Origin: a virus
IMG/VR virus record: IMGVR_UViG_3300017605_001118
Location: 1-64,000 of that record
DNA length: 64,000 bases
Direction: 5' to 3' (one strand)
In this document: piece by piece, positions 1 to 64,000 of the stretch
Layout of the letters: each line of letters begins with the position of its first letter
How positions within the stretch are numbered: position 1 is the first letter of the stretch
Notes under the pieces: model-generated
Database searches by the model: none
Told to the model about the DNA's origin: nothing
Seen by the model: the letters and a program-made list of their open reading frames with translations, nothing else
Position numbers and translations under genes: made by a program

Positions 1-213
1 CCGGCCCAGGTGAAAGTCCTCGCAGCCGCAGCCGAAGGCGGCACCGTGGCCGAGATCGCCGAACGCATGGGGCAGACACGCACCTATGTCGCAGCCCGGC
101 TCTCCGAGGCGTACGTGCGACTGGACATCCAGATCTTCCCCGCCAAGGACCGCCGCGCTATGGCCATCAGCGAGGCCCGGGCAGCCGGACTCATCCCTGA
201 GGAGACGCCGTGA
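1..213 (+). CDS. LuxR/GerE-type helix-turn-helix protein, 5' truncated by window edge
   Basis: The frame is open to base 1 and reads P-A-Q before a GTG at 10, matching the 'SPSQV' start of the LuxR-type paralogue at 63208-63435 on the other strand. The true start therefore lies outside the window. The visible part has the pattern of a LuxR C-terminal DNA-binding domain: a 'QVKVLAAAAEG' helix, 'AEIAERMGQTRTYVAARL' as the helix-turn-helix, then a helical tail. No receiver or ligand domain is visible. It overlaps the next gene by a GTGA, so it is translationally coupled to the surface-modification operon. Probably a small DNA-binding regulator; its target is unknown. Confidence 0.75.
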   Translation, partial: PAQVKVLAAAAEGGTVAEIAERMGQTRTYVAARLSEAYVRLDIQIFPAKDRRAMAISEARAAGLIPEETP

Positions 214-470
214 TCCACACGTACACCCGCACTCACACCGAGATCGCCTTCGCCAACCCGCACCTCGTTTGCGATCAGTGCAAGCAGCCCGTCCCCGCGT
301 GGCATGACAACGACAAGTGCGGCTGCAACCGGAGTTTCTGGAACAACCCTTGCGGTCACAGGGCGGGCATCACCAGTATCTGTCCGTCCTGGGGGCCGGT
401 CGACGGATGCTGCTGTCAAGAAGTCCTCGGACGCGTCGATCACCCGGCCGTCCCCGAGGAAACGCCGTGA
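210..470 (+). CDS. small Cys/His-rich protein
   Basis: 86 aa, GTG start in a GTGA overlap with the preceding gene. It contains a CDQC pair, then CGC, an isolated C and a CCC cluster, with several His residues, so it probably binds zinc or another metal. No family recognised. The stop overlaps the GTG start of the downstream glycosyltransferase, so it belongs to the same transcript. Confidence 0.65.
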   Translation: MIHTYTRTHTEIAFANPHLVCDQCKQPVPAWHDNDKCGCNRSFWNNPCGHRAGITSICPSWGPVDGCCCQEVLGRVDHPAVPEETP

Positions 471-1117
471 CCCCTAAGACGTGGGCCGTGGTCCCCTCCA
501 ACGGCCGGGAGTACCTGAGCGGTTGTCTCGACTCGCTCAAGGGCCAGGTCGAAGGTCTCGTGCTGGTGGTCAACGGCGGTTTCGATCCACTGACCTTCCC
601 GGACGGCGTCACGTCGATCGTCTACGACCACGACCCGACCATGAACATCTCCCGCTGGTGGAACCTCGGCATCGACGAAGTGGCACGGCTGGCAGACGGC
701 CCGTGGAACGTCCTGATCGTCAACGATGACGTGGTCTGCCCCCCGCACCTGGTACGGACGTTGACCGCGAAGATGGACCAGTACGACGCCGTCATGGCGT
801 ACCCGAACCAGTGGGACGACCTGGAGATCGTGTGGCGCCGCGCCGAACCGGTGAACCTGCACCACCGCATCACCGGATACTGCTTCATGCTGTCCGGCGC
901 GAGCGGGCTGCGCCTTGACGAAGATCTGGTGTGGTGGGCTGGAGACGACAGTATTTTCTGGGCCGCTAATGAGGCAGGCGGCTCCGTTCTCGTACCCGGC
1001 TGCCGGGTGGTCCATCACCGACCCAACGGGGCCCTGATGGACCACCTTGAGCTGCACGCTCAGACGGGCCGGGACATGGAAACATTCGAACGGAAGTGGG
1101 GGCGCAGGCCATGGTGA
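467..1117 (+). CDS. GT-A type glycosyltransferase
   Basis: 216 aa from a GTG overlapping the upstream stop. It opens 'VTPKTWAVVPSNGREYL' in the manner of family-2 glycosyltransferases. It carries an acidic 'IVNDDVV' motif near residues 84-90 that fits the DXD metal/nucleotide-sugar site, and a later 'WWAGDDSIFW' segment that fits the ED-type catalytic region. No membrane segment, so a cytosolic transferase is expected. Donor and acceptor cannot be read from sequence. It sits beside an epimerase, two other glycosyltransferases and a methyltransferase, which suggests joint glycan modification of virion proteins, DNA or a host polymer. Confidence 0.8.
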   Translation: MTPKTWAVVPSNGREYLSGCLDSLKGQVEGLVLVVNGGFDPLTFPDGVTSIVYDHDPTMNISRWWNLGIDEVARLADGPWNVLIVNDDVVCPPHLVRTLTAKMDQYDAVMAYPNQWDDLEIVWRRAEPVNLHHRITGYCFMLSGASGLRLDEDLVWWAGDDSIFWAANEAGGSVLVPGCRVVHHRPNGALMDHLELHAQTGRDMETFERKWGRRPW

Positions 1118-1920
1118 AGATCGCGATCACTGGCGGTAACGGGTTCATCGGAAGGTCGGTGCACGAGGCCGCCTTGGCCGCGGGACACCAGGCATGGAGC
1201 TTCGACAAGTCGGCCGGTGACGACGTAAGGGGCGACCTGTCCGGGCTCGGTGACGCCGACGTGGTGATCCACCTCGCGGGGGTCCTCGGGACTGCGGAGC
1301 TGTTCGACCGCCCCCAGGAAGCCATCGACGTCAACGTCAACGGCACCGTGAACGTGTTGGACTGGTGCCGAGTACACGGCGCCGGCTACGTCGGCATCAC
1401 CATGCCGGATGCGTTCCCGTCCGTGTACACGGCCACGAAGATCGCGGCTCAGCGCTTCGCCACCGCGTGGCACCACAACTACGGCGTCCCCGTCTCCCAC
1501 GTCCGGGCCTTCAACGCCTACGGGCCGGGCCAGGCGCACGGCTTCAACCACCCGCAGAAGATTCTCCCCACCTTCGCCACCAACGCCTGGAAAGGCGTTC
1601 CTCTGCCCGTGTGGGGTGACGGGGAACAGACCGTGGACCTCGTTCACGCCGACGACGTGGGCCGCATGCTCGTGGATGCCGTCCGTTTCGGAGACGATCA
1701 GGTCTTCGACGCCGGGACCGGGGTGGCGCTGACCGTGGGAGCCCTGGCCGAGGCCGTCATCGACCACACCGACTCTGACATGGGTATCGAGTACCTCCCC
1801 ATGCGTGCCGGCGAGATCCCAACGCAGATCGTTGCCCAGGGCGAAGGCTGGGGCCTGCTGGACTGGAGGCCGGTACTGGACTGGGGCCGGGTCCTCGAAG
1901 CCGTGGACTCGTACCGGTGA
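1111..1920 (+). CDS. NAD-dependent epimerase/dehydratase (extended SDR)
   Basis: 269 aa. The ATG at 1111 is preferred because it overlaps the upstream stop (ATGGTGA) and begins the Rossmann fold directly. 'ITGGNGFIG' at residues 5-13 is the GxxGxxG NAD(P)-binding motif. 'VYTATK' carries the YxxxK catalytic pair, and 'RAFNAYGPGQ' is the usual substrate-binding stretch of sugar epimerases/dehydratases. Extended SDRs of this type interconvert nucleotide sugars such as UDP-glucose or dTDP-glucose; the exact substrate is unknown. It probably supplies an activated sugar to the neighbouring glycosyltransferases. Confidence 0.88.
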   Translation: MVKIAITGGNGFIGRSVHEAALAAGHQAWSFDKSAGDDVRGDLSGLGDADVVIHLAGVLGTAELFDRPQEAIDVNVNGTVNVLDWCRVHGAGYVGITMPDAFPSVYTATKIAAQRFATAWHHNYGVPVSHVRAFNAYGPGQAHGFNHPQKILPTFATNAWKGVPLPVWGDGEQTVDLVHADDVGRMLVDAVRFGDDQVFDAGTGVALTVGALAEAVIDHTDSDMGIEYLPMRAGEIPTQIVAQGEGWGLLDWRPVLDWGRVLEAVDSYR

Positions 1921-2117
1921 ACCGGTCGGAAAGGGTTCGGCTGGCTGAACAGGCCCTCGCGGACGCTGGGCATCAGCTCAACTCGGTCCCCGTGGGGCAG
2001 GTCCTTACCGACGTCATGGGGGCGCACGCGGCCATGGCCCAGGCACTCGCCACCGTGGCGGTTGCCAGTGCCTTGCTGGAGCTGGCGGACATCATGAGGC
2101 CGGGTGAACCGGCGTGA
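1917..2117 (+). CDS. small helical protein of unknown function
   Basis: 66 aa, GTG start in a GTGA overlap, ending in a GTGA overlap with the next gene. Mostly Ala/Leu-rich helices with a possible amphipathic or weakly hydrophobic stretch ('AMAQALATVAVASALLELA'). No family recognised. Its position inside the sugar operon is the only functional clue. Confidence 0.6.
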   Translation: MNRSERVRLAEQALADAGHQLNSVPVGQVLTDVMGAHAAMAQALATVAVASALLELADIMRPGEPA

Positions 2118-2767
2118 ACCCCCAGGCAGCCATAGTGTCGGCGGTCTACGATTCGTACGACACGGTCAAGCCGGTCCTCCCCCAGTGGGGCCTGGACGTC
2201 GAATGGGTCATGGTTACCGACGACCCCGACCTGAAGGCCGAAGGCTGGCGCGTCGTCCACGAGCCGCGGCCCGGACTTCATCCCAACCGTGCGGCCAAGT
2301 ACCCCAAGTTCAACCCGGAGCGGTACACGACGGCGCCCATGTCCGTGTGGGTCGATGCCTCGTTCCGGGTCACGTCGAAGATGTTCGCAGTCGACGTTCT
2401 GGAGCAGAATCACCCGATCGCGCAGTTCGCCCACCCGTGGAGGGACTGCCTCTTTGACGAGGCGGACGCCTCGGTCGGTTTGCCCAAGTACGCCGGCGAA
2501 CCGGTCCGGGAACAGGCGGAGTACTACAGAAAGTTCGGCCACCCGGAACACTGGGGCCTGTGGGCCACGGGCGTCATCGCCCGCCGACACACCCTGGAGA
2601 CATCGAGGCTGGGATCTCGGTGGGGCCTGGAAGTCAACGACTGGACGTTCCAGGACCAGATCTCCGAGCCGTACGCGTTGCGTTGGGTGGGCCTCCGACC
2701 GGTATCCCTCCCCGGCACACACTTTGCCAACCCCTGGCTGTCCTACGAAGGAAGCGGAAGACATTGA
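2114..2767 (+). CDS. putative glycosyltransferase (DUF616/TOD1-MUCI70-like)
   Basis: 217 aa. The order of motifs 'IVSAVYDSYD', 'WVMVTDDPD', 'GWRVVHEP', 'AAKYPKFNPERY' and 'MSVWVDASFRV' follows the uncharacterised glycosyltransferase-like family with a central W-[IV]-D acidic motif. Hence a sugar-transfer role is likely but unproven. It is coupled by a GTGA overlap upstream and a TTGA overlap downstream. No signal peptide or membrane segment. Confidence 0.65.
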   Translation: MNPQAAIVSAVYDSYDTVKPVLPQWGLDVEWVMVTDDPDLKAEGWRVVHEPRPGLHPNRAAKYPKFNPERYTTAPMSVWVDASFRVTSKMFAVDVLEQNHPIAQFAHPWRDCLFDEADASVGLPKYAGEPVREQAEYYRKFGHPEHWGLWATGVIARRHTLETSRLGSRWGLEVNDWTFQDQISEPYALRWVGLRPVSLPGTHFANPWLSYEGSGRH

Positions 2768-3027
2768 AACCGTCCGTTGGACGCATCGTCCATTACGTCT
2801 CTTATGGAACCCCGGGTGGCGAGTACACCTCGCAGTGTCGGGCAGCGATCGTCACGCACGTTTACCCCAGCGAAGGAGAAGGCACTCTGGTCAACCTCTC
2901 CGGTCCCGAAACGGTCTCCCTGGCTGTTCTGAACCCCGAAGGCATGTTCTTCAACCAGGTGTGCCGTCATTCCGAGGGCAATCAGACTGGCGGCACCTGG
3001 CATTGGCCCGAAAGGACTGAGGCATGA
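2764..3027 (+). CDS. conserved small actinophage protein of unknown function
   Basis: 87 aa, read from a TTG that overlaps the previous stop (TTGA). The 'VGRIVHYVSYGTPGGEY' opening and the 'LNPEGMFFNQV' and 'GGTWHWPE' segments resemble a small protein I recognise as recurrent in actinobacteriophages, with no established function. Beta-rich and soluble. It lies between a glycosyltransferase and a methyltransferase and ends in an ATGA overlap. Confidence 0.8.
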   Translation: MKPSVGRIVHYVSYGTPGGEYTSQCRAAIVTHVYPSEGEGTLVNLSGPETVSLAVLNPEGMFFNQVCRHSEGNQTGGTWHWPERTEA

Positions 3028-3461
3028 ACCTCGAAATCGGTGGCGGCCACCTGGTTCAACCGGGATGGGTGAACCTGGACTTCCGCAACGGGGAGGGGGA
3101 GTGGCGACGGTACGCGCAGGAGGTCCCGTGGCCCACCCCGGACGACTCGGTGACCGCGATCCGCGCATCGCACGTCATGGAGCACATTCCTGCGGGGCAG
3201 CCACGGATCGACATCTTCAACGAAGCGCACCGTGTCCTGATGCCGGGCGGCGTCTTCGAGGTACGTCTCCCCAACGCACTGTCGGGAACGTGGCACGCGT
3301 TCGCCGACCCGACGCACGTGTCGTTCTGGTGCCTGGAGTCGTTCCACTACTTCGACGGCTCGTTCGCGGCGAACGCCGACTACGGCATCCTGCCTTGGAC
3401 CACGCTGGAGCTGCTGGTGCAGGGAGACAACGAGATCCTGTGGAGAGGGACACCCCGGTGA
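3024..3461 (+). CDS. class I SAM-dependent methyltransferase
   Basis: 145 aa, ATG in an ATGA overlap. 'LEIGGGHLVQPGWVNLD' provides the Gly-rich SAM-binding loop (motif I) and the acidic residue after it. 'IRASHVMEHI' and 'EAHRVLMPGGVFEVRLPN' match the post-motif blocks of the methyltransferase-11/type-12 group. It is shorter than most free-standing members (about 200 aa) at the C terminus. Likely methylates a sugar or small acceptor, given the neighbouring glycan genes. Confidence 0.8.
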   Translation: MNLEIGGGHLVQPGWVNLDFRNGEGEWRRYAQEVPWPTPDDSVTAIRASHVMEHIPAGQPRIDIFNEAHRVLMPGGVFEVRLPNALSGTWHAFADPTHVSFWCLESFHYFDGSFAANADYGILPWTTLELLVQGDNEILWRGTPR

Positions 3462-3898
3462 GCGTCCGGGATCAGCTCTTTAACGACCTCTGGGACATGC
3501 GCACGCCGCAGCAGAAGAACGCGCTCATCGACGCCTACCGGGATGAGGTGGCGTTGGGAATCGGACGCGACGTGATGGAGGACGGTTTGGTTCCGACCCT
3601 GACGCGGCTGGTCGGAGTAATGAATGCCGCGAAGCTGATGGCCGACACCGTAGGTCTCCTCGGTCCCCGGGACGAACCCCGGATTCATTCCGGGCTGACG
3701 GATGTCCTCCCTGACAACCATCCGCTGCGGAACCGGCACACGTACTGCGATCGGGACAAGTGCCGTGAGCTGCTGCACTGCTGCATCAACGAGAACATGC
3801 AGACGTGGGTGGAAGCGCACCGCGGCAACTACTGCCTGCCGTGCTTCGCCAAACTGGACGCCGACGATGGCAGCGACGCATGGGGAGTGCCGCAGTGA
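3458..3898 (+). CDS. protein with Cys-rich C terminus; N-terminal paralogue of the 63432-63683 gene
   Basis: 146 aa from a GTG in a GTGA overlap. The N terminus ('SVRDQLFNDL...NALIDAYRDEV') closely parallels the start of the small minus-strand protein at 63432-63683 ('SARDDLFEGM...SALIDAYAQEI'). The C-terminal third holds CDRDKC, HCC and CLPC, a likely metal-binding knuckle. Function unknown. Confidence 0.65.
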   Translation: MSVRDQLFNDLWDMRTPQQKNALIDAYRDEVALGIGRDVMEDGLVPTLTRLVGVMNAAKLMADTVGLLGPRDEPRIHSGLTDVLPDNHPLRNRHTYCDRDKCRELLHCCINENMQTWVEAHRGNYCLPCFAKLDADDGSDAWGVPQ

Positions 3899-4473
3899 CC
3901 GAACCCCTCGTCACCCTGGTAACGCCTTTCCATGCGGCCCGCGCGGCCAGTGGTCTGTTGGAGCGTGCGGCGGCCTCGGTGCGGGCGCAGACGGTTCCGG
4001 TGAAGCACATCATGGTTGAGGACACCGAACGGCAAGGTGCGGCAGCGACACGGCAACGCGGCCTGGACATGGTGGAGACGCCGTGGACGGCGTTCCTGGA
4101 CTCCGACGACACGATGGACCCGGACCACATCGAACATCTGCTGCGCTGCGCGGAGGAGACCGGGGCGGACTACGTGTACCCCTGGTTCCGGGTGGTCGGG
4201 GGTACGGATCCGTTCCCGATGTTCTTCGGGAAGCCGTGGGACAACGCGGCTCCGAACTCCACCACGATCACGATTTTGGTGAAGACAGAACTGGCCAAAT
4301 CGGTTGGCTTCACCCGGGACCCTACGGTGCAAGTGTCCGGTGAGGACTTCCTGTTCACCCTCGGGTGCGTCGCGGCCGGCGCGAAGATCGTCCACCTGCC
4401 GCGTAGAAGCTGGGACTGGTTTCATGATCCAAAAATTAATTCCTCCGGGTTGCCGGGGCGAGGGGACGCGTGA
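3895..4473 (+). CDS. family-2 glycosyltransferase
   Basis: 192 aa, GTG start overlapping the upstream stop. 'VTLVTPFHAARAASGLLERAA' is the GT2 nucleotide-binding opening. 'FLDSDDTMDPDHIE' at about residues 66-79 contains the DXD metal site, and 'VSGEDFLFTLG' gives the acidic catalytic region. Somewhat short but otherwise complete. It is the last gene before the first leader motif (TTAATTAAAT at 4475) and the terminase block. Confidence 0.85.
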   Translation: MTEPLVTLVTPFHAARAASGLLERAAASVRAQTVPVKHIMVEDTERQGAAATRQRGLDMVETPWTAFLDSDDTMDPDHIEHLLRCAEETGADYVYPWFRVVGGTDPFPMFFGKPWDNAAPNSTTITILVKTELAKSVGFTRDPTVQVSGEDFLFTLGCVAAGAKIVHLPRRSWDWFHDPKINSSGLPGRGDA

Positions 4474-4474
4474 G

Positions 4475-4500
4475 TTAATTAAATCGTCCAGGAACCGAGG
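4475..4500 (+). promoter_or_regulatory. TTAATTAAAT leader motif upstream of terminase block
   Basis: An AT-rich TTAATTAAAT (4475-4484) followed by GGAACCGAGG. The same pair occurs at 59268 ahead of the C5 methylase, and TTAATTAAAT alone occurs at 23712. In a GC-rich genome the recurrence directly ahead of start codons suggests a promoter core or phage regulator site. No clear -35 element is visible. Confidence 0.45.
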
Positions 4501-4511
4501 GAAGGAACGCA

Positions 4512-4685
4512 GTGACCCCCGAATCAGTAGCGATCGTGCACGCGTCCGTGAGGTGCCCCCTGTGCGAGGAATCTGTCGATCTCGTCGTGGCCTTCCTGTT
4601 GCCCGGTGCGGACACGGCGGGCAAGTGGACCGCTGAAGTCGAGGACGGCTACCTCCGCCAGCACATGGATGCGGAGCACAACTAG
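4512..4685 (+). CDS. small CxxC protein upstream of terminase
   Basis: 57 aa from a GTG with a good purine-rich ribosome site (GGGAAGGAAC). Contains one CPLC pair and two late His residues ('RQHMDAEHN'), so a single zinc knuckle is possible. The stop overlaps the terminase start by one base. Unknown; its position recalls small terminase or HNH-associated genes, but neither is supported by sequence. Confidence 0.6.
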   Translation: MTPESVAIVHASVRCPLCEESVDLVVAFLLPGADTAGKWTAEVEDGYLRQHMDAEHN

Positions 4686-6046
4686 TGCACCCGGACGCCA
4701 TTGAGATCCGGCGCCACGCAGCCGCTCTGCTTGCGGCACGTGTTAGCGCTCCGGCTCAATGGCGTCCGCTGCCGCATCAGGTACCTCCCCCCGGCGACTT
4801 CTACGGCTGGCTTCTGCTGGCCGGCCGAGGCGCCGGGAAAACGGATGCCTGTGCCGAGTACGTGAAACAACACGTGGCCGGACCTCCGTGCCTTCCCGGG
4901 TCAGCCCCCCATTGGATCAACATCGTGGCGCCAACTCTCGGCGATGCGGTCACTGCATGTGTGATCGGCCCCTCGGGAATCAAAGCCCACGATTCAACGG
5001 CCAAAGGGCCGATCGTTACTCCGGGCGGGACTGTGGTCAGGTGGCCGAACGGGTCCCAGGCCAAGCTGTTCGGAACTGATACGGGGGACCCCGGGGACGT
5101 GGCCCGTCTCCGTGCCGGCGGAAATTCCTGCCTCACTTGGTGTGAGGAGTTGGCTGCGTGGCGTTACCTTGACGCAGCTTGGGATCAGATTCGATTCGGC
5201 CTGCGTTCAGGTCCGCGCCCCCATTGGATCGCGTCGACCACTCCCAAGCCAAGAACCCTGATCAAAAAGCTGGCCGCGGGCGGCATCGCCAATGTCGTCA
5301 GGACACACGCTACGACGTACGACAATCCGCATCTTCCACAGCACATCAAGGAAGCCCTGGAAGACAGCTACGGCGGCACGCAGATCGGCGCCCAGGAACT
5401 GTACGGCCGACTGCTGGAAGAGGACGAGAATGCCCTCTGGAAGCGCGAGCACATCGAAGCCGCGCGGGTCCTCCCCGACGAGGTGCCGGACCTTATCCGG
5501 GTCACGGTCGGCGTTGACCCTTCCGGCGGCGCCGGAGAACAGGGCATCGTCGTCGCCGGCAAGTCCGGCCTCATCGTCCCCGAAGGCGGGGGCCGCGGAC
5601 TGCACCACGGATACGTCCTCGCTGACGAGACCGTGCACCTGCCGCCGGACGGCTGGGGGCGCCGTGCGGTACAGGCGGCCGTCGACTGGGACGCGGATTC
5701 CGTGACGGTTGAAACTAACTACGGCGGGGCGATGGCCGTGGCGGTCATTGCCGCCGCAGCCCAGAAGCTGGGCGTCAATATCCCCATCCGCACGGTTACG
5801 GCGACACGGGGCAAAACCGTCCGTGCGCAACCCGTCGCGGCCCTCACGGCGCAAGGCCGTTGGCATCATGCGGGCGTTTTCGAACAGCTTGAGACGCAGA
5901 TGTGCACCTGGTACGCAGAGATCGGCTGGTCACCGGACCGTGTGGACGCGGCCACCTGGACCGCATGGTCTATGAAACTAGTTGGCACCACGGTCTCCGG
6001 ACAAGGCCGCTTCGGCGGAGCGTTGGCCGGGCGGAAGATCGGCTGA
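4685..6046 (+). CDS. terminase large subunit
   Basis: 453 aa, GTG start sharing one base with the preceding stop. Packaging motor: an N-terminal ATPase with Walker A GRGAGKT at residues 47-53, Walker B plus catalytic acid in 'SCLTWCEEL' (147-155), the coupling segment 'IASTTPKP', and a C-terminal RNase H-like nuclease with D278 (GVDPSGG), E343 (VETNYGG) and D421. Full length for a siphovirus TerL. It should work with the portal at 9708-11465. No convincing small subunit lies next to it. A strong hairpin follows. Confidence 0.95.
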   Translation: MHPDAIEIRRHAAALLAARVSAPAQWRPLPHQVPPPGDFYGWLLLAGRGAGKTDACAEYVKQHVAGPPCLPGSAPHWINIVAPTLGDAVTACVIGPSGIKAHDSTAKGPIVTPGGTVVRWPNGSQAKLFGTDTGDPGDVARLRAGGNSCLTWCEELAAWRYLDAAWDQIRFGLRSGPRPHWIASTTPKPRTLIKKLAAGGIANVVRTHATTYDNPHLPQHIKEALEDSYGGTQIGAQELYGRLLEEDENALWKREHIEAARVLPDEVPDLIRVTVGVDPSGGAGEQGIVVAGKSGLIVPEGGGRGLHHGYVLADETVHLPPDGWGRRAVQAAVDWDADSVTVETNYGGAMAVAVIAAAAQKLGVNIPIRTVTATRGKTVRAQPVAALTAQGRWHHAGVFEQLETQMCTWYAEIGWSPDRVDAATWTAWSMKLVGTTVSGQGRFGGALAGRKIG

Positions 6047-6096
6047 CGCCGCCTTCGGATCGGGTAAACCCGCCCCTGGATCGGTTGAACGATGAA

Positions 6097-6123
6097 GGCC
6101 CCGCAGCCGGATGCTGCGGGGCC
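6097..6123. terminator. bidirectional hairpin terminator
   Basis: Perfect 11-bp GC-rich stem (GGCCCCGCAGC) with a 5-nt loop between the convergent ends of the terminase and the minus-strand gene at 6139. It can serve both directions. The same stem sequence is reused at 14587-14619. Confidence 0.85.
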
Positions 6124-6138
6124 TCTCTGGGTTCGGGG

Positions 6139-6447
6139 TTACTCACCCCTTCGGGGCCGCAGGGCTGCCTCGAACCCGGACGGGTCCCCGGTGCGCCACT
6201 TCTGGACGCCGGCCATCGTCCAGTCGAACGGGTTCATGGGACCGATCTTGTCGGCTTCCTCGCGCGCCGCCTTACGGGTGGGGAAGCCGTCCTTGACCCG
6301 GAGCCCCTCGGCGTTGGCAATCTGCCAAACTCTTCCGAACTTCCACACGTACAGCTCGTGCTCGTTGACGGATGCGTCGACGATCTCTTCGGTGCCGTCG
6401 GCGCTGTTGTCCCGGTGAATCATCAGCCGCGTCTTCGTCCAGGTCAT
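6139..6447 (-). CDS. hypothetical protein (antisense cassette 1)
   Basis: 102 aa, ATG start. Soluble, with Trp-rich segments ('YVWKFGRVWQIAN', 'FDWTMAGVQKW') and a basic C terminus. No family recognised. It is the downstream gene of a minus-strand cassette placed between terminase and a membrane protein gene; a long hairpin separates it from its upstream neighbour. Confidence 0.65.
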   Translation of the reverse strand: MTWTKTRLMIHRDNSADGTEEIVDASVNEHELYVWKFGRVWQIANAEGLRVKDGFPTRKAAREEADKIGPMNPFDWTMAGVQKWRTGDPSGFEAALRPRRGE

Positions 6448-6465
6448 TCGTTTCTCCCAGTCGGT

Positions 6466-6498
6466 GAAGCCCGGCCCTGGGTCCCAGGGCCGGGCTTC
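6466..6498 (-). terminator. hairpin terminator
   Basis: Perfect 15-bp stem (GAAGCCCGGCCCTGG) with a 3-nt loop just downstream of the minus-strand gene 6503-6907. Confidence 0.8.
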
Positions 6499-6502
6499 GT
6501 GG

Positions 6503-6907
6503 TTATCGGTGGTCGTAGCGGAAGTTTGCTGCCATGCAAGCCCGGACGCCTTCGGAGCAGTCGTAGATCTCGCGCTTCAGCCAGCTCAGGCCCTCGTCGG
6601 CGTCGATGGTTTCGGCGACGTCCGGGAACGCGGCGGCGAAGTGAGCCCAGTTGGCCGTGCGCTCAATCATCTTGGCTTCGAACCAGAGAAGGCTCTGGGC
6701 TTCCTTGAGCGCCAGCGTCCATCCGGTGACCTTCTTACAGCAGGTGCGGCCCACGGTCATCGTCTTGCCGGTCACGTCGTTGTGGACCGTGTAGACGTGC
6801 TTCAGGGTCCGGTCGCAGTGTTCGCAGATCCCGCCCGTGTGGCCGATGCCCTTGAGGCTCCAGTCCGAGGTGCCGATCTGAAGGCGGCGTTCGCCGATCT
6901 GCGTCAT
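6503..6907 (-). CDS. zinc-ribbon-like hypothetical protein
   Basis: 134 aa, ATG start. 'GGICEHCDRTLKHVYTVHN' supplies the first CxxC and 'VGRTCCKKVTGW' the second pair, so a zinc ribbon occupies roughly residues 26-60. A helical region with many aromatic residues follows. Unknown function. Transcribed from the copy of the repeated minus-strand promoter at 6947-6975 and ended by the hairpin at 6466-6498. Confidence 0.75.
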   Translation of the reverse strand: MTQIGERRLQIGTSDWSLKGIGHTGGICEHCDRTLKHVYTVHNDVTGKTMTVGRTCCKKVTGWTLALKEAQSLLWFEAKMIERTANWAHFAAAFPDVAETIDADEGLSWLKREIYDCSEGVRACMAANFRYDHR

Positions 6908-6946
6908 GTCTGCTCCCTGGGTTCCTTGTTCCTTGCCTACGACTCA

Positions 6947-6975
6947 ATTAAAGCATGGATTGTCAGTCGATGCAA
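6947..6975 (-). promoter_or_regulatory. family-A minus-strand promoter (copy 1)
   Basis: Read on the minus strand: TTGCAT, 17-nt spacer, TTTAAT, within a block of about 48 bp (6929-6976) that recurs at 7484, 40286, 40716, 41392 and 42119. The spacer contains a conserved CTGACAATC core. The gene 6503-6907 starts 40 bases downstream, which supports promoter function. Confidence 0.8.
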
Positions 6976-6978
6976 GGT

Positions 6979-7004
6979 GCCCGGCCCTGGGTTCAGGACC
7001 GGGC
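6979..7004 (-). terminator. hairpin terminator
   Basis: 11-bp stem (GCCCGGCCCTG with one G-T pair) and a 4-nt loop directly after the minus-strand gene 7012-7467 and immediately upstream of promoter copy 1. It insulates the two transcription units. Confidence 0.7.
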
Positions 7005-7011
7005 CGGTTTC

Positions 7012-7467
7012 TCAGACCTTGGCGGTGGAGTTCAGGGCCCGGATAACGGGCAGTCCGAAGCCGTACCCCTCGTCGGCCGGGTCCCAGTCGGTGACGATCT
7101 CCACCGGCCACGCGATCCCCGGCAGCGTCACGGTGACGGTGACCTCCATGACGGCGTACACCCCGCCGTCCGAGACGGTCCGCTCAACCTGCCGCACCTT
7201 CACCGTGCCGCCGTGACGGGTGTACAGCTCGTCCAGCTCGCGGATGGACCACACGAGACGGCGGACCGGGGTCTCTCCCTCGTCGGGCCGCACGGCGGTG
7301 ACGTACCGGCCAAGGGCCTTGCGGACGCGATCGGCGAGCCGCTGGGAGTGGACTCCGCCGTTGTTGGTCGGGTTGCCGTACTGCGCGTCGTGGCAGTCCT
7401 GGGCGCAGCCGGGGCAGCTCGTCGTGAACTGGCGGCCGGGGTGCTTGGAGCAGGTCTGGATCTTCAT
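7012..7467 (-). CDS. hypothetical protein with Cys-rich N terminus
   Basis: 151 aa, ATG. N-terminal Cys/His set (C6, H9, 'SCPGCAQDCHDAQYG') suggests metal binding. The remainder is a mixed alpha/beta segment with 'YAVMEVTVTVTLPGIAWPV'. No family recognised. It has its own family-A promoter (7502-7530) and terminator. Confidence 0.65.
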   Translation of the reverse strand: MKIQTCSKHPGRQFTTSCPGCAQDCHDAQYGNPTNNGGVHSQRLADRVRKALGRYVTAVRPDEGETPVRRLVWSIRELDELYTRHGGTVKVRQVERTVSDGGVYAVMEVTVTVTLPGIAWPVEIVTDWDPADEGYGFGLPVIRALNSTAKV

Positions 7468-7501
7468 GGGGTTCCTTCCGCAGTTCCTTGCCTACAACTC
7501 A

Positions 7502-7530
7502 ATTAAAGCATGGATTGTCAGTCGATGCAA
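7502..7530 (-). promoter_or_regulatory. family-A minus-strand promoter (copy 2)
   Basis: Minus-strand TTGCAT-N17-TTTAAT inside the shared block 7484-7531, nearly identical to copy 1. It drives the gene ending at 7012. The upstream face is divergent from the plus gene at 7571. A 'TTGTCA-N16-TACCCT' reading on the plus strand (7514-7541) could serve that gene. Confidence 0.8.
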
Positions 7531-7570
7531 GTTCGCTACCCTCAGTCCAGGACCCAACGGAAGGAACACG

Positions 7571-7912
7571 ATGAAGGTACTCGGACGCGAACCGGCCCTC
7601 TGGCTCGGAGTCATCACCGCAGGGCTCGGCCTCGCGGTCACCCTCGGCTTCGGAGACCTGACCCGAGCCCAGGCGGCAGCCATCGTCGTCACCATCACCG
7701 CGATCGGAACCGCGGTCGCAGCGGCCATGACCCGACCGGTCGCGCCCGCCGCGTTCACCGGCCTCGTAGCAGCCGGCTTCGACCTGCTCGCCGCGTTCCA
7801 CTACGACGTCTCTCCCGAAACCATCGGAGCCGTCAACGCTGCCGTTCTCGCCACCTTGATGCTGCTCACCCGCGGCCAGGTCTCCCCGGTGCCCGCAAGG
7901 CTGGACCGTTGA
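7571..7912 (+). CDS. small integral membrane protein (holin-like)
   Basis: 113 aa, ATG preceded by AAGGAAC. Three to four hydrophobic segments: about residues 10-27 (LWLGVITAGLGLAVTLGF), 37-55 (AAAIVVTITAIGTAVAAAM), 64-82 and 90-105. Size and topology resemble phage holins or accessory membrane proteins, but the amidase is 26 kb away, so a holin role is only a guess. The end overlaps the next gene by TTGA. Confidence 0.7.
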   Translation: MKVLGREPALWLGVITAGLGLAVTLGFGDLTRAQAAAIVVTITAIGTAVAAAMTRPVAPAAFTGLVAAGFDLLAAFHYDVSPETIGAVNAAVLATLMLLTRGQVSPVPARLDR

Positions 7913-8565
7913 GCGTCATCCTCGCCTACGTCCACCCCGGAACCGTGACACAGATGTTCGCGGACTCCCTGGCCAGGTCCATCGCCCACGACCGGACCCC
8001 GCACTTCATCACCGGGACGCTGGCCATCCGTTTTCGCCCCGCCGGGATCTGCGACGCACGCAACGAAGGTGTGCGCGCCTTCCTCGACACCGACGACGAG
8101 TGGCTCTGGTTCGTGGACACGGACATGGGCTTCGCCCCCGATACACTGCCCCGGCTTCTGGACGCGGCAGACCCGGTAGAACGTCCCGTTGTCGGTGCCC
8201 TGTGCTACGGGGTGGAGGAGACCGAACGACGCGACGGCCTCGGGGGAATGGAGACCCGGACGTTCCCCACGATGTACAGGTGGGACGAGGGGGACAACAG
8301 CCTCGTTGAAATGGGGGCCTCCCCGGCAGACACGCTTGTCCAGGTAGAAGCGACCGGCGCAGCCTGCCTGCTGATCCACCGGTCTGCCCTGGGGACCGTC
8401 CGCGACAAGCTCGGCCCCACCTGGTTCTACACAATCCCCGCCGGCGACGGGGAACCCATCGGGGAGGACCTGTCGTTCTGCCTGCGCCTGGCCGACGTCG
8501 GCCTTCCGGTCTATGTCCATACGGGCATCCGTACCCGGCACCAGAAGACCCAGTGGGTGGGTTGA
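7909..8565 (+). CDS. GT-A type glycosyltransferase
   Basis: 218 aa from a TTG overlapping the preceding stop. Motifs: 'CDARNEGVRAFLDT' and 'WFVDTDMGFAPDTLPRLLDA' (DXD-type metal site), 'GALCYGVE', 'GAACLLIHRSAL' and 'GEDLSFCLRLADVGLPVYVHTG' (catalytic ED). This fits a family-2/60-like transferase as seen in several tailed phages. Likely cytosolic; acceptor unknown. It is separated from the other sugar genes by the terminase and an antisense cassette. Confidence 0.85.
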   Translation: MSVILAYVHPGTVTQMFADSLARSIAHDRTPHFITGTLAIRFRPAGICDARNEGVRAFLDTDDEWLWFVDTDMGFAPDTLPRLLDAADPVERPVVGALCYGVEETERRDGLGGMETRTFPTMYRWDEGDNSLVEMGASPADTLVQVEATGAACLLIHRSALGTVRDKLGPTWFYTIPAGDGEPIGEDLSFCLRLADVGLPVYVHTGIRTRHQKTQWVG

Positions 8566-8566
8566 C

Positions 8567-8947
8567 ATGGACCTTTGGCTCCTGTTGCTCGTAATGTCCT
8601 TGGCGACCTACCGCCTCGCGCGTTTGGTCGTCAAAGACACGTTTCCGCCGGTCCTCTGGGCACGGGACCGACTCGCCGGCGGGTGGCGTCCGCTGACGGA
8701 ACCGGAGATGGAGAAGGGCCTCAGCGGCGTAGACGTCGACGGTGTTAAGCAGACCTACGTCCGCCGCGCCAAGTGGTCGCCGTACTGGCTCGCCGAACTG
8801 GTCTCCTGTTCGTGGTGCGCGTCGGGATGGATCTCCCTGGGCGTCACCGCGGGAACCTGGGGCGCTGTCGGTCTCCCCGTACCGCTGCTGGTCTGGCCGG
8901 CTGTCTGGGCCGCGGGATCGCTGCTCGCCGCGCAGGAATGGGCGTAG
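8567..8947 (+). CDS. DUF1360-like membrane protein
   Basis: 126 aa, ATG one base after the upstream stop. The N-terminal hydrophobic helix (LWLLLLVMSLATYRLARLVV) with TYRLARLVVKD, then 'LVSCSWCASGWISLGV', and a C-terminal hydrophobic pair of segments match the DUF1360 pattern (Arg-rich first helix, CxxC-x-x-W). Function unknown; expected in the cytoplasmic membrane. Confidence 0.8.
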   Translation: MDLWLLLLVMSLATYRLARLVVKDTFPPVLWARDRLAGGWRPLTEPEMEKGLSGVDVDGVKQTYVRRAKWSPYWLAELVSCSWCASGWISLGVTAGTWGAVGLPVPLLVWPAVWAAGSLLAAQEWA

Positions 8948-8963
8948 GCTAGCTCTGCACTGC

Positions 8964-8995
8964 CGGAAGCCGACGCACACCAGCGTCGGCTTCCG
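8964..8995 (+). terminator. hairpin terminator
   Basis: 13-bp stem (CGGAAGCCGACGC) with a 6-nt loop just after the DUF1360-like gene. Confidence 0.75.
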
Positions 8996-9000
8996 TGCTT

Positions 9001-9031
9001 CGAAGCCCCGGTCACGGTGACCGGGGCTTCG
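9001..9031 (-). terminator. hairpin terminator facing the minus-strand cassette
   Basis: Near-perfect dyad (GAAGCCCCGGTCAC and its complement) 8 bp from the end of the minus-strand gene at 9039. With the neighbouring hairpin it insulates convergent transcripts. Confidence 0.75.
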
Positions 9032-9038
9032 TCGTTGT

Positions 9039-9260
9039 TCAGTGTCCGCAGGGCCATTCGGCGTCACGCAGCGACAGGCACTTGGCACATCTGTGCTGGC
9101 CGGGGTCAGGTGCGCGGGGAGGTTCCTGGAAGCGGAACCCGCAGAGCGCCTGGGAACCGGCAGCCCGGACCGGGTGGCAGAGGTCGCATACGAAATGCAC
9201 CGGAAGGGGATCTTCGAGGCCGCCGAACATCAAACCGGCCAGATCTTTCATGGACGTCAC
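9039..9260 (-). CDS. small protein with two CxxC pairs
   Basis: 73 aa, GTG start in a GTGA overlap with the HU-like gene. 'FVCDLCHP' and 'HRCAKCLSL' plus a C-terminal CGH form a probable zinc-binding unit. No family assignment. Co-transcribed with the HU-like gene. Confidence 0.65.
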   Translation of the reverse strand: MTSMKDLAGLMFGGLEDPLPVHFVCDLCHPVRAAGSQALCGFRFQEPPRAPDPGQHRCAKCLSLRDAEWPCGH

Positions 9261-9583
9261 GACACGGCTCCTTTGGGGAGCTTGCGGATGGTCGCCGTCT
9301 CCGGGTCCGCCGCGCGGATGAGTTCCCGCAGCCGGTCCGACTGGATGAAGCTCATCTCCTGCCGTGCGGGGACGGTTATCGGGTCACCGTTGCGCGGGTC
9401 CCGGGCGGTGCGCTCGGGACGCTGTACCGGGAGCCACGTGCCGAAATTGGTCACGCGGACTGTTTCCCCGCCCGCGACGGTACGCGCGATGGCGTCAAGG
9501 ACGGCTTCCACGGCGAGGAGTCCGTCTTCCTTGGAGCAGCCGAGATCATCGGCCACGGCTTCGCCTAGCTGAGTCTTGTTCAT
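9257..9583 (-). CDS. HU/IHF-family DNA-binding protein
   Basis: 108 aa. The ATG at 9583 is preferred because it begins the family signature 'MNKTQLGEAVADDLG'. The fold is complete: helical dimerisation region with 'AVLDAIARTVAGGETVRVTNFGTW' and a beta-arm carrying 'ARDPRNGDPITVPA', close to the HU consensus RNPxTGxxIxIPA. A C-terminal extension of about 18 residues is extra. HU proteins bend and compact DNA. A phage copy within the structural region may act in packaging, replication or transcription control. Confidence 0.9.
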   Translation of the reverse strand: MNKTQLGEAVADDLGCSKEDGLLAVEAVLDAIARTVAGGETVRVTNFGTWLPVQRPERTARDPRNGDPITVPARQEMSFIQSDRLRELIRAADPETATIRKLPKGAVS

Positions 9584-9707
9584 GGGGTCATGATACGCCA
9601 ACACCCGCTGCCGTACTACGGGTTGAGGCCCGGGGTTATCGCATCCCCCGGGACGAACCGGACAGGTGACGGTTCGGCGCTACCCTGAGCGGGAACGGAG
9701 GTGGGCC

Positions 9708-11465
9708 GTGCCCTGGTACAACGCCTTCGGCCTGGGGCGGCGCTCCCCGGTCGACGTGAGCATGACCGCGCGGACCGAGGCGTTCGCCGCGCAGCAGGTA
9801 CGGGGCCCGGACACGAAGTTCCTGCCGAAGACGCAGAGCTGGCAGGAAGAGGTCTGGGGCTTCTACGACACGCTGGGCGAGTTCAACTACGCCGTGACGT
9901 GGCTCAGCAACATGATCTCCCGTGTCCGTCTCCGGGCCGCGGAGCTGAAGCCGGGGCAGGACGAGCCGACGATCGTGGACAGCGGCCCGGCCGCAGACCT
10001 CATGGACCGCCTTGCCGGCGGTGTCCCGGGGCAGTCGCAGATGATGGCCGCCCTGTCGGTGCAGTTGTCCGCACCGGGGGAGGGGTTCCTGATCGGCGAG
10101 GTGACGGGCCGGGCGGAGGACTGGACCGTACGCTCCATTGATGAGGTGCGGGTGCAGTCGGGGAAGTACCAGGTGGTGGATTCCCGACTGCCGGGTATCG
10201 AGTGGCGGGATCTGAGTCCGGACTCGCTGGTGACCCGGGTGTGGCGGCAGCACAAGCGGTACTACCACCTGGCGGACTCCTCGGCCCGGTCGGCGCTGCC
10301 CACCATGAAGGAACTGGAGCTGGTCAACCGGCACATCGTCGCCCAGTACCTCTCCCGCTTGGCCTCCGCAGGCATCGTGATCCTTCCGGACGAAGTCCAG
10401 TTCCCCGTCCGGGAGGAGTTCGAGGACTCCGTCGACCCGTTCATGTCGGAGTGGGTCGAGATCGCTGCCGAGGCGATCCGGCAGCCGGGTACGGCTTCAG
10501 CTGTTATCCCGATGCCGATGCGCATGCCTGCCGAGTTCATCGGCAAAGTGCAGCATCTCGACTTCACGATGAGGATCGATGACAAGATCCTTGAGAAGCG
10601 TGAGTCCGCGATCAAGCGGCTTGCCACCCAGGTCAACATCCCCGCCGAAGTTCTCCTCGGCATGGGGGACGTCAACCACTGGGGCGCGTGGCAGCTCGAA
10701 GAAGGGGCCGTCAAAGCCAACGTCGTCCCCGACGTGGAACTGATCTGTGACGCCCTGACCAAGGGATACCTTCAGCCGCGTCTCTCCGCGTCCGGTGAGT
10801 CGGACACCTCGAAATGGGTTGTCTGGTACGACACGTCCGAGCTGACGCTCCGCCCGGACCGCACGGACAACGCAGTGCAGCTCTACGACCGGCTTGAACT
10901 GTCCGGCGCAGCCCTCCGCCGCGAGGGCGGCTTCAATGAGGACGACAAGCCGACTGACGGAGAGTTGAAGGAGCAGGGGCTCAAGGTCATCATCAACTCG
11001 CTGCCGTCTGGTGCGTCCAGCGCCCTCGCGCAACTTGTCGGTGAGGAAGCTGTGGACGTGGTCGTCCCGATCTCCGCTCAATCTCCGGAGGAGGCCGAAG
11101 CCGCCCCGGCACCCGCTGAAGAGCCGTCCCCAGCACAAGGTCCCCCAGAGCCTCCGAAGGAAACGGCAACGGCAACCCGCCAGGAACGCCTTCTCCGCCA
11201 ATCCCGGCTCACCCATGCGGTGCGTCTCGGACCGGGGAAAGCGTGGGAGCTGCTGCACCCGCAGGGTTGCGCGGGCCACGCGTACTCGTGTCCGTTCACC
11301 CATGCGACGTGGAACCTGTCCGATCGGGCGAGGCCCGGAACGTCCGGTGTCTATGAGTGCCGGCTCGACGCCTTCGGCGCCCCCGTCATCGGACCTCGGG
11401 CCCCGCACCTGGACACGACGGACTTCCTGACCACGGTGGGGGGCAGCTATGTCCGTACGCGGTGA
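9708..11465 (+). CDS. portal protein
   Basis: 585 aa. The GTG at 9708 is preferred because GGAGG lies 7 bases upstream and the protein then begins 'VPWYNAFGLGRR'; an earlier GTG at 9666 lacks such a site. The central region ('VTWLSNMISRVRL', 'NRHIVAQYLSRLASAGIVILPDE', 'IPAEVLLGMGDVNHWGAWQ') follows the phage portal core. The C terminus after residue 460 is a Pro/Ala/Glu-rich linker and a short CxGHxYSCPF-containing tail, which is unusual and may anchor another head protein. The dodecameric portal is the vertex for TerL docking. Confidence 0.88.
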   Translation: MPWYNAFGLGRRSPVDVSMTARTEAFAAQQVRGPDTKFLPKTQSWQEEVWGFYDTLGEFNYAVTWLSNMISRVRLRAAELKPGQDEPTIVDSGPAADLMDRLAGGVPGQSQMMAALSVQLSAPGEGFLIGEVTGRAEDWTVRSIDEVRVQSGKYQVVDSRLPGIEWRDLSPDSLVTRVWRQHKRYYHLADSSARSALPTMKELELVNRHIVAQYLSRLASAGIVILPDEVQFPVREEFEDSVDPFMSEWVEIAAEAIRQPGTASAVIPMPMRMPAEFIGKVQHLDFTMRIDDKILEKRESAIKRLATQVNIPAEVLLGMGDVNHWGAWQLEEGAVKANVVPDVELICDALTKGYLQPRLSASGESDTSKWVVWYDTSELTLRPDRTDNAVQLYDRLELSGAALRREGGFNEDDKPTDGELKEQGLKVIINSLPSGASSALAQLVGEEAVDVVVPISAQSPEEAEAAPAPAEEPSPAQGPPEPPKETATATRQERLLRQSRLTHAVRLGPGKAWELLHPQGCAGHAYSCPFTHATWNLSDRARPGTSGVYECRLDAFGAPVIGPRAPHLDTTDFLTTVGGSYVRTR

Positions 11466-12807
11466 GTCCCACCTGGACGGGGCGATGATTGCCCTGATGC
11501 CGTCTGAGGCGGATGCGAAGCGGCTGGGGGTCTCCGGCGGGGAGAAGGCGTCCGAGCTGCACCTGACGCTGTTCTTCCTCGGTGACGACGGAAGTTCTTT
11601 CTCCGAAGAGGACCGGGCTGCGCTGACCGAATGGCTCGGAGATACCTTCGGTGGGTCTGAGGGGCCCGTTCAGGCCAGGGTCTTCGGGGTGAGCCACTGG
11701 AACGGTGACGGGGACAAGCCGTGCTGGGTGTACACGGTCGGCGACGACATGGAAAACGACAGCGTCTCTTTGACGGACGTCCGAGAAACCGTCGCCTACG
11801 CCCTGCGGAAGTCGGACGGAGCCTATCTGGACCTCCCCGCCCAGCACACACCCTGGGCACCCCATTTGTGTGCCGCGTACACGGATGACCTGTCGCTGGC
11901 CGCTGAGATGGAGAAGCGGTTGGGCCCGGTCACGTTCGACCGGGTACGCCTCGCGTTCGCCGGCGACTACACAGACTTTCCTCTCCAGTCCGCCGTGACT
12001 GCCGCAGCGGCTCCGTTGCGTAGATCGTTGACGGAGCTGGAGACCAGGTCCATGGCGGACTTCGCCCAGATGGATCGTGCGTGGAAGGAAACCGTGAACG
12101 CCCTGGCCCGGGACTGGACGGAGATCCTGTCCGCCCAGCGCGGGGAGATCCGTCGGCAGATCGCGGCAGCCGTGGACTCCGGGGATCCGGACGCTTTGAC
12201 CAAGGTCGACGTCGACACGGACAAAGGTGCCGCGTTGTTGACCCGATCCCTTCTCCGGTTCGCCCAGCGTGCCGGCGAGGCCCAGGCCAAAGAGGCTCGC
12301 GCTCAGGGGGCCAAGGTCCCGGAGTGGTCGATCCCCGAAGACGGCAATGCGGTGACCGCAGCCGCCGGCCGTGAGTTGATCCGGACCATTGCGCAGACAA
12401 CGGCACGTGCCCTGGGGCTCGGTCTGGTAGGTTCCGCGATCCGCCGGGCCCAAGCCTTGATCAGTTCACGGCGTACCGGAGCTCAGGTGGCCGACTCGGT
12501 TGACGAGCATCTCCGGTCCTTGTCGGACGCGTCGCTCAGGGAATCCCTGGGTGCTGCGGCGACCATCGCGCAGAACGAGGGGCGCATGGCTGTCCTCACC
12601 GTTGCGCCCCCGGCCACGTACGTGAGTACGGAAGTTTTTGACCGCAACTCATGCCGCCCGTGCAAAGGTGTAGACGGCACCGAGTACGACACCCTGTCGG
12701 CGGCGAGGGCCGACTACCCGACCGGCGGGTACCGCGACTGTGACGGGTTCAGCCGGTGCCGTGGCACCATCGTGGCTGTATGGCCTCAGGTACCGGAGGG
12801 AAGCTAA
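11449..12807 (+). CDS. 2H-phosphoesterase-like domain fused to MuF-like minor head protein
   Basis: 452 aa, ATG 17 bases inside the portal stop. N-terminal 170 residues follow the 2H phosphoesterase/LigT fold: 'ELHLTLFFLGD' gives H38-x-T40 and 'APHLCAAYTDD' gives H139-x-C141, where the second motif normally ends in Thr or Ser. Residues about 200-452 fit a MuF-type head morphogenesis protein ('IAQNEGRMAVL', 'NSCRPCKGVDGTEYDTLSAA', 'GGYRDCDGFSRCRG'). MuF proteins sit inside the procapsid near the portal and can be ejected. A virion-borne cyclic-nucleotide or RNA phosphodiesterase is therefore possible, but this is inference. Confidence 0.8.
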   Translation: MSVRGESHLDGAMIALMPSEADAKRLGVSGGEKASELHLTLFFLGDDGSSFSEEDRAALTEWLGDTFGGSEGPVQARVFGVSHWNGDGDKPCWVYTVGDDMENDSVSLTDVRETVAYALRKSDGAYLDLPAQHTPWAPHLCAAYTDDLSLAAEMEKRLGPVTFDRVRLAFAGDYTDFPLQSAVTAAAAPLRRSLTELETRSMADFAQMDRAWKETVNALARDWTEILSAQRGEIRRQIAAAVDSGDPDALTKVDVDTDKGAALLTRSLLRFAQRAGEAQAKEARAQGAKVPEWSIPEDGNAVTAAAGRELIRTIAQTTARALGLGLVGSAIRRAQALISSRRTGAQVADSVDEHLRSLSDASLRESLGAAATIAQNEGRMAVLTVAPPATYVSTEVFDRNSCRPCKGVDGTEYDTLSAARADYPTGGYRDCDGFSRCRGTIVAVWPQVPEGS

Positions 12808-14522
12808 TGCCCTGGAATGTCCGTAAGGACCACCCCGACTGCCCTGCGGACACTCCGTACGCCGTGGTCAAAGAAGCCGATGACAGCGTAGAGGGCTGCC
12901 ACGCCACGCAGGAGGAAGCTGACGCTCAGGTCGCTGCGCTGTACGCGTCCGAAGGTGAGATGGCTGCGACGACCGCTCCGTGGGAAGGCGTCCTCGCTGT
13001 CGAGGGCATCACGACGGGGGACGGCCGCGAGTTCGCCCCCGACGCCCTGACGTGGGCGGAGCTTCCCATCCCGTTGCGCTGGAACAAGGAAGACTCCCAC
13101 GGCGGCGAACCCCACACAGTAGCTGTCAACGTGGGCCGCATTGACAAGATCTGGCGGGACGGTTCTCAGATCATGGCCTCGGGCGTCCTGAATCTGAGGG
13201 TGGCGGACGGGCAGCAAGTCCACCAGATGATCGAAGACAAGATGATCCGCGGCGTGTCCATCGACGCCGATTCCATCGCGGACCCAGACGTCGAGTACGT
13301 GTGGCCGGAGGACATGGCCACGGGTGACGACGCGGACCCCCTGGAGATGCTGTTCGCCCAGCCGGAGAAGATCATCTTCCACGGTGGGCGGATCCGCGCC
13401 GCAACGCTGGTGGACATCCCCGCGTTCGCGGAAGCGTTCATCGCGTTGACCGCCGGAGGCTCTGTTGCGTTGACCGCCGTTGCGTCCCACGACACCGCAA
13501 CGTCCGAGGCAACGTGGGACGGCCCCGCCAACGAGGCTCGTCTCGATTCTCCGTTGAGCGTTGAGACGGCGCGCAACGCGTACGCGTGGATCGACATGGA
13601 CCGCGTTGAGGACGGGACGGTCCCCAAGGACGCGGGCCGTTTCATCCACCACGAGGTCAACGCCGATGGGACGCCCGGGGCAGCCAACCTCACCGCGTGC
13701 TCAACAGGCATCGGCGTCCTCAACGGGGGCCGCGGGGGAACGGCAATCCCGGACTCCGACATGCAAGGCGTCTACGACCACCTCGCGTCTCACCTCCGGG
13801 ACGCCGACAAGGAACCGCCCGAGGCGACGTTCGGGATTCCCGCCGCAGTCGTTGCACACGCGGCCCCGGGCTGGACACCGCCCGCAGCCTGGTTCTCCGA
13901 CCCCCGTCTGTCCGTCCCCACTCCGATCACGGTGTCCGCTGACGGGCGCCTATACGGACATGCGGCGCAGTGGGGCGAGTGTCACATCGGGCAGACAGGT
14001 GTCTGTGTCGCCCCGCCCCACGAGACGGAGCACCCGTACTTCATGACCGGCTCGGTCACCCTGGACAACGGCACCGAAGTGTCCGTGGGACAGATCACGG
14101 TCGGCACCTCCCACGCCCCTCTGTCCATGGGGGCCGCCCCGGCGTCCCAGCACTACGACCACACCGGTTGGGCTGTTGCTGACGTGGTGGTCGGCAACGA
14201 CGATCTCGGTATCTGGGTGGCCGGCGCTGTCCGCCCCAACGCGGACGCGATGAAGGTGCACGAGCTGAAGGCCGCCGGCCAGGTGTCCGGGGACTGGCGC
14301 CGCATCGGGGGCCAGCTCCGCATGGTCGGCCTGCTGGCCGTCAACGTCCCCGGGTTCCCCGTCCCGAAGATGCGGGCCCGTGTGGCGTCCGGCGTACAGC
14401 ACGCGCTGGTGGCTGCGGGCCGGTTGAATCTGGGTACAGCTCTCAGTGAAGAGGAACAGGACGTGGCCGCGATGCGTCGTGTCCTGAATATGCTCAGCGT
14501 CCAAGTACATCAGGGGAGGTGA
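12807..14522 (+). CDS. capsid maturation protease (S78/HK97-like) with C-terminal extension
   Basis: 571 aa. ATG at 12807 overlaps the upstream TAA (TAATG). Residues 1-48 are a small 'PWNVRKDHPDC...GCHATQEEAD' module. Residues 58-215 form the protease: His98 or His103 ('DSHGGEPH'), 'VGRIDKIWRDG' and the putative nucleophile S151 in 'IRGVSIDAD'. The C-terminal half contains an 'AYAWIDMDRVEDGTVPKDAGRF...HHEV' module and a beta-rich 'ITVSADGRLYGHAAQWGECH' region often found fused to actinophage proteases. It should cleave the scaffold part of the capsid protein. The segment 13436-13610 is rich in CGTTG motifs. Confidence 0.85.
   Translation: MPWNVRKDHPDCPADTPYAVVKEADDSVEGCHATQEEADAQVAALYASEGEMAATTAPWEGVLAVEGITTGDGREFAPDALTWAELPIPLRWNKEDSHGGEPHTVAVNVGRIDKIWRDGSQIMASGVLNLRVADGQQVHQMIEDKMIRGVSIDADSIADPDVEYVWPEDMATGDDADPLEMLFAQPEKIIFHGGRIRAATLVDIPAFAEAFIALTAGGSVALTAVASHDTATSEATWDGPANEARLDSPLSVETARNAYAWIDMDRVEDGTVPKDAGRFIHHEVNADGTPGAANLTACSTGIGVLNGGRGGTAIPDSDMQGVYDHLASHLRDADKEPPEATFGIPAAVVAHAAPGWTPPAAWFSDPRLSVPTPITVSADGRLYGHAAQWGECHIGQTGVCVAPPHETEHPYFMTGSVTLDNGTEVSVGQITVGTSHAPLSMGAAPASQHYDHTGWAVADVVVGNDDLGIWVAGAVRPNADAMKVHELKAAGQVSGDWRRIGGQLRMVGLLAVNVPGFPVPKMRARVASGVQHALVAAGRLNLGTALSEEEQDVAAMRRVLNMLSVQVHQGR
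13436..13610 (+). repeat. CGTTG/CAACG cluster in the protease gene (cluster C)
   Basis: About ten CGTTG or CAACG pentamers within 175 bp, including CGTTGACCG and CCGTTGAGCGTTGAG runs. They resemble the two much denser fields at 45.2-45.7 and 47.2-48.2 kb. The encoded stretch (Ala/Thr-rich linker between domains) is likely tolerant of DNA-level constraint. Confidence 0.5.
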
Positions 14523-14527
14523 TCCAT

Positions 14528-14581
14528 TTGTGTTCTTGTCGCCAGAAGCCCCCGCCCCCGCCCCCTCCGCCGGCTCAGTGA
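14528..14581 (+). CDS. tiny CSC-polyproline peptide
   Basis: 17 codons from a TTG with GGGGAGG 8 bases upstream. The peptide begins C-S-C-R-Q-K and continues with eight prolines. The layout of the site (GGAGG, then CCATTTG) resembles the start chosen for the tail gene at 33219. Possibly a real micropeptide; coding status is uncertain. Confidence 0.35.
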   Translation: MCSCRQKPPPPPPPPAQ

Positions 14582-14586
14582 ACAAC

Positions 14587-14619
14587 GAAGGCCCCGCAGC
14601 ACCCGGCTGCGGGGCCTTC
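14587..14619. terminator. bidirectional hairpin terminator
   Basis: Perfect 14-bp stem (GAAGGCCCCGCAGC) with a 5-nt loop between the convergent protease operon and minus-strand gene 14630. Same stem core as the terminator at 6097. Confidence 0.85.
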
Positions 14620-14629
14620 ACGGTTGCGG

Positions 14630-15406
14630 TCAGGATTCGTTCAACGTCAGGGACACCTCGGGCCACGCCTTCCCCTCAGCGGGCATCAGCGTCACGGCCG
14701 TGACGCGCCAGCCGCTCAGCTCGGTCTCGAAGAGATCGAGTCCCGAGGCATCGATCGGCAGTGCCGCCACTTCCTCCTTGGACAGGACTCGCCCCTGATG
14801 GAGGAGCTTCATCCCGTCTTCAGCGATGTTGTCGGCGTCGAGTGCTCCGACGATTCGCCCGGCCCGGATGTCCGAGCGGGTCTTCTCCGCATCCGGATGG
14901 CTGTCGTTGAGCCGGCCGCTGTAGCGGATCAGATCTCCGTCCCGCCACATGCGGTCAATGTGCCCGATACCGGACTCTCCGGGACGAACGAGGGGGAGAG
15001 GCAGCGGACGCGTAAGTTCCGGACCAGGTTCGCCGAGGCGGCGCCGGTCTGAAGAGGTGGTGTGGAGGACGGCAAGGATTCCCGTGAAGCCGGTCGGGTG
15101 CATCCGCAGACCGGGCGGGGCCTTCGGCGGCCACGTTCCCCCTTGAGCCTCGACCCGTTCCCGCATGGACGCGAAGACGTCGTCCAGCGACATGCGCTCA
15201 TCCGCAAGAACTGCTTCGTCCCAGGAGTAGCGGCAACGGGTGCACTCGCGGTGCAGGCGCTCGTTCGGTTCGTAGCCGAGGACGTCATCGATCGCGTCAT
15301 GAAGGCACATGCCGTGGGCTCGATACCGGACGGTTGCCTCGGTGTTCCCGCACTTGATGCAGACGGTCTCTTCGCCGCTGAACGGCGGAAGGTCGGGATC
15401 TGTCAT
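14630..15406 (-). CDS. zinc-ribbon protein with non-catalytic capsid-protease-like domain
   Basis: 258 aa; the ATG at 15406 is preferred for its GAAGGAGCGAGG ribosome site. Residues 14-65 hold CIKC and CTRC pairs (zinc ribbon). Residues 105-258 align by eye with the protease domain of 12807-14522: 'TGILAVLHTTSSD' with 'EGVLAVEGITTGD', 'GHIDRMWRDGDLI' with 'GRIDKIWRDGSQI', 'VGALDADNIAE' with 'RGVSIDADSIAD'. The serine equivalent to S151 is A188, and the His-containing loop is deleted. It is therefore probably inactive, perhaps a regulator, decoy or scaffold-binding protein. It is convergent with the protease gene. Confidence 0.8.
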   Translation of the reverse strand: MTDPDLPPFSGEETVCIKCGNTEATVRYRAHGMCLHDAIDDVLGYEPNERLHRECTRCRYSWDEAVLADERMSLDDVFASMRERVEAQGGTWPPKAPPGLRMHPTGFTGILAVLHTTSSDRRRLGEPGPELTRPLPLPLVRPGESGIGHIDRMWRDGDLIRYSGRLNDSHPDAEKTRSDIRAGRIVGALDADNIAEDGMKLLHQGRVLSKEEVAALPIDASGLDLFETELSGWRVTAVTLMPAEGKAWPEVSLTLNES

Positions 15407-15422
15407 TCCTCGCTCCTTCGGG

Positions 15423-15863
15423 TCAGGCTCCGTTGTGGAGCCACTTGCCCACGTCGCTGCCCAGCGCCGCTCGTTCACTCGCGGCCCGGTACGCCTCAAT
15501 TTCCCCCATCATCGCGGAGTGCTTTCGACGCTCTTCCCGAATGAACTCCGCCACGCCGGGCAGCACCTGGAACTGCGGGTCCGAGAACACCGGGATTGTG
15601 TAGCCGATCTGCTTCGGGCCGTCCAGGAAGTACAACTGGTTGTGGCCGAGGCCGCCGCTTACGTACCGGAGCCCGGCGGGCACGATGATGCGCACGGCGC
15701 GGGCGCCGCACTCGTCCCCGAGGGTGAAGTCGCGGGTGGCTGTGAGCCAGACCTGCCGGGACCAGGGGTAGTCGTAGGAGTGGGTCGGCTGGTTGCCTTT
15801 GTTGATCCAGGCGCGCAGCCAGGTCAGGTATTCGTCAAGGTCTGCGGGTCGCAGGGCGCTCAT
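15423..15863 (-). CDS. hypothetical protein upstream of protease relative
   Basis: 146 aa; the ATG at 15863 has GGAG 8 bases upstream. Soluble alpha/beta protein with Trp/Tyr-rich N-terminal half ('YLTWLRAWINKGNQPTHSYD') and a helical C terminus. No family recognised. It is the first gene of the two-gene minus-strand cassette that ends at 14630. Confidence 0.7.
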   Translation of the reverse strand: MSALRPADLDEYLTWLRAWINKGNQPTHSYDYPWSRQVWLTATRDFTLGDECGARAVRIIVPAGLRYVSGGLGHNQLYFLDGPKQIGYTIPVFSDPQFQVLPGVAEFIREERRKHSAMMGEIEAYRAASERAALGSDVGKWLHNGA

Positions 15864-15949
15864 CTGGTCTCCTAGGTCTGATCGGTCGGCAGTCCGGCGC
15901 CTTGCGCTGCCATCCAGTGGCTCTCGTCGGCGCCGGACTTCCTTACGAG

Positions 15950-15983
15950 TCAATTAAAACACAGATTCTCAGCCAGGTCTACT
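15950..15983 (-). promoter_or_regulatory. degenerate family-A minus-strand promoter (copy 3)
   Basis: Minus-strand TTTAAT at 15953-15958 with a CTGAGAATC core like the CTGACAATC of the other copies, but no TTGNNN at the -35 position. It lies 90 bp upstream of the gene starting at 15863 and may be weak or activator-dependent. Confidence 0.5.
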
Positions 15984-16096
15984 CCCGTCTTTGATTTAGT
16001 CGCATTGATTAAAGAAAGTCCGTTCTTTGCCGGTTTGGGTTTCGCTGCTACCTTGGCGCTGTACAGGACCCATAGCTGACGCAAGCGGAGGCCGGA

Positions 16097-17896
16097 GTGC
16101 CGGAGCACGAGCTTTTCAAAGCACCCCAGGATCTCAAGCAGGTCAGTGATGCGGACCTGGCTAATCTGGAGACCCAGGGCGTAGCCGAGTTCGATCGGAT
16201 CAAGGCGTCGGAGCAGGTCACCCCCGAAGCCCTCACGTACGCCATGGGTATCCCCGGAGACCTGGACCGCGTCCGCGCCGAACTCGCCGCGCGCAAGGTC
16301 CGCAACGACACAGCTGCCGAAGCGGAACGGCTCCGAGTCGAAAGTGCGATGGCAGGCGCAAGCGCCCGTGTCCACGGCACCGAAGTCCCCGGCCTGATCC
16401 CCGCGGCTCCGGGGGCCGCTCCTGCGACCGGTTCCGTCGACGTCGAAGCCATCGCAGCCGCCGCAGCCAAGGGCGCCACCGCCGCACTGTTCACGGTTAT
16501 CAGTGACCGCGGCGGGCGCATGGACGCGGGTACCGCGCAACAGCGCGTGGCCGCCAGTCTCGGTGAGACCGCCCGTATCGCCCCGGTCCCGAACGTCCCC
16601 AAGGCCCAGCTCACGGTGACCGCCGCGCTGGAGATCCCCGGCGTCGTACAGGGGCAGAAGCTCCCGTCCATCTCGTCCCTGGCAGAAGCGTTCCAGAAGC
16701 GAGCCAAGTCCCTGTCGGTGTCCCGCTCCGGTGCCCCCGAGGGCCCCGTCGTAGCGACGATCCGCAACGAGTTCACCGACACGGTGGACGACCGCACCTC
16801 CCCCGCCCAGGTGGAGGAGTTGTTCCGTTCCCTGCGGTCCAAGTCCAACCAGGACGCGCTGGTGGCCGGCGGTGGTTGGTGCGCCCCCTCCGAGATCCGG
16901 TACGACTTCTTCAACGTCTCCTGTTCGGACGGTCTCATCGACCTGCCGACCTTCGGTGTCTCTCGCGGCGGCATCCGCTTCCCCGTGTCCCCGTCGCTGG
17001 CCAGCGCCGTGTGGACCGTGGGTGGCGTCGCCAACCAGAACCTCGCAGGGTTCGGGACCACGTTCTCCAACACCTCCATGCCGTGGCTGTGGACCGAGGC
17101 GGATGACATCCTCACCGTCACTGGTTCGGTGAACAAGCCGTGTGTCCGGGTTCCTTGTCCTTCGTTTTCCGAGGCCCGGCTGGAGTGCTACGGCATCTGC
17201 CTCACCGCCGGAAACCTCACCGACGACGCCTACCCCGAGGCGACAGAGAACACGATTCGCCTCCTGATGGCCGCCCACGACAGGGCCATCAACGGGCGCC
17301 TGATCTCCCAGATGGTGGCTCTGTCGACCACTGTCGCAACGGGCATCGGCGTGGACACCGGCGGCCCGGTGTACCAGCAGGTACTGGGCTCGGTGAACCT
17401 CGCGGCGACCGACTACCGCGAATCCCTCGGCATGTGCATCGATGACGTGCTTGAGGTGATCCTCCCCCACTGGATCGTCCCCATGATCCAGTCGGACCTG
17501 GCCTGGCGTACCGGCGCGGACACCATGCTCTCGGTCACCAAGGCCCAGATCATCAGCTACTTCGCCGACCGTAACGTCCGCGTCCAGTTCGTGGACGACT
17601 GGCAAGTGCGCGCAGCCGGACTCCCCGGTGCGACTACGCCGCTCATCGCATGGCCCACCACGGTCAACATGATGATCTACGCAGCCGGTACGTTCATGCG
17701 CGGCACGGGCCTGTCCCTGGACCTCGGTGTCATCCGTGACTCGGTCCTGAACGCGGAGAACGACTACACCGCGGCCTGGACCGAAGAGTGCAACCTGATC
17801 GCGCTGGTCGGCCACTCGTCCCGGATCTACCCGATCAACTTCGCGGTCACCGGTCAGACCGGGGCCGCAGCCGCACCCGCCACTGCCGCTGTCTGA
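16097..17896 (+). CDS. major capsid protein (HK97 fold) with N-terminal scaffold domain
   Basis: 599 aa, GTG with a GCGGAGG site upstream. Residues 1-210 are charged, helical and Ala-rich, fitting an attached scaffold (delta) domain removed by the maturation protease. Residues 215-599 carry HK97-type features: 'PSISSLAEAFQKRAK', 'GGWCAPSEIRYDFF', 'RGGIRFPVSPSL', 'ATENTIRLLMAAHDRAIN' and a late 'GVIRDSVLNAENDYTAAWTEECNLI'. Forms the icosahedral shell. It starts a new plus-strand block after antisense cassette 3; a 'TACCTT' -10-like hexamer lies at about 16049. Confidence 0.88.
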   Translation: MPEHELFKAPQDLKQVSDADLANLETQGVAEFDRIKASEQVTPEALTYAMGIPGDLDRVRAELAARKVRNDTAAEAERLRVESAMAGASARVHGTEVPGLIPAAPGAAPATGSVDVEAIAAAAAKGATAALFTVISDRGGRMDAGTAQQRVAASLGETARIAPVPNVPKAQLTVTAALEIPGVVQGQKLPSISSLAEAFQKRAKSLSVSRSGAPEGPVVATIRNEFTDTVDDRTSPAQVEELFRSLRSKSNQDALVAGGGWCAPSEIRYDFFNVSCSDGLIDLPTFGVSRGGIRFPVSPSLASAVWTVGGVANQNLAGFGTTFSNTSMPWLWTEADDILTVTGSVNKPCVRVPCPSFSEARLECYGICLTAGNLTDDAYPEATENTIRLLMAAHDRAINGRLISQMVALSTTVATGIGVDTGGPVYQQVLGSVNLAATDYRESLGMCIDDVLEVILPHWIVPMIQSDLAWRTGADTMLSVTKAQIISYFADRNVRVQFVDDWQVRAAGLPGATTPLIAWPTTVNMMIYAAGTFMRGTGLSLDLGVIRDSVLNAENDYTAAWTEECNLIALVGHSSRIYPINFAVTGQTGAAAAPATAAV

Positions 17897-17956
17897 TCCC
17901 CCTGACCGAGTCGGGGCAAGCCCCTCACTTGCCCCGGCTTACAGAAGGGAGGGGGC

Positions 17957-18844
17957 ATGGCAGGAGCACGGCCGATCGTGGCCGGGCCGACGTTCACCGC
18001 TCTGCCCTACGGTCTGTGGGACGCGGTGCAGAAGCCGTCCCCGGACCCTCACTGGCGGCAGGGAATCACGTACATCGACCGCTGCCCGGACCTGGCGACC
18101 ACGTACGACGAATGTCTGACGGTCACGGGAACCGGTGGCCCTCCGCCGGCCCCGCCCCTGAAGACAGACAACGTCGATCAACGGTTCCGGGGGGCGACCC
18201 CATTCACGGTGTACGCAGAGTTCGATTGCTCACCGATCGGACTGACCGACGCTGAACGGGCCGCGGTCGATGCTCTGGACCGCATGGAGTCCTGGCAGGT
18301 CGAACGCGTCTTCTCCACCGGGATGATTGACGGCATCACGGGTCAGTTCCCTCACCTGGCCGCCAACGCGGAAGTCCTTGACGCGCAAGGACTGGTTCTC
18401 CAGACTGCTGCCTCTGTCCTGGTCACCGGTTCCGGTGTCGACGTCGCGGACGGGCTCGGGCGTGTCGAGGCCGAACTGGCAGCCTGCTATGGGGGCCAGG
18501 GGCTTATCCACATCCCTGCTTCCGCGCTGCCGACGTTCGCAGCCTGGGGCCTCGCCGTGGTCCGGGACGGAGCGTTGTTCACCCCTCGGGGTAACCGGCT
18601 GGTGGTGGGCAACGGGTACGCCAACACCTCTCCGGCCGGCGTTGCAGCACCTGCCGGGTCAGCCTGGATTTACGCAACCGGGGCCATGTTCGGGTACCGC
18701 TCCGAGGTGTTCGTCACCCAGGCCGCGGAGTCGTTCGACCGGGCCGAGAACACGATGAAAATGCTTGCCGAGCGCACGTACTTGCTGGCGTTCTCTTGCT
18801 GCCATATCGCCGCCCTGGTCGACCTGGGCGTTCCCGTCACCTAG
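17957..18844 (+). CDS. putative minor head protein
   Basis: 295 aa, ATG with AGAAGGGAGGG upstream. It has Cys/Pro-rich N-terminal segments and a C-terminal 'FVTQAAESFDRAENTMKMLAERTYLLAFSCC' region. Resembles proteins that follow the capsid gene in some actinophages, but no specific role is known. The 60-nt gap after the capsid gene contains only a short hairpin-like GC stretch. Confidence 0.6.
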   Translation: MAGARPIVAGPTFTALPYGLWDAVQKPSPDPHWRQGITYIDRCPDLATTYDECLTVTGTGGPPPAPPLKTDNVDQRFRGATPFTVYAEFDCSPIGLTDAERAAVDALDRMESWQVERVFSTGMIDGITGQFPHLAANAEVLDAQGLVLQTAASVLVTGSGVDVADGLGRVEAELAACYGGQGLIHIPASALPTFAAWGLAVVRDGALFTPRGNRLVVGNGYANTSPAGVAAPAGSAWIYATGAMFGYRSEVFVTQAAESFDRAENTMKMLAERTYLLAFSCCHIAALVDLGVPVT

Positions 18845-18856
18845 AAGGGGTCAATC

Positions 18857-19546
18857 ATGGCCACGTCAAGCTGTGCAACCCCGATCAAGGGGACGGCGCT
18901 CCGTATCGTCAAGCTGGACGCCTGCGGCAACCCGGTCACCGGGGCCTCCTCCCTGGTAGTCGTCACCAAATCGTTCGTCCAGGTCCAGATGGAGCCGCAG
19001 TACGAGGACGGCGTCGAGTTCTTCGAGCGGACCGCCGACGGGTCGATCTGCGTCAACCAGAAGGACGACCCGGCGCTGAAAAGGTTCAACCTGACCATCG
19101 ACTTTTGTGAGGTCAACGTCTCCGGCGTTGCCTTCGTGACATCTGCCCGGGAACTGACTCTGGGTACGCCGACCACGGGTTACGGTTTCGCGGTCGCCGA
19201 AGGCGTGGCCGCCAACCGGTTCTCCCTTGAGGTGTGGCAGCAGGTAGCCGGCTCCGGGGCCTGCGACGCCTCGGGGGCGCAGCGGTACATCTACAACGCC
19301 TGGCCGAACGTGGGCGCCGCACAGTTCGGCAGCTACACGATCGAGAACGGCCGGTCCACGCTCCAGATCACCGCGGAGACCCGGGCAGCATCCGCAACAG
19401 TGATCACAGGGTGGCTGGACGGCCCGGGAACGGGAACCTCGTGGCTACCCGCCGGAATCACGGCGGAGAGTGATGAGCACTGGCTGTGGAACATCACAAC
19501 GACGGCACCTCCGACACCTCAGTGCAACCCGACGCTGCTGACCTGA
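18857..19546 (+). CDS. putative major tail (tube) protein
   Basis: 229 aa, ATG after GAAGGGG. Beta-rich with 'GTALRIVKLDACGNPVTGA', 'EPQYEDGVEFFERTADGSICVN' and 'DPALKRFNLTIDFCEVNV', which fits the tail-tube pattern seen in Streptomyces phages. Its place before the connector genes is atypical, yet no other tube candidate is present between the connectors and the tape measure. Medium certainty. Confidence 0.65.
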   Translation: MATSSCATPIKGTALRIVKLDACGNPVTGASSLVVVTKSFVQVQMEPQYEDGVEFFERTADGSICVNQKDDPALKRFNLTIDFCEVNVSGVAFVTSARELTLGTPTTGYGFAVAEGVAANRFSLEVWQQVAGSGACDASGAQRYIYNAWPNVGAAQFGSYTIENGRSTLQITAETRAASATVITGWLDGPGTGTSWLPAGITAESDEHWLWNITTTAPPTPQCNPTLLT

Positions 19547-19547
19547 G

Positions 19548-20009
19548 ATGACGCTGCCTCTGTACTCCGTGGCGCTGTTCTTCCCCGGCGGGAACGAAGC
19601 GGCGAACTGGCCCGTGCCCATCTCGGTGCGGGCCTCCAACCAGGACGCCCTCGTCTTCGCCGACGCCGCCGGGGACGAACCGCTGGACAACCCGGTGACC
19701 ACGGACTCGATGGGTGTCGCCTCGTTCTACGCGGCCCCGGGGGACTATGTCGCCTTTTTGGCCGGGGAGTTCTTCCAGGTACAGGTGGACGAATCGGAAA
19801 CGGAGCCGGTGTACCCGGGTCTGTACGTCCACGAACAGGCGACGCCGGCAACGGCGTGGATCATCGCCCACCACTTCGGCGTGGAACCCGCCGTGGACGT
19901 CCTGCTGGCCGGGGAAGCCACGGAAGGTGCCGTGTCCCACACGGACGCGGAGCACACCGTCATCACGTTCGGGTCGGCCGTAGCAGGCACAGCACATCTG
20001 CGGAGGTGA
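19548..20009 (+). CDS. tail/virion surface protein with beta-sandwich domain
   Basis: 153 aa, ATG two bases after the preceding stop. The block 'FADAAGDEPLDNPVTTDSMGVASFYAAPGDYV' is shared with the N-terminal domain of 21032-22213 ('FADAAGTIPLPNPLNTDGGGNLTFYATVGEYW') and is typical of phage baseplate/fibre beta-sandwiches. Probably displayed on the virion for receptor or glycan contact. Confidence 0.65.
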   Translation: MTLPLYSVALFFPGGNEAANWPVPISVRASNQDALVFADAAGDEPLDNPVTTDSMGVASFYAAPGDYVAFLAGEFFQVQVDESETEPVYPGLYVHEQATPATAWIIAHHFGVEPAVDVLLAGEATEGAVSHTDAEHTVITFGSAVAGTAHLRR

Positions 20010-20012
20010 GTC

Positions 20013-20351
20013 ATGTCCGGAATCCAGTTCGGTAACCAGATCGACATGAACGGGTTCAAGGTCACTGAACTCGGTCCGGGTGTCGCGGGCACCGACGCTG
20101 TCAACGTGAACCAGCTCAGTGCGGGTTCACCGCAAGGATTCGCGCAAGATATCGGCAACGGGTCCGCAACATCTTTCACGGTCACGCACGGCTTCAGCAC
20201 CTTCGACGTAATCGTGCAGGTCTATCAGAACTCCGACGGCGCCGAGATCTACGCGGACGTGAAACGCAACGCCGAGGACGACGTGACGATCGCTTTCGGG
20301 TCCGCTCCGACCACCAACCAGTACCGCGTCCTGATCATCCCGGTTCCCTGA
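20013..20351 (+). CDS. small tail-fibre-like protein
   Basis: 112 aa, ATG. 'IDMNGFKVTELGPGVAGTDAVNVNQL' is the common fibre motif following a shaft; the remainder ('FTVTHGFSTFDVIVQVYQN', 'YRVLIIPVP') is a beta-domain repeated in many tail proteins. Ends in a TGATG overlap with the next gene. Likely a virion surface or tail tip component. Confidence 0.65.
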   Translation: MSGIQFGNQIDMNGFKVTELGPGVAGTDAVNVNQLSAGSPQGFAQDIGNGSATSFTVTHGFSTFDVIVQVYQNSDGAEIYADVKRNAEDDVTIAFGSAPTTNQYRVLIIPVP

Positions 20352-21022
20352 TGTCCGTACTCCTGCGGCACCTGGCCCGCCTTTTCGCCACCGCGTCCAA
20401 TCCGGCGTCCCCGGCAGCCGGGGACCTGTGGTGGCGGTCCAATGTGGCCCAGGTACACGCCTCTGACGGAGGGTCCGGGCTCCCTATCCAGGTGGGTCCC
20501 TTCGGGAACCTGCCCGTGATCCGGTCCACCGCGTGGCACAACCTGCCGCCGCAGGGGAACCCGGGAACCGCGACCGTACCTGCTGACCGCCTGTTCGCCC
20601 TTCCCTTCTGGCCCGGAAGGTCGTGCACGCTGACAGCGGCCGCGGTGAACGTGACGCTGGCTCTGGTGGGAGGGAACATCCGCATGGGCCTGTACGCCTC
20701 GGACGGGGTCCTGCCGACGTCCCTGGTCGCCGACTACGGAACGGTCACCGTCGGCGTCACCGGAATCCGCCAGATCTCCGGGCTGTCCACCGCAGTGAGA
20801 CCGGTCCTCCACTACCTGGGCATCGCCCGGCAGGGCGGAGTCCTGAACCTCGGCCTGTCAGCGAGGGACACCTGGGAACCGATCGTCTCCGAAACCAGCC
20901 CCATCCTGGACTCCAACCGGAACGCCTTTTACCGGGACGGGGTCAGCGGCGCCCTTCCGTCCACCTTCGGCGCCCCGGTCGGAACAGCCCAGGGACCCTC
21001 GGCCTCGGTCCAGCTCACGTAA
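20351..21022 (+). CDS. putative minor tail protein
   Basis: 223 aa, ATG in a TGATG overlap. Beta-rich with a central galactose-binding-like stretch ('AAVNVTLALVGGNIRMGLYASDGVLPT') and a Ser/Pro-rich C terminus. Probably a virion surface protein translated together with its neighbours. Function not established. Confidence 0.6.
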   Translation: MSVLLRHLARLFATASNPASPAAGDLWWRSNVAQVHASDGGSGLPIQVGPFGNLPVIRSTAWHNLPPQGNPGTATVPADRLFALPFWPGRSCTLTAAAVNVTLALVGGNIRMGLYASDGVLPTSLVADYGTVTVGVTGIRQISGLSTAVRPVLHYLGIARQGGVLNLGLSARDTWEPIVSETSPILDSNRNAFYRDGVSGALPSTFGAPVGTAQGPSASVQLT

Positions 21023-21031
21023 GGGAAGGTC

Positions 21032-22213
21032 ATGGCGCTCGCCCAGTACAGCGACAGGTTTTGGTTCCCCTCGGGAGTCCTGGCCACGTCGCTGCCTGCC
21101 CGGATCTTCCCCAGGGGCAGCAACGGACTTGCGTCCCTGTTCGCCGACGCCGCCGGGACAATTCCGCTGCCCAACCCCCTGAACACAGACGGCGGGGGGA
21201 ACCTGACGTTCTACGCCACTGTGGGGGAGTATTGGGTCCACTTGGACACCGAGACGTTCCTCGTGGACGTCGGCATGTCACAGGAGCAGTCCGACCTGTC
21301 CACCGGCATCTCGTCGGGCGGAGACCTGAACCCCAACGGACTGAACCCGAAGGCCGTCGATATAACGGCTCTGATCGGGTTCGTCGTGGACAACACGCAG
21401 ACCGGGCCGGAATCCCCGTCCGTGGTCCGGGTGGACTCGCCGACGCAGACGGTCGTCCTGGACGCCGCCGCGCAACTGAGGTCGATCACATGGTGGCTGA
21501 TGGACAGTTCCGGCGTGGTGACGCAGCAGGCGACAACTCCGACCAACGTGCAGCGGCGCACCCACCTGGTACTGGGCGCCACCATCTACGACACTGTTGC
21601 GGGGGTCATCTTGGAGGCACAGACACTCCAAGTGCTGCTGGGGCAGCCGGCCAACGGCTTCGCCGACCTCACCGACTCCCTCGGGCCGTTCACCACGTCG
21701 GGGAACCTGATCGCGGCAGACGGGGCGAATCTGACCTTCAACAAGGCGGTCGGACAACTCTTTGCCCGGTCGTTCAACCGCTTCGGGCCCGGCATCACCG
21801 AAGACCCCAATCTCGTCACCTCCCCGGCCCATACGCCGGCGCAGTTCCGCCGGGTCACTCAGGTGGTCGTACCGACACCCCCTGTGGTCACCACGGTCGA
21901 CCCGGCGAACTACGACGTGGGCGGCGTGCTCACCCCGGTCGGCGGGGGAACCAATACGGCGACGGTGCAGAGGGTTTTCCTGTTCGCGACGTCGCTGACC
22001 GTCAACCAGATTCTGGTGCAGTACGGGCAGACCACTCACGCGTCCCTGGCTGCGGCGGCGTCGGCGATCGGCGCCACCTCTTTCGTCCCCAACCCGCTGA
22101 CCGTGTCGGGAACATTCATCGGGCACATTGCGATGATCCGCACCGCCACCAACCTGTCGGACCCGACACAGGCCACATTCCTTCCGGCGGCGTCCAAGTT
22201 CACCCGGCCGTAG
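21032..22213 (+). CDS. minor tail/fibre protein with duplicated N-terminal domain
   Basis: 393 aa, ATG after AAGGGAAGG. Residues 1-90 are paralogous to the 19548-20009 protein (FADAAG...NP...TD...FYA). A bridging linker follows ('GGDLNPNGLNPKAVDIT'), then a beta-rich C-terminal region with 'ATLMLV'-free, Thr/Val-rich strands. Likely a structural surface protein. The block 19548-22213 looks like a receptor-binding or decoration module set between the capsid and connector genes. Confidence 0.6.
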   Translation: MALAQYSDRFWFPSGVLATSLPARIFPRGSNGLASLFADAAGTIPLPNPLNTDGGGNLTFYATVGEYWVHLDTETFLVDVGMSQEQSDLSTGISSGGDLNPNGLNPKAVDITALIGFVVDNTQTGPESPSVVRVDSPTQTVVLDAAAQLRSITWWLMDSSGVVTQQATTPTNVQRRTHLVLGATIYDTVAGVILEAQTLQVLLGQPANGFADLTDSLGPFTTSGNLIAADGANLTFNKAVGQLFARSFNRFGPGITEDPNLVTSPAHTPAQFRRVTQVVVPTPPVVTTVDPANYDVGGVLTPVGGGTNTATVQRVFLFATSLTVNQILVQYGQTTHASLAAAASAIGATSFVPNPLTVSGTFIGHIAMIRTATNLSDPTQATFLPAASKFTRP

Positions 22214-22225
22214 GGGAGGTGTCCG

Positions 22226-23056
22226 ATGCCCGTCATCAACGATCAGCCCCCGGTACCCCCGGTACCAACGGATTCACAGGCGCCGTGCGCTGACTGGCCG
22301 ATCCAGTGGACCTGTGATGTCTCGACCGCGTCTCCTGCGGTGACGGCGCTGGCGGTGGCGTCGGCGACGGAGATCCTGTACGCCCTGTCAGGGCGCCGCT
22401 TCGGGCTCTGTGAGGTCACGTCCCGGCCCTGTCGGTACGACTGCTACTCGGAGCCGTTCTACACGTCCCTGGCCCCGTGGACCGGTGGTTCATACCCCCA
22501 ACCGGCTTTGATCGGGGGTTCCTGGTTCAACCTGACGTGCGGGTCCTGCGGCCGGGACTGCTCTTGTACCTCGATATCGGAGGTCATCCTTCCGTCCCCT
22601 GTGTTCCGGATCGTCCGGGTGATGATCGACGGAGGGATCGTTCCGACCGGGTCCTACCGGCTGGACGACAACCGGCGCCTGGTACGGACCGACGGCGGTG
22701 AATGGCCGCACTGCAACGACCTGACCCGGAACGACACCGAAGTCGGTACGTGGTCGATCACAGCCCTGTACGGGGAGCCGATTCCGGATTCGGCCCGTCT
22801 CGCCATGGGGGAACTGGCCTGTGAGATCGTCCGGGCGGCGACCGGGGGAGACTGCCGGCTACCCGCAGGAGTCAAGGAACTCGCCAGACAAGGGGTGACG
22901 ATCACATACCCCGACGTCGGTTCCCTGTGGCTGAAAGGAAGAACCGGCCTGTGGCTGGTGGACGCCTTCCTGTCCACATACAACCCGGCCGGTCTCACCC
23001 GTCGTTCCCGTACCTACTCCGTGGACCGGCCGCCGTTCCGCAGGGCCGGGACGTGA
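22226..23056 (+). CDS. head-to-tail connector (adaptor)
   Basis: 276 aa, ATG after GGGGAGGTG. Contains 'AVASATEILYALSGRRFGLCEV' and 'GELACEIVRAATGGDCRLPAGVKELARQGVTI', segments typical of phage adaptor proteins that ring the portal. Many Cys residues (CRYDCYSE, CGSCGRDCSC) are unusual. The last 43 bases overlap the end of the minus-strand alpha-CTD-like gene. Confidence 0.75.
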   Translation: MPVINDQPPVPPVPTDSQAPCADWPIQWTCDVSTASPAVTALAVASATEILYALSGRRFGLCEVTSRPCRYDCYSEPFYTSLAPWTGGSYPQPALIGGSWFNLTCGSCGRDCSCTSISEVILPSPVFRIVRVMIDGGIVPTGSYRLDDNRRLVRTDGGEWPHCNDLTRNDTEVGTWSITALYGEPIPDSARLAMGELACEIVRAATGGDCRLPAGVKELARQGVTITYPDVGSLWLKGRTGLWLVDAFLSTYNPAGLTRRSRTYSVDRPPFRRAGT

Positions 23057-23286
23057 GACACGCAGCGTTCCACGATCCGGTCAACGGACTTCGGACCGAG
23101 ACCCGTGACGTCCAGGAGGTAGTCCCGACCCCAGGCGTACAGCCGCATCAGGTCGGCCACGGTGTGCACTTTCTCCTTCCTGGCCAGGAAACCCGCAGCC
23201 CGGGTCGCCAGAACATCTCCGCCCAGGAACTCGATCAGCTCCGAGTGCTCTTTCAGAAGGTCGCGATCGGCTTTGTACATGGTCAT
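23014..23286 (-). CDS. small helix-hairpin-helix protein resembling RNA polymerase alpha-CTD
   Basis: 90 aa, ATG. Residues 40-75 ('HTVADLMRLYAWGRDYLLDVTGLGPKSVDRIVERC') follow the alpha-subunit C-terminal domain pattern, in which a 'GxGxKSxxxI' helix-hairpin-helix contacts DNA and regulators. The rest of alpha is absent. It could bias host polymerase or simply bind DNA. Overlaps the 3' end of the plus-strand connector gene by 43 bp, which makes convergent interference likely. Confidence 0.7.
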   Translation of the reverse strand: MTMYKADRDLLKEHSELIEFLGGDVLATRAAGFLARKEKVHTVADLMRLYAWGRDYLLDVTGLGPKSVDRIVERCVSHVPALRNGGRSTE

Positions 23287-23295
23287 TGGCCCCTT

Positions 23296-23688
23296 TCAGA
23301 CCAGGAAGACGTTCGCCGGGTCCACGCTGTCGTACCCGCCGGACCGCTGGCTCCGGATACTGAGCCGTCCGTTCGGAAACGCTTCTACGAAGGCGCCCGC
23401 GTACTCCCACACGTGCCCTTCGAGGTGCTCACGGACCTTGACGAAGTCACCCACGGCCAGCATCTCCGGATCAACGGGGTCCGCGGTAAAGACGGCCGGT
23501 GCCTTGCCCGCCCAGACGCTGACGACGCGCGCGCAGCCGAGGACCGACGCTTCGTCCCGGGCCAGGGTCTCCAGCTCACTGACGGAAGAACTTCTCGCCA
23601 CCGGGACCCAGCGGCCTTCGTCCCAGACCTGCACCCAGGCCTCGAAGGGGAGGATTCCGTCAACGGACAATTTGTGCAGGTCGGACAT
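23296..23688 (-). CDS. hypothetical protein (antisense cassette 4)
   Basis: 130 aa, ATG. Beta-rich with 'EAWVQVWDEGRWVPVARSSSVSELETLARDE' and 'VGDFVKVREHLEGHVWEYAG'. No family recognised. First gene of the two-gene minus-strand cassette. Upstream sequence shares the TTAATTAAAT region with the divergent plus gene at 23747. Confidence 0.65.
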   Translation of the reverse strand: MSDLHKLSVDGILPFEAWVQVWDEGRWVPVARSSSVSELETLARDEASVLGCARVVSVWAGKAPAVFTADPVDPEMLAVGDFVKVREHLEGHVWEYAGAFVEAFPNGRLSIRSQRSGGYDSVDPANVFLV

Positions 23689-23711
23689 CGCTTCCTCGTT
23701 TCGTCGGGGAC

Positions 23712-23721
23712 TTAATTAAAT
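23712..23721. promoter_or_regulatory. TTAATTAAAT motif in divergent control region
   Basis: TTAATTAAAT between divergent genes 23688(-) and 23747(+), 26 bases before the plus-strand start. GGAACGGTGGGG follows on the plus strand. It may act for both directions. Confidence 0.4.
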
Positions 23722-23746
23722 CAGATCTAGGAACGGTGGGGAAGAC

Positions 23747-24268
23747 ATGCCGCTGATCTCGGGAGTGCTGCGCTGGTACACGGTGGCGGAGGAGCTGCGG
23801 GCCGCGGCCTATGCGGCCATGGCCGGAAGCTCTGTGGGGGCGCCTGACAGGTCCTGCGTGGTTCCCGGGGCCATCGCCTGGGACGAGTGCGACTGCGGTC
23901 TCCTGGCCGTCTCTGTGGCCCGTACGTACTACTCCGACGACTTCCCTGCGGAGCAGACGGCGAAGGTGGGGGCAGGATCGTGCCGGCCTGCGTGGGATGT
24001 GGCGGAGATCAGGATCCAGGCGATCCGCTGCGCGCCTTCCCCCCAGGGGGAGGACCTGTCGCCCACCTGTGCCGCCCTGAACACCTCCGCTCAAGAGGTG
24101 GCCATCGATGCCTCCACGGTGAAGTCGGCCGTCTCTTTGAAGCTGTGCCAGATGGAGGAGTCGAACGAGGTCATCGACTACCTCATCCAGGGGCAGACCG
24201 TGGAGGGTCCCCAGGGCGGGTGTGTGGGCTCCGAACTCCGTGTTCTGGTGGCGCTGCCGGCGGCGTAG
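23747..24268 (+). CDS. putative neck/tail-terminator protein
   Basis: 173 aa, ATG with GGTGGGGAAG upstream. Cys-rich acidic beta protein ('DECDCGLLAVSVARTYYSDDF', 'SAVSLKLCQMEESNEVIDYLIQGQT'). Size and position after the adaptor and before the gp10-like gene fit a tail-terminator or stopper. No direct homology call. Ends just before the long palindrome. Confidence 0.6.
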   Translation: MPLISGVLRWYTVAEELRAAAYAAMAGSSVGAPDRSCVVPGAIAWDECDCGLLAVSVARTYYSDDFPAEQTAKVGAGSCRPAWDVAEIRIQAIRCAPSPQGEDLSPTCAALNTSAQEVAIDASTVKSAVSLKLCQMEESNEVIDYLIQGQTVEGPQGGCVGSELRVLVALPAA

Positions 24269-24270
24269 TC

Positions 24271-24889
24271 CGTTCAGTACCTGTCCCACTATGCCCCCGG
24301 TATGTACCTCTTTGTGAGGATGTAAAGCCGTTCCGAGCATGTCCCATTTCGTCTCTGGTACGTACTGCTTCCTCCTTCGGAGTCCCAAGTTACTGAGATG
24401 TCCGAGTCAAGATCGTTGTTTTTCGTTCCGAAGTGGGCCAAACCAGGACTTCAAGATGTCCCAGCTTGTCACAGAAAAGAGGGGTCGGGAGGGACGGAGG
24501 TAGCGGGAGGGAAGGTTCCAGGCACCTCCCACTCACGTAAAAACACACGTTTCCTAATACCCGTAAGTAACATATACGCAGAGTTACATGTTACGCTACA
24601 GTACGTATAACGTATTATTTTCAGCTCGTGCACCTAGGTTGTAGAAAACCTCCGTTACCTCCCTCCCTCCGGACCGTAGTTTTTCGTAGCCTAAACGGAC
24701 ATTTTGAGGTCCGGGTCTGTACCGATTCGGAACGAAAAACAACGATCTTGAACCAAGCTATTTCGTACATACCTGCGTGTCGGTTCCCTTACCCCCACAA
24801 ACCAGAGACAAAGTAGGACATGCTCGGAACGGCTCAGACTCCCCACAGACCAGGACAAACCAGAGACGAAGTGGGACATGCGTTGAACG
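24271..24889. repeat. 619-nt long imperfect palindrome in the tail operon (non-coding)
   Basis: The 820 bp between 24268 and 25089 hold no credible gene. Arms pair around 24580: 24271 with 24889 (CGTTCA...TGTCCCAC...CTGG), 24326-24359 with 24801-24834 (31 of 34 identical), 24407-24432 with 24726-24751 (26 of 26), 24440 region with 24720, and 24483-24506 with about 24660-24683 (21 of 24). The apex (24525-24640) is AT-rich. Within the arms, TGTCC-containing units recur about every 58 nt. If transcribed it would form a giant hairpin RNA. A cruciform, an origin-like element or a decayed mobile element are alternatives. Confidence 0.85.
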
Positions 24890-25088
24890 AGTCGTTCCGC
24901 TTCCCGGACGTCGATTCAAGGTCCTGAGACATCGCCGACACGCCTTTGGAGACCACGATCGACGGGGTTCCCTCCCCCCACCCCTCCGTCCAACCGGCAA
25001 AGGACACGCCCAGCCCTTTCAGAAAAGCCTGTCCCACCTGCGGAAAGATGTCTTTGGAGGGACGCTGGAGGGTACCCTCCGTGCGACG
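24890..25088. other. non-coding leader with GGAGGGTACCCTCC palindrome
   Basis: Continues the non-coding gap. It contains a perfect 14-bp palindrome at 25067-25080 that includes a TACCCT hexamer also seen near plus-strand starts at about 7536, 9681 and 25511. One further TGTCC unit lies near 25031. No open frame with codon character is seen. It may hold a promoter for the tail genes. Confidence 0.45.
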
Positions 25089-25481
25089 ATGGGCCCCGTG
25101 ACAACGGTGAGCGTGAACGTGGACCCGGGCCGTATCGCCCGGCTGATCCGCCTCCCAGGAGGGATCGTGGACCGGGATCTCCGACGCAGGGCGGACCGCG
25201 TAGCCGCTACAGCGCGGTCTCTGGCCCCGGGAAGCCTGAAGGGGGCCATCACCACCGAGCTGACCGGTTCGGGCCGTCAGAGGCACGCTAAGATCCTTCT
25301 CAACCACCCCGCAGCGGCCTTCGTCACCAAAGGGACCCGGCCGCACGTGATCCGCCCCCGCACCGCCCGGGCACTGAAGTTCACCGGGTCCGGCGGACAG
25401 AACGTCTTCGCCTCCAAGACCAACCATCCGGGGACTCGACCGAATCCGTTTATGGTCCGGGCTCTGCGGGCGGCCGGCTAG
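25089..25481 (+). CDS. tail completion protein, HK97 gp10-like
   Basis: 130 aa, ATG at 25089; the ribosome site is weak, so a GTG at 25098 is possible. Positively charged with 'AATARSLAPGSLKGAI', 'KGTRPHVIRPRTARALKF' and 'TNHPGTRPNPFMVRALRAA', the usual gp10-family endings. Acts at the head-tail joint. First gene after the long non-coding gap. Confidence 0.78.
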   Translation: MGPVTTVSVNVDPGRIARLIRLPGGIVDRDLRRRADRVAATARSLAPGSLKGAITTELTGSGRQRHAKILLNHPAAAFVTKGTRPHVIRPRTARALKFTGSGGQNVFASKTNHPGTRPNPFMVRALRAAG

Positions 25482-25522
25482 GTCCGGAAAGATCTTGATC
25501 CGGTCGCGCCTACCCTGGCCCC

Positions 25523-25948
25523 ATGACCGAGCCGATGAAGGACTTCAGCCGCCCCAGGAAGAAGATCGCGTTCACCATCGACGGAGACGTCTTCGAAGGC
25601 GCTCCCGTCATGCCCGCCGAGACGCTGATGCAGTTCGGCAGCAAACTCGCGGTGGGGGAGACGTCCGAAGAGAACTTCCGCACCATGAGCCGTCTCCTGG
25701 AGATGGTGCTCCTCCCCGACTCCTACAAGCGCATCATGGAACGCCTGAGCAGCCGAGAGAACCCCATAGACATCGAACAGCTCAGCGACCTCGTGCCGTG
25801 GCTGCTGGAGCAGTACGGGCTGCGCCCTACACAGCCATCGTCCAGCTCTGCGGATGGGCCGCCCAGCCCGGAGTCTGGCACCAGCTCGACGGAGACCACC
25901 TCGGCCGCGGAGTCGATCTCCTCGATCTCCCCGCTGAACGTTTTCTGA
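25523..25948 (+). CDS. tail assembly chaperone, short form (G-like)
   Basis: 141 aa, ATG. Compact N-terminal helical domain followed by a Ser/Pro/Glu-rich tail ('PSSSSADGPPSPESGTSS') that is the out-of-frame reading of the long form's second half. Position directly before the tape measure and the presence of a second open frame in -1 match the lambda G/GT arrangement. Confidence 0.82.
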   Translation: MTEPMKDFSRPRKKIAFTIDGDVFEGAPVMPAETLMQFGSKLAVGETSEENFRTMSRLLEMVLLPDSYKRIMERLSSRENPIDIEQLSDLVPWLLEQYGLRPTQPSSSSADGPPSPESGTSSTETTSAAESISSISPLNVF

Positions 25949-26175
25949 ACCTGGTCTACGCCGTGATGTGCTCCCGTCTCCGCGTCCCCGAAGGGCAGAC
26001 CCACGAGTCCGCTCTCCGGCAGTTCGACGTGCGCCTGGGAGTAGCCGGCTGGGGGCTCCCCGGGTCGGTTCCCCGGGAGGTGGTCCGGGAAGAGGGGGCG
26101 CCGTGGTGGTGGGAGAGCGAAGCGGAAGCCTCGGACTCCTTCCTCGCCTCCATGGGGGTGGTGCTGGATGGCTGA
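25523..26175 (+). CDS. tail assembly chaperone, -1 frameshifted long form (GT-like)
   Basis: The -1 frame continues past the short form to 26175 with 'YTAIVQLCGWAAQPGVWHQL' and an acidic Trp-rich end. The switch probably occurs near 25826, where CGC-CCT-ACA can be re-read as CCC-TAC. It is not a textbook X-XXY-YYZ heptamer, so the precise site is uncertain. Long and short forms normally coat the tape measure during tail assembly. The stop overlaps the tape-measure start. Confidence 0.75.
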
Positions 26176-29100
26176 TGTCGTCGGCTCCGTAGAAGTCCGG
26201 ATCACGGTTGACGAGGATCCCGCCGAACGGGCTTTCCGGGAGATGCGCGCCGCGGCCCGGGAAGCGTCCCGGCAGACCGTGCGCAGCCTGGATCAGATCT
26301 CCGACGCCATCGGCAACATCTCTGTCGACACGGAGCAGACTGCGGAGTCCCTGAGCCGGGGTCTCAACAACGCGGTCGAAGTAGCGCAGGCCCGTATCCG
26401 GGCCGTCGACGTCCAAGCCACCGTGGACGCCGGAGCGCAGGCCCAGGTCAGCCGGCAACTGCGGGCAGTTGTTCAGCAGTCCCAGGCCGCGATCCGGGCG
26501 GTACGGGTCAACGCGGATCTGGACGACAACGCCCGGACCCAGCTCACGGCGGATCTTCAGGCCACAGTCCGCGCCGCTCAGGGGCAGCTCAGGGACATTC
26601 AGCTCGGGGTCGATGAAGCGGCCCTGGCGGAGGACGTTCGGCAGGCGGTCCGTGTTGCCGAAGCTACGGCTCCTCCGGTCGAGATTGAAACCCGGGTCGA
26701 CACGGACCGCCTTTCCAGGGTCGGCGCCGCACTGCGGGCGATCGGGGAGGCTGCGCGGTCCACGGAAGGACCGGCAGCCAGGTCCGGATCCTTGCTGCAA
26801 TCGATCGGGTTCTCCGAACGAGCCCTGTCCCGGGTGAAGCTCGTGGTGGCAGGTATCGGAGCCGCGTTCGCCACCCTGACGCCTTCCGTTGCCGGCCTTG
26901 CGGCTGCGCTGGCCCAGATCGCCCCTGCCGCCGCAGTAGGAGCAACCGCCGTCCTCGCCCTGGGTTCGGCGGTAGGCGCCATCGGTATCGGTACCCGGGG
27001 TGTCGGGGACGCGATCAAGGCGGTGTTCGCCCCCGCGACGGCCGCGGCGGGAAGCGCTGCCGGAGCGTCCAACGCCTACGCCAACGCCCAGCGTGCCGTC
27101 AAAGACGCCGTGGAACAGGCGGCCCTGGCCAATGAGCGGGCCGCCCGGCAGATCAAAGACGCTGAACGGGCCCTGTCGGATGCGCAGAAAGAAGCTCTGC
27201 GTGCGCAGGAAGATCTGAACGACGCACGCAAACAAGCAGCCAGAGATCTGGAAGATCTCAACAGTCAACTGGCCGGAGCCCAACTGGACCAGCGCGGCGC
27301 GATCCTGGACCTGAAGGAAGCCGAAGCCGAACTGGCCGCTGTCCGCGCCAAGGGACGCAAGGCCTCCGCACAGGAACTCGCCGAAGCCGAACTGGCCCGG
27401 GACCGGGCCATACAGCGGCTCAAGGACCAGGGCGTGGAAACCAAGCGCCTGACCTCGGACACGGCCGAGGCCAACCGGGTCGGGGCCGCCGGGTCCGACA
27501 CCGTACGGGAGGCGCAGGACCGCGTGGCCGCCTCCCAGCGGGCAGTGGGAGATCAGACGCAGGCCCTGCGGGACGCACAGGCCGAGGCGGCCCGTACCGC
27601 GAGGCAGGGGCTGGAGAGCATCCGGCAGGCGCAGGAGTCCCTGACCCAGTCCGTGGGGGGGTCAACGGGCGGAGTCAACAAGCTCGCCGAAGCCATGGCC
27701 AGGCTCTCCCCCAACGCAAGGGCGTTCGTTCAGGAGATCATCGCCCTGAAGGGCGCGTTCAGCGCCGTCCGGGTCGACGTCCAGGAAGCCCTGTTCGAAG
27801 ACCTGGCAAGGGAACTGAGGATCACCGCGGCCTCCGTCCTCCCCGTCCTGCGTAAAGGGCTCGTGGACAGCGCTGCGGCCCTGAACGACATGACCCAAGG
27901 TGTAGCCGCATCGGCCCGGGAACTGGCGGACAACGGAACCCTGGGCAAGGCGCTGAAGTCCGCCAACCAGGGGTTGCGAAACCTGTCCGAGACCCCCGGG
28001 ATCCTGACTACGGCTTTCGTCCGGCTGGCAGCCGCTGCGGGACCGGCCTTCGAAAAACTCACCGCAGCTGCTGCGGAGTCCGCAGAAGACATCGGGAACC
28101 GGCTCGGAGCGGCCTTCGAATCAGGCCGTCTCGAAACCGCCATCGAACAGGCCATCGACCTGATCGGGCAGCTCTTCAGCGTCCTGGGCAACGTCGGGGA
28201 GATCCTCGGGTCGATCTTCGACGCCGCGAACACCAGCGGGGCCGGGTTCCTCAGCACGCTGGAGACCATCACCCAGTCCATCGCGAACGCCTTCGCCTCA
28301 CCCCAGGCACAGGCCGGCCTTACGGCACTGTTCTCCCTTGGCGCCGTAGTGGCCCACACGCTGGGAACAGTCCTAGTGGCTGCTCTGAAGGCCGTGGGGC
28401 CCGTTGTCGCCGCCCTGGGACCGTCGCTGGAAATACTGGTGTCCGCCTTCGGCACAGCCCTGGTAACGGCCTTCACGGCCCTTGGACCGGTCCTGGTCTC
28501 CGCAGCCGATGCCCTAGGAACCCTGATTGTCGCGATCTCCCCGCTCATCCCCGTTCTCGGTGATCTGATCTCGTTCGTGCTGCCCGTTCTGATCCCGCTG
28601 CTGGACGGGGTAGGAGCCGCCTTCGAAAAAGCCTCCCCGTTCATCCAGTCCGCGGCCGACGCACTTTCCCAGAACCTTGCGCCCGCAATGCGGCGGGTCC
28701 ATGAGTTTCTGGACCCCCTGCTGGAAAACCTCCGCCCTCTGGCCGGGGAAGTCCTCCCCCGGGTGACCGAGTTCGCAAACGGAGCCGCAGCGTCTCTGGG
28801 GCCGCTGGCGGCGTCCTTCGGGGACCTGTTGTCTTCGATTGCCCCCGTGGCCGTGGAACTCGCGACGTTCGCCGGAGGGGTTCTTCTCGGTCTGGCCGCC
28901 GAAGTGCTGCCGGTCGTGATTTCTTTGATGGATGGTCTAGCAGAGATCTTCCGGCAGACCGCTCCGGTGCTCCAGACGCTGGCAGGGATTCTGACCAGGG
29001 CGTTCCTCCCCGTGATCAGCCAACTTGATCAAATCCTTCCTCCGATCATCCGCGCGTTCACAACCTTGACCGGGGCAGTTCTCCCCTTGGTCGATCGGCT

Positions 29101-30172
29101 GCTCAAAACCATCGGCCCGTCAGTGGAGAACCTGGTTCAGACGCTGGGGGACCTCCTTGTAGTAGCGGCCCCTGCGGTTGAAGAACTGGCCGGAGCCATT
29201 GCTGAGACCGGGGTTGCCCTGGGTCCTGTGATCGATCTTGCGGGACGGCTCGTGTCGATCTTCACAGACGAGCTTGCAGCCACGATTCAGACAGTCGTCA
29301 TTCCGGCCATCCAGCTCGTTTCGGACATCCTGAAAGGAAATTTCTCCGCCGCCCTGGGAGACGCGCGCCGCCTTGTCTCCGGGATCGTAGATACGATCAA
29401 GCGCCGTTTCATCGACCTTCCCCAGCAGATTTTCCAGGCGCTCAGTTCGTTCGGCACGGTCCTGCGCAGGGCGGTGCGGGACGCAGGGGCGGCCATGCTG
29501 AACGCGGTCGGAGAACGGCTGGCTCAGGTCAGGGATGCGTTCGGTCGGCTGGCCGGCCGGATTGCAGCCGCTCTGTCCAGTCTGGCCGGGACACTGCGCA
29601 GCATCGCGTCCGGTGCCCTGAACGCGATGCTGCGGTCCGTCTCGGACGGGCTCCGCAGGATTGTTTCGGAGATCAAGGCACTTCCGGGTAGGGCCCGGGA
29701 CGCTCTCGGAGACCTGTCGACTTTCCTGTACAAAGCAGGCCGGTCCCTGATCAACGGCTTCATCGACGGCATCAAGGACGTGGACGTAACGGGCGCCGTC
29801 TCCGGGATCCTGAGTGATGCCCGGGACCTCTTCCCGTTCTCCCCTGCCAAGAAAGGTCCTTTCTCTGGACAGGGGTGGACGTTTCACTCCGGTGAAGCGC
29901 TGGCCGAGGACTTCGCCGCGGGCATCACGGAGTCCCAGGGCTCCGCTGTGCGGGCCACGAACCGTCTGGTGGTCCAGTCCTCCGCCGCTCTGGTGGGAAG
30001 TCCTCTGAGGGCCGCAGGGGCAGTTTCCGGACCCGTTGGATCGGTATCTCCGACCGAGGTCCACGTGACCCTGGTCAACCAGGGAGTTCTCGGGTCCCGG
30101 AACGAAGTCTTGGACTGGCTGTCCACGTCCCTGGAGACCCTGCGTCTCCAGGGACGGCTGGCGGTGAACTGA
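26168..30172 (+). CDS. tape measure protein
   Basis: 1334 aa, ATG overlapping the upstream stop. N-terminal coiled coil and Ala/Gln/Arg-rich repeats (residues 1-200), two hydrophobic segments around 225-285, a long charged coiled coil (about 300-480) and a series of hydrophobic repeats (600-1050). The C terminus has a conserved 'DLFPFSPAKKGPFSGQGWTF' region typical of siphovirus tape measures. Sets tail length (roughly 200 nm by the usual 0.15 nm per residue rule) and is ejected with DNA. No lytic domain is apparent. Confidence 0.92.
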   Translation: MADVVGSVEVRITVDEDPAERAFREMRAAAREASRQTVRSLDQISDAIGNISVDTEQTAESLSRGLNNAVEVAQARIRAVDVQATVDAGAQAQVSRQLRAVVQQSQAAIRAVRVNADLDDNARTQLTADLQATVRAAQGQLRDIQLGVDEAALAEDVRQAVRVAEATAPPVEIETRVDTDRLSRVGAALRAIGEAARSTEGPAARSGSLLQSIGFSERALSRVKLVVAGIGAAFATLTPSVAGLAAALAQIAPAAAVGATAVLALGSAVGAIGIGTRGVGDAIKAVFAPATAAAGSAAGASNAYANAQRAVKDAVEQAALANERAARQIKDAERALSDAQKEALRAQEDLNDARKQAARDLEDLNSQLAGAQLDQRGAILDLKEAEAELAAVRAKGRKASAQELAEAELARDRAIQRLKDQGVETKRLTSDTAEANRVGAAGSDTVREAQDRVAASQRAVGDQTQALRDAQAEAARTARQGLESIRQAQESLTQSVGGSTGGVNKLAEAMARLSPNARAFVQEIIALKGAFSAVRVDVQEALFEDLARELRITAASVLPVLRKGLVDSAAALNDMTQGVAASARELADNGTLGKALKSANQGLRNLSETPGILTTAFVRLAAAAGPAFEKLTAAAAESAEDIGNRLGAAFESGRLETAIEQAIDLIGQLFSVLGNVGEILGSIFDAANTSGAGFLSTLETITQSIANAFASPQAQAGLTALFSLGAVVAHTLGTVLVAALKAVGPVVAALGPSLEILVSAFGTALVTAFTALGPVLVSAADALGTLIVAISPLIPVLGDLISFVLPVLIPLLDGVGAAFEKASPFIQSAADALSQNLAPAMRRVHEFLDPLLENLRPLAGEVLPRVTEFANGAAASLGPLAASFGDLLSSIAPVAVELATFAGGVLLGLAAEVLPVVISLMDGLAEIFRQTAPVLQTLAGILTRAFLPVISQLDQILPPIIRAFTTLTGAVLPLVDRLLKTIGPSVENLVQTLGDLLVVAAPAVEELAGAIAETGVALGPVIDLAGRLVSIFTDELAATIQTVVIPAIQLVSDILKGNFSAALGDARRLVSGIVDTIKRRFIDLPQQIFQALSSFGTVLRRAVRDAGAAMLNAVGERLAQVRDAFGRLAGRIAAALSSLAGTLRSIASGALNAMLRSVSDGLRRIVSEIKALPGRARDALGDLSTFLYKAGRSLINGFIDGIKDVDVTGAVSGILSDARDLFPFSPAKKGPFSGQGWTFHSGEALAEDFAAGITESQGSAVRATNRLVVQSSAALVGSPLRAAGAVSGPVGSVSPTEVHVTLVNQGVLGSRNEVLDWLSTSLETLRLQGRLAVN

Positions 30173-30173
30173 C

Positions 30174-32336
30174 GTGGCGCTTCTGGGCAGCCTCCAGGAC
30201 AACTTCGATGACAACACCGTCAACACGGCAATCTGGGCGGGCAATTTCGGAACCGTGTCCGAGACCGGCGGCCGTGCCCGGGTCCAGGTGTCCACGGGCA
30301 CCAGCGGATTCAACACGGCCGCTCTGCACACCCTGGCCAACACCCATGCCCGGGTCCAGGTCTTCCCCCCGGCCCCCGGTGGCGGGGCCGTAGAGGCGTA
30401 CGGACGCCTCCTGATCACGACCACCACGATGGGGACCGACGCGCTGATCCAGGTCAACGCCGTGGCGAACACAGTCAGGATGATGTCCCGGGTCGGCTTT
30501 GCTGACGCGGGCGACCTGTCGATCCCCTACGACCCGTTCCACCATGCGTGGCTGGGGATCCGGGAGACCGCGGGAACCCTGTACTGGGAGACGTCCTCGG
30601 ACGGGGTTACCTGGACCGTCCGGCGCAGCGTCGTCTCCCCGACCTGGGTCAACGACCTGACACTCCGGGCACAGTTGGTAGGTCACCGGGACAGCGGCGT
30701 CACGGATTTTGTGGAGTACGACAACTTCAACGTCCTCGGCTGTCCCGGTGGGGCCCAGTACACGGCCGCGGTCGACTGGTCCGGGGACGGAGTCTTCACC
30801 GGAACCGGGGAGGACATCACCGCGGACGTCCTGGACGGGGGACGGTGGACCTTCGGATACGGGCGTGACCAGACCCGGCAGTTGTCCCCCGGGTCGATCG
30901 GAAGGGCCGCCTTCACCCTGTGCAACGCGGACCGCGTCTACTCCCCGGAGAACACGGCCTCGCCCCTGAACGACTTCCTCCAGCCGGGCCGCAGGGTCCA
31001 GATGGACGCGGATTTCCAGGGGACGGACTATCCCCTGTTCCGGGGGCGCCTGGACGACTTTACCGTGGTCCCGGACCGGTCGAACCGGACCGCGGACTTC
31101 ACCGTCCTGGACGACCTGTACACGCTTCAGAACCGGAACCTGTCCACGGCGGTGTTCGCGGGTCAGAGGACCGGGACCCTGATCAACCAGATCCTGGACG
31201 AGGTCGATTGGCCGATCGGTCAAAGGGACCTGGACGTCGGCGGCACGTTCGTCCCGTGGTGGTGGATCGAAGGGCAGGACGCCCTCTCCGCCATTCAGGA
31301 CCTGGTCGCATCCGAGGGCCCGCCGGCCATCGCGTACATCGCCCCCAACGGCGTCTTCACCTTCAAAGACCGGCATCACCGGCTGATCGACCCGGCCTCG
31401 GTGACGTCTCAGGCGGCGTTCGCGGCGAGGCGTGTCGCCTGTGATACAGCGGCCGTCACCGGATTTTCGTACACCGACCCGTTCGTCTACGAGCACGGCT
31501 GGCGCGACGTGGTCAACACGTTCGATGTCACGATCCCGGTATATACGCCGGACCCGGGGCCCTCCGTCGTTGTGTCCCTGACGGACCCGTTTACGATCGC
31601 GGGCGGAGACACGGTGATGATCCAGCTCGTATCCAGCGGGGCGTTCATCAATGCCATCACGCCGACCACCGGACCTCCGGGCTCGGGCGCGGACATCATC
31701 TTCACCGGGGCAGGTGCACTGAACAGGGGCCTGAGCCGGACGTCCGGGCAGAGCACGATTCTGACCCTGACCGCCGTGGGCCCCAAGACGATCCTGTCGG
31801 TCCAGCTACGGGCCACGGCGGTACCTCAGTCCGGATCGGCCCGTGCCACGGAGCAGGACCCGGGGGCGGTCTTCGACGGCATCGTGAAGTCGTACCCGGT
31901 GCAGATCACCTGGTCCACGTTCAACGACCTGGAAGCCGTCGGTGATGTCGTCATCGGCAGGTACAGCACCCGGAAACCGATCGTGAAAATGCGTGTCGTG
32001 GTCTGCGACGATGCGCATCTGACCCAGATCCTGTCCCGGACGATTTCGGACCGGGTGACGATCCGCAACGGTGAACTCGGCCTGGACGGAGACTTCTTCG
32101 TTGAACGGGTCGACCACACGATTTCCAGGATCGGGACGGAGACCCTTCCGCAGCATGCGCTGGTGGCCGGCTGCGAGAAGTCCTTCGACGAGTTCGTCGT
32201 CAACCCGTTCACCTTCGACAAGGCGGGAGCCGGGTTCAACGACGGGTACTTCGGCGCGGTCGGCCTGGACAACCCGGCCATGGTGTGGATCTGGGACACG
32301 CAGTCGCAGTTCAGCGTCAACGAGTTCGGAACGTGA
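30174..32336 (+). CDS. large minor tail protein (distal tail/baseplate)
   Basis: 720 aa, GTG two bases after the tape-measure stop. N-terminal ~210 residues form a lectin-like beta-sandwich ('DNFDDNTVNTAIWAGNFGTVSETGGRA'). The middle ('AAVDWSGDGVFTGTGEDIT', 'DFTVLDDLYTLQNRNL', 'DGTVF'-like strands) resembles distal-tail and tail-hub segments of actinophages. Located after the tape measure as expected for Dit/Tal-type tip proteins; may combine both roles and bind host glycans. Confidence 0.75.
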   Translation: MALLGSLQDNFDDNTVNTAIWAGNFGTVSETGGRARVQVSTGTSGFNTAALHTLANTHARVQVFPPAPGGGAVEAYGRLLITTTTMGTDALIQVNAVANTVRMMSRVGFADAGDLSIPYDPFHHAWLGIRETAGTLYWETSSDGVTWTVRRSVVSPTWVNDLTLRAQLVGHRDSGVTDFVEYDNFNVLGCPGGAQYTAAVDWSGDGVFTGTGEDITADVLDGGRWTFGYGRDQTRQLSPGSIGRAAFTLCNADRVYSPENTASPLNDFLQPGRRVQMDADFQGTDYPLFRGRLDDFTVVPDRSNRTADFTVLDDLYTLQNRNLSTAVFAGQRTGTLINQILDEVDWPIGQRDLDVGGTFVPWWWIEGQDALSAIQDLVASEGPPAIAYIAPNGVFTFKDRHHRLIDPASVTSQAAFAARRVACDTAAVTGFSYTDPFVYEHGWRDVVNTFDVTIPVYTPDPGPSVVVSLTDPFTIAGGDTVMIQLVSSGAFINAITPTTGPPGSGADIIFTGAGALNRGLSRTSGQSTILTLTAVGPKTILSVQLRATAVPQSGSARATEQDPGAVFDGIVKSYPVQITWSTFNDLEAVGDVVIGRYSTRKPIVKMRVVVCDDAHLTQILSRTISDRVTIRNGELGLDGDFFVERVDHTISRIGTETLPQHALVAGCEKSFDEFVVNPFTFDKAGAGFNDGYFGAVGLDNPAMVWIWDTQSQFSVNEFGT

Positions 32337-32345
32337 GGAGAAGGA

Positions 32346-32666
32346 ATGGTGGATCAAGCTCTGGCGTACGTGTACCGGGGTACCTGGGTGGCGGAGTGCC
32401 CCACCGACTGCGGAAATGTGCAGAAGATCTTCAGAGAAGACTCCTCTCTGTACCGGTGCGTGCACTGCGAACAGCTTGCCTCGGTCAAGTGGCCGGACAG
32501 CGGGTTCATGGAGATGATGACCGCCGTTCTGGACCGGCGCCCGAACCCGGACAACCGCAACTGGTACCCGGAAGATCATCCGGTCGCGGTCCGGTTCGGC
32601 CTCCCCCACGGACAGGGCGTCCAGGATCTGCTGGACGAGAACGCCGAACACGGGATTCCGGGCTAG
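32346..32666 (+). CDS. small Cys-containing protein after the tail hub
   Basis: 106 aa, ATG with GAGGAGAAGG upstream. 'VAECPTDCGNVQ' and 'YRCVHCEQLASV' make a probable zinc ribbon; the C terminus is acidic. No family. The stop overlaps the minus-strand HNH gene by four bases. Confidence 0.65.
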   Translation: MVDQALAYVYRGTWVAECPTDCGNVQKIFREDSSLYRCVHCEQLASVKWPDSGFMEMMTAVLDRRPNPDNRNWYPEDHPVAVRFGLPHGQGVQDLLDENAEHGIPG

Positions 32667-33178
32667 TGGCGACTATCACGCTCACGCTGGCGTCGCGCTT
32701 TTTGCGCAACCCGCATGCGTTCCCGGGACTCGGGGGTGTGGGTGCGCTTGAGTCCGTGCTCCCGCGCGTGCTTGGACTGAGTCGTCTTCTCCAGGTTCTC
32801 CAGCCGGTCGTCCGTTCGGTCCTCGTTGATGTGGTGAATCACGTCGCCCGGAAGTACGGGGTCCTCCGGATGCGCCGTGTTCCAGACGTACTGGTAGCGC
32901 TGGATGTACCCGTCTTTGCGCATCGTGGGGTGCAGGTGCCGTTCTGCGTTGGGGATCCGAACGAACACGCGGCCTTCGTTGCTGACCCACGAACCGCCTT
33001 TCCACGAGGGGTGGGCGTCACCTTGGACGCCCTTGGAGATCTTCGCACGGACTTCTTGGGTCATTCGACCAGGGGCTTTGTTGGCGCATCCCCGGGAGCA
33101 GTAAGTGGGGGGCTGCCAACTCGAATGAACTCGGGTGAACTCAGTTCCGCAAATGGGGCATTCCTTGGTCGTTTTCAT
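32663..33178 (-). CDS. HNH homing endonuclease, antisense in the tail operon
   Basis: 171 aa, ATG. N-terminal zinc knuckle (CPIC 7-10, CSRGC 27-31), central 'RIPNAERHLHPTMRKDGYIQRYQYVWN' and the HNH core 'VIHHINEDRTDDRLENLEKT' at 113-132, followed by a helical DNA-binding tail ('KHAREHGLKRTHTPESRERM'). Free-standing mobile endonuclease of the kind that spreads between phages. Orientation is opposite to the surrounding operon. A -10-like TAGACT lies about 20 bases upstream. Confidence 0.9.
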   Translation of the reverse strand: MKTTKECPICGTEFTRVHSSWQPPTYCSRGCANKAPGRMTQEVRAKISKGVQGDAHPSWKGGSWVSNEGRVFVRIPNAERHLHPTMRKDGYIQRYQYVWNTAHPEDPVLPGDVIHHINEDRTDDRLENLEKTTQSKHAREHGLKRTHTPESRERMRVAQKARRQRERDSRH

Positions 33179-33218
33179 AAGGCCAGTCTAGCACACAGTG
33201 GGAAAGGGAGTGGTCCAT

Positions 33219-33758
33219 TTGTCGTGGACAAGTCCAATGACGGCGGTAGCTAACACCATTTTTACCGCAGCACAGTTCAATACTCACGTACGGGACAACC
33301 TGAACGAAACAGCCCCGGCCAAGGCCACGACGTCCGGCGCTCTCTTCGTCGCCACGGGCACCAACGCCATTGCAGAGCGGTACCCGAACCTTCAGTTCAC
33401 CGGGGCCGCGGAGACCACGACGTCCACGTCGTTCGTAGACTTGGCCACGGTCGGGCCCGCTGTCACCTCGGTGACCGGAACCCGGGCCATCGTTTTTATC
33501 CGGTCGGGTATGGAGAACAGCGCGAACAACTCCGCCAGTCACATGAGCTTCGAGGTCAGCGGGGCCACGTCGACGGCAGCCACCCTGAACCGGGCCATCT
33601 CGATTGCGGGAATCACGGCGGCTTCCCGGGCCCGTCTCGGAGCAGCGATCTTCGTGGACAACCTGGTAGCCGGCTCCAACACGTTCACTGCCAAATATTC
33701 CGTGTCCGCGAACACCGGAACCTTCGTCGCCCGGGAACTGTCGGTGATCCCGCTGTGA
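33219..33758 (+). CDS. putative tail fibre/minor tail protein
   Basis: 179 aa from a TTG at 33219 with GGGAG 8 bases upstream, giving 'MSWTSPMTAVANTIFTAAQFN', a known opening of actinophage fibre-like proteins; in-frame GTGs at 33198 and 33210 are alternatives. 'AQFNTHVRDNLNETAPAKA' is the collar-like motif. The rest is a beta-rich head domain. Likely receptor-contact protein. Ends in a GTGA overlap with the endolysin. Confidence 0.7.
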   Translation: MSWTSPMTAVANTIFTAAQFNTHVRDNLNETAPAKATTSGALFVATGTNAIAERYPNLQFTGAAETTTSTSFVDLATVGPAVTSVTGTRAIVFIRSGMENSANNSASHMSFEVSGATSTAATLNRAISIAGITAASRARLGAAIFVDNLVAGSNTFTAKYSVSANTGTFVARELSVIPL

Positions 33759-34567
33759 GCCTTTACCCCGCAGCCGTGAAAATGCTGCTCCCCGAAAATG
33801 AAGCGCAGCCGAAGATCACCCCAACGCAGGTGATCTTCCATTCCCTCGCGGCCCCGTGGACGATCCGCCGGACATACGAACACTGGCAGTCGGTGAATCT
33901 GGAATCTCATTTCGGTGTCGACTATTCAGGGGCCGTGGGGCAGTACGTCGACACCGAGACCCGGGCCGACGCCAACTATGGCGCCAACCGACGTTCCGAC
34001 GGAACCGGGGCGATTTCTGTCGAAACGGCTTCGGACACCAAGCATTCCGACCCCTGGACTTCGGAACAGATTCAGTCGCTGATCACACTGGGCGCGTGGG
34101 CCCACGGGGAACACGGAGTCCCGCTGCGGATCTGCCGAACCCAGGACGATCCCGGGTTCGGGGTGCACCGGATGTTCCCGCAGTGGTCCACCAGCGACAC
34201 CGCTTGCCCCGGAGACGCCCGGTTCCACCAGTTCATGGACGAGGTCTTCCCGGGCATCGTCCGCGCAGTAAACGGAGAGGACAACATGCCGACACCCCAA
34301 GAGGTCGCCACCGCAGTGTGGGAACACGGACTGGCCGACAAATACCGGGTGAACCCGGACGGGACACCGCAGATCGTCCCCGCGAGGGCGCTTCAGGTGG
34401 CCGAGGACGGCCACTACGACAAGGTGATGGCCGAACTGGCGGTTCTGAAAGCTCAGGTGAGAATCCTCACCGAGAGGAAGGGCCCGGACGCAGCAGCTCT
34501 GGTCGCTGCCGGCGAGGCGGGTGCACGGGCGGTCCTCGCCGCTCTGGTGGCGGAGGTGAAGGCGTGA
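33755..34567 (+). CDS. endolysin: N-acetylmuramoyl-L-alanine amidase
   Basis: 270 aa, GTG overlapping the upstream stop. Residues 20-165 form an amidase-2/PGRP fold with zinc ligands H29 ('VIFHSL'), H138 ('GVHRM') and C151 ('TACPG'). The C-terminal 100 residues ('MPTPQEVATAVWEHGL...RALQVAEDGHYDKVMAEL') are helical and probably oligomerise or bind the wall. Cleaves the amide between MurNAc and L-Ala. Followed by two tiny genes that may assist lysis. Confidence 0.9.
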   Translation: MSLYPAAVKMLLPENEAQPKITPTQVIFHSLAAPWTIRRTYEHWQSVNLESHFGVDYSGAVGQYVDTETRADANYGANRRSDGTGAISVETASDTKHSDPWTSEQIQSLITLGAWAHGEHGVPLRICRTQDDPGFGVHRMFPQWSTSDTACPGDARFHQFMDEVFPGIVRAVNGEDNMPTPQEVATAVWEHGLADKYRVNPDGTPQIVPARALQVAEDGHYDKVMAELAVLKAQVRILTERKGPDAAALVAAGEAGARAVLAALVAEVKA

Positions 34568-34779
34568 TGGACCGCGTCTTCGTACTGTCGGCAGGTTTCA
34601 CTGCCATGTGCGCGGCCCTCGTCCTCCTGTGGCGGATCATGACCGCCGTGGTCTGCGTGGCGCATCACCTGGACAGAGCGTGGGACGACTGGTCAGGTAC
34701 CGGCGGCAGACCCGGCGTCATTCCCCGGCTGACTCAGGCAGAGGGGCGCATCACCGCCCTGGAACAACCACCCGCGTAG
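34567..34779 (+). CDS. small single-pass membrane protein, holin candidate
   Basis: 70 aa, ATG overlapping the endolysin stop (TGATGG). One hydrophobic helix, residues 4-30 (VFVLSAGFTAMCAALVLLWRI), then a short charged tail with a coiled-coil end. Position directly after the amidase makes it the best local holin or lysis-accessory candidate. Confidence 0.65.
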   Translation: MDRVFVLSAGFTAMCAALVLLWRIMTAVVCVAHHLDRAWDDWSGTGGRPGVIPRLTQAEGRITALEQPPA

Positions 34780-34789
34780 AGGAGTAGGC

Positions 34790-34966
34790 ATGTCGCTGGA
34801 CGGAAGGCTCCGCGAGATCGCGGAAGCGGCCGTGGTCCGGGTTACCGGGCTGGTGTATGTACACCGCCGGGAGAACGAGGCGGCACTCAAGGCTCTGTCG
34901 GAACGGGTGGCCCGGCTGGAAGCGGCACCGGGTCCGGTGAACAGAGGGCGGAAGGAGACGACCTGA
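34790..34966 (+). CDS. tiny coiled-coil protein in lysis cassette
   Basis: 58 aa, ATG with AGAGGAGTAGG upstream. Heptad-like 'ENEAALKALSERVARLEA' region. It parallels the C terminus of the preceding membrane protein ('RLTQAEGRITALE'). Too short for family recognition; likely real because of the start site and coding bias. Confidence 0.6.
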   Translation: MSLDGRLREIAEAAVVRVTGLVYVHRRENEAALKALSERVARLEAAPGPVNRGRKETT

Positions 34967-35033
34967 TTTCGTCACAGGTGCTTGACCGGACAACGTCTAG
35001 GAGAAGGGGTCCGCTGACGCGGGTGATTTGTCC

Positions 35034-36108
35034 ATGAAAATTGTGACGTATGCTGCCGACTCGTACGGGTGTGGACACTTTTAGGATGATTTGGCCTGCA
35101 CAGATTCTTCGGGACCAAGGCCACGACGTGGTCATCACGGAGCCGAAGGACCGCAGCGTGGAGATCGTCCTGGAAGGAGACACCGTCCGGGACGTCAAGG
35201 TCGATGCCGACGTGGTCGTCTTCCAGCGGGTGACCCACCAGTGGATCGCGGACGCCATCCCCGCCCTGCGGAAAAGAGGTGTGGCCGTCGTCGTGGACAT
35301 TGACGACGACCTGACTGCGGTGCACCCCAGCAACCCGGCATGGGAATCCATGCACCCGAAGAACCTCGGGCGGCCCATGGCGGGCGGAGGGATCAACAGG
35401 CACGCCTGGTCCCACCTGAACCGGGCTTGCCGGGAGGCCACCCTGGTCACGGTTTCCACGCCAGCCCTACTGGACGTCTACGCGCGGCACGGGAGAGGAC
35501 ACGTCCTCCCCAACTACCTTCCCGACGCGTACTACGGCGTCCCGCACGAGGACTCGGACCTCCTGGGCTGGCCGGCGTCTCTGCACTCCCACCCGGACGA
35601 CCCCTCTGTCATGGGCGGTGCCGTCGCACGGCTGGTCTCCGACGGATACGCCTTCCGCACGGTCGGAGACCCCAAGGGTGCGGGACCTGCGTTCGGTCTT
35701 TCTGAAGATCCGCCGGGGGCGCCTGTGGACATGGACTTGTGGCCGGCTGCGGTTGCCCAGATCGGTGTCGGCATCGCACCCCTGGCAGACACCCGGTTCA
35801 ACAGGTCCAAGTCCCATCTGAAGATTCTGGAGATGTCCGCCCTGGGCATTCCGTGGGTGGCCTCACCGAGAGCCGAATACGCAGCTTTCTACAAACGAGG
35901 CGCCGGAGCCCTCGCGGATACCCCGCGCCGCTGGCACAAGGAACTCAGCCGACTGCTCTCGTCCCCGGCCCTACGGACTGAACGCGCCGAAGCCGGAAGA
36001 GCCCTCGCGGAGAAGATGCGGATCCGGGACCAGGCGTGGCGTTGGATGGAGGCATGGAACAGGGCTGCTCTCCTCCAGAAGGAGAGCAGCCCCATGGCTG
36101 TGCGGTGA
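35034..36108 (+). CDS. GT-B-like glycosyltransferase requiring a +1 frameshift near its start
   Basis: The ATG at 35034 encodes M-K-I-V-T-Y-A-A-D-S-Y-G-C-G-H-F and then meets TAG at 35082-35084. Skipping one T in the TTTT run (35079-35082) joins it to 'RMIWPAQILRDQGHDVVITEP', a coherent GT-B opening. The remaining 340 residues contain 'VDIDDDLTAVHPSNPAWE', 'TVSTPALLDVYARHG', 'LPNYLPD' and a C-terminal 'HLKILEMSALGIPWVAS' UDP-sugar motif. Without the shift a start at 35050 gives a garbled N terminus. Either programmed +1 frameshifting at TTT-TAG or a single-base insertion. Confidence 0.75.
36062..36092. terminator. hairpin in the end of the glycosyltransferase gene
   Basis: Perfect 13-bp stem (GGGCTGCTCTCCT) with 5-nt loop, lying within the last codons of the glycosyltransferase, before the convergent exoribonuclease gene. 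Probably terminates both transcripts. Confidence 0.7.
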
Positions 36109-36112
36109 GAGG

Positions 36113-36631
36113 TTACAGCAGACCCAACGCCCTCGCCATGACCAGGTTGTGCCTGGCATCCGCGAGGGCGTTGTGCTGCCCGGACGCCTGCTCAGGGAGC
36201 TTCGGGTTACCGAGCCGGACCGCTTCCTGCTTCAGGTCCCGGGTGAACATCGGGACATCGTCCGGAAGGTCGATCATCCGACCCCAGAGCTGACACAGGG
36301 CTACGTGGTCGTACGCCGCGTAGTACGCCCACAACTCCGAGCCAGGGGTCGCCCGGAGGAAGTCCAGGACGAGGGCGGAGATTTCGATGCGAGGCATGAC
36401 CGAGCCGAAGTCCGGGTGGTGCAGATCCCACGGACCGCCTTCGTTGATGAACCTCAGAGGCAGCGACGGGGCGACGTTGGCCATCAGCCAGGGGTTGCGT
36501 TGGAGAGCACTGAGTGAGAACTCAGAGCTGATGCAGTACAGCTCCCGCCCGTCTTCCGCCACCATCCCGATGCTGATCAGGTCGATGGTGGAGCCGTCCT
36601 CAATAAACTCGGTGTCGTACAGGATTTTCAC
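36113..36631 (-). CDS. 3'-5' exoribonuclease (DEDD, Rv2179c-like)
   Basis: 172 aa, ATG. 'MKILYDTEFIEDGSTIDLISIG' gives D6/E8 of ExoI; the middle 'ELWAYYAAYDHVALCQLWG' holds the ExoII acid, and 'QHNALADARHN' is ExoIII with H-x4-D. This matches the small DnaQ-fold family that includes mycobacterial Rv2179c. Likely trims host or phage RNA. Last gene of the long leftward operon. Confidence 0.85.
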   Translation of the reverse strand: MKILYDTEFIEDGSTIDLISIGMVAEDGRELYCISSEFSLSALQRNPWLMANVAPSLPLRFINEGGPWDLHHPDFGSVMPRIEISALVLDFLRATPGSELWAYYAAYDHVALCQLWGRMIDLPDDVPMFTRDLKQEAVRLGNPKLPEQASGQHNALADARHNLVMARALGLL

Positions 36632-36634
36632 TGG

Positions 36635-36868
36635 TCAGTTCTCCTCGTGGCAGGCGGGGCAGAAGTCCCCTTCGGCGTCGCACGTCCAGCCTTCGGTGCG
36701 GAGGTGGGCCCGCGCGACTTCCAGGCGTTCCATTTTGGTCTGCTCGGTACTCACCATGTAGTCGTGATCACGAGTTGTACCGCAGTCGTCGCAGAAGACG
36801 CCGATGCGGGACGGATACAACGGGCTGTCCGGATCCCGGAGGATTGCGGAGACGAGATCAGGGTCCAT
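36635..36868 (-). CDS. small zinc-ribbon protein
   Basis: 77 aa; the ATG at 36868 has GAGGAG upstream. Two Cys pairs, 'FCDDCGTTRDHD' and 'FCPACHEEN', enclose an amphipathic segment: a probable zinc ribbon. Unknown function. Confidence 0.7.
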   Translation of the reverse strand: MDPDLVSAILRDPDSPLYPSRIGVFCDDCGTTRDHDYMVSTEQTKMERLEVARAHLRTEGWTCDAEGDFCPACHEEN

Positions 36869-36869
36869 G

Positions 36870-36995
36870 TCAGTTCTCCTCGGTCGTTTCTTCGGGAACC
36901 CGGTGTTGGCAGTCGCACCGGGTTCCATCCTGGTTGCAGTGCTCTTCCCGGGGCGCCTTGCGGTCGGCCGCGTCCATACAGACCCGACAGATCAA
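36870..36995 (-). CDS. tiny Cys-rich protein
   Basis: 41 aa read from a TTG (36995) that overlaps the upstream stop in a TTGA and has GGGGAGG 5 bases before it. 'ICRVCMD' and 'CNQDGTRCDC' provide five Cys. Likely metal binding; short but with a convincing start. Confidence 0.55.
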   Translation of the reverse strand: MICRVCMDAADRKAPREEHCNQDGTRCDCQHRVPEETTEEN

Positions 36996-37168
36996 CGGGT
37001 CCTCCCCAGAGACCAGAGCAGCGCGGCCATGAACACGGTGACCGTAGCCATGACTCCCAGTGCGTACAGCGTCGGGCGGGGCCAGCACACGAGGCCGATG
37101 ACGGCCAGGGAACCGGCTGACGCCCCGGCCCACCCTGCCCAGGTAGCAGTCCAATCGGGCATGGTCAT
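36992..37168 (-). CDS. small two-helix membrane protein
   Basis: 58 aa. ATG at 37168 overlaps the upstream stop (ATGA); the in-frame ATG at 37162 is better spaced from GGAGG. Two hydrophobic segments: AGASAGSLAVIGLVCW and YALGVMATVTVFMAALLW. Unknown; possibly a host membrane effector. Confidence 0.6.
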   Translation of the reverse strand: MTMPDWTATWAGWAGASAGSLAVIGLVCWPRPTLYALGVMATVTVFMAALLWSLGRTR

Positions 37169-37590
37169 TCCTCCGGTTCGTGGGTGTTGAGCAGGTGCTC
37201 CTGCCAGGACGTCTCGACCACACCGCGCCACCGGGCCGGGATGCTCTCCCAGCCACAGGCGCAGTTCCCCCGGAGGACGGTTTCGACCCGCGTCCACGTG
37301 AAGCGGTGCACCTTCACCAACCACGCGTGGTCCGGGCAGACGTACCCGGAGAGGATCGTAGGCCGCACGTGGAACCAGCCCTTGCCATTGGCAGAGTTCC
37401 CGCTCTGACCGGCCACGTCGAACGTCTGTTGGCACCCGGGATAGACGCAGTGCCGCCAGACAGGGACGCGGTTGAACGCCTCCGCGTCCGAGAGAACCTC
37501 GCTGAGGGCGTCCAGGTCCAGTTTGCCGAGATCCTTGGGAAACTCGTCCAGCCAAGAGCGGACCCTTTCCGCTGAGCCGGCCACGGTCAT
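37165..37590 (-). CDS. hypothetical protein with paired Cys motifs
   Basis: 141 aa from ATG 37590; a GTG at 37584 has better spacing to GGAGGA. 'HCVYPGCQQTF', 'YVCPDHAW' and 'GNCACGW' suggest two metal sites; the middle contains a 'WFHVRPTI' turn. No family recognised. The sequence context of the start is nearly identical to that of the downstream gene. Confidence 0.65.
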   Translation of the reverse strand: MTVAGSAERVRSWLDEFPKDLGKLDLDALSEVLSDAEAFNRVPVWRHCVYPGCQQTFDVAGQSGNSANGKGWFHVRPTILSGYVCPDHAWLVKVHRFTWTRVETVLRGNCACGWESIPARWRGVVETSWQEHLLNTHEPEE

Positions 37591-37611
37591 TCCTCCGGTT
37601 CGATAGAGGGT

Positions 37612-37644
37612 GCCCCGGGGCCTCTTTCACTGCGGCCCCGGGGC
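37612..37644 (-). terminator. hairpin terminator
   Basis: 11-bp GCCCCGGGGCC stem, 11-nt loop, located after the minus-strand gene 37657-37935. Each arm is itself palindromic. Confidence 0.65.
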
Positions 37645-37656
37645 TGACAGGTTCGA

Positions 37657-37935
37657 TCAGACCCAACTGCGTTCGAATGCCTCACGCTCCGCGTCACGGG
37701 CGTGAAGGGCGCGGAACAGGTCGCGGAGGCCGATGTATCCAGCCCACTGCGCTTCGTTCCGGGGAATTCCGCCAACTGAGTCGATGCCGTCGTTGCCCGC
37801 TTCGAGGTCGTCGGCGAACGCCCGGAGATTGGTGACGAGGACCGCGGGGTCGATGGGCTCAGTGCGGGGCTTGCGGGCAAGACCGGCGGCGAGCAGGAGC
37901 ACGGCGCCTGCGGCTACGACGGGAGACTTGGACAT
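37657..37935 (-). CDS. small exported or membrane-anchored protein
   Basis: 92 aa; ATG at 37935 preceded by AAAGGGA. N-terminal hydrophobic helix (VVAAGAVLLLAAGLA) followed by a positively charged step, fitting a signal anchor. The rest is acidic and helical. Unknown function. Confidence 0.65.
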   Translation of the reverse strand: MSKSPVVAAGAVLLLAAGLARKPRTEPIDPAVLVTNLRAFADDLEAGNDGIDSVGGIPRNEAQWAGYIGLRDLFRALHARDAEREAFERSWV

Positions 37936-37961
37936 GATTTTCCCTTTCGGTTGGAGATGGA

Positions 37962-38087
37962 TCACTTGAGTGCTTCGGCCTGGAGACGAGCAGCTTCGGC
38001 AGCCTCGGCCGCGGCCTGCGCGGCGGCAAGGTGCTGCTGAGTGTCTGCTTCCAGGGCGGCGTGGGCCAGGTCTTCGATTACGGTCAT
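37962..38087 (-). CDS. tiny Ala-rich helical protein
   Basis: 41 aa, ATG overlapping the upstream stop (ATGA) with a GGAAGAAGG site. Almost entirely Ala/Glu helix ('AQAAAEAAEAARLQAEALK'). Too short to name; good start context. Confidence 0.55.
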   Translation of the reverse strand: MTVIEDLAHAALEADTQQHLAAAQAAAEAAEAARLQAEALK

Positions 38088-38263
38088 CGTCTTCCTTCTT
38101 CCTCGGGCTGTTCGGTGGCGTGGGCGGCGTCCTCGTAGGCACCGCGGATCAGTTCCTGCGTATAGGCCAGATCAGAACCGGTTGGCGCGGGGTCCTGCTT
38201 GACCACTTCGGTCATCAGGTCATCGGCCAGTTTCTGGAGGGTCCAGTCGATGGGGTCGGTCAT
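38084..38263 (-). CDS. small acidic protein
   Basis: 59 aa, ATG in an ATGA overlap. Helical, with an acidic C terminus ('HATEQPEEEGRR'). No family recognised; part of a chain of overlapping small genes below WhiB. Confidence 0.6.
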   Translation of the reverse strand: MTDPIDWTLQKLADDLMTEVVKQDPAPTGSDLAYTQELIRGAYEDAAHATEQPEEEGRR

Positions 38264-38553
38264 CGGAACTCCCCCTTCTCCCCGATGTATCGGATGTAGA
38301 TCCGGTTCTCTCCGCACAGGACCGTGGAAGACGTCTCGAACGAGCCGGCGGGGGCGAACGCCGCGCCCGGGTTGCCCATCGCGGAGCGCACGTGCCAGGC
38401 CCGGGTGCGGGCAGTACCGGGGGTTGTCTCCACACCCATCAGAGCCCAGTCCCCGGGACGCTCCTTCAGGGCCGCCGCGAAGGCTTCCAGTTCCCCCGTG
38501 GTACGGGGAACGTCCGGGGTGGGCTCTTCGAAACGGACCTTGATCTTGATCAT
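38260..38553 (-). CDS. hypothetical protein
   Basis: 97 aa, ATG after a GGAGGAG site; overlaps the WhiB stop by four bases and the next start by ATGA. Alpha/beta, begins 'MIKIKVRFEEPTPDVP'. Unknown. Confidence 0.65.
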   Translation of the reverse strand: MIKIKVRFEEPTPDVPRTTGELEAFAAALKERPGDWALMGVETTPGTARTRAWHVRSAMGNPGAAFAPAGSFETSSTVLCGENRIYIRYIGEKGEFR

Positions 38554-38993
38554 GCTCCTCCTCCTTCTGACAGGACGCCGGCCAGAACAACCGGGACGTC
38601 GACAACGGGCTTGTCCCCCTTGGGGACGGGTTTCTTCGGAGACCTCTCTTCGGTGACGGGTTCAGGGTCATTCCGGACGGCACGCCACGAATGGCCGCAC
38701 CCGACACACGCCTGAGAACCGTCTTCGATTTCGGCCACCGGGGTTCCTTGGCAGACGGGGCACTTGACCCGGGGCCTGACGCTCTTTATCCGGTCGCGCT
38801 GGCTGCGGGTGGTTCCGCCCCAGTACCCGGCAACCGGGTTCTTCAGGGCGAACTTGAGGCAGGCAACCCGCACCGGACAGATCCGGCACAGTTGCAGGGC
38901 CTTCGCGTCAGGGGACTCCCCGCCCGTGGGGATCCACTCGATATCCGTTCTTCCTGCGCAGGCCGCGTCGTGGTGCCACTGCGGGGTTGTCAT
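38550..38993 (-). CDS. WhiB-family regulator with extra zinc ribbon
   Basis: 147 aa. Four cluster cysteines C12, C36, C39, C45 and the G-[YV]-W-G-G turn (GYWGGTT, 56-62) identify a Wbl protein carrying a [4Fe-4S] cluster and contacting the principal sigma factor. Unlike host WhiB proteins it extends into a second CPVC...CVGC zinc-ribbon (79-100) and a charged tail. Phage WhiB proteins such as that of TM4 repress host whiB-type genes; the same could hold here. Confidence 0.9.
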   Translation of the reverse strand: MTTPQWHHDAACAGRTDIEWIPTGGESPDAKALQLCRICPVRVACLKFALKNPVAGYWGGTTRSQRDRIKSVRPRVKCPVCQGTPVAEIEDGSQACVGCGHSWRAVRNDPEPVTEERSPKKPVPKGDKPVVDVPVVLAGVLSEGGGA

Positions 38994-39379
38994 GCCTCCT
39001 CCGTTCCGTACGATCCGATGAAGTCGGCAAGTGCGATCAGCCGGTCCTCGTCCCGGTTCCAGGGGGAGTCGAAGTTCGGGGCGACCTTCGCCTCCCGGAG
39101 CACTTTTTCTGCGGCGGAGACTCGCTGTTCCCAGAGGAGTTGAGCCTCGGTGACGAATCGGGTCAGGGAGTTGTAAGTTCCACCTCCCTGGGTGTCAAGG
39201 CGGAGCCTCCACGTCTCCCGGAAAGAGCTGACCTCGTTGATCTCCTCTACGGTGATCCAGACGCGGGCCACCTTGGTGACGACCACCCGGGCCGTCAGCG
39301 TGCTGCGGTATCGGTGTCCGGGGTGGATGACGAACAGGGTGTCCCCGACAGATACCCTGCCGAGTTCGGGCTTGGGCAT
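38990..39379 (-). CDS. hypothetical protein upstream of WhiB
   Basis: 129 aa, ATG at 39379 after GAAAGGAACG. Opens with a beta-barrel-like segment ('VGDTLFVIHPGHRYRSTLTARVVVTKVA') followed by helices. No family. Stop overlaps WhiB start (ATGA), so co-translated. Confidence 0.65.
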   Translation of the reverse strand: MPKPELGRVSVGDTLFVIHPGHRYRSTLTARVVVTKVARVWITVEEINEVSSFRETWRLRLDTQGGGTYNSLTRFVTEAQLLWEQRVSAAEKVLREAKVAPNFDSPWNRDEDRLIALADFIGSYGTEEA

Positions 39380-39390
39380 TTCGTTCCTTT

Positions 39391-39450
39391 CGTCTGAGTA
39401 CCTCGCAGGATGCACGGAGGTGAGGCCGTGCACCCGGGTGGTGATCAGGC
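39391..39450 (-). repeat. 60-bp intergenic repeat with hairpin (copy 1)
   Basis: Nearly identical to 46971-47030: both contain a TGCACGG/CCGTGCA stem and lie between the stop of one minus-strand gene and the ribosome site of the next. It may be a transcription attenuator or RNA processing element that fixes the ratio of flanking genes. Confidence 0.7.
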
Positions 39451-39618
39451 GTTGTGGATCGTGACGCGTCCCTGGGCGGGAACGCGGTAGCAGTCGTACG
39501 ACGTGTAGACGCGGACTTCGGGACCGTCCTGCACGGCCGAGGACACGGAGTGCATTTCACCGTTGATGGTGACCACGTCCCCGGGCTGGAGCTGATTGGC
39601 GCGGATCTGGAGTGTCAT
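39445..39618 (-). CDS. small beta-rich protein
   Basis: 57 aa, ATG with GAAAGGAACC. 'LQPGDVVTINGEMHSV' is a short beta-barrel (KOW/Hint-like) opening. Unknown. Last three codons fall in the repeated intergenic element. Confidence 0.6.
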   Translation of the reverse strand: MTLQIRANQLQPGDVVTINGEMHSVSSAVQDGPEVRVYTSYDCYRVPAQGRVTIHNA

Positions 39619-39631
39619 GGGTTGGTTCCTT

Positions 39632-39910
39632 TCAGGCCGGGGTCTCGGTGCGGGCTGCGTACAGCGCTTCACGGTGCTGGTTCCGGGCTTCTTTTCGGGT
39701 GGACGAAAAGATCTGGGTAAAGTCGACGACGTAAGGGCCGTAAGTGCGGTACTCGAACTCATGACCCGGGAGGGTCTTCCCGGCGTGCTCCATGTCGGCG
39801 CTCTGGTCAACCACGACCGTGACGTAGCGACGGAATCCTGTCTTGGCCGTGGACACGAGCAGGTCCACGGTGTCGAACTTCACGGGCGTTTGGTAGAGAA
39901 CCCTGGGCAT
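39632..39910 (-). CDS. hypothetical protein
   Basis: 92 aa, ATG with GAAAGGAACC. Mixed alpha/beta with aromatic 'YRTYGPYVVDFTQIF'. No recognisable family. Confidence 0.6.
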   Translation of the reverse strand: MPRVLYQTPVKFDTVDLLVSTAKTGFRRYVTVVVDQSADMEHAGKTLPGHEFEYRTYGPYVVDFTQIFSSTRKEARNQHREALYAARTETPA

Positions 39911-39924
39911 GTCGTCGGTTCCTT

Positions 39925-40263
39925 TCAGGCCGCGAGGCGCAGGGCGTCGGCGGCGAGCTTGTAGGCGGGGACGCGGGGGCGGTAGGTCTTGGCGGCTGCG
40001 GCGACCTGTTCCGGGGTGTAGCGAGCAACGTCGCGCATCCGGCGGCCAGCGTGGACCCGGCCCGGGGTGGCGGTGAGGTTCAGCTTGGCGGCGTTGCGAC
40101 GGAGCGAGCCGGCCACGGTGCGGGCCTCCCTCGGACCGAGGCCGGCGGCCATGGCGTGGGTGGCAAGGGACGCCGACCCCTTCCGGGCAATCTTCGCTGC
40201 GGCGCGGTTGGTGCGGACACGGGCCTTGAGGGCGCTGCGCTCGGTGCGGGCCTTGGCGTTCAT
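39925..40263 (-). CDS. basic helical protein
   Basis: 112 aa, ATG with CAGGGAG upstream. Strongly basic and Ala/Arg-rich ('ALKARVRTNRAAAKIARKG', 'LRRNAAKLNLTATPGRVHAGRRM'), so nucleic-acid binding is plausible. First gene of the unit driven by promoter copy 4 at 40304. Confidence 0.65.
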   Translation of the reverse strand: MNAKARTERSALKARVRTNRAAAKIARKGSASLATHAMAAGLGPREARTVAGSLRRNAAKLNLTATPGRVHAGRRMRDVARYTPEQVAAAAKTYRPRVPAYKLAADALRLAA

Positions 40264-40303
40264 TTCGTTCTCCCTGCGTTCCTGGTTCCTTGCCTACGAC
40301 TCA

Positions 40304-40333
40304 ATTAAAGCATGGATTGTCAGTCCGGTGCAA
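40304..40333 (-). promoter_or_regulatory. family-A minus-strand promoter (copy 4)
   Basis: Minus-strand TTGCAC-N18-TTTAAT with the CTGACAATC core, 40 bases upstream of the gene starting at 40263. Confidence 0.8.
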
Positions 40334-40336
40334 GGG

Positions 40337-40367
40337 GAAACCCCGGACCAAGTTGGCCCGGGGTTTC
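40337..40367 (-). terminator. hairpin terminator
   Basis: 10-bp GAAACCCCGG stem with an 11-nt loop after the gene 40381-40692. Confidence 0.75.
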
Positions 40368-40380
40368 TGTGGATCTTGAT

Positions 40381-40692
40381 TCAGCTGACGAGGGCTTCGA
40401 AGCGAGCTACCGTCTCGGCGTGGCCCCGCAGAGCCTCCGCCTCAGTGGAGTACCTGGTGCAGTCCAGCTCGGTGCTGAAGTCCCCCGCGGGAAACACCAT
40501 GGTCTCGAAGAGGATTGGCACGCTGCCGAACCCGTGATCGATGCCCAGCCACACAGTGGAGACCAGGTAGCGAACCTTTCCTGAAGAGTCGTTGATCTCG
40601 GCGTGGCCGACTTTCCGGTAATCACGGTCCTTGAGCAGGGCCGACATTGCGTCTAGATTCAACGGGTTCCCCCGGCGGTCGAGGTAGGTCAT
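40381..40692 (-). CDS. hypothetical protein
   Basis: 103 aa, ATG after GGAGAGGAACC; earlier in-frame starts fall inside the promoter block. Contains 'YRKVGHAEINDSSGKVRYLV' and 'FETMVFPAGDFSTELDCTRYSTEAEALRGH'. No family. Single-gene unit with its own promoter (40734) and terminator. Confidence 0.65.
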   Translation of the reverse strand: MTYLDRRGNPLNLDAMSALLKDRDYRKVGHAEINDSSGKVRYLVSTVWLGIDHGFGSVPILFETMVFPAGDFSTELDCTRYSTEAEALRGHAETVARFEALVS

Positions 40693-40733
40693 CGGTTCCT
40701 CTCCTTCGTCGTCCGTTCCTTGCCTACGACTCA

Positions 40734-40763
40734 ATTAAAGCATGGGTTGTCAGTTCAACACAA
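40734..40763 (-). promoter_or_regulatory. family-A minus-strand promoter (copy 5)
   Basis: Minus-strand TTGTGT-N18-TTTAAT with CTGACAACC core; the transcript leader down to the start codon is conserved among copies 5-7. Confidence 0.8.
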
Positions 40764-40791
40764 GGGGCCCGATCCAAGTGGACCGGGCCCC
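40764..40791 (-). terminator. hairpin terminator
   Basis: 12-bp GGGGCCCGATCC/GGACCGGGCCCC stem (one weak pair), loop AAGT, after the gene 40806-41372. Confidence 0.75.
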
Positions 40792-40805
40792 GAGGTCGGT
40801 TCAAC

Positions 40806-41372
40806 CTAGTGCTCCATCACCGAGGCCCAAGGTCCGTACAGGGTGTTGAAGTGCTCTTCGGTGATCAGGTCCTTGACGATCAGTGCGAGAACCGCATCGC
40901 TGACGGAATCCCGCACGATGCGAGGAGTGACCTCCCAAACGGCCTCGTTCGTGGGGATTGCGAGATCTTCCCCGAAGGGCCAGGCAGCCTCCCAGGCGGA
41001 GAACCGCACCAATCCCTCCGCGCTCTCCTGAGCGACAAGGAGAGCCGCCTGTTCTTCGGAATCTATGCGGGACGCTCGCTCGATCAGCTCCGTTACCTGT
41101 TTGCCCCGCGGACCGAAGACCCGGTGCGCATCGATCTCACGGACCACGCGAAGGACCGGAGGGTTCGTCAGACCTGGGTTGATTAGGGCGGATTCCACCT
41201 CGAACAGCCGACACGGCCAACGGCCTTCGGACAAGGCCCGCGGCGGGGATTCGAAGAGGGACTGGTACTCGGACGGGAAGGTCCCCCCGCTGAACAGTGC
41301 CGCCGCATAGTTGACTCGGCCGGTGAGGAAATCGACTCCGTCCGGGCTGGTCGTCTTGTAGTACGCCTTCAC
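40806..41372 (-). CDS. hypothetical protein; C-terminal paralogue of the 53873-54166 protein
   Basis: 188 aa, GTG after GGAGAGAAC. The C-terminal half, including 'VTELIERAS' and the ending 'DLITEEHFNTLYGPWASVM', is shared with the smaller protein at 53873-54166 ('DLLSEEHFNTLYGPWASVM'). N-terminal 90 residues are extra. Function unknown; single-gene unit under promoter copy 6. Confidence 0.7.
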   Translation of the reverse strand: MKAYYKTTSPDGVDFLTGRVNYAAALFSGGTFPSEYQSLFESPPRALSEGRWPCRLFEVESALINPGLTNPPVLRVVREIDAHRVFGPRGKQVTELIERASRIDSEEQAALLVAQESAEGLVRFSAWEAAWPFGEDLAIPTNEAVWEVTPRIVRDSVSDAVLALIVKDLITEEHFNTLYGPWASVMEH

Positions 41373-41410
41373 GTTCTCTCCTTCGTCGTCCGTTCCTTGC
41401 CTACAGCTCA

Positions 41411-41440
41411 ATTAAAACACAGATTGTCAGTTCAACACAA
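41411..41440 (-). promoter_or_regulatory. family-A minus-strand promoter (copy 6)
   Basis: Minus-strand TTGTGT-N18-TTTAAT with the CTGACAATC core. Confidence 0.8.
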
Positions 41441-41468
41441 GGGGCCCGGTCCACTTGGACCGGGCCCC
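41441..41468 (-). terminator. hairpin terminator
   Basis: Perfect 13-bp GGGGCCCGGTCCA stem with a 2-base loop after the gene 41490-42098. Confidence 0.8.
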
Positions 41469-41489
41469 GGGACTGCGGAGTGGAATCAA

Positions 41490-42098
41490 TCAGCCGGCGA
41501 AGCAGTCCTCGCAGCCGTTCCGGGGCTGCCCCTCGTGATCCGAGCACTTCTCGCCCCACGTGCTGACCGGGTCGTCGGCGTCGGCCTCTTCTTCCTCGTT
41601 CGTCTTGGCGGATTCGTTGGCGACATCGACGGCGCAGTCGTAGGCGTAGTAGCAGCCTTCGTCATTGAAGGCGCCCCACTCGGTGCCGCCGTGACCCTTG
41701 GCGCATGCCGCGATCGGGTCGCCGGTCACGTCCGGGCGGGGAGTGTTGCCGTGAAGACACTGCGCAGCCGGCTGCGGCCAGTTCGGCAGACCCACCACGC
41801 TGGTGTCCCGGCGCATTTGGTCCGCGTACTCCAGCGCTTCCTCCAGGGACAGGCGGATGTTCTCCTCCGCCGATTCCTTGACCGTCGTCAGCTCGTCCAC
41901 GAACTCCATGAAGGGCTCCCCTCCGGGGATTTCCGGGGTGGGGTCCCAGTGCACGGAGACGAACGCGCGGCCGTAGTTCTCGTGCTCCGGGTTGGTCACG
42001 GTGCCGCGGTTGCCTTTCTGCACGGTGCCGAACTGACCGGCGTACCGGCCGACCGCGGTGGTGACCCGAGTACCGGCTTTGATCTCCGTGATCTGCAC
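41490..42098 (-). CDS. hypothetical protein with acidic Cys-rich C terminus
   Basis: 202 aa, GTG after GGAGAGAAC. N-terminal KOW/SH3-like segment ('AGTRVTTAVGRYAGQFGTVQKG...RAFVSVHWD') resembles small nucleic-acid or ribosome-binding barrels. C terminus is strongly acidic and ends 'CSDHEGQPRNGCEDC', perhaps a zinc site. Single-gene unit under promoter copy 7. Confidence 0.65.
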   Translation of the reverse strand: MQITEIKAGTRVTTAVGRYAGQFGTVQKGNRGTVTNPEHENYGRAFVSVHWDPTPEIPGGEPFMEFVDELTTVKESAEENIRLSLEEALEYADQMRRDTSVVGLPNWPQPAAQCLHGNTPRPDVTGDPIAACAKGHGGTEWGAFNDEGCYYAYDCAVDVANESAKTNEEEEADADDPVSTWGEKCSDHEGQPRNGCEDCFAG

Positions 42099-42136
42099 GT
42101 TCTCTCCTTCGTCGTCCGTTCCTTGCCTACAGCTCA

Positions 42137-42165
42137 ATTAAAACACAGATTGTCAGTCGATACAA
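42137..42165 (-). promoter_or_regulatory. family-A minus-strand promoter (copy 7)
   Basis: Minus-strand TTGTAT-N17-TTTAAT with CTGACAATC core, directly after the end of the translocase-side membrane gene pair. Confidence 0.8.
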
Positions 42166-42168
42166 GTC

Positions 42169-42328
42169 TCACCGCTTCCGTCCCAACGTCACGCTGAGAC
42201 CGACGCTGGCCGGAACCAGCGCGGCCAGGGCGTTGACCAGGTGCGTCAGCAGGACGATCAGAACCCCGATCCCAACGGTTCCGCAGGCGATGACCAGGAG
42301 AACTACCGCCTGGTCAACTTCAACGTGA
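42169..42328 (-). CDS. possible second half of a membrane protein, start unclear
   Basis: The minus-strand frame ending at 42169 encodes about 50 hydrophobic residues ('VVLLVIACGTVGIGVLIVLLT', then 'NALAALVPASVGLSVTLG') with coding-like base composition. It has no ATG, GTG or TTG at a sensible place. It continues where the gene 42303-42503 stops, in the -1 frame, so it may be reached by frameshifting. Low confidence. Confidence 0.35.
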
Positions 42329-42503
42329 CCCGGAAGCACAACTCGCCGATGCCCAGGCCGAGAGCCCCCATGACCAGGAAGACCCACACAGGAGCACTCC
42401 GGTCGGTGGGTGTCAGGCAGATCAGAAGGCAGACCGCCGCGCACCCCCGCCCCAGCGTCTGGATCACCCAGGCGGTCTCCTCCGCGATACGCAGATACCT
42501 CAC
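42303..42503 (-). CDS. small membrane protein beside the translocase
   Basis: 66 aa, GTG. Two hydrophobic segments (VIQTLGRGCAAVCLLICL and VWVFLVMGALGLGIGELCF). It follows the translocase gene closely, as Spd-type membrane proteins follow TraB genes in Streptomyces plasmids. No direct homology visible. Confidence 0.6.
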   Translation of the reverse strand: MRYLRIAEETAWVIQTLGRGCAAVCLLICLTPTDRSAPVWVFLVMGALGLGIGELCFRVTLKLTRR

Positions 42504-42509
42504 GTTCCA

Positions 42510-44546
42510 TCACTCCTCCGTTTCGGGACGAACGGCGTAACGACCGTTCTTCGGCTTGTGGATCCGGGGGTCCGCGTTCAGCCACCTGGCGATGACATCC
42601 GGATGCGGCGCCTTGACCTCGAGGTGCAGCCGCTTCACGACGTCGAGGATCGCGGCGGGACCTATCCCTTCGGGACCGGCTTGGGCGACGATGCCGAAGA
42701 CGATCTCTTTGCGACGATCGGCTGACGCCGCCTGCGGATCACCCTCCACCGAAGGCGGGGGCGTCCAGACGGCTCCGCCCTCCGAAAGAATCTCCTGGAA
42801 CCTCCGCTCCAGCTCCGGGTCATTGGCGGACGTCTCGTTCAAGGCCTCGTGCAGCCGGTCCCGGACCGCGTCCGCGTCGTTCAAAGCGGCCTGGACGTCG
42901 GCGTCACGGACAACCGCCCCCGGCTGACCCCACCCGTCGGTGACTCCGGTACGGGTGGGGGTAGTCGGCTGCTGAACCGGGGCCGTCCCCTTGCCGAACA
43001 AGTGGTCCGTGTTGTCCCACCGGTTGGTGTACGCGTCGCCAGCTGCTTGGCGGGACAGTTCGTCCAGCGTCGGGTGCCGACCGACAGTGGCGTTGACGAC
43101 GTCGGCGATCTGGCTGGGGCGGATCCGGTAGATCTTGAACGGGGCCGCGGGTTCGTCCAGGACCTTGATGCCAGCCGTTCCCGGGTACGGGGTGTCCTCT
43201 GCGGTCAGCTTGTTGGACCACCCGAACGCGTAATTCATTTCGGTGTCGTCGGACTTCACCACGATCTTCAGTCCGGACTGCTTCAGGAACTGCGGCTCGG
43301 ACAGCACGTCCTGGGTCACGCGCAGGGCGGAGATCAGGGCGTTGACCGCCACGGCGCGGGCCAGTTCCACCACGCGCAGCAGGATGTCCCCCGTTTCCCG
43401 GATGACCGGGTCCCGGCGGGCCTTGGGGGAGTACAGCTCCGCGATCTCGTCCCCCGCGATCAAGATCCCGGGGACCTGGGGGCTGACCGGCAGCTTGTCG
43501 TCGTTGGCCTGGATCTCCAGGTGCTTGTACCCGGGCTTCCTTGCGAGGGCAATGGCCAGGGCTGCCTTCGCCATCAGGAGAGCCTTCTCCGGGGTGTCCG
43601 CAACCCAGTCGATGGGGGACCGGTCTGGGGTCCCTGCGGCGTGCAGCCACGGCAGCGCAAGGTTGCCGCCGTTCAGGTCGATCACCCAGACCAGGTTGTC
43701 GTTCATCCGGGCGTACCCGGAGATCATCACCTGCATCAGGTTCGTCTTTCCGGACCCCTTACGACCGGATACCAGCGCCGTCAACTGCCGGGTGTTGGGG
43801 GCAACGACGCTCGCGTCCCGGTACACCCCCAGAGGGAGAGGACCGTTCAACGTCAGCGGCGAATAGTCCTCGGGGTAGAAGACATCGTCCTTCAGGGCAT
43901 TGACCGTGGACACGTCGAAGAGAACCGCGCCTCGGTGGGCTCCCGGTTTCACGATGACGCCGCAACCCTCGGGGAGCTGCGCCTCCGAAGAGAGGCGGTC
44001 CTGGTAGGCGGCGAAATCCTTCCAGTGGGTCCCCCCGGAACAGTTGCCGTCCAGGGTGTACCCGGCGCCGGACTCCCACTTCTCGACACCGACGATTTCC
44101 ACCTTGAGTTGAGGACAGACGTCCTTCAGACGTTCCTCCCATTCCGCTGCCAGGCCGGTGCGCCACCGGGAAGACGCCTCCTTTTCGGCGGCCGTCTCCG
44201 CGTTGCGGTTGGAGACGTTCACCCCGGCCATGGCCGTACCCAGGCCCAGCGTCAGAGACGCCAACGAGACCAGGCCCCCTGTTGACCACGGGCCGGCGGC
44301 CATGGCCCAGGAACACCACGACCCGGCACCGAGCCACGCCGCGGCCCGGAGACCCGCGGTGGCTTTTGTGACGTGATTCCGGAGACCCGCGATGTGTGTA
44401 CCGACCATCCCCGCACCCGCCGCAAGAGCCGCCCAGCCCGGCGGAGCCCCTGTCGCGTGACCCGCCCAGGAAACCGTCAGCGCAGCCACGCCGCAGTTCA
44501 GCGGCCCCGTGAGGGGTCCGTGTCCCGCGTCCCAGTCCAGCTTCAT
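42510..44546 (-). CDS. FtsK/TraB-like DNA translocase
   Basis: 678 aa, ATG. Four N-terminal hydrophobic segments (about 15-110), a linker, then an FtsK/SpoIIIE-type motor: Walker A GRKGSGKT 261-268, Walker B 'ILIAGDEIAE' 361-370, and 'SGLKIVVKSDDTEMNYAFG'. The C-terminal 65 residues ('RRKEIVFGIVAQAGPEGIG...ADPRIHKPKNGRYAV') look like a winged helix, as in the gamma domain of FtsK and the DNA-reading domain of TraB. These recognise short repeats (KOPS, TRS). Likely moves double-stranded DNA across a membrane or septum. Confidence 0.88.
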   Translation of the reverse strand: MKLDWDAGHGPLTGPLNCGVAALTVSWAGHATGAPPGWAALAAGAGMVGTHIAGLRNHVTKATAGLRAAAWLGAGSWCSWAMAAGPWSTGGLVSLASLTLGLGTAMAGVNVSNRNAETAAEKEASSRWRTGLAAEWEERLKDVCPQLKVEIVGVEKWESGAGYTLDGNCSGGTHWKDFAAYQDRLSSEAQLPEGCGVIVKPGAHRGAVLFDVSTVNALKDDVFYPEDYSPLTLNGPLPLGVYRDASVVAPNTRQLTALVSGRKGSGKTNLMQVMISGYARMNDNLVWVIDLNGGNLALPWLHAAGTPDRSPIDWVADTPEKALLMAKAALAIALARKPGYKHLEIQANDDKLPVSPQVPGILIAGDEIAELYSPKARRDPVIRETGDILLRVVELARAVAVNALISALRVTQDVLSEPQFLKQSGLKIVVKSDDTEMNYAFGWSNKLTAEDTPYPGTAGIKVLDEPAAPFKIYRIRPSQIADVVNATVGRHPTLDELSRQAAGDAYTNRWDNTDHLFGKGTAPVQQPTTPTRTGVTDGWGQPGAVVRDADVQAALNDADAVRDRLHEALNETSANDPELERRFQEILSEGGAVWTPPPSVEGDPQAASADRRKEIVFGIVAQAGPEGIGPAAILDVVKRLHLEVKAPHPDVIARWLNADPRIHKPKNGRYAVRPETEE

Positions 44547-44548
44547 GG

Positions 44549-45838
44549 TCAGTAGCTCCCGTCATTGGACGCGATGTCCCACATGCGCTCGCCCGTGCGC
44601 GGGTTGCGGTGACGCTCCAGGTCGGGGAGGTGCAGCTTCTCGAACGCGGGCTTCAGCTCGGAAGCCATCTCCGCGGCCCGGATCTGAAGCATGTAGACCT
44701 GCTCCATCATCTGGACGATCTGAGGATCCAAGGGCTGCTTCGCGTTGGCGTTCTCAACAGTCACCTTCAGGGCTTCGGCCACCAGACGGAGGGCCTCTTC
44801 CAGGCCGATGAAGTCCTGCCCGACTTGAAGCATTCCCTGCGGGTCGTACTGGGCTGCGGCTGCGGCCATTTGTTCGGCCGGCGCGACGAAGTGGTGTCCG
44901 GGCATCGTGATTCCTTGTGTGGAAGAGGTCGGTTCGGTGGACGGGGCTGTAGTTCCGCGGACGGAGTCCGTTACTTCCTTCGGGACCCGTTCGGCACGGG
45001 CCTTACGCCGACGAGTCCAGGCTTCCCTCAGTCGGGTCAAGGCAGCGCGGAGACTCCGGCGGCGTACTGCGGTCCAGAGTGCGGGGACCGCGGCCTTGAT
45101 TCCGTCCGCGACCGCACCCCGCGCCTTCCTGGACCGGTCCGCAGTCCAGGTCTTCTGGACGCCGCGGCCCATGGCCTTGACGGCAGCAGGCGCCTTCTCC
45201 CGGGCAGCCTTCACAACGGCTGCCTTCAGCGCAGCGGACTTCCCTCCGCCACCGAAACGTTGACCGTTGCGCCGTTGCGTTGCGTCGTTAAGCTTCTGGT
45301 TCCCGTTGGCGTCGGCGTTGCGCCGCCGACTCTTGCGCGTTGAGTTGAGACGCTGAGACGCAACGCCGTTGAGCGTTGACCCGTTGCGTTGACCGTTGGG
45401 AGTCCCGGCGTTGCGTTGCCGGGACGTTGACCGTTGACCGTTGGGCGTCCCGGCGTTGCGCAACGGCCGTTGCGTCTGGGAGTTGAGCGTCCCAGCGTTG
45501 CGTTGCCGGGACGTTGGGGCGTCGTGTCGAAGCGTTGTGTCGTTGCGGTGTACCCGGTTCCGGCGAACGGTGTGCCGGCGCTTCGCAACGGCCGTTGCAC
45601 CCCCCACAACGGCCAGGGCGCCGACTACGGCAACGGCCGTTGCACCTCCCAGTTCGTAGGTTCCGGTCGCAGCGAGGCCAACTGCGTTACCCGCGGCCGC
45701 CAGGGCCGGCGCCACAGGCATACCCCGCTGAGCCTTGGAGCGTCGCTCCGGGACCGGTTCAGCGACGGGACGGGCTGGGGTCCAGTCCGCCGTGGGTGCC
45801 TTGACAGGGGCCTCCGGTACGGCCGTCTTCGTGGTCAC
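44549..45838 (-). CDS. repeat-rich basic protein next to the translocase
   Basis: 429 aa; GTG at 45838 in a GTGA overlap. A hydrophobic pair around residues 35-75 ('GNAVGLAATGTYELGGATAVAVVGALAVVGG'), a low-complexity region 85-190 built from Arg/Asn/Gln/Thr motifs ('RQRNAGTPNGQR'), a basic helical segment and a C-terminal globular part ('QMAAAAAQYDPQGMLQVGQDF...DLERHRNPRTGERMWD'). The low-complexity part is encoded by CGTTG/CAACG repeats read in different frames, so the DNA, not the protein, appears to be constrained. May be a membrane partner of the translocase. Confidence 0.7.
   Translation of the reverse strand: MTTKTAVPEAPVKAPTADWTPARPVAEPVPERRSKAQRGMPVAPALAAAGNAVGLAATGTYELGGATAVAVVGALAVVGGATAVAKRRHTVRRNRVHRNDTTLRHDAPTSRQRNAGTLNSQTQRPLRNAGTPNGQRSTSRQRNAGTPNGQRNGSTLNGVASQRLNSTRKSRRRNADANGNQKLNDATQRRNGQRFGGGGKSAALKAAVVKAAREKAPAAVKAMGRGVQKTWTADRSRKARGAVADGIKAAVPALWTAVRRRSLRAALTRLREAWTRRRKARAERVPKEVTDSVRGTTAPSTEPTSSTQGITMPGHHFVAPAEQMAAAAAQYDPQGMLQVGQDFIGLEEALRLVAEALKVTVENANAKQPLDPQIVQMMEQVYMLQIRAAEMASELKPAFEKLHLPDLERHRNPRTGERMWDIASNDGSY
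45255..45660. repeat. dense CGTTG/CAACG repeat field (cluster A)
   Basis: By hand count about 27 CGTTG or CAACG pentamers in 400 bp, often as CGTTGACCGTTG or GCGTTGCGTTG. Chance expectation is about one. The motif falls in several codon frames of the 44549-45838 gene. It resembles the repeat arrays bound by TraB or FtsK winged helices, or operator arrays. Confidence 0.75.
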
Positions 45839-46197
45839 TGGGTCACCTCGTGGTTCTCTCGCGGCTCGTGACAACCAGCGCACAGATCTGGAGCCACCGG
45901 GTTCCCCTCGAAGCCGGGGCACCGGGCGTCTGCCTCGAAATTGATGGCCGGATACAGGTCCGGAAAGGCGAGACAAGCGGTGACGACCGTAGAGAGGACC
46001 CAACTGTCCTTCGGGTGCTTCTCTCCCTGCGGATGCATCTTGCCCTGGACGTAGCCCATAACCGCGGCGTCCTTGACGAGGGCGCGCTCCCGGTCAGTGA
46101 GTGAAGCGAAGAAGGCGGCCGAAGCCGCGGTGCGGTCCGCGTCCCGCTGCTCCAGGTAGTCGATCAGAAACTCGTCGGTGAAGTTGTTCTCGGTCAC
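45835..46197 (-). CDS. hypothetical protein in translocase operon
   Basis: 120 aa, GTG in a GTGA overlap with the next gene upstream. Helical N terminus ('FLIDYLEQRDADRTAASAAFFASL'), a 'VMGYVQGKMHPQGEKHPKD' middle and a CPGF...CAGC C terminus with two His, possibly a zinc site. Unknown. Confidence 0.65.
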   Translation of the reverse strand: MTENNFTDEFLIDYLEQRDADRTAASAAFFASLTDRERALVKDAAVMGYVQGKMHPQGEKHPKDSWVLSTVVTACLAFPDLYPAINFEADARCPGFEGNPVAPDLCAGCHEPRENHEVTQ

Positions 46198-46526
46198 GGC
46201 GTCACCCCGCGGAGGATTGCGTCGGCCAGGGCGAGGGCGGCGCGGTCCCGATCTGACACAAGCAACCTCGCCCTGTCCCTGACCCCCCAATAACGAGCTG
46301 TCGACTCCAGCCACGCGGCGAGTGCTCCCCCGATCCCCGGGTACATGAGCGCGATCCACGTGGCGTCGGCCCGGCTACAGGGGTGCGGGTGTCCGCCCCG
46401 GATGACGCGGGAATCTCCGCCTTCGATCGACTCAACCGCGGTCCAGGGCCCCTGCGTGGCGGTCTCAGCGGCCTCGCGGATCAGGGTGGCGGCTTCGCGG
46501 AGCCTGATTGCGGGATCTTCGGTCAT
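46194..46526 (-). CDS. hypothetical helical protein
   Basis: 110 aa, ATG with GAGGAGAG upstream. Ala/Arg-rich helices around a 'GPWTAVESIEGGDSRVIRGGHPH' loop, like small actinophage proteins of unknown role. Overlaps the next gene (GTGA). Confidence 0.6.
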   Translation of the reverse strand: MTEDPAIRLREAATLIREAAETATQGPWTAVESIEGGDSRVIRGGHPHPCSRADATWIALMYPGIGGALAAWLESTARYWGVRDRARLLVSDRDRAALALADAILRGVTP

Positions 46527-46540
46527 GACTTCTCTCCTCG

Positions 46541-46626
46541 GTTCCTACTCCGACTCCGACCGGTCGGGTATGGGGTCTATGCGCAGGTCAGGAGGTACAC
46601 GGGTTCCTACTCCGACCGGTCGGAGT
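46541..46626. repeat. GTTCCTACTCCGAC direct repeat with 18-bp palindrome
   Basis: GTTCCTACTCCGAC occurs at 46541 and 46603, each followed by CCGACCGGTCGG. The second copy forms a perfect palindrome ACTCCGACCGGTCGGAGT at 46609-46626. It sits at the end of the gene 46588-46956 and in the gap after it. Operator or recombination scar. Confidence 0.6.
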
Positions 46627-46956
46627 CGGCCCGTACAGACGGGCCAGCCGGGCGGATACTGTCAACAGATTTCGGATCTCGCGGAACGTTCGGCCGGGAG
46701 CGGCCTCCCACAGGACGTAATCGATCATCGGTGCCTCTGATCCGGCGTCCAGCAAGAACTCGATACACCTTCCGGCGACACGCTGAAGGTCGACGTCACC
46801 ACCTAGTGCCTCGAATATCCCGAACGGGTTGGCTCCGTTCGGCTCCCAGCCGTCCCTCTCCAGGACTGCGAGCGCTGCTTCCAGGTGCACGGCCACATCT
46901 TCTCCGGCGACGAGACGACCCGTGGGTCCGGTCCAGATCCAGTCGTGCGGTTGCAT
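46588..46956 (-). CDS. hypothetical protein
   Basis: 122 aa, ATG with AGGGAGAGAC upstream. Soluble alpha/beta ('DWIWTGPTGRLVAGEDVAVHLEAALAVLERDGW'). No family. The last residues are coded by the palindromic repeat. Confidence 0.6.
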   Translation of the reverse strand: MQPHDWIWTGPTGRLVAGEDVAVHLEAALAVLERDGWEPNGANPFGIFEALGGDVDLQRVAGRCIEFLLDAGSEAPMIDYVLWEAAPGRTFREIRNLLTVSARLARLYGPTPTGRSRNPCTS

Positions 46957-46970
46957 GACGTCTCTCCCTT

Positions 46971-47030
46971 GTCTGAGTACCTCGCAGGGTGCACGGAGGT
47001 GAGGCCGTGCACCCGGGCGGTCGTCAGGCG
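46971..47030 (-). repeat. 60-bp intergenic repeat with hairpin (copy 2)
   Basis: Second copy of the element at 39391-39450, in the same gene-end/gene-start context, including the TGCACGG/CCGTGCA stem. Confidence 0.7.
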
Positions 47031-48031
47031 TTCTTGCGGGTGGCCAGCTTTTCCAACAGGAACACCTCCACGACATCCCTGTCATGGAGGGCTCCGTCGA
47101 CCTCGACTGCCGTGGGAAGCTTTTTGTTGTGGCGCCAACTCCGGACGGTTGACTCCGCGGTCGGCATCCCCAGCTCGGCGGCACGCTTCACGACATCCGC
47201 AGTAGTCATGTACTGGGACGTCTCAACGTTGACCGCGGGACGCTGCACCGGGACGGGCGTTGACGGCAACGCAACGGGTGTCTCAACAGCGGGACGCTGC
47301 ACCTCAACGGGCGTTGCAGTCTTCTCAACGACCGTTGACGGCAACGCAACGGGCGTTGCAGTCTCTTCAACGCTGGGACGCTGCACCTCAACGGTCGTCT
47401 CAACGGGACGAGACGCGTTGAGCGCGAGGCGTTCGGCGTTCGTTGCGTCCTGCGTCCGCATCAACTGGCGTTGCACGGTGGCCAACGCCTTCTGGGCGTG
47501 GACGTCGGCCAGTTCTCCGTCCACCCACGCCTGTTGCACGGGGAGCAGCTCGCGGACCGTGTACCGCATCAGGACCAGCCACATGCCCTTGGCAATGGCG
47601 GAGACCAGGGCGCCGACGACCCCTACGATCAAGGCGCCCTGTTCGTAGCCGTGGATCGTGATGGCCGACATGGACAGGAACAGAGCGCCCCAGCCTGCAC
47701 GTCGCGGCAGGGCTGCCTTGGCCGGCTCGTAGCGGCTCAGCCACTCCACCGTGAGGCAGGTGATCCAGGCCAGGTCGAAAACGCCGGCCACCAGGAAAGC
47801 TGCCCACGAGGGGGCCGAGGCCGACAACAGGGAGCCGATGGACACCGTGGACCAGATCACGGAGCCGAGGACGACGGCCGTTGTCATCAACACGGCCGCT
47901 CGCAACGCAACGCGGTCCAGGTCCCGGGGTGCAACGGCCACCTCAACGCTGTAGGTCTCCGGGACGCTTCGCGTTGTGCCGTTGACGGTGTACTCCACCA
48001 TCCGCGTGCGCTGCTCGGTGCGTGTCTTCAC
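47024..48031 (-). CDS. Spd-like membrane protein with C-terminal HTH
   Basis: 335 aa, GTG with GGAGGAGAGATC. Four hydrophobic segments between residues 40 and 150 ('AAVLMTTAVVLGSVIW', 'AAFLVAGVFDLAWITCLTV', 'WGALFLSMSAITIHG', 'ALIVGVVGALVSAIAKG') resemble DUF2637/SpdB plasmid-spread proteins of Streptomyces. A Pro/Val/Thr/Glu repeat linker follows and then an excisionase/MerR-like HTH ('MTTADVVKRAAELGMPTAESTVRSWRHNKKLPTAVEVDG'). A membrane-anchored DNA-binding protein could tether the repeats to the translocase. Confidence 0.75.
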   Translation of the reverse strand: MKTRTEQRTRMVEYTVNGTTRSVPETYSVEVAVAPRDLDRVALRAAVLMTTAVVLGSVIWSTVSIGSLLSASAPSWAAFLVAGVFDLAWITCLTVEWLSRYEPAKAALPRRAGWGALFLSMSAITIHGYEQGALIVGVVGALVSAIAKGMWLVLMRYTVRELLPVQQAWVDGELADVHAQKALATVQRQLMRTQDATNAERLALNASRPVETTVEVQRPSVEETATPVALPSTVVEKTATPVEVQRPAVETPVALPSTPVPVQRPAVNVETSQYMTTADVVKRAAELGMPTAESTVRSWRHNKKLPTAVEVDGALHDRDVVEVFLLEKLATRKNA

Positions 48032-48175
48032 GATCTCTCCTCCTTGGCATTCGTTGAACCGAATTAATTATTTCACAACGCAACGCGTCCCGTCCAGACC
48101 GTTGACCGTTGCGTCCCGGAGACGACGAAACGCCCGACGCGTTCCGCCGGGCGTTTCAGAGGTGTTGCGTTCTAC
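47225..48175. repeat. CGTTG/CAACG repeat field (cluster B)
   Basis: About 19 pentamers between 47225 and 47490 alone, further groups at 47885-47990 and 48040-48175, including CAACGCAACG and CGTTGACCGTTGCG. Covers the linker of the Spd-like gene and its upstream region. Confidence 0.75.
48127..48157 (-). terminator. hairpin terminator
   Basis: 10-bp GAAACGCCCG stem with an 11-nt loop after the wHTH gene 48172-48426. Confidence 0.7.
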
Positions 48176-48426
48176 TCGGTCCAGCCGGGAGGACACCACA
48201 CCGGGTTTCCCTTCGCGTCCAGGCACTTATCCACCAGACCCTTGGACCGCAGACGGGTCAGGGACAGGTACGTCAGCGGAGCCGTCAGGTCCAACCGGTG
48301 CATGATGTCGTTCCGGCTGAGAGGTCCCCGCTCCTCGACCACGATGAGGCGCCGCACCGCTTCGTCCCGGGCCGCCACCTTCAGATCCTTCGGCCGGCCC
48401 CGCTTCACCTGAGTCTCGGTCTCCAT
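48172..48426 (-). CDS. winged-helix DNA-binding protein
   Basis: 84 aa, ATG with GAGGAGAGG. 'RDEAVRRLIVVEERGPLSRNDIMHRL' and 'LTYLSLTRLRSKGLVDKC' form a compact MarR/IclR-like winged helix; an N-terminal 'VKRGRPKDLK' resembles an AT-hook-like basic stretch. Probably a phage repressor or activator; directly upstream of the Spd-like gene and the CGTTG field. Confidence 0.75.
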   Translation of the reverse strand: METETQVKRGRPKDLKVAARDEAVRRLIVVEERGPLSRNDIMHRLDLTAPLTYLSLTRLRSKGLVDKCLDAKGNPVWCPPGWTE

Positions 48427-48452
48427 CGCTTCCTCTCCTCTACACAGAACGG

Positions 48453-48484
48453 CGCCGCACCGGGACCAATCCTCCGGTGCGGCG
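48453..48484 (-). terminator. hairpin terminator
   Basis: 11-bp CGCCGCACCGG stem with a 10-nt loop after the gene 48501-49010. Confidence 0.75.
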
Positions 48485-48500
48485 TCGTGTCACAGGGTTA

Positions 48501-49010
48501 CTACTCCATCAGGGCCGCGTCGGCCGCGGCCTGCCCAACCGGCACGTACACGGCCGAGTACAGCTTCGGCGGCTTCAGGTTCCCCGTCTTCTGCCCCTTA
48601 CCCGTGTATGTCACGGTGAGCACGCCGCCCAGCTCCAGCGTCTTCGCCCCGGCCTTCAGGACCGCGTCCCGGATGGCGGCCTGCATCTTGCCCTTCACGT
48701 ACAGGGTGCGCTTGCCGTCGTCGTCGAGAAGGGGCACCTTCTGCCCCTCGTCATCGAACTTGTACCCCGTGGGCTCGCACTGGATCTCCACGGGCATGTG
48801 CATTTTGGGCGCGCCGTCATCCCAGAACAGAGGGGAGTTGTCATCGAAGTTCCGCTGCTGCTGGACTCGCTTGGACAGCACGGTGCCGGTGTACGAGTGG
48901 CCGATCTCAGGGAACTGAGCTCCCGTGGCTCCCCCCGACATGAGGAAGGCGTCGGGGTCCGACTGGGCAGCGGGCTTCGGGGCGAAGGGGTTCTGGAGGG
49001 GACTGGTCAT
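48501..49010 (-). CDS. conserved protein paired with the RecB-like nuclease
   Basis: 169 aa, ATG. Central beta-rich segment ('FPEIGHSYTGTVLSKRVQQQRNFDDN', 'PVEIQCEP', 'TLYVKGKMQAAIRDAV') looks like an OB-fold or annealing-protein-type barrel, and the gene accompanies the nuclease at 49233-51302 as recombination partners often do. A single-strand DNA-binding role is a guess. Confidence 0.6.
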   Translation of the reverse strand: MTSPLQNPFAPKPAAQSDPDAFLMSGGATGAQFPEIGHSYTGTVLSKRVQQQRNFDDNSPLFWDDGAPKMHMPVEIQCEPTGYKFDDEGQKVPLLDDDGKRTLYVKGKMQAAIRDAVLKAGAKTLELGGVLTVTYTGKGQKTGNLKPPKLYSAVYVPVGQAAADAALME

Positions 49011-49053
49011 GAGTTCTTGAGTCCTTTGTGAGTCGGTCGTTTGGGGTATTGCG

Positions 49054-49126
49054 TGGATCTGGCGGGAATCGAACCCGCGACCCGTCCTTTTTAAGGGGAC
49101 TGCTCTGCCATTGGAGCTACAGATCC
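49054..49126 (-). tRNA. tRNA with anticodon UAA, lacking a long variable arm
   Basis: 73-nt cloverleaf on the minus strand: 7-bp acceptor GGATCTG/CAGATCC, D-arm GCTC/GAGC, anticodon stem GTCCC/AGGAC with one C-A mismatch at the base of the loop, loop CTTAAAA (anticodon UAA, which reads the Leu codon UUA), 5-nt variable region, T-arm GCGGG/CCCGC with TTCGATT, discriminator A, CCA not encoded. Leucine tRNAs normally have a long variable arm, so charging by LeuRS is uncertain. UUA is the rare bldA codon in Streptomyces. Confidence 0.85.
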
Positions 49127-49203
49127 GTGGGAGTGAAGGATTCGGACCTTCTCGGGAACCGCGCGCTCCCTTTACCGTGCCGTGGCCACCGGCCTCCCTG
49201 GTT

Positions 49204-49221
49204 CCGATTTAATCAAATCGG
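49204..49221 (-). promoter_or_regulatory. AT-rich palindrome upstream of the tRNA
   Basis: CCGATTTAATCAAATCGG, a 7-bp dyad with TTTAAT inside, between the intein-containing nuclease gene and the tRNA. It may be a promoter core or operator for the tRNA. Confidence 0.45.
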
Positions 49222-49232
49222 AGCGTCCTCCG

Positions 49233-51302
49233 TCAACCGCCCAGCGAAGCCAACCGCTCCTGGCCGATCTTCACCAGTGACTGAAGCCGCTTCTCGCTCA
49301 GACCTGCCGCAACGGCAGCCTGGAACAGGGACGACAGCGCGGCCCTGGAACCGGCCTGCGCGAAGCGCTCCTCCCAGGTCGGTTCCGGCACGGAGACGGG
49401 TTCCCCCAGCATCTTGAAGCCGACCTTCCGGGACCGCCGCTTACGGACCGTGCCGGACAGGGCAGCGTCCTCCCAGCCCCCGTCCAGCGGCACCTCATAC
49501 AGCGTGCACACCGCCTTCCCGTATGGCATGTGCATCACGATGCCGATGTCCGTGCGGACCTCAGGCCCCGGCTCCCATCGTTCCTCGCCCGGGTTCCACA
49601 GGCCCGAGGCGTTGACGCCGTGGGCGTACAGAGCGAGTTGGATCGCGATCTCGAGCTGTTTGTAGTCGAGGCTTCCGGGTGTGTTATGTGTGGGGATCAT
49701 CCGATCTCCGCACAGGTACGTGCGCGTTGAAGAATCCACAGCGATGCACGCGGTGTCGACATCGGGGCCTGGGTCCACAGAGACGATCAACCTCCGACGG
49801 GAGCGCACGAGAGGCTTCTTTGAAGCGGCTGCCTGGTCCGCCTTCCTGGGAAGACGGAAGGGATTCAGGTCCACCGGAGTGAACTCGACGTGATAGCACA
49901 TCACCTGCTTGCCAAACCCTTTGGTCCGGACTCCCGCCAGACAAGGTCGCTGACCCAGGCTCAACAGGAGTTCCTCGGTTTGAAGAGCCAGAGCCTTATC
50001 TGTGCTGTAGAACACGGCCGTCTTCCGAGCCGTGTTCCAGGTGCCATCCGTGTCCAGGAGACCCTGGAGAAGTCGCAACCTCTGAGGCACGGAAGCCCGT
50101 AGGTAAATTTCCGGAATGTGCTTGTTGTCCAAAACGCCGAGTTCGCGGAGCTGCGTCACAAGGCCCAGGACAGTCCGCGTCACGCACTTATCGGAGTGGC
50201 ATTTCTTGGGCAGCCCGAGGCGGTGTCCGTCTGACTCCAGGATCTCGAACAAATCGGAGCCTTTGGTGATCGAACCTGCCTTCGCAGTGCCGTCCCCCAG
50301 CCAGCACCCCAAAAGGTACGGGTCCACGGGCAGGTCCGCGTCAGGAAGGTTCAGTGGACCTGCCACGGGGACTCGGTGATGTTTTTGTCCTTGAGAGCTC
50401 ACGAGAGTGGCTCTCACTTCTTCGATGGACTTAGCCGTAGGGGTTCCTGGACGAAGCCCTGCCGCGGTCCACCAGATGTGCTCCGTGTCGCAAACTACGG
50501 AGGAGCCATCGTCAAACCTGACGATGTAGGTACCGATCCTCTTGGCCTCCGATTTGGCCGTCACCCGACAAACCTCACCGTACGCGTCGAATACCCGATC
50601 CCCCACCACGACGTCCTTCATGGTCGTCCACCCCGAAGGGGTTGGGATCCGTTCGGTAAGCGCGAGGCCCTTCACATCCCCGATGGCGTAGGTCCCGTCA
50701 GCAAGTCGGAGGACCCGGTCCAGCTTGCCGGCCACGCCCAGCTCGGGGATCGCAGTGACCCGTTCGATCAGGTGGGGGAAGACCTCAACCCCACTCGCCT
50801 TCAGAGCCGCCCGGTAAGCGAGGACATCTGGGCGTTCTTTGACCGGGGCCCGGTCCAGGGTGCCGCCTCCGTCCAGGACTTCGGTGTGCGTGTGCATCCG
50901 GGTGCCCCGGTCCGCGGCCTCTTCGCCGCCGGCGGACCGCTTCAGCTTCTTGACGATCCGGTTCAGCTTTTCCCGGTCCGTCTTCACGTCCAGGCCAGTT
51001 GCCTCGGCCACCAGGTCCGGCCGCAGCGTCGCCCCCACCAGTGCCATACGCAGCTCCCACTCCGACAGGGCGAACCTGTCGCTGAGCGTCGGAGCGAAGT
51101 TGGTGGCCCGTGTCCAGGACTGCCACTTCCCCGTTTCCGGGTGAGGGAGCCAGTACCGGCCGTTCTTCATCAGCGGCTGCTTGTCCGGTTGCATGAGAAG
51201 GTCGTCTACGGGGTCGACAACCCTCTCATGCTCCCCGGAACGACACAGGACGCAGTGCACCGTTTCGGGACCGCTGTGTTTGATGCGGGCTGGGTCGGTC
51301 AT
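49233..51302 (-). CDS. RecB/Cas4-like PD-(D/E)XK nuclease interrupted by an intein
   Basis: 689 aa, ATG in an ATGA overlap. Extein N part (1-211): 'RGTRMHTHTEVLDG', 'ELGVAGKLDRVLRLADGTYAIGDVK'. Extein C part (541-689): 'TPGSLDYKQLEIAIQLALYAHG'. Rejoined, the motif reads GDVKT, so the intein lies in the catalytic D-x-K site (D209, K211). The spliced product would be about 360 aa. Such nucleases recombine or trim phage DNA. The intein must splice for activity. Confidence 0.88.
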   Translation of the reverse strand: MTDPARIKHSGPETVHCVLCRSGEHERVVDPVDDLLMQPDKQPLMKNGRYWLPHPETGKWQSWTRATNFAPTLSDRFALSEWELRMALVGATLRPDLVAEATGLDVKTDREKLNRIVKKLKRSAGGEEAADRGTRMHTHTEVLDGGGTLDRAPVKERPDVLAYRAALKASGVEVFPHLIERVTAIPELGVAGKLDRVLRLADGTYAIGDVKGLALTERIPTPSGWTTMKDVVVGDRVFDAYGEVCRVTAKSEAKRIGTYIVRFDDGSSVVCDTEHIWWTAAGLRPGTPTAKSIEEVRATLVSSQGQKHHRVPVAGPLNLPDADLPVDPYLLGCWLGDGTAKAGSITKGSDLFEILESDGHRLGLPKKCHSDKCVTRTVLGLVTQLRELGVLDNKHIPEIYLRASVPQRLRLLQGLLDTDGTWNTARKTAVFYSTDKALALQTEELLLSLGQRPCLAGVRTKGFGKQVMCYHVEFTPVDLNPFRLPRKADQAAASKKPLVRSRRRLIVSVDPGPDVDTACIAVDSSTRTYLCGDRMIPTHNTPGSLDYKQLEIAIQLALYAHGVNASGLWNPGEERWEPGPEVRTDIGIVMHMPYGKAVCTLYEVPLDGGWEDAALSGTVRKRRSRKVGFKMLGEPVSVPEPTWEERFAQAGSRAALSSLFQAAVAAGLSEKRLQSLVKIGQERLASLGG
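49683..50669 (-). other. class-3-like intein with LAGLIDADG endonuclease
   Basis: Residues 212-540 of the host protein (329 aa). Starts 'GLALTERIPTPSGWTTM' with Gly, not Cys or Ser, at position 1. Block B 'CDTEHIWWTA' supplies Trp (277/278), C531 lies in 'TYLCGDRMIPTHN' and T538 is in PTHN: the WCT set that defines class 3 inteins. Ends HN followed by Thr. Two DOD motifs, 'LLGCWLGDG' (330-338) and 'LLQGLLDTDG' (411-420), mark a homing endonuclease. Confidence 0.85.
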
Positions 51303-51526
51303 GCTCCCTCTTCCTGAATCAGTTTGTTGACGACCGCGTCGGCCATTGACTCGATCTGTCCGAGCGGTCCGGTCTCTGATTCGTTGTAATTCCAGCTCTG
51401 GGCCTTCCCCGCGGCCTCGCTCAGGGACTGAAACGCCTTTCGGATCTCGTCCCGGACGATGCGGCGAATCTCCGCTTCCAGCGGGTTGGTCTGTTCTTCC
51501 TCGAACGGGTTGTCCATCTTCCTCAC
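51299..51526 (-). CDS. small acidic helical protein
   Basis: 75 aa, ATG in an ATGA overlap with the upstream methylase; a second in-frame Met at codon 4 is possible. Amphipathic ('PLEAEIRRIVRDEIRKAFQSLSEAAGKA'). No family. Translation coupled to the nuclease. Confidence 0.6.
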   Translation of the reverse strand: MRKMDNPFEEEQTNPLEAEIRRIVRDEIRKAFQSLSEAAGKAQSWNYNESETGPLGQIESMADAVVNKLIQEEGA

Positions 51527-52239
51527 TCCTTCACAAACAGGCGCTCTTGCGTCGATCGTCGGTCAGTGGTTTTCGCCACGGACATTCGGTGATCAAACTC
51601 CGCTATGCACGTGAAGTCTTCCGGAGCGGAGTATTCGCTGACCAGAACCAGAGCTCCGCTCTTCGCTTGGTCTCGGCACCAAGACCAGAACTTGTCGTGG
51701 TCAAAACCTCCGGAGTCCCGGTACCCCAAGGTTCCCTGGTAGGGCGGGTCGCAGTAGACGACGAATCGTTCGTTTGCCTGTCCGGTGTCGTAGCCGGCGT
51801 TCTTGAACTGGACGTCTGTGCCTTTTAGTTCAGCCATCCTGGACGAGGCTGCCCGGATGGATTCTGCTTGATGGTCCCGAGGAGCGCCGTCCGAATTGAA
51901 GCCGCCTCGGGCGTATCCTCCGAACCACTTGCCTCCGAACGAACCTCCGAAACCCGCCAGCCCACGAATCGCGCTGGGTTCTGCGCTCTTGAGGTCCGCG
52001 TACTCCTGTTCAGAGATCGTCTCTGGGGGAGCCCACCCCGAGTGCAGGGCGGACCAGAGTTCGATCAAATCCGGGTGGGCGTCACTCGCCACGGCCTTCT
52101 GAAAACTGGGGGCGATCATGGAGAATGAATTCAACCCTCCGCAGAAGGGCTCCCAGTAGACGTCTCGGTCACCTCGGCGAGACAGGATCTCCGAGAGAAT
52201 CCTCTTGGCAATTCGTTTCTTACTGCCGACGTAACGCAT
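51523..52239 (-). CDS. D12-class DNA adenine N6-methyltransferase
   Basis: 238 aa, ATG. 'MRYVGSKKRIAKRIL' opening, SAM-binding EPFCGG at 30-35, target-recognition region, and catalytic DPPY at 164-167. Typical of Dam-type alpha-class enzymes. The 'SFGGKWFGGYA' patch is shared with the plus-strand homologue at 54465-55199. Probably protects phage DNA from restriction. Confidence 0.92.
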   Translation of the reverse strand: MRYVGSKKRIAKRILSEILSRRGDRDVYWEPFCGGLNSFSMIAPSFQKAVASDAHPDLIELWSALHSGWAPPETISEQEYADLKSAEPSAIRGLAGFGGSFGGKWFGGYARGGFNSDGAPRDHQAESIRAASSRMAELKGTDVQFKNAGYDTGQANERFVVYCDPPYQGTLGYRDSGGFDHDKFWSWCRDQAKSGALVLVSEYSAPEDFTCIAEFDHRMSVAKTTDRRSTQERLFVKE

Positions 52240-52242
52240 TCC

Positions 52243-53880
52243 TCACTCCTTCAGAAATCGGTCGATCTTCCTTGACGCCTTGACCACGGAGATCAAGTCC
52301 CCCATGTCGCCCTTCCGGATCCCGTCCGGGACCTGGATTCGTAGGTACCCGGCTTGTTTGAGCTGGGCTTCGCTTGCCGGGTCGCGGCGCCACTTGGCCT
52401 TGCGCCGGGTCAGGACGCCGCCCAGTTCCTCAGCCTCCGCTTCGGCCCAGGCTTTGGCCGTGTCCAGGGGCTGGGGTGATCCATTGAGCTTCGTCCACCC
52501 GCCCTGCGGCGGGGCCAAGGCGATGACGTATCCGCCTTTCTCGGGCCACAGGAGAACCTCTCCGGCCGTTCCGCAGGGGATGAACCAGATCCCACTCTCC
52601 GTCTGGAGCCACGCGGACGACGATGCGGCGAACAGCTCCAGGGACTTCCCAGAACCGGTCAGCTTCAGTTCAACGGCTTCCTTTTCACAGGTGCACCGCA
52701 GCCGTTTATTTCCACAATTCCCGCAGAGGCAGACACAGGGCAGCCGGCGGCAGTCTTTACAGGGCTTGGGATCCGGGAACAGTCCTTCTTCCAGGTCGAT
52801 CAGCGTCCGCAGCCGGTTGTCCTGGGACGCACCCACCAGGTCCAGAATCAAAGCGCTGGTCTTACCGGGGTAAGGGCGGAGTACGCGTCCAATAATTTGG
52901 GTGTAAAGAGGCTGGGACTGTGTGGGGCGGGCCATGACCAGGACTTCCGCGTGCGGTGCATCCCAGCCTTCTGTAAGGACCATACAATTGCACAGTACAC
53001 GGATCTTCCCGGCTTCGTAGTCGGCGAAGATCCGGAGTCGTTCCTCCCGGGGAGTTTCACCGGAGACGACGGCCGCAGAGACGCCACGAAATTCCAGTTC
53101 CTTCATCGCCTCGTGGGCCGTGGCCACGGTGGGGGTGAACACGACGCCGGGCTTTCCGTTGCCGTGTTCCACGTAGGCGGCAGCGGCGACGGCCATGGCG
53201 CCGGATTCCGTCAGCTCCTCCCCGAGGGCGCCCACCGCGTAGTCGCCGGCGGACTTCCTCAGCTTGGACAGGTCCAGTCCGTCGACCGCCACGGAGATCC
53301 CCGTCGGTTCGACCAGGTACCCGTTGCGGATGCCCCACAGGATCGACTTGGTATAGACGACGTCGTCCACCACCGTGCCGAGTCCCTTGCCGTCGCCGCG
53401 GGCCAGGGTCGCGGTGACCCCCAGCATCCGGGCCCCGTCCTCGGCGAAACAGCCCAGCCCTTCAAGGACCCCTTTGTACGTTTTGCTCAGAAAATGATGT
53501 ACCTCGTCGGCAATGACCAGACCGACCGGGCCCGCGTTCAGGAGCCGGTTCATCCGGCGCTTCCTGGCCAGGGTCTGCACCGAGGCGACGACGACGTCGG
53601 CGTCCACTTCGTCGTCGCCCGCCTTCACCTTGCCGGTGATCAGCTCAGGGGCGACGGACCGCACTTTGGTGATCGCTTGGTCCACCAGTTCGTCGCGGTG
53701 GGCCAGGATCACAACGCGCTGCCCCGGATGGCCCTGCATGTACTCCCGGGCGGTATGGGTGAACATGACCGTTTTTCCTAGACCCGTGGCCATTACAACT
53801 ACCGGCCGCTGCATCCCCTCCGCCCACGCCGACGTCACCGCGTCGATGGCTTCACGCTGGTAAGGACGCGGTTCAAGCAC
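52243..53880 (-). CDS. SF2 DNA helicase with zinc cluster
   Basis: 545 aa, ATG. Motif I ATGLGKT 31-37, motif II DEVHH at 125-129, motif III 'TATLARGD', motif V/VI 'TEGWDAPHAEVLVMARPTQSQPLYTQIIGRVLRPYPG'. A CKDC...CVCLCGNCG...CTC cluster after the helicase core is a likely zinc-binding insert. C-terminal domain of unknown role. Probable DNA unwinding/remodelling in replication or recombination. Confidence 0.9.
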   Translation of the reverse strand: MLEPRPYQREAIDAVTSAWAEGMQRPVVVMATGLGKTVMFTHTAREYMQGHPGQRVVILAHRDELVDQAITKVRSVAPELITGKVKAGDDEVDADVVVASVQTLARKRRMNRLLNAGPVGLVIADEVHHFLSKTYKGVLEGLGCFAEDGARMLGVTATLARGDGKGLGTVVDDVVYTKSILWGIRNGYLVEPTGISVAVDGLDLSKLRKSAGDYAVGALGEELTESGAMAVAAAAYVEHGNGKPGVVFTPTVATAHEAMKELEFRGVSAAVVSGETPREERLRIFADYEAGKIRVLCNCMVLTEGWDAPHAEVLVMARPTQSQPLYTQIIGRVLRPYPGKTSALILDLVGASQDNRLRTLIDLEEGLFPDPKPCKDCRRLPCVCLCGNCGNKRLRCTCEKEAVELKLTGSGKSLELFAASSSAWLQTESGIWFIPCGTAGEVLLWPEKGGYVIALAPPQGGWTKLNGSPQPLDTAKAWAEAEAEELGGVLTRRKAKWRRDPASEAQLKQAGYLRIQVPDGIRKGDMGDLISVVKASRKIDRFLKE

Positions 53881-54166
53881 GCTCCATCACCGAGGCCCAC
53901 GGACCGTACAGGGTGTTGAAGTGCTCTTCGCTGAGCAGGTCCCGCGCCAGCAGCGCGGTGACCACCGGCCAGATCGCCGGGCCCACTTCGCGGTGCGCCT
54001 GCTTCCAGAGCTCACTCCGGCCGGTTACGCGGATGATCGAACCGGCCGCGCCCAAAGCTTCCTCCCAGGCGGTACCTCCGGCTACGGCCCAGGCGACCCT
54101 CACCCCGTGGTGTTCGTCGTCCGTCAGCCGGGACGCCTTCTCGATCAGTTCTTCGACGGTCGTCAT
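53873..54166 (-). CDS. small protein paralogous to the 40806-41372 C terminus
   Basis: 97 aa, ATG. Ends 'DLLSEEHFNTLYGPWASVMERA', sharing the whole C-terminal pattern of the larger protein. It overlaps the helicase start by 8 bases. First gene of the leftward operon that starts at the divergent control region. Unknown. Confidence 0.65.
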   Translation of the reverse strand: MTTVEELIEKASRLTDDEHHGVRVAWAVAGGTAWEEALGAAGSIIRVTGRSELWKQAHREVGPAIWPVVTALLARDLLSEEHFNTLYGPWASVMERA

Positions 54167-54191
54167 CGTTTCCTCGTTTCCTTGTCGAGGC

Positions 54192-54238
54192 TCCAGTCAA
54201 GCAGTAGACAGACAACGACGCAAGTAGCTGTGACTGGA
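54192..54238. promoter_or_regulatory. inverted repeat in divergent control region
   Basis: TCCAGTCA (54192-54199) and its complement TGACTGGA (54231-54238) lie between divergent genes 54166(-) and 54271(+). Suits an operator for the HTH protein encoded next to it. No strict -35/-10 pair is apparent. Confidence 0.5.
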
Positions 54239-54270
54239 CGAACATAGACGTTGGGAGTAGCGTCTCCGTC

Positions 54271-54462
54271 ATGGCAACCAACCTTCTCAGCCGGGCCGAA
54301 GCGGCCCGGCTCACTGGCGCATCCCTGCGCACGGTCGACCGGTGGCGCAAGGACGGCAAACTGACCACCTACCGCAACCGGCGCGGAGCCATCCGCATCG
54401 ACCCCGAAGAGCTGGACCGGCTCTCCGCCTACCAGCCCGCATCCGCAGGAACCGAGGGCTGA
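54271..54462 (+). CDS. excisionase/MerR-like HTH protein
   Basis: 63 aa, ATG. 'LLSRAEAARLTGASLRTVDRWRKDGKLTTYRNRRGAIRIDPEELDRL' is the standard excisionase/AlpA-type winged HTH. It may regulate the divergent promoters or act as recombination factor; no integrase is in the window. Ends 'GTEG' just before the methylase start. Confidence 0.8.
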   Translation: MATNLLSRAEAARLTGASLRTVDRWRKDGKLTTYRNRRGAIRIDPEELDRLSAYQPASAGTEG

Positions 54463-54464
54463 CC

Positions 54465-55199
54465 GTGCAATACATGGGAGGAAAGGCCAAGATCGCTCGA
54501 CGCCTCGTGGCCGCGATCTTGGACGACACAGCCAATCGACTGAACTGGTTCGAGCCCTTCGTGGGCGGTGGAAACGTCCTCGAACAGGCCGCGCCCCACT
54601 TCACGCGGTCTGTCGCCATGGACGCGCACGAGGATTTGATCCTCATGTGGTCCGCAGTCAACGGCGGGTGGGGTCCGCCCGAGTTCGTCTCCAAAGATCT
54701 GTACGCGGAGCTGCGTCACGCCGCACCTTCGGCGCTTCGCGGGTACGCCGGCTTCGCCGCGTCCTTCGGGGGCAAGTGGTTCGGAGGGTACGCCGCCGGC
54801 CACGTCCGGCCCGGAGAGAGACAGACCATCGCAGCGGGTTCCCGGAGAGTGGTCCTCCGCCAATCCTCCGTGATCCGAGCTAACTCGGTCGTCTTCCGGC
54901 ACGGACCTTTCGGGTCCCTGACGCCTCCCGCGGGGACGGTTGTCTACTGCGACCCTCCTTACGCGGGGACCACGCGGTACAACGGGATGGCCCCGTTCGA
55001 CCACGCTCTGTTCTACAAGACCTTGGGCATCTGGGCTGACTCGGGGCGCGACGTCTACGTCTCCGAGTACGCGATTCCGGACGAGGTGCCCCACTTGATC
55101 CTTTGGTCTGGGGAACAGCGGAATGGGTCCCTCAAAAAAACCGCCAACTCTCGGGTAACGGTCGAGAAGCTGTTCAAGATCACAGGAACCGAGGGCTGA
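54465..55199 (+). CDS. second D12-class DNA adenine methyltransferase
   Basis: 244 aa, GTG two bases after the upstream stop. 'VQYMGGKAKIARRL' opening, EPFVGGGN at 30-37, DPPY at 163-166; shares 'RGYAGFAASFGGKWFGGYA' with the minus-strand enzyme. Distinct target-recognition region, so a different site specificity is likely. Adjacent to the replication gene. Confidence 0.92.
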   Translation: MQYMGGKAKIARRLVAAILDDTANRLNWFEPFVGGGNVLEQAAPHFTRSVAMDAHEDLILMWSAVNGGWGPPEFVSKDLYAELRHAAPSALRGYAGFAASFGGKWFGGYAAGHVRPGERQTIAAGSRRVVLRQSSVIRANSVVFRHGPFGSLTPPAGTVVYCDPPYAGTTRYNGMAPFDHALFYKTLGIWADSGRDVYVSEYAIPDEVPHLILWSGEQRNGSLKKTANSRVTVEKLFKITGTEG

Positions 55200-55201
55200 C
55201 C

Positions 55202-58200
55202 GTGGCAACCGAGACGCCGACACTCACCCCCGAACACCGCGAGTACCTGAACAACGCGGCCATCACCGACCCCATCATCGAGGCCGCCGGCGTCTACTCC
55301 ACCGATGACGGGATCATGTTCCCGTACCGCGACGGGAACACCGAGGTTCAGTACTTCCGCCACGACGACCCCCCGGAGGGAACGCCCAAGTACCTCGGGC
55401 CCAAGGACATCTCCCCCATCTTCAACGTGCTCCGCGAGCACGGAGACCACGGACCGGTCCTCGTCGTGGAAGGTACGAAGCAGGCGCTCAGTTGCGGATC
55501 CTGGGCGCCCCCGGAGTACTCCGTGTACGGCATGAACGGGTGCTGGGGATGGACGAAGGCAGATCGGGACCCCCTGGAGGGGAGAACGGTCTTCGTCGTC
55601 CTGGACAAGGACGCGCAGGAGAACCCGGACGTCTACAACGCGGGCGCATCCCTGGCCGAAGACCTGCGGTCCATGGGATCGACAGTTCTGTTCGTCCGGC
55701 TCCCCGTCCGGGGGAAGGAAGGTCTGGACGACTGGTTGGCAGCCACAAAGGCGGACCGGCGCACCGAACGCTTCGCTCTCCTGATCGCCGGCGCCAAGCC
55801 GAAACCGGCCGACCGGAAGCCGGACGCGAAGAAAAAGAGCAGGGAGCTGCGCACTGCGGAGGAGTCCGCGTCGATGGTGGAGACGGCCGCGGAACGGGGC
55901 ATGAAGCCCATCGCCGTGAACCGAGGCCTGCTCATCGACGTGATCGACCAGATCACCGATGGGCTTCTGACCCGCGACGGAACAACCCTGTTCAACCACG
56001 GCGGGGCCCTGTCGGAGTTCGACCGCGATGAGCACATGATGGTGCAGGTGACCGAGGGCCGGTTCCGGGATGTCCTTGTACAGACCTGCCTCACTGTGAA
56101 CGTGAAAGACGACGGATCGATGGTGTCCGGCTGGCCCGACGGCAACACGATGAAGGCCGTGTCCTCCCGGGCGAAGCGGTTCGTGAAGGTCCGCCGCATC
56201 ATGCGTGCGCCGTTCGTCCGTGCGGACGGCACGATCTGCTCAACACCCGGCTACGACGTTTCTTCATCGACTTTTTTGGACATCGAAGAAGACTTCAAGA
56301 TCAACGTCCCGGACGAACCAACCGCAGACCAGGTCAAGGAAGCCGTGTCCCTTCTCTTGGACGAGTGGCTGTGTGACATGGCGTTCCCGGAAGACTCCGA
56401 CCGGGCCAACGCCCTCGCCATGCTGCTGACCCCCTTCGTCCGGGACAGCGTCAACGTCGTTCCACTTGCCGTCGTCACAGGTCTTCAGATGGGGTCGGCG
56501 AAGAACCTTCTAGCGGACTGCTGTTCCCTGGTCTTCCAGGGGACCGTCACCCAGCCGGGTCTTCTCCCCGAGAACGACGACAACGAGGTCCGGAAGCAAG
56601 TCACGTCGATCCTGCGGAAGGCGCCGGCGGTCATCGTCTTCGATGAAACGCACCTGATCGAAAGCAAGGCTCTGGCCGGGGTCCTCACGGCGGAAACCTG
56701 GACGGACCGCCTCCTAGGAGTCTCGGACCAACTCGCACTCCCCAACCAGGCTACGTGGATCTCGCTGGGCAACAACGTCGCCGTCAACGGGGACATGCGC
56801 CGCCGGTACTACCCGATCCGGCTGCACCCCACCGACCCCAATCCGCAGGACAAGCCCACGTCCGCCTTCCGGCACCCGGACCTCAAGGCGTGGACGGAGG
56901 AGAACCGCTCCGAGCTGCTCAGCGCGGTACTGACGCTGATCCGGGCGTGGCACGTGGCCGGGAAGCCGTACACACCCGGCTCGTTCTCCTTCGGGTCTTT
57001 CGAGCGGTGGCAGAGAACAGTCGGGGGAGTCCTTCAGATCGCGGGTGTCGAAGGCTTCCTGGGCGGACTCCAGGAAGCCCGGGACGAAGGCGACTTCACC
57101 ACCGGCTGGTGGATCGCTCACTTGGCCTGGCTGCTGAAGACCTTCGGCGGAGCCGAGTTCATCGTCCGCGCCGTGAAGGCCAGGGCCCTGGCTGCCGACG
57201 ACTTCGAAGCGCCCCCCGGCAAAGACCTCGCCGACCCCTCCGAGCCGAACTGGGCCAAGAGGACCGGGCAGGAGTACGCCCGGATCAAGGGCCGCTGGTT
57301 CGGGGAAACCCGGTTGGTCAAGGTCGGCCTGGGCCACGGGTCCACGGTCAAGTGGCGCGTGGACGTCCGCGGGGAGGAGAAGGAACCGCCCCCTTTCGTT
57401 CAGCCGGATCCTGATCCACCGACCCCCGACGAAGGAACCGAGGAAGCTGTGGAGACGACGTTCAAATCTGTCGGGTTCGACCTGGAGACCGCCGGCGCTG
57501 ATGAGCTGTATCTCGGACGGCACGAGGGTCCGTTCATCCGGCTGGGGGGGTCCATCGACGCCGCCGGAGTCTCCCAGACGTCCCCGTCGTCCCAGGATCT
57601 GATCCGGACCCTGACCGACGCCGACGAGATCTACGGGCACGGCATCTTCCGTTTCGACATCCCGGCGCTGGCCCGCCATAAGGGAACCAGCGCCGACTTC
57701 GACGCCCTCGCCGACAAGGCCGTGGACACGATCATCAACGCCCGCCTGCTGGACCCGCCGGCAGCGAAGGGGGCAAACGTCAGCTACACCCTGGACGCGG
57801 TGGCGGCCCGGCTGGGGGTCGCACGGAAGACGGATGACATCAAGGCCCTCGCCGACAAACACGGGGGTTTCGACAAGATCCCCGTGGACGACCCGGACTA
57901 CGTCTCCTATCTGGAAGGCGACCTGGTCTCCACCCGTGCGGTGTATGAGGCGCAGAAGCCTCTTCTCAGGGACCGCGGCCTGGACGACTACGCGGCCCGC
58001 GAAATGCGGATTGCCGCGATCCAAAACCGCATGACCTTCAACGGCTTCCGGATCGACGTACCTCTCCTCGAGGAGCGCGTCCGGGCCGAAGAGAACAAAC
58101 GGCAGGAAGCCCTCCGCACACTCGCCGACACGTACGGCGTACCCCTGGACAAGGAAGTGACCCGGGGCCGGGGAAAGAACAAGGTGACGTTTCGGGAACC

Positions 58201-59254
58201 GCTCCTTTCCCCGTTGGCCTCCAACGCGGGCAAGGCCGCCCTGATCGCGGCCTTCAAGGCGGCCGGTGCGGACTGCTACCCGCCGACCGCCACGGGGGGT
58301 CTGGCGACGTCCTCGGAGGCTCTGGGGGAGGGGTTCTACTTCCTCGGCAAGGGTCAGAAGATGCGGAAGGTCCCCGGCATGCTGCGAGCTTATCCGGATC
58401 TTCCCGGGGTGCGGGACATCTGCGAACTGGTCTCCGTCGTGACGGGCGTAACGGCCAAGTACGCGGAGATCCAGAAGTACGTGGTCAAAGGGCGCGTGTA
58501 CCCGGGAATCGGGGAAGACCAGGCTTCCGGTCGGTGGGCTATGACCCGCCCGTCCATCACCAACCTGGGCAAGCGTGGCGGCAAAGTGGTCCAGCGCGCG
58601 GTCTTCCTCCCCGAGGAAGGGCACGTCATCATTGCCGCAGACTTCTCCCAGGTCGACATGCGGGCGGTCGCCGGCCTGTGCCAGGACCCCTTGTACATGG
58701 CGATGTTCGAGCCCGGCAAAGACATGCACACGGAGATCGCGGCCATGATGGGCGTCTCTCGGGACGCAGCCAAACCGTTGAACCACGGAGCCAACTACGG
58801 TCTGGGCGCCAAGGCGATGATCCTTCAGGGTCACGACCCCGAGCTGGTGGCCAAGTTCTTCGAGGTGATGTCCCGGTTCAAGGCCAAGGACATCTGGACC
58901 GAAGACGTCCGGAGGAGGGCTACCTCCGGTCTGCTGTACAACAGCTTCGGCCGCCCGATGCGCTGCGACCCGAAGCGGGCGTACACCCAGGGACCGGCTC
59001 TCATGGGCCAGGGCGAGGCCCGGGACATCATGACGAAAGGTCTACTGCGGGCGGTGAAGTTGCTGCCGGACATCCGCGACATGCTGCGTGTCGTAGTCCA
59101 CGATGAGGCCGTCAACTCCGTACCTATTGACAGGGTTGAGGAGGTTACGTCCGTTCTCCACGAGGCGATGACCTTCACCCATAACGGTGTCCAGATCATC
59201 GCGGAGATCTCCGCGCCGGGGTCGGACTGGGCCGCGGCCTACGGCGCCAAGTGA
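55202..59254 (+). CDS. TOPRIM-ATPase-exonuclease-polymerase A fusion
   Basis: 1350 aa, GTG two bases after the upstream stop. Residues 85-165: TOPRIM (E90 in VVEGTKQA, D135/D137 in VVLDKDA). Residues 420-545: helicase-like ATPase with degenerate Walker A 'GLQMGSAKN' (427-435), Walker B 'AVIVFDE' (476-482) and Arg-rich 'NGDMRRRYYPIRL'. Residues 755-910: 3'-5' exonuclease (D760/E762, D819). Residues 925-1350: DNA polymerase family A with motif A DFSQVDMR (D1147), motif B KPLNHGANYG (1191-1200) and motif C HDE (1300-1302). A nearly complete replisome in one chain. Confidence 0.92.
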   Translation: MATETPTLTPEHREYLNNAAITDPIIEAAGVYSTDDGIMFPYRDGNTEVQYFRHDDPPEGTPKYLGPKDISPIFNVLREHGDHGPVLVVEGTKQALSCGSWAPPEYSVYGMNGCWGWTKADRDPLEGRTVFVVLDKDAQENPDVYNAGASLAEDLRSMGSTVLFVRLPVRGKEGLDDWLAATKADRRTERFALLIAGAKPKPADRKPDAKKKSRELRTAEESASMVETAAERGMKPIAVNRGLLIDVIDQITDGLLTRDGTTLFNHGGALSEFDRDEHMMVQVTEGRFRDVLVQTCLTVNVKDDGSMVSGWPDGNTMKAVSSRAKRFVKVRRIMRAPFVRADGTICSTPGYDVSSSTFLDIEEDFKINVPDEPTADQVKEAVSLLLDEWLCDMAFPEDSDRANALAMLLTPFVRDSVNVVPLAVVTGLQMGSAKNLLADCCSLVFQGTVTQPGLLPENDDNEVRKQVTSILRKAPAVIVFDETHLIESKALAGVLTAETWTDRLLGVSDQLALPNQATWISLGNNVAVNGDMRRRYYPIRLHPTDPNPQDKPTSAFRHPDLKAWTEENRSELLSAVLTLIRAWHVAGKPYTPGSFSFGSFERWQRTVGGVLQIAGVEGFLGGLQEARDEGDFTTGWWIAHLAWLLKTFGGAEFIVRAVKARALAADDFEAPPGKDLADPSEPNWAKRTGQEYARIKGRWFGETRLVKVGLGHGSTVKWRVDVRGEEKEPPPFVQPDPDPPTPDEGTEEAVETTFKSVGFDLETAGADELYLGRHEGPFIRLGGSIDAAGVSQTSPSSQDLIRTLTDADEIYGHGIFRFDIPALARHKGTSADFDALADKAVDTIINARLLDPPAAKGANVSYTLDAVAARLGVARKTDDIKALADKHGGFDKIPVDDPDYVSYLEGDLVSTRAVYEAQKPLLRDRGLDDYAAREMRIAAIQNRMTFNGFRIDVPLLEERVRAEENKRQEALRTLADTYGVPLDKEVTRGRGKNKVTFREPLLSPLASNAGKAALIAAFKAAGADCYPPTATGGLATSSEALGEGFYFLGKGQKMRKVPGMLRAYPDLPGVRDICELVSVVTGVTAKYAEIQKYVVKGRVYPGIGEDQASGRWAMTRPSITNLGKRGGKVVQRAVFLPEEGHVIIAADFSQVDMRAVAGLCQDPLYMAMFEPGKDMHTEIAAMMGVSRDAAKPLNHGANYGLGAKAMILQGHDPELVAKFFEVMSRFKAKDIWTEDVRRRATSGLLYNSFGRPMRCDPKRAYTQGPALMGQGEARDIMTKGLLRAVKLLPDIRDMLRVVVHDEAVNSVPIDRVEEVTSVLHEAMTFTHNGVQIIAEISAPGSDWAAAYGAK

Positions 59255-59267
59255 CGAAAGCTGTGAT

Positions 59268-59290
59268 TTAATTAAATCCAAGGAACCGAG
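59268..59290 (+). promoter_or_regulatory. TTAATTAAAT leader motif before the C5 methylase
   Basis: TTAATTAAAT (59268-59277) followed by AAGGAACCGAGG, the pair also found at 4475. Lies between the replication gene and the next start. Confidence 0.45.
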
Positions 59291-59302
59291 GAAGAGGAAC
59301 AC

Positions 59303-60529
59303 ATGACGCTACGACTTGGATCCCTGTGCACGGGGTACGGCGGCCTCGACGCCGCCGTGGAACGGGTCCTGGGAACAACCACGGCGTGGACCGCTGAACG
59401 CGACCCGTTCGCCTCCGCCGTCCTGGCTCGCAATGATCCCGGGGTACCCAACCTGGGTGACATCACCGCCGTCGACTGGACCTCCGTGGAACCGGTCGAC
59501 GTCCTGACCGCGGGCTTTCCGTGCCAGGACATCAGCAACGCCGGTCTTCGCGTCGGTATCACGGGTCCACGGTCCGGCATCTGGAAGAACGTGGCCGAAG
59601 CCGTCCGCGTCCTGCGTCCGAAGATCGTCCTCCTGGAGAACGTGGCGGCCATCAAGAACCGCGGTCTGGACGTGGTCACCGAAGACCTGGAGAACATCGG
59701 TTACGGGATCCGCTGGTGCATCGTCAAAGCGTCCGACGTGGGAGCGCCCCACCAGCGGCGCCGCTGGTTCGCAGTCGCCGAACCGATGCCGTCAGGAACC
59801 GGTCCGGTCGAAACGGGCGTCCTGGAAATCCCCGCCGGGCCGCTGCTGAAGACGCCGACGTCCAACCTGGGGCGCAACGGCGGACCGCAGGACCCGGTCA
59901 AGCGCAAGGCCGGCGGCCACGGTCCGACGCTGGAAGACGAGGTCTCGGCTCTGCTGCCCACGCCGGCAGCCCGTGACTGGAAGTCCTCCGCGTCCAACCT
60001 GCACGGAACCAACTCCCGGCCCCTGAACGAGGTCGCGGTCTTGCTGCCGACCCCTACGGCGTCCAGCTACGGGCGCAACAAATCCGCGAGCTCCGGGGCT
60101 TCGATCCGGCCGTCTCTGGAGCATTTGGCGCCAACTCTGCTCCCAACACCGAAGGCGTCCGACGGTCCGCATGGCGGACCCAACGGCCGTGACGGGAAAG
60201 GAAACCTCTACCTCCCGGGTACCGCGATCCGGACTGACGCGTCTTGGACCTGTTCGGACGGCCGTGACTTCGGACCGGCTGTACGCCGCTGGGAGGACCT
60301 GACGGGACGCCTCGCACCCGATCCCGTGGCCGTGGGCCCGAGGGGCGGCAAACGGGTCTCCCCGGCCTTTGTCGAGTGGCTGATGGGCCTTCCGTCCGGC
60401 CGGGTCACCGACGTACCCGGGATCCCGTTCCGGGAACAGTTGAAGATCCTCGGCAACGGGGTTGTACCCCAACAGGCCGAGTACGCCTACCGGACCATGC
60501 TGAACGAGTCAAGGAACGAGGAAGTATGA
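59303..60529 (+). CDS. C5-cytosine DNA methyltransferase
   Basis: 408 aa, ATG. Motif I 'LGSLCTGYGGLDAAV', catalytic PCQ at 73-75, ENV at 112-114, QRRR at 151-154, variable region about 160-340, and motif X 'GNGVVPQQ' at the end. Complete enzyme. Likely an anti-restriction or self-protection methylase that complements the two adenine methylases. Confidence 0.95.
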   Translation: MTLRLGSLCTGYGGLDAAVERVLGTTTAWTAERDPFASAVLARNDPGVPNLGDITAVDWTSVEPVDVLTAGFPCQDISNAGLRVGITGPRSGIWKNVAEAVRVLRPKIVLLENVAAIKNRGLDVVTEDLENIGYGIRWCIVKASDVGAPHQRRRWFAVAEPMPSGTGPVETGVLEIPAGPLLKTPTSNLGRNGGPQDPVKRKAGGHGPTLEDEVSALLPTPAARDWKSSASNLHGTNSRPLNEVAVLLPTPTASSYGRNKSASSGASIRPSLEHLAPTLLPTPKASDGPHGGPNGRDGKGNLYLPGTAIRTDASWTCSDGRDFGPAVRRWEDLTGRLAPDPVAVGPRGGKRVSPAFVEWLMGLPSGRVTDVPGIPFREQLKILGNGVVPQQAEYAYRTMLNESRNEEV

Positions 60530-61065
60530 CACCGAAGTTGAAAGTTCTCGGGCTGGATTTGTCGATCACAGCCACCGGCATCGCCCACCCCAACGGGGTG
60601 ACAGAGACCATCAAAACCCGATCTGACGACGGAGACCGGCGCCTGCTCCAGATCCGCGGATACCTCCGCAAGGCGGTCGACGCCGGAATCGACCTGGCCG
60701 TCCTTGAAGACCTCCCCACTCACGCGCACGGCGCGGGGATCACCGGCATGGTGCACGGCGCCGTCCGGGCCGTCCTCATGGGGGCCTCGGTCCCCTATGT
60801 CCTGGTCACCCCGGCCACGCTGAAGTCGTACGCCACGGGCAAGGGCAACGCGGGTAAGCCGGACATGGCCGTGGCTGCGTTCAAGCGGTCCGGAGCCGAG
60901 TTCGGCGACGACAACCAGGTGGATTCCTGGTGGCTGAGGCACGCCGGGTTGGACCACTACGGCTTCGCCGAGTTCGAGCTGCCCCAGACGCAGCGGTCCC
61001 GACTGGACAAGGTGGACTGGCCCGACATGAGCTGGCTGGCCAACCTCGATAAGGAGATCTTCTGA
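60526..61065 (+). CDS. RuvC-like Holliday junction resolvase
   Basis: 179 aa, ATG in an ATGA overlap. 'VLGLDLSITATGIA' gives the first acid D11; 'DLAVLEDLPTHAHGAG' supplies the second; 'DNQVDSWWLRHAG' the DxxD pair. RNase H fold as in RuvC/phage resolvases. Resolves branched DNA before packaging. Confidence 0.88.
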   Translation: MTPKLKVLGLDLSITATGIAHPNGVTETIKTRSDDGDRRLLQIRGYLRKAVDAGIDLAVLEDLPTHAHGAGITGMVHGAVRAVLMGASVPYVLVTPATLKSYATGKGNAGKPDMAVAAFKRSGAEFGDDNQVDSWWLRHAGLDHYGFAEFELPQTQRSRLDKVDWPDMSWLANLDKEIF

Positions 61066-61982
61066 TGGAGCGAATCACTCTCGGACAATTGTCCCCAGAC
61101 GACGTCGCTCGTATGACGAAGTGGCAGCGCGAGGACCGTGTACGCGATCTCATCCGCGTGTCCCACCGCATCGTGGATGCAGCCCTGATCAATCACTTCA
61201 AGGGGCGGCGCGTCGCCGCTACCTGCATCCTGTTCTCCGGCGGCAACGACTCCACCACGCTGGCGCATCTCTTCAAGGATCGTGCCGATGTGGCGATCCA
61301 CGCCAACACGGGTATAGGGGTAGAGCAGACGCGGGCCTTCGTGCGCGCGACCTGTGCGGAGTGGGGTCTCCCGCTGATCGAGAAGTCTCCCCCCGTGGGT
61401 GACACGTACCGCGAACTGGTTCTTGACCGTGGCTTCCCAGGACCCGGGCAGCACTTCAAGATGTACCAGCGTCTCAAGGAGCGTTGCCTGCGGCAGGCCC
61501 GCGCCGATCTAGTGAAGAACCCTCGCAAAGAGCGCGTACTGTTCCTCGCTGGCCGCAGGCGAACGGAGTCCGTCCGCCGGGCTGCCGTGCCCGCGTCTGG
61601 ACGCGAGGGGTCCACGGTGTGGGCCTCCCCCCTGGTCCTGTGGACCAAGCCTGACCTGAACACATACCGCTTGATGTGCGGCGACGTACCGGTCAACGAA
61701 GTCTCCGATCTCATTCACATGTCGGGGGAGTGCCTGTGCGGCTCTTTCGCCGAGAAAGATGAGTTGGAGATGATCGGTATGTGGTTCCCGCAGGCTCGGG
61801 AACAGATCGAAGCTCTGGAGTCCGAGATCGCCGACCGGGGGGACATTCCGGAGATCCGACGCAAGTGGGGGTGGGGTGCGTACCGCGCCGACCCTGCGGC
61901 ACTGAAGCGTCGGCCGAAGTCCGGGCCGCTGTGCACTTCGTGCGATGCGAGGGCCCACGGCGGCGTCGTAATTACTCGCTGA
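61065..61982 (+). CDS. PP-loop protein, PAPS-reductase/DndC-like
   Basis: 305 aa, ATG in a TGATG overlap. 'CILFSGGNDSTT' places the SGGxDS PP-loop at residues 58-64, which binds ATP or PAPS. Further blocks: 'IHANTGIGVEQTRAFVRATC', 'FLAGRRRTESVRRAAVPASG', 'CLCGSFAEKDELEMI' and 'CTSCDARAHGG' (possible Fe-S or zinc ligands). DndC activates sulfur chemistry for DNA phosphorothioation; phage homologues may act in DNA modification or nucleotide sulfur metabolism. Substrate unknown. Confidence 0.82.
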   Translation: MERITLGQLSPDDVARMTKWQREDRVRDLIRVSHRIVDAALINHFKGRRVAATCILFSGGNDSTTLAHLFKDRADVAIHANTGIGVEQTRAFVRATCAEWGLPLIEKSPPVGDTYRELVLDRGFPGPGQHFKMYQRLKERCLRQARADLVKNPRKERVLFLAGRRRTESVRRAAVPASGREGSTVWASPLVLWTKPDLNTYRLMCGDVPVNEVSDLIHMSGECLCGSFAEKDELEMIGMWFPQAREQIEALESEIADRGDIPEIRRKWGWGAYRADPAALKRRPKSGPLCTSCDARAHGGVVITR

Positions 61983-62003
61983 AACCGACAAGGAGTCAAG
62001 GCA

Positions 62004-62204
62004 ATGACAGACAAACAGATCAACCTCCATTTGGTGGACACCTCCGTAGATCGGGATGAGCGTGTCGTCCCGAATGTTCACAGCGGGAATCTCATCGCCA
62101 CCGACGAGAACGCTCTCCGCGCAGCCGGGGGGATCCTGGATGCGCTGTCGAATCTCCAGGACGACGAGGCTCTGGTGATTTGGAGGGGCAACCACCCGCT
62201 GTAA
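62004..62204 (+). CDS. small protein after the PP-loop gene
   Basis: 66 aa, ATG with AAGGAGTCAAGG. Begins 'MTDKQINLHLVDTSVDRDERVVPNVHSG', acidic, soluble. Unknown. Followed by the strongest terminator in the window. Confidence 0.65.
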   Translation: MTDKQINLHLVDTSVDRDERVVPNVHSGNLIATDENALRAAGGILDALSNLQDDEALVIWRGNHPL

Positions 62205-62212
62205 ACCTCCCA

Positions 62213-62263
62213 GGACACACAGAACCGCCCCGCAGACTGTCTGCGGGGCGGTTCTGTGTGTCC
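62213..62263. terminator. 24-bp perfect hairpin terminator
   Basis: 24-bp uninterrupted stem with a 3-nt loop (CTG) between the convergent replication operon and minus-strand operon; it functions in both directions. Confidence 0.9.
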
Positions 62264-62264
62264 T

Positions 62265-62747
62265 CTACCCGGCCAGCTTTCCCAAGCGGTTCTGATACGC
62301 CACGCGCAGTTCGTCATCGAAGGCGGACGCCTGTGCCAGGACCCGGCTCGCCGGCATGGTCAGGAACGCGTCCTGTGACCCGTTGGGAAGAGACCGCCGG
62401 GTCACCATGACCGCGATCACTTCTTCACCTGTGAGGGCGTATTCAAGACGTATCCGGTTGGTCTCCCCGGGGACGATGGAGACGCCGGTCTGGTGGAGAA
62501 GAAACCGCTTCGGCTCGTCCGTCTCGCGGAAGATGCGAGGTTCGAACCACCGGCACGCCGAACACCGGATTCCCTGGGGGGCGAACTCGGTGTCGTCATG
62601 CCCCCTGTGCTCCGTCCTGCGGGACGAACTCATCCCCAGGAAGGTCCCGTCCAGGATGATCGGTTCCCCGACCCCCGGGAGGATCCAGTGGTCGATCCAT
62701 CCGACCTGATCGAAGCCGGGCGCTGTGACTACGTCTTCCTGGGTCAT
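62265..62747 (-). CDS. hypothetical protein with one CxxC pair
   Basis: 160 aa; ATG at 62747 overlaps the upstream stop (ATGA). 'GIRCSACRWFEPRIFRE' carries a single Cys pair. C terminus 'SFRL'-less, helical. Family unknown. Last gene of the leftward right-end operon. Confidence 0.65.
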   Translation of the reverse strand: MTQEDVVTAPGFDQVGWIDHWILPGVGEPIILDGTFLGMSSSRRTEHRGHDDTEFAPQGIRCSACRWFEPRIFRETDEPKRFLLHQTGVSIVPGETNRIRLEYALTGEEVIAVMVTRRSLPNGSQDAFLTMPASRVLAQASAFDDELRVAYQNRLGKLAG

Positions 62748-63211
62748 CCGTGTTCTCCGTGCTCGAAGCGAGCGGACCTGGCAGCGGTGAGGGCTCGGTC
62801 CACGGCAGGTGCGGAGGGCGACACCACCCACAGGGACGGAACCAGTTCAGGTGTTCCGTCCTGTTTCGGGGCCCAGCACTTGATCCCGCCGACGGTCCGC
62901 GTGAACGACTCCCGGGGAAGATCCCCCTGGAGTACGGCAACCGTAGCCGTCCCCTTCACGGCAGCGGCCAGCCGCAGCACCTTGTCCGCGTCAATCTCGT
63001 TGATGGGCGGACCCTTGATCTCCAGGTACTTGGCGGTTTCGGGGAGGTAGAAGTCCGGAAGGTAGGCGACGCCGCTCAGGTCGAAGCCCTGTTCCTCGTA
63101 GACCCAGGGGATGGACAGGTGGTCCAGGAACTTTGCCCAGCGCGCCTCCGTCCGGGACCTGAACCGGCAGCCGGCGTACCTGGTTTCGATAGCGCGGATG
63201 CGGGGTGTCAC
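62744..63211 (-). CDS. PD-(D/E)XK nuclease-like protein
   Basis: 155 aa, ATG in an ATGA overlap. 'RSRTEARWAKFLDHLSIPWVYEEQGFDL', 'AYLPDFYLPETAKYLEIKGPP' supplies the D and E-x-K of a Vsr/restriction-like nuclease core, and a C-terminal 'LWVVSPSAPAVDRAL'. A common small nuclease in actinophages. Confidence 0.82.
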   Translation of the reverse strand: MTPRIRAIETRYAGCRFRSRTEARWAKFLDHLSIPWVYEEQGFDLSGVAYLPDFYLPETAKYLEIKGPPINEIDADKVLRLAAAVKGTATVAVLQGDLPRESFTRTVGGIKCWAPKQDGTPELVPSLWVVSPSAPAVDRALTAARSARFEHGEHG

Positions 63212-63435
63212 CGCGGCACCTCCGACTCAAGAGCCGTTCCCGCGGGGAGCTCCCGGTACGCGATGGCCAGGGCCACTAGGTGCGTAGTCGACGTGGCGCC
63301 CATGATCTTGGCGGCGTGCCGGAGCTGCGTCTTGACGGTATGGGCCGACATGCGCAGGGACGCGGCCGTCTCCGCCGTACTGAGGCCGCGGGCCTTGGCC
63401 GCGACGACCCGCACCTGAGAAGGGCTGAGCTTCAT
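63208..63435 (-). CDS. LuxR/GerE-type HTH protein
   Basis: 75 aa; ATG at 63435 in an ATGA overlap. 'LSPSQVRVVAAKARGLSTAETAASLRMSAHTVKTQL' is a stand-alone LuxR C-terminal domain. Paralogous to the truncated gene at the left window edge. Probably a transcription factor. Confidence 0.85.
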   Translation of the reverse strand: MKLSPSQVRVVAAKARGLSTAETAASLRMSAHTVKTQLRHAAKIMGATSTTHLVALAIAYRELPAGTALESEVPR

Positions 63436-63683
63436 CCCGTCACGTCCGGGTCGATCATGTCCGCGCACTTGTCCACGGCCCGGTTCCACCGCGAATCATC
63501 CGTCCGGCGCAGCCGTACCCGGATCATCTCCGCGGCCTCCTTCAGGGCATCCCGCTCCAGGAGCAGCGAGGCCGCGGCGGCCTGCCGGAGGATCTCCTGT
63601 GCGTACGCGTCGATCAGGGCGCTCTGCTGATCAGCCGAAAGGTGTTGGGACATCCCTTCGAACAGATCATCCCGGGCGCTCAT
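63432..63683 (-). CDS. small protein paralogous to the N terminus of 3458-3898
   Basis: 83 aa, ATG in an ATGA overlap. 'MSARDDLFEGM...SALIDAYAQEI' matches the start of the left-end protein; the Cys-rich tail of that one is lacking. Helical; function unknown. Confidence 0.65.
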   Translation of the reverse strand: MSARDDLFEGMSQHLSADQQSALIDAYAQEILRQAAAASLLLERDALKEAAEMIRVRLRRTDDSRWNRAVDKCADMIDPDVTG

Positions 63684-63934
63684 CTCTTCACCTCCGGATC
63701 GGGTGAACCCGCCGAAGGATCGGGTGAACCCGCCTGCAGATCGATGAGGTCGGCGGCGTACCGCAGCCCTTGTACGACGCCGGGCGTCGCCTGGTGCAAG
63801 TCGTCCGCCGCGGCCCGGATCTCCTCCGCCAGCTCCTTGGCTACGGCCGCCGTGATCCTGGCATGCCGTTCATCGCAAATCTCGCACTCGCCCGGCTTCT
63901 GGTGAGCGACCGTGTGGAACCGCGCCGCGCTCAT
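63680..63934 (-). CDS. small protein with CxxC and tandem C-terminal repeat
   Basis: 84 aa, ATG in an ATGA overlap. 'CEICDERHARI' has one Cys pair; the end contains a GSPDPSAGSPDP duplication from a 21-bp tandem DNA repeat at about 63703-63745. Unknown function. Confidence 0.6.
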   Translation of the reverse strand: MSAARFHTVAHQKPGECEICDERHARITAAVAKELAEEIRAAADDLHQATPGVVQGLRYAADLIDLQAGSPDPSAGSPDPEVKR

Positions 63935-64000
63935 GACTCCTCCAAAAGCGCGGTCACTACGTTCATGGCGTCGCGGAGTGGACCGCCCTCCGCGTCCCTC
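63931..64000 (-). CDS. partial gene at the right edge
   Basis: The last 22 codons of a minus-strand frame ('NVVTALLEES' at the end) with its TGA at 63931 overlapping the next start. The rest lies outside the window. Confidence 0.5.
   Translation of the reverse strand, partial: RDAEGGPLRDAMNVVTALLEES

Follow-up and report, generated by a model that had tools for sequence, protein, structure and literature searches.

A long palindrome in the neck region of an actinophage genome has a second, inverted copy, and the two may form a pair of origin-type sites

The long imperfect palindrome that lies among the late structural genes of this actinophage had at first been described by itself. Searching the whole virus record showed that it is one of two: a second element, inverted and 91% identical over 632 nt, was found at genome positions 65053-65696, just outside the window (the 64,000-nt stretch of DNA analysed here). 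The two are designated copy A and copy B, and no third copy was found in the genome. Our preferred reading, to which we give about even odds, is that copies A and B form a matched pair of origin-type sites, recognised by a replication initiator in the manner of oriL and oriR of phage SPP1. Sites for a replication initiator would fit the observations described below because of the inverted box arrays, the presence of two to three copies, their placement by replication and late genes, their free orientation and their matching within each genome.

Two matched copies of a palindromic element

The virus record comprises 67,331 bases, most of which are covered by the window. Its first 141 bases are identical to its last 141, which suggests a complete, circular genome of 67,190 bp. 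When the genome was compared by BLAST with its reverse complement, the palindrome came out at exactly 24271-24889, where the preliminary description had seen it, with a self-complementarity of 63% over 629 columns (173 bits, E ~3×10−43). Folding of the region, which that description had proposed as a check, gave −392 kcal/mol for 24200-25090, compared to −297 +/−10 for dinucleotide shuffles (z = −9.1). None of 20 shuffles reached the native energy, and the fold is therefore beyond chance. The block of copy A in which 26 of 26 arm positions match is TCAAGATCGTTGTTTTTCGTTCCGAA.

Comparison with copy B extended the element to 24271-24902, its right end being at 24902 rather than 24889. The left end of copy A misses about 14 nt relative to copy B, which shows the true ends, AAGCGGAA(C/T)GACTCGTTCA on both sides. 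The start of copy B coincides with the stop codon of a 195-aa gene (phrog_3678, unknown function), whose sequence and position suggest a terminase-small-subunit-like product. That the palindrome is due to chance or to misassembly is barely credible. It is true that a single metagenomic record is at hand, but the fold energy speaks against chance, equivalents exist in cultured, sequenced phages (see below), and an artefact is unlikely because the record looks circular and the two diverged copies share identical runs of at most 76 nt, which is below the 141-nt end overlap.

The palindrome takes up most of a non-coding gap at 24269-25097, which also holds a spacer and a repeated flank (the M leader, see below). 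This gap was delimited by PHROG assignment of the flanking genes and their alignment with relatives, and has no coding signal. Its 829 nt run from the upstream stop at 24268 to the start of the next gene at 25098. The upstream neighbour is a conserved gene for a 173-aa connector-region protein (23747-24268, plus strand, phrog_810, supported by relatives), and the downstream one encodes a Neck1/tail completion-like protein (25098-25481, plus strand, phrog_5), with a start deduced from the alignment of relatives. The site had been assigned to a tail operon; it belongs to the neck, or head-tail connector, region, and the tape measure gene lies further downstream. One-way read-through of the flanking genes, also supposed at first, is uncertain, because a gene pick based on codon composition favours minus-strand ORFs at 23014-23688, just upstream. 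These ORFs, which separate the adaptor gene from the connector-region gene that follows, are possibly a moron inside the structural operon.

A coding gene within the element was considered and rejected: no frame open in both copies had a coding pattern or an excess of synonymous changes, in line with the initial failure to see a credible gene. The preliminary view of the segment as non-coding, non-random and probably under selection was upheld.

The left arm (24271-24476, plus strand) carries four degenerate (A/C)TGTCC boxes, at 24282, 24340, 24399 and 24457, with a spacing of 58-59 nt. The right arm (24697-24902, minus strand) carries inverted boxes and ends in the terminal inverted repeat TGAACGAGTCGTTCCGCTT (24884-24902). 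In each arm, degenerate boxes built on TGTCC thus recur about every 58 nt; these TGT(A/C)C boxes are not better conserved between A and B than the rest of the arms. The AT-rich apex (24537-24640) is a candidate DNA unwinding element, as judged from its AT content and low divergence. No other stretch of the 67-kb genome is as AT-rich as the apices of A and B, whether 60, 100 or 150 nt are considered, and the two apices differ at 11 of 231 positions, versus 48 of 401 for the arms (p = 0.003). The GC content of the element is lower than that of the genome.

The M leader is a 67-nt flank (25014-25080, plus strand) that is repeated beside copy B (65831-65897) with 90% identity, and ends in GGAGGGTACCCTCC, a sequence occurring only twice in the genome. 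It follows both copies, 18-29 nt ahead of the next gene, and its orientation is the same at both sites although the element is inverted, meaning that a simple joint duplication of element and flank does not account for the two sites. The M leader is possibly a leader of the next gene or, as we infer against an empty sigma-70 scan, its promoter; neither sigma-70 promoters nor intrinsic terminators were detected when the gap was scanned. Beyond copy B, at genome positions 65798-65830 (2799-2831 of locus L008), a ninth, weaker repeat unit (E = 5×10−4) faces the M leader, with which it could form a small fold-back.

Some other features of the genome were recorded in passing. Upstream of minus-strand genes there is a family of nearly identical sequences of 40-77 nt, probably early promoters or leaders used in common (6904-6977, 7483-7531, 40260-40335, 40715-40771, 40811-40887, 41392-41452, 42118-42167 and 53881-53957). 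A 689-aa ORF on the minus strand (49233-51302) contains a LAGLIDADG-like domain at residues 407-452, possibly an intein or homing endonuclease in a conserved gene. Finally, a 53-nt palindrome, 98% self-complementary, is found at 62212-62264 between a plus- and a minus-strand gene, and is probably a two-way terminator.

Palindrome sets in related phages

The survey of relatives covered 80 IMG/VR loci encoding a related major capsid protein. In most relatives, the same two flanking genes are 10-40 nt apart, and the terminase-like gene is closely followed by other genes, so both sites of A and B appear as insertions compared to relatives. It had been proposed that relatives lacking the gap would speak against the element. 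At the exact spot most of them do lack it, but the polymerase-bearing relatives carry equivalent palindromes nearby. The sequence of the element was absent from 50 relative records, in which BLAST returned only chance-level matches, and homologues were found neither in annotated phages or plasmids nor, using exact motifs, in IMG/VR. Five 18-mer matches in GTDB were discarded as chance-level, all being in proteobacterial contigs without the surrounding element.

In all 13 relatives found to have a homologue of the family A polymerase, palindrome and repeat scans revealed a palindrome in the linker that precedes the polymerase domain. This pol-side copy is either within that domain or a short way upstream of it, and its sequence reappears in the neck/tail region, ahead of the gene named down2 in 7 relatives and after the gene named g720 in 6. 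Several of the 13 are close pairs, such as G051/G052 and G028/G040, and the independent cases are therefore fewer than 13. The pol-side copy sits inside a continuous primase-polymerase frame in three relatives (G001, G002 and G031), and near the end of the upstream ORF in four others. Copies are found in either orientation. The palindromes are matched within each genome and unrelated between lineages: GAACAGGGTGAACAGGG and GGTCCGGGTGGTCC are two such families, while GGTACC boxes characterise G051 and G056, and TGTACC boxes G053-G055. The cores of the palindromes in G001 and G002 show no unusual AT richness. Palindromic distant repeats are otherwise rare in the genomes of polymerase-bearing relatives, according to a sliding-window scan. 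The relatives' palindromes measure 85-160 nt, with boxes 9-10 nt apart, compared to 640 nt and 58 nt for the studied element; given these differences in length and box spacing, the tie between them is one of anatomy and neighbourhood, not of sequence.

A few further repeats were noted. A repeat in G041 (26768/38749) was not counted as a pair, its positions being unrelated. In L013/G004, a contig without the polymerase region, a 144-nt palindrome, 78% self-complementary, is present just before down2 (18470-18613 in the locus). Intergenic arrays of CTGTCC/GGACAG boxes, some of them palindromic, occur in relatives at sites that differ from those of the pol and tail palindromes (L151 489-823 in G007; L132 1-240 and the end of L134 in G002; G028 39435-39634; G040 52622-52821).

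Cultured phages carry such sets as well. The Streptomyces phages TP1604, Xkcd426 and phiSAJS1 (Woodruffvirus), which are related to the studied phage through capsid and polymerase, each have three intergenic palindromes of 230-360 nt: one after the connector genes in the neck region, a second in a different gap among the late genes, and a third ahead of the primase. The palindromes are 71-95% alike within a genome, and only short stretches are common between genomes. All nine contain inverted GGTCAG/CTGACC boxes, and none is annotated in the phage records consulted.

A common control criterion, a palindrome of at least 60 nt overlapping a distant repeat, was then applied to all genomes. Of the 18 genomes that encode the polymerase, 17 scored, as did 1 of the 11 that lack it (Fisher p ~6×10−6). 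This contrast serves as a guide only, because shared ancestry is ignored and because the palindrome scored in phiAsp2, G007, G040 and G054 is a different one. The 11 relatives without a homologous polymerase are mostly without matched palindrome sets.

In the studied phage, the candidate partner of the sites is a 1383-aa protein (55103-59254, plus strand) that combines a primase (DUF3854), an ATPase-like module and a family A DNA polymerase. It has a Walker B-like FDETH motif. Its middle module, searched against Pfam and PDB sequences for a helicase identity, gave no match, and no P4-type helicase is detectable in it. No palindrome is present in its pol linker. The protein matches a phiAsp2 protein at 46% identity; phiAsp2 has no matched palindrome set, the only palindrome there, at 33697, being formed by divergent leaders. 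Beside the pol-side palindrome, G001 and G030 encode a P4-family primase-helicase (TIGR01613, D5_N, DUF5906). In relatives, the GC skew reaches its minima 3-4 kb ahead of the pol-side copy, close to the gene strand switch, and is indecisive; the skew of the studied genome gave no clear signal.

DNA site, RNA hairpin or mobile element

The preliminary description had put forward, as its lead idea, a giant double-stranded hairpin in the transcript, while also listing a replication or cruciform site and a mobile element. A structured RNA of this kind, be it an ncRNA, an antiterminator, an antisense RNA or an RNase III substrate, would account for the very stable fold; moreover, as the copies are inverted, transcripts of A and B would be mutually complementary. 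The comparison of A and B did not bear this out. Among the arm pairs, a single one was kept by a two-sided change, whereas 18 were broken and 9 were kept by one-sided changes. Where positions vary in both arms, the changes are mostly crosswise between copies rather than compensating within one copy. The expected pattern of compensatory base changes is thus missing between A and B, which is weak evidence with two sequences only. The suggested search of RNA families was likewise silent at the gap: a scan with Rfam 15 at gathering thresholds found only a tRNA in the window. In addition, the relatives' palindromes occur in either orientation, some of them inside translated genes. We do not favour selection for a hairpin of double-stranded RNA, and consider a structured RNA very improbable. 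The lack of compensation between A and B, the in-gene copies in three relatives and the occurrence of either orientation favour a site acting at the level of DNA.

Such a DNA site could also control transcription, the palindromes being operator- or enhancer-like blocks placed before transcription units; a regulator encoded by the phage would bind them, and the M leader would be the promoter. The intergenic copies lie between transcription units, upstream of plus-strand genes, the position of the M leader ahead of the next gene is kept at both sites, and matched sites within a genome would suit any common DNA-binding protein. We nevertheless find this unlikely, if not strikingly so: it does not predict the association with the polymerase, the gap holds no sigma-70-like promoter, and in G001, G002 and G031 the copy is embedded in a continuous primase-polymerase frame. 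Less probable again is a non-autonomous mobile element, similar to a MITE or a palindromic element, of which two copies with terminal inverted repeats inserted beside stop codons. Terminal inverted repeats, absence of coding and more than one copy are all observed, as in MITEs; both copies have the common end AAGCGGAA(C/T)GACTCGTTCA, both sites are empty in relatives, the GC content is below that of the genome, and the element is inverted relative to its flank. Against this, no direct repeat indicative of a target duplication was seen beside copy B, copy A being without its left end, and it is the apex, not the ends, that is better conserved. No related copy turned up in any collection searched. 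As for a related autonomous transposon with matching ends, the end pattern was sought in IMG/VR, where it is absent, while the search of bacterial genomes used an internal motif. Random insertion would also not be expected to give 2-3 copies in each relative, at positions that recur despite differing sequences.

We return to the pair of origin-type sites. The phage initiator, either the primase-helicase or the ATPase module, would bind the boxes and melt the apex. One copy would start replication; the copy in the late region would be a second origin, or else a fork block bound by the initiator that promotes the switch to concatemer replication, and the M leader would restart transcription downstream. 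Two matched sites with repeated boxes and an AT-rich region are present, as in SPP1-type origins, and one of them occupies a non-coding gap of the late region. The 13 relatives have a site within or next to the presumed initiator gene; the studied phage does not, its copy B following the terminase-like gene. This location of copy B, the pol linker without a palindrome, the failure to detect a P4-type helicase, the case of phiAsp2, which has a matching replication protein but no set, the greater length and wider box spacing of the element, the ordinary conservation of the boxes, the indecisive GC skew and the unexceptional AT content of the cores in G001 and G002 are points against the paired-origin proposal.

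On a broader and more tentative level, the sets might represent a new class of phage DNA element, consisting of 2-3 long palindromes by replication and late neck/tail genes, whose sequence is replaced in concert within a genome while they stay palindromic and keep their position and copy number. Such sets would form a multi-part system of origin and fork control coevolving with the primase-polymerase initiator, enlarged and relocated in the studied phage. No description of such palindrome sets was found in the literature searched, in a search that was not exhaustive. Phages with more than one origin are known. To our knowledge, the replication start sites of most actinophages have not been mapped, and the matched palindromes provide precise candidates, among them the three unannotated copies that each of three culturable Streptomyces phages carries. 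Concerted replacement within a genome flags non-coding DNA sites served by a common trans-acting factor, with no prior annotation required, and so offers a route to candidate origins in uncultured phages. If true, a paired origin would explain the persistence of 0.8 kb of non-coding DNA among late structural genes.

Comparison with known systems

Rickettsia palindromic elements can lie in frame inside genes, as do some of the relatives' pol-side copies, but they are scattered and present in many copies, whereas the phage palindromes number 2-3 per genome at recurring places. In actinophages, the mycobacteriophage elements MPME1 and MPME2 are short mobile elements with inverted repeats; MPME1 measures 439 bp, has short inverted repeats and occupies variable sites (PMC3029335). 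The studied element differs from MPME1 in being palindromic over its whole length and in having no coding-like frame.

Among replication origins, oriL and oriS of herpes simplex virus contain an AT-rich palindrome, are present in multiple copies, and one lies by the DNA polymerase gene. The likeness in palindrome, copies and polymerase placement concerns an unrelated virus, and is an analogy only. In phage P4, ori and crr are two separate cis regions with common short repeats, used by the alpha primase-helicase. The relatives resemble P4 in encoding P4-family primase-helicases, and in both cases cis regions share repeats; the P4 regions, however, are not long palindromes, and the studied protein is without a detectable P4-type helicase (TIGR01613/D5).

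The closest described case, by analogy, is SPP1. Its oriL lies inside gene 38 and its oriR in a segment interrupting the late gene order; both consist of direct repeats and an AT-rich unwinding region and are bound by gp38, and oriR has been proposed to stall forks and to trigger concatemer replication (PMC6316719, PMC3485210). The copies studied here differ in being long palindromes and in the position of copy B after the terminase-like gene, and no sequence relation is claimed. They share with SPP1 the presence of two sites per genome made of repeats and an AT-rich region, and in the relatives the placement of the pair matches that of SPP1 closely.
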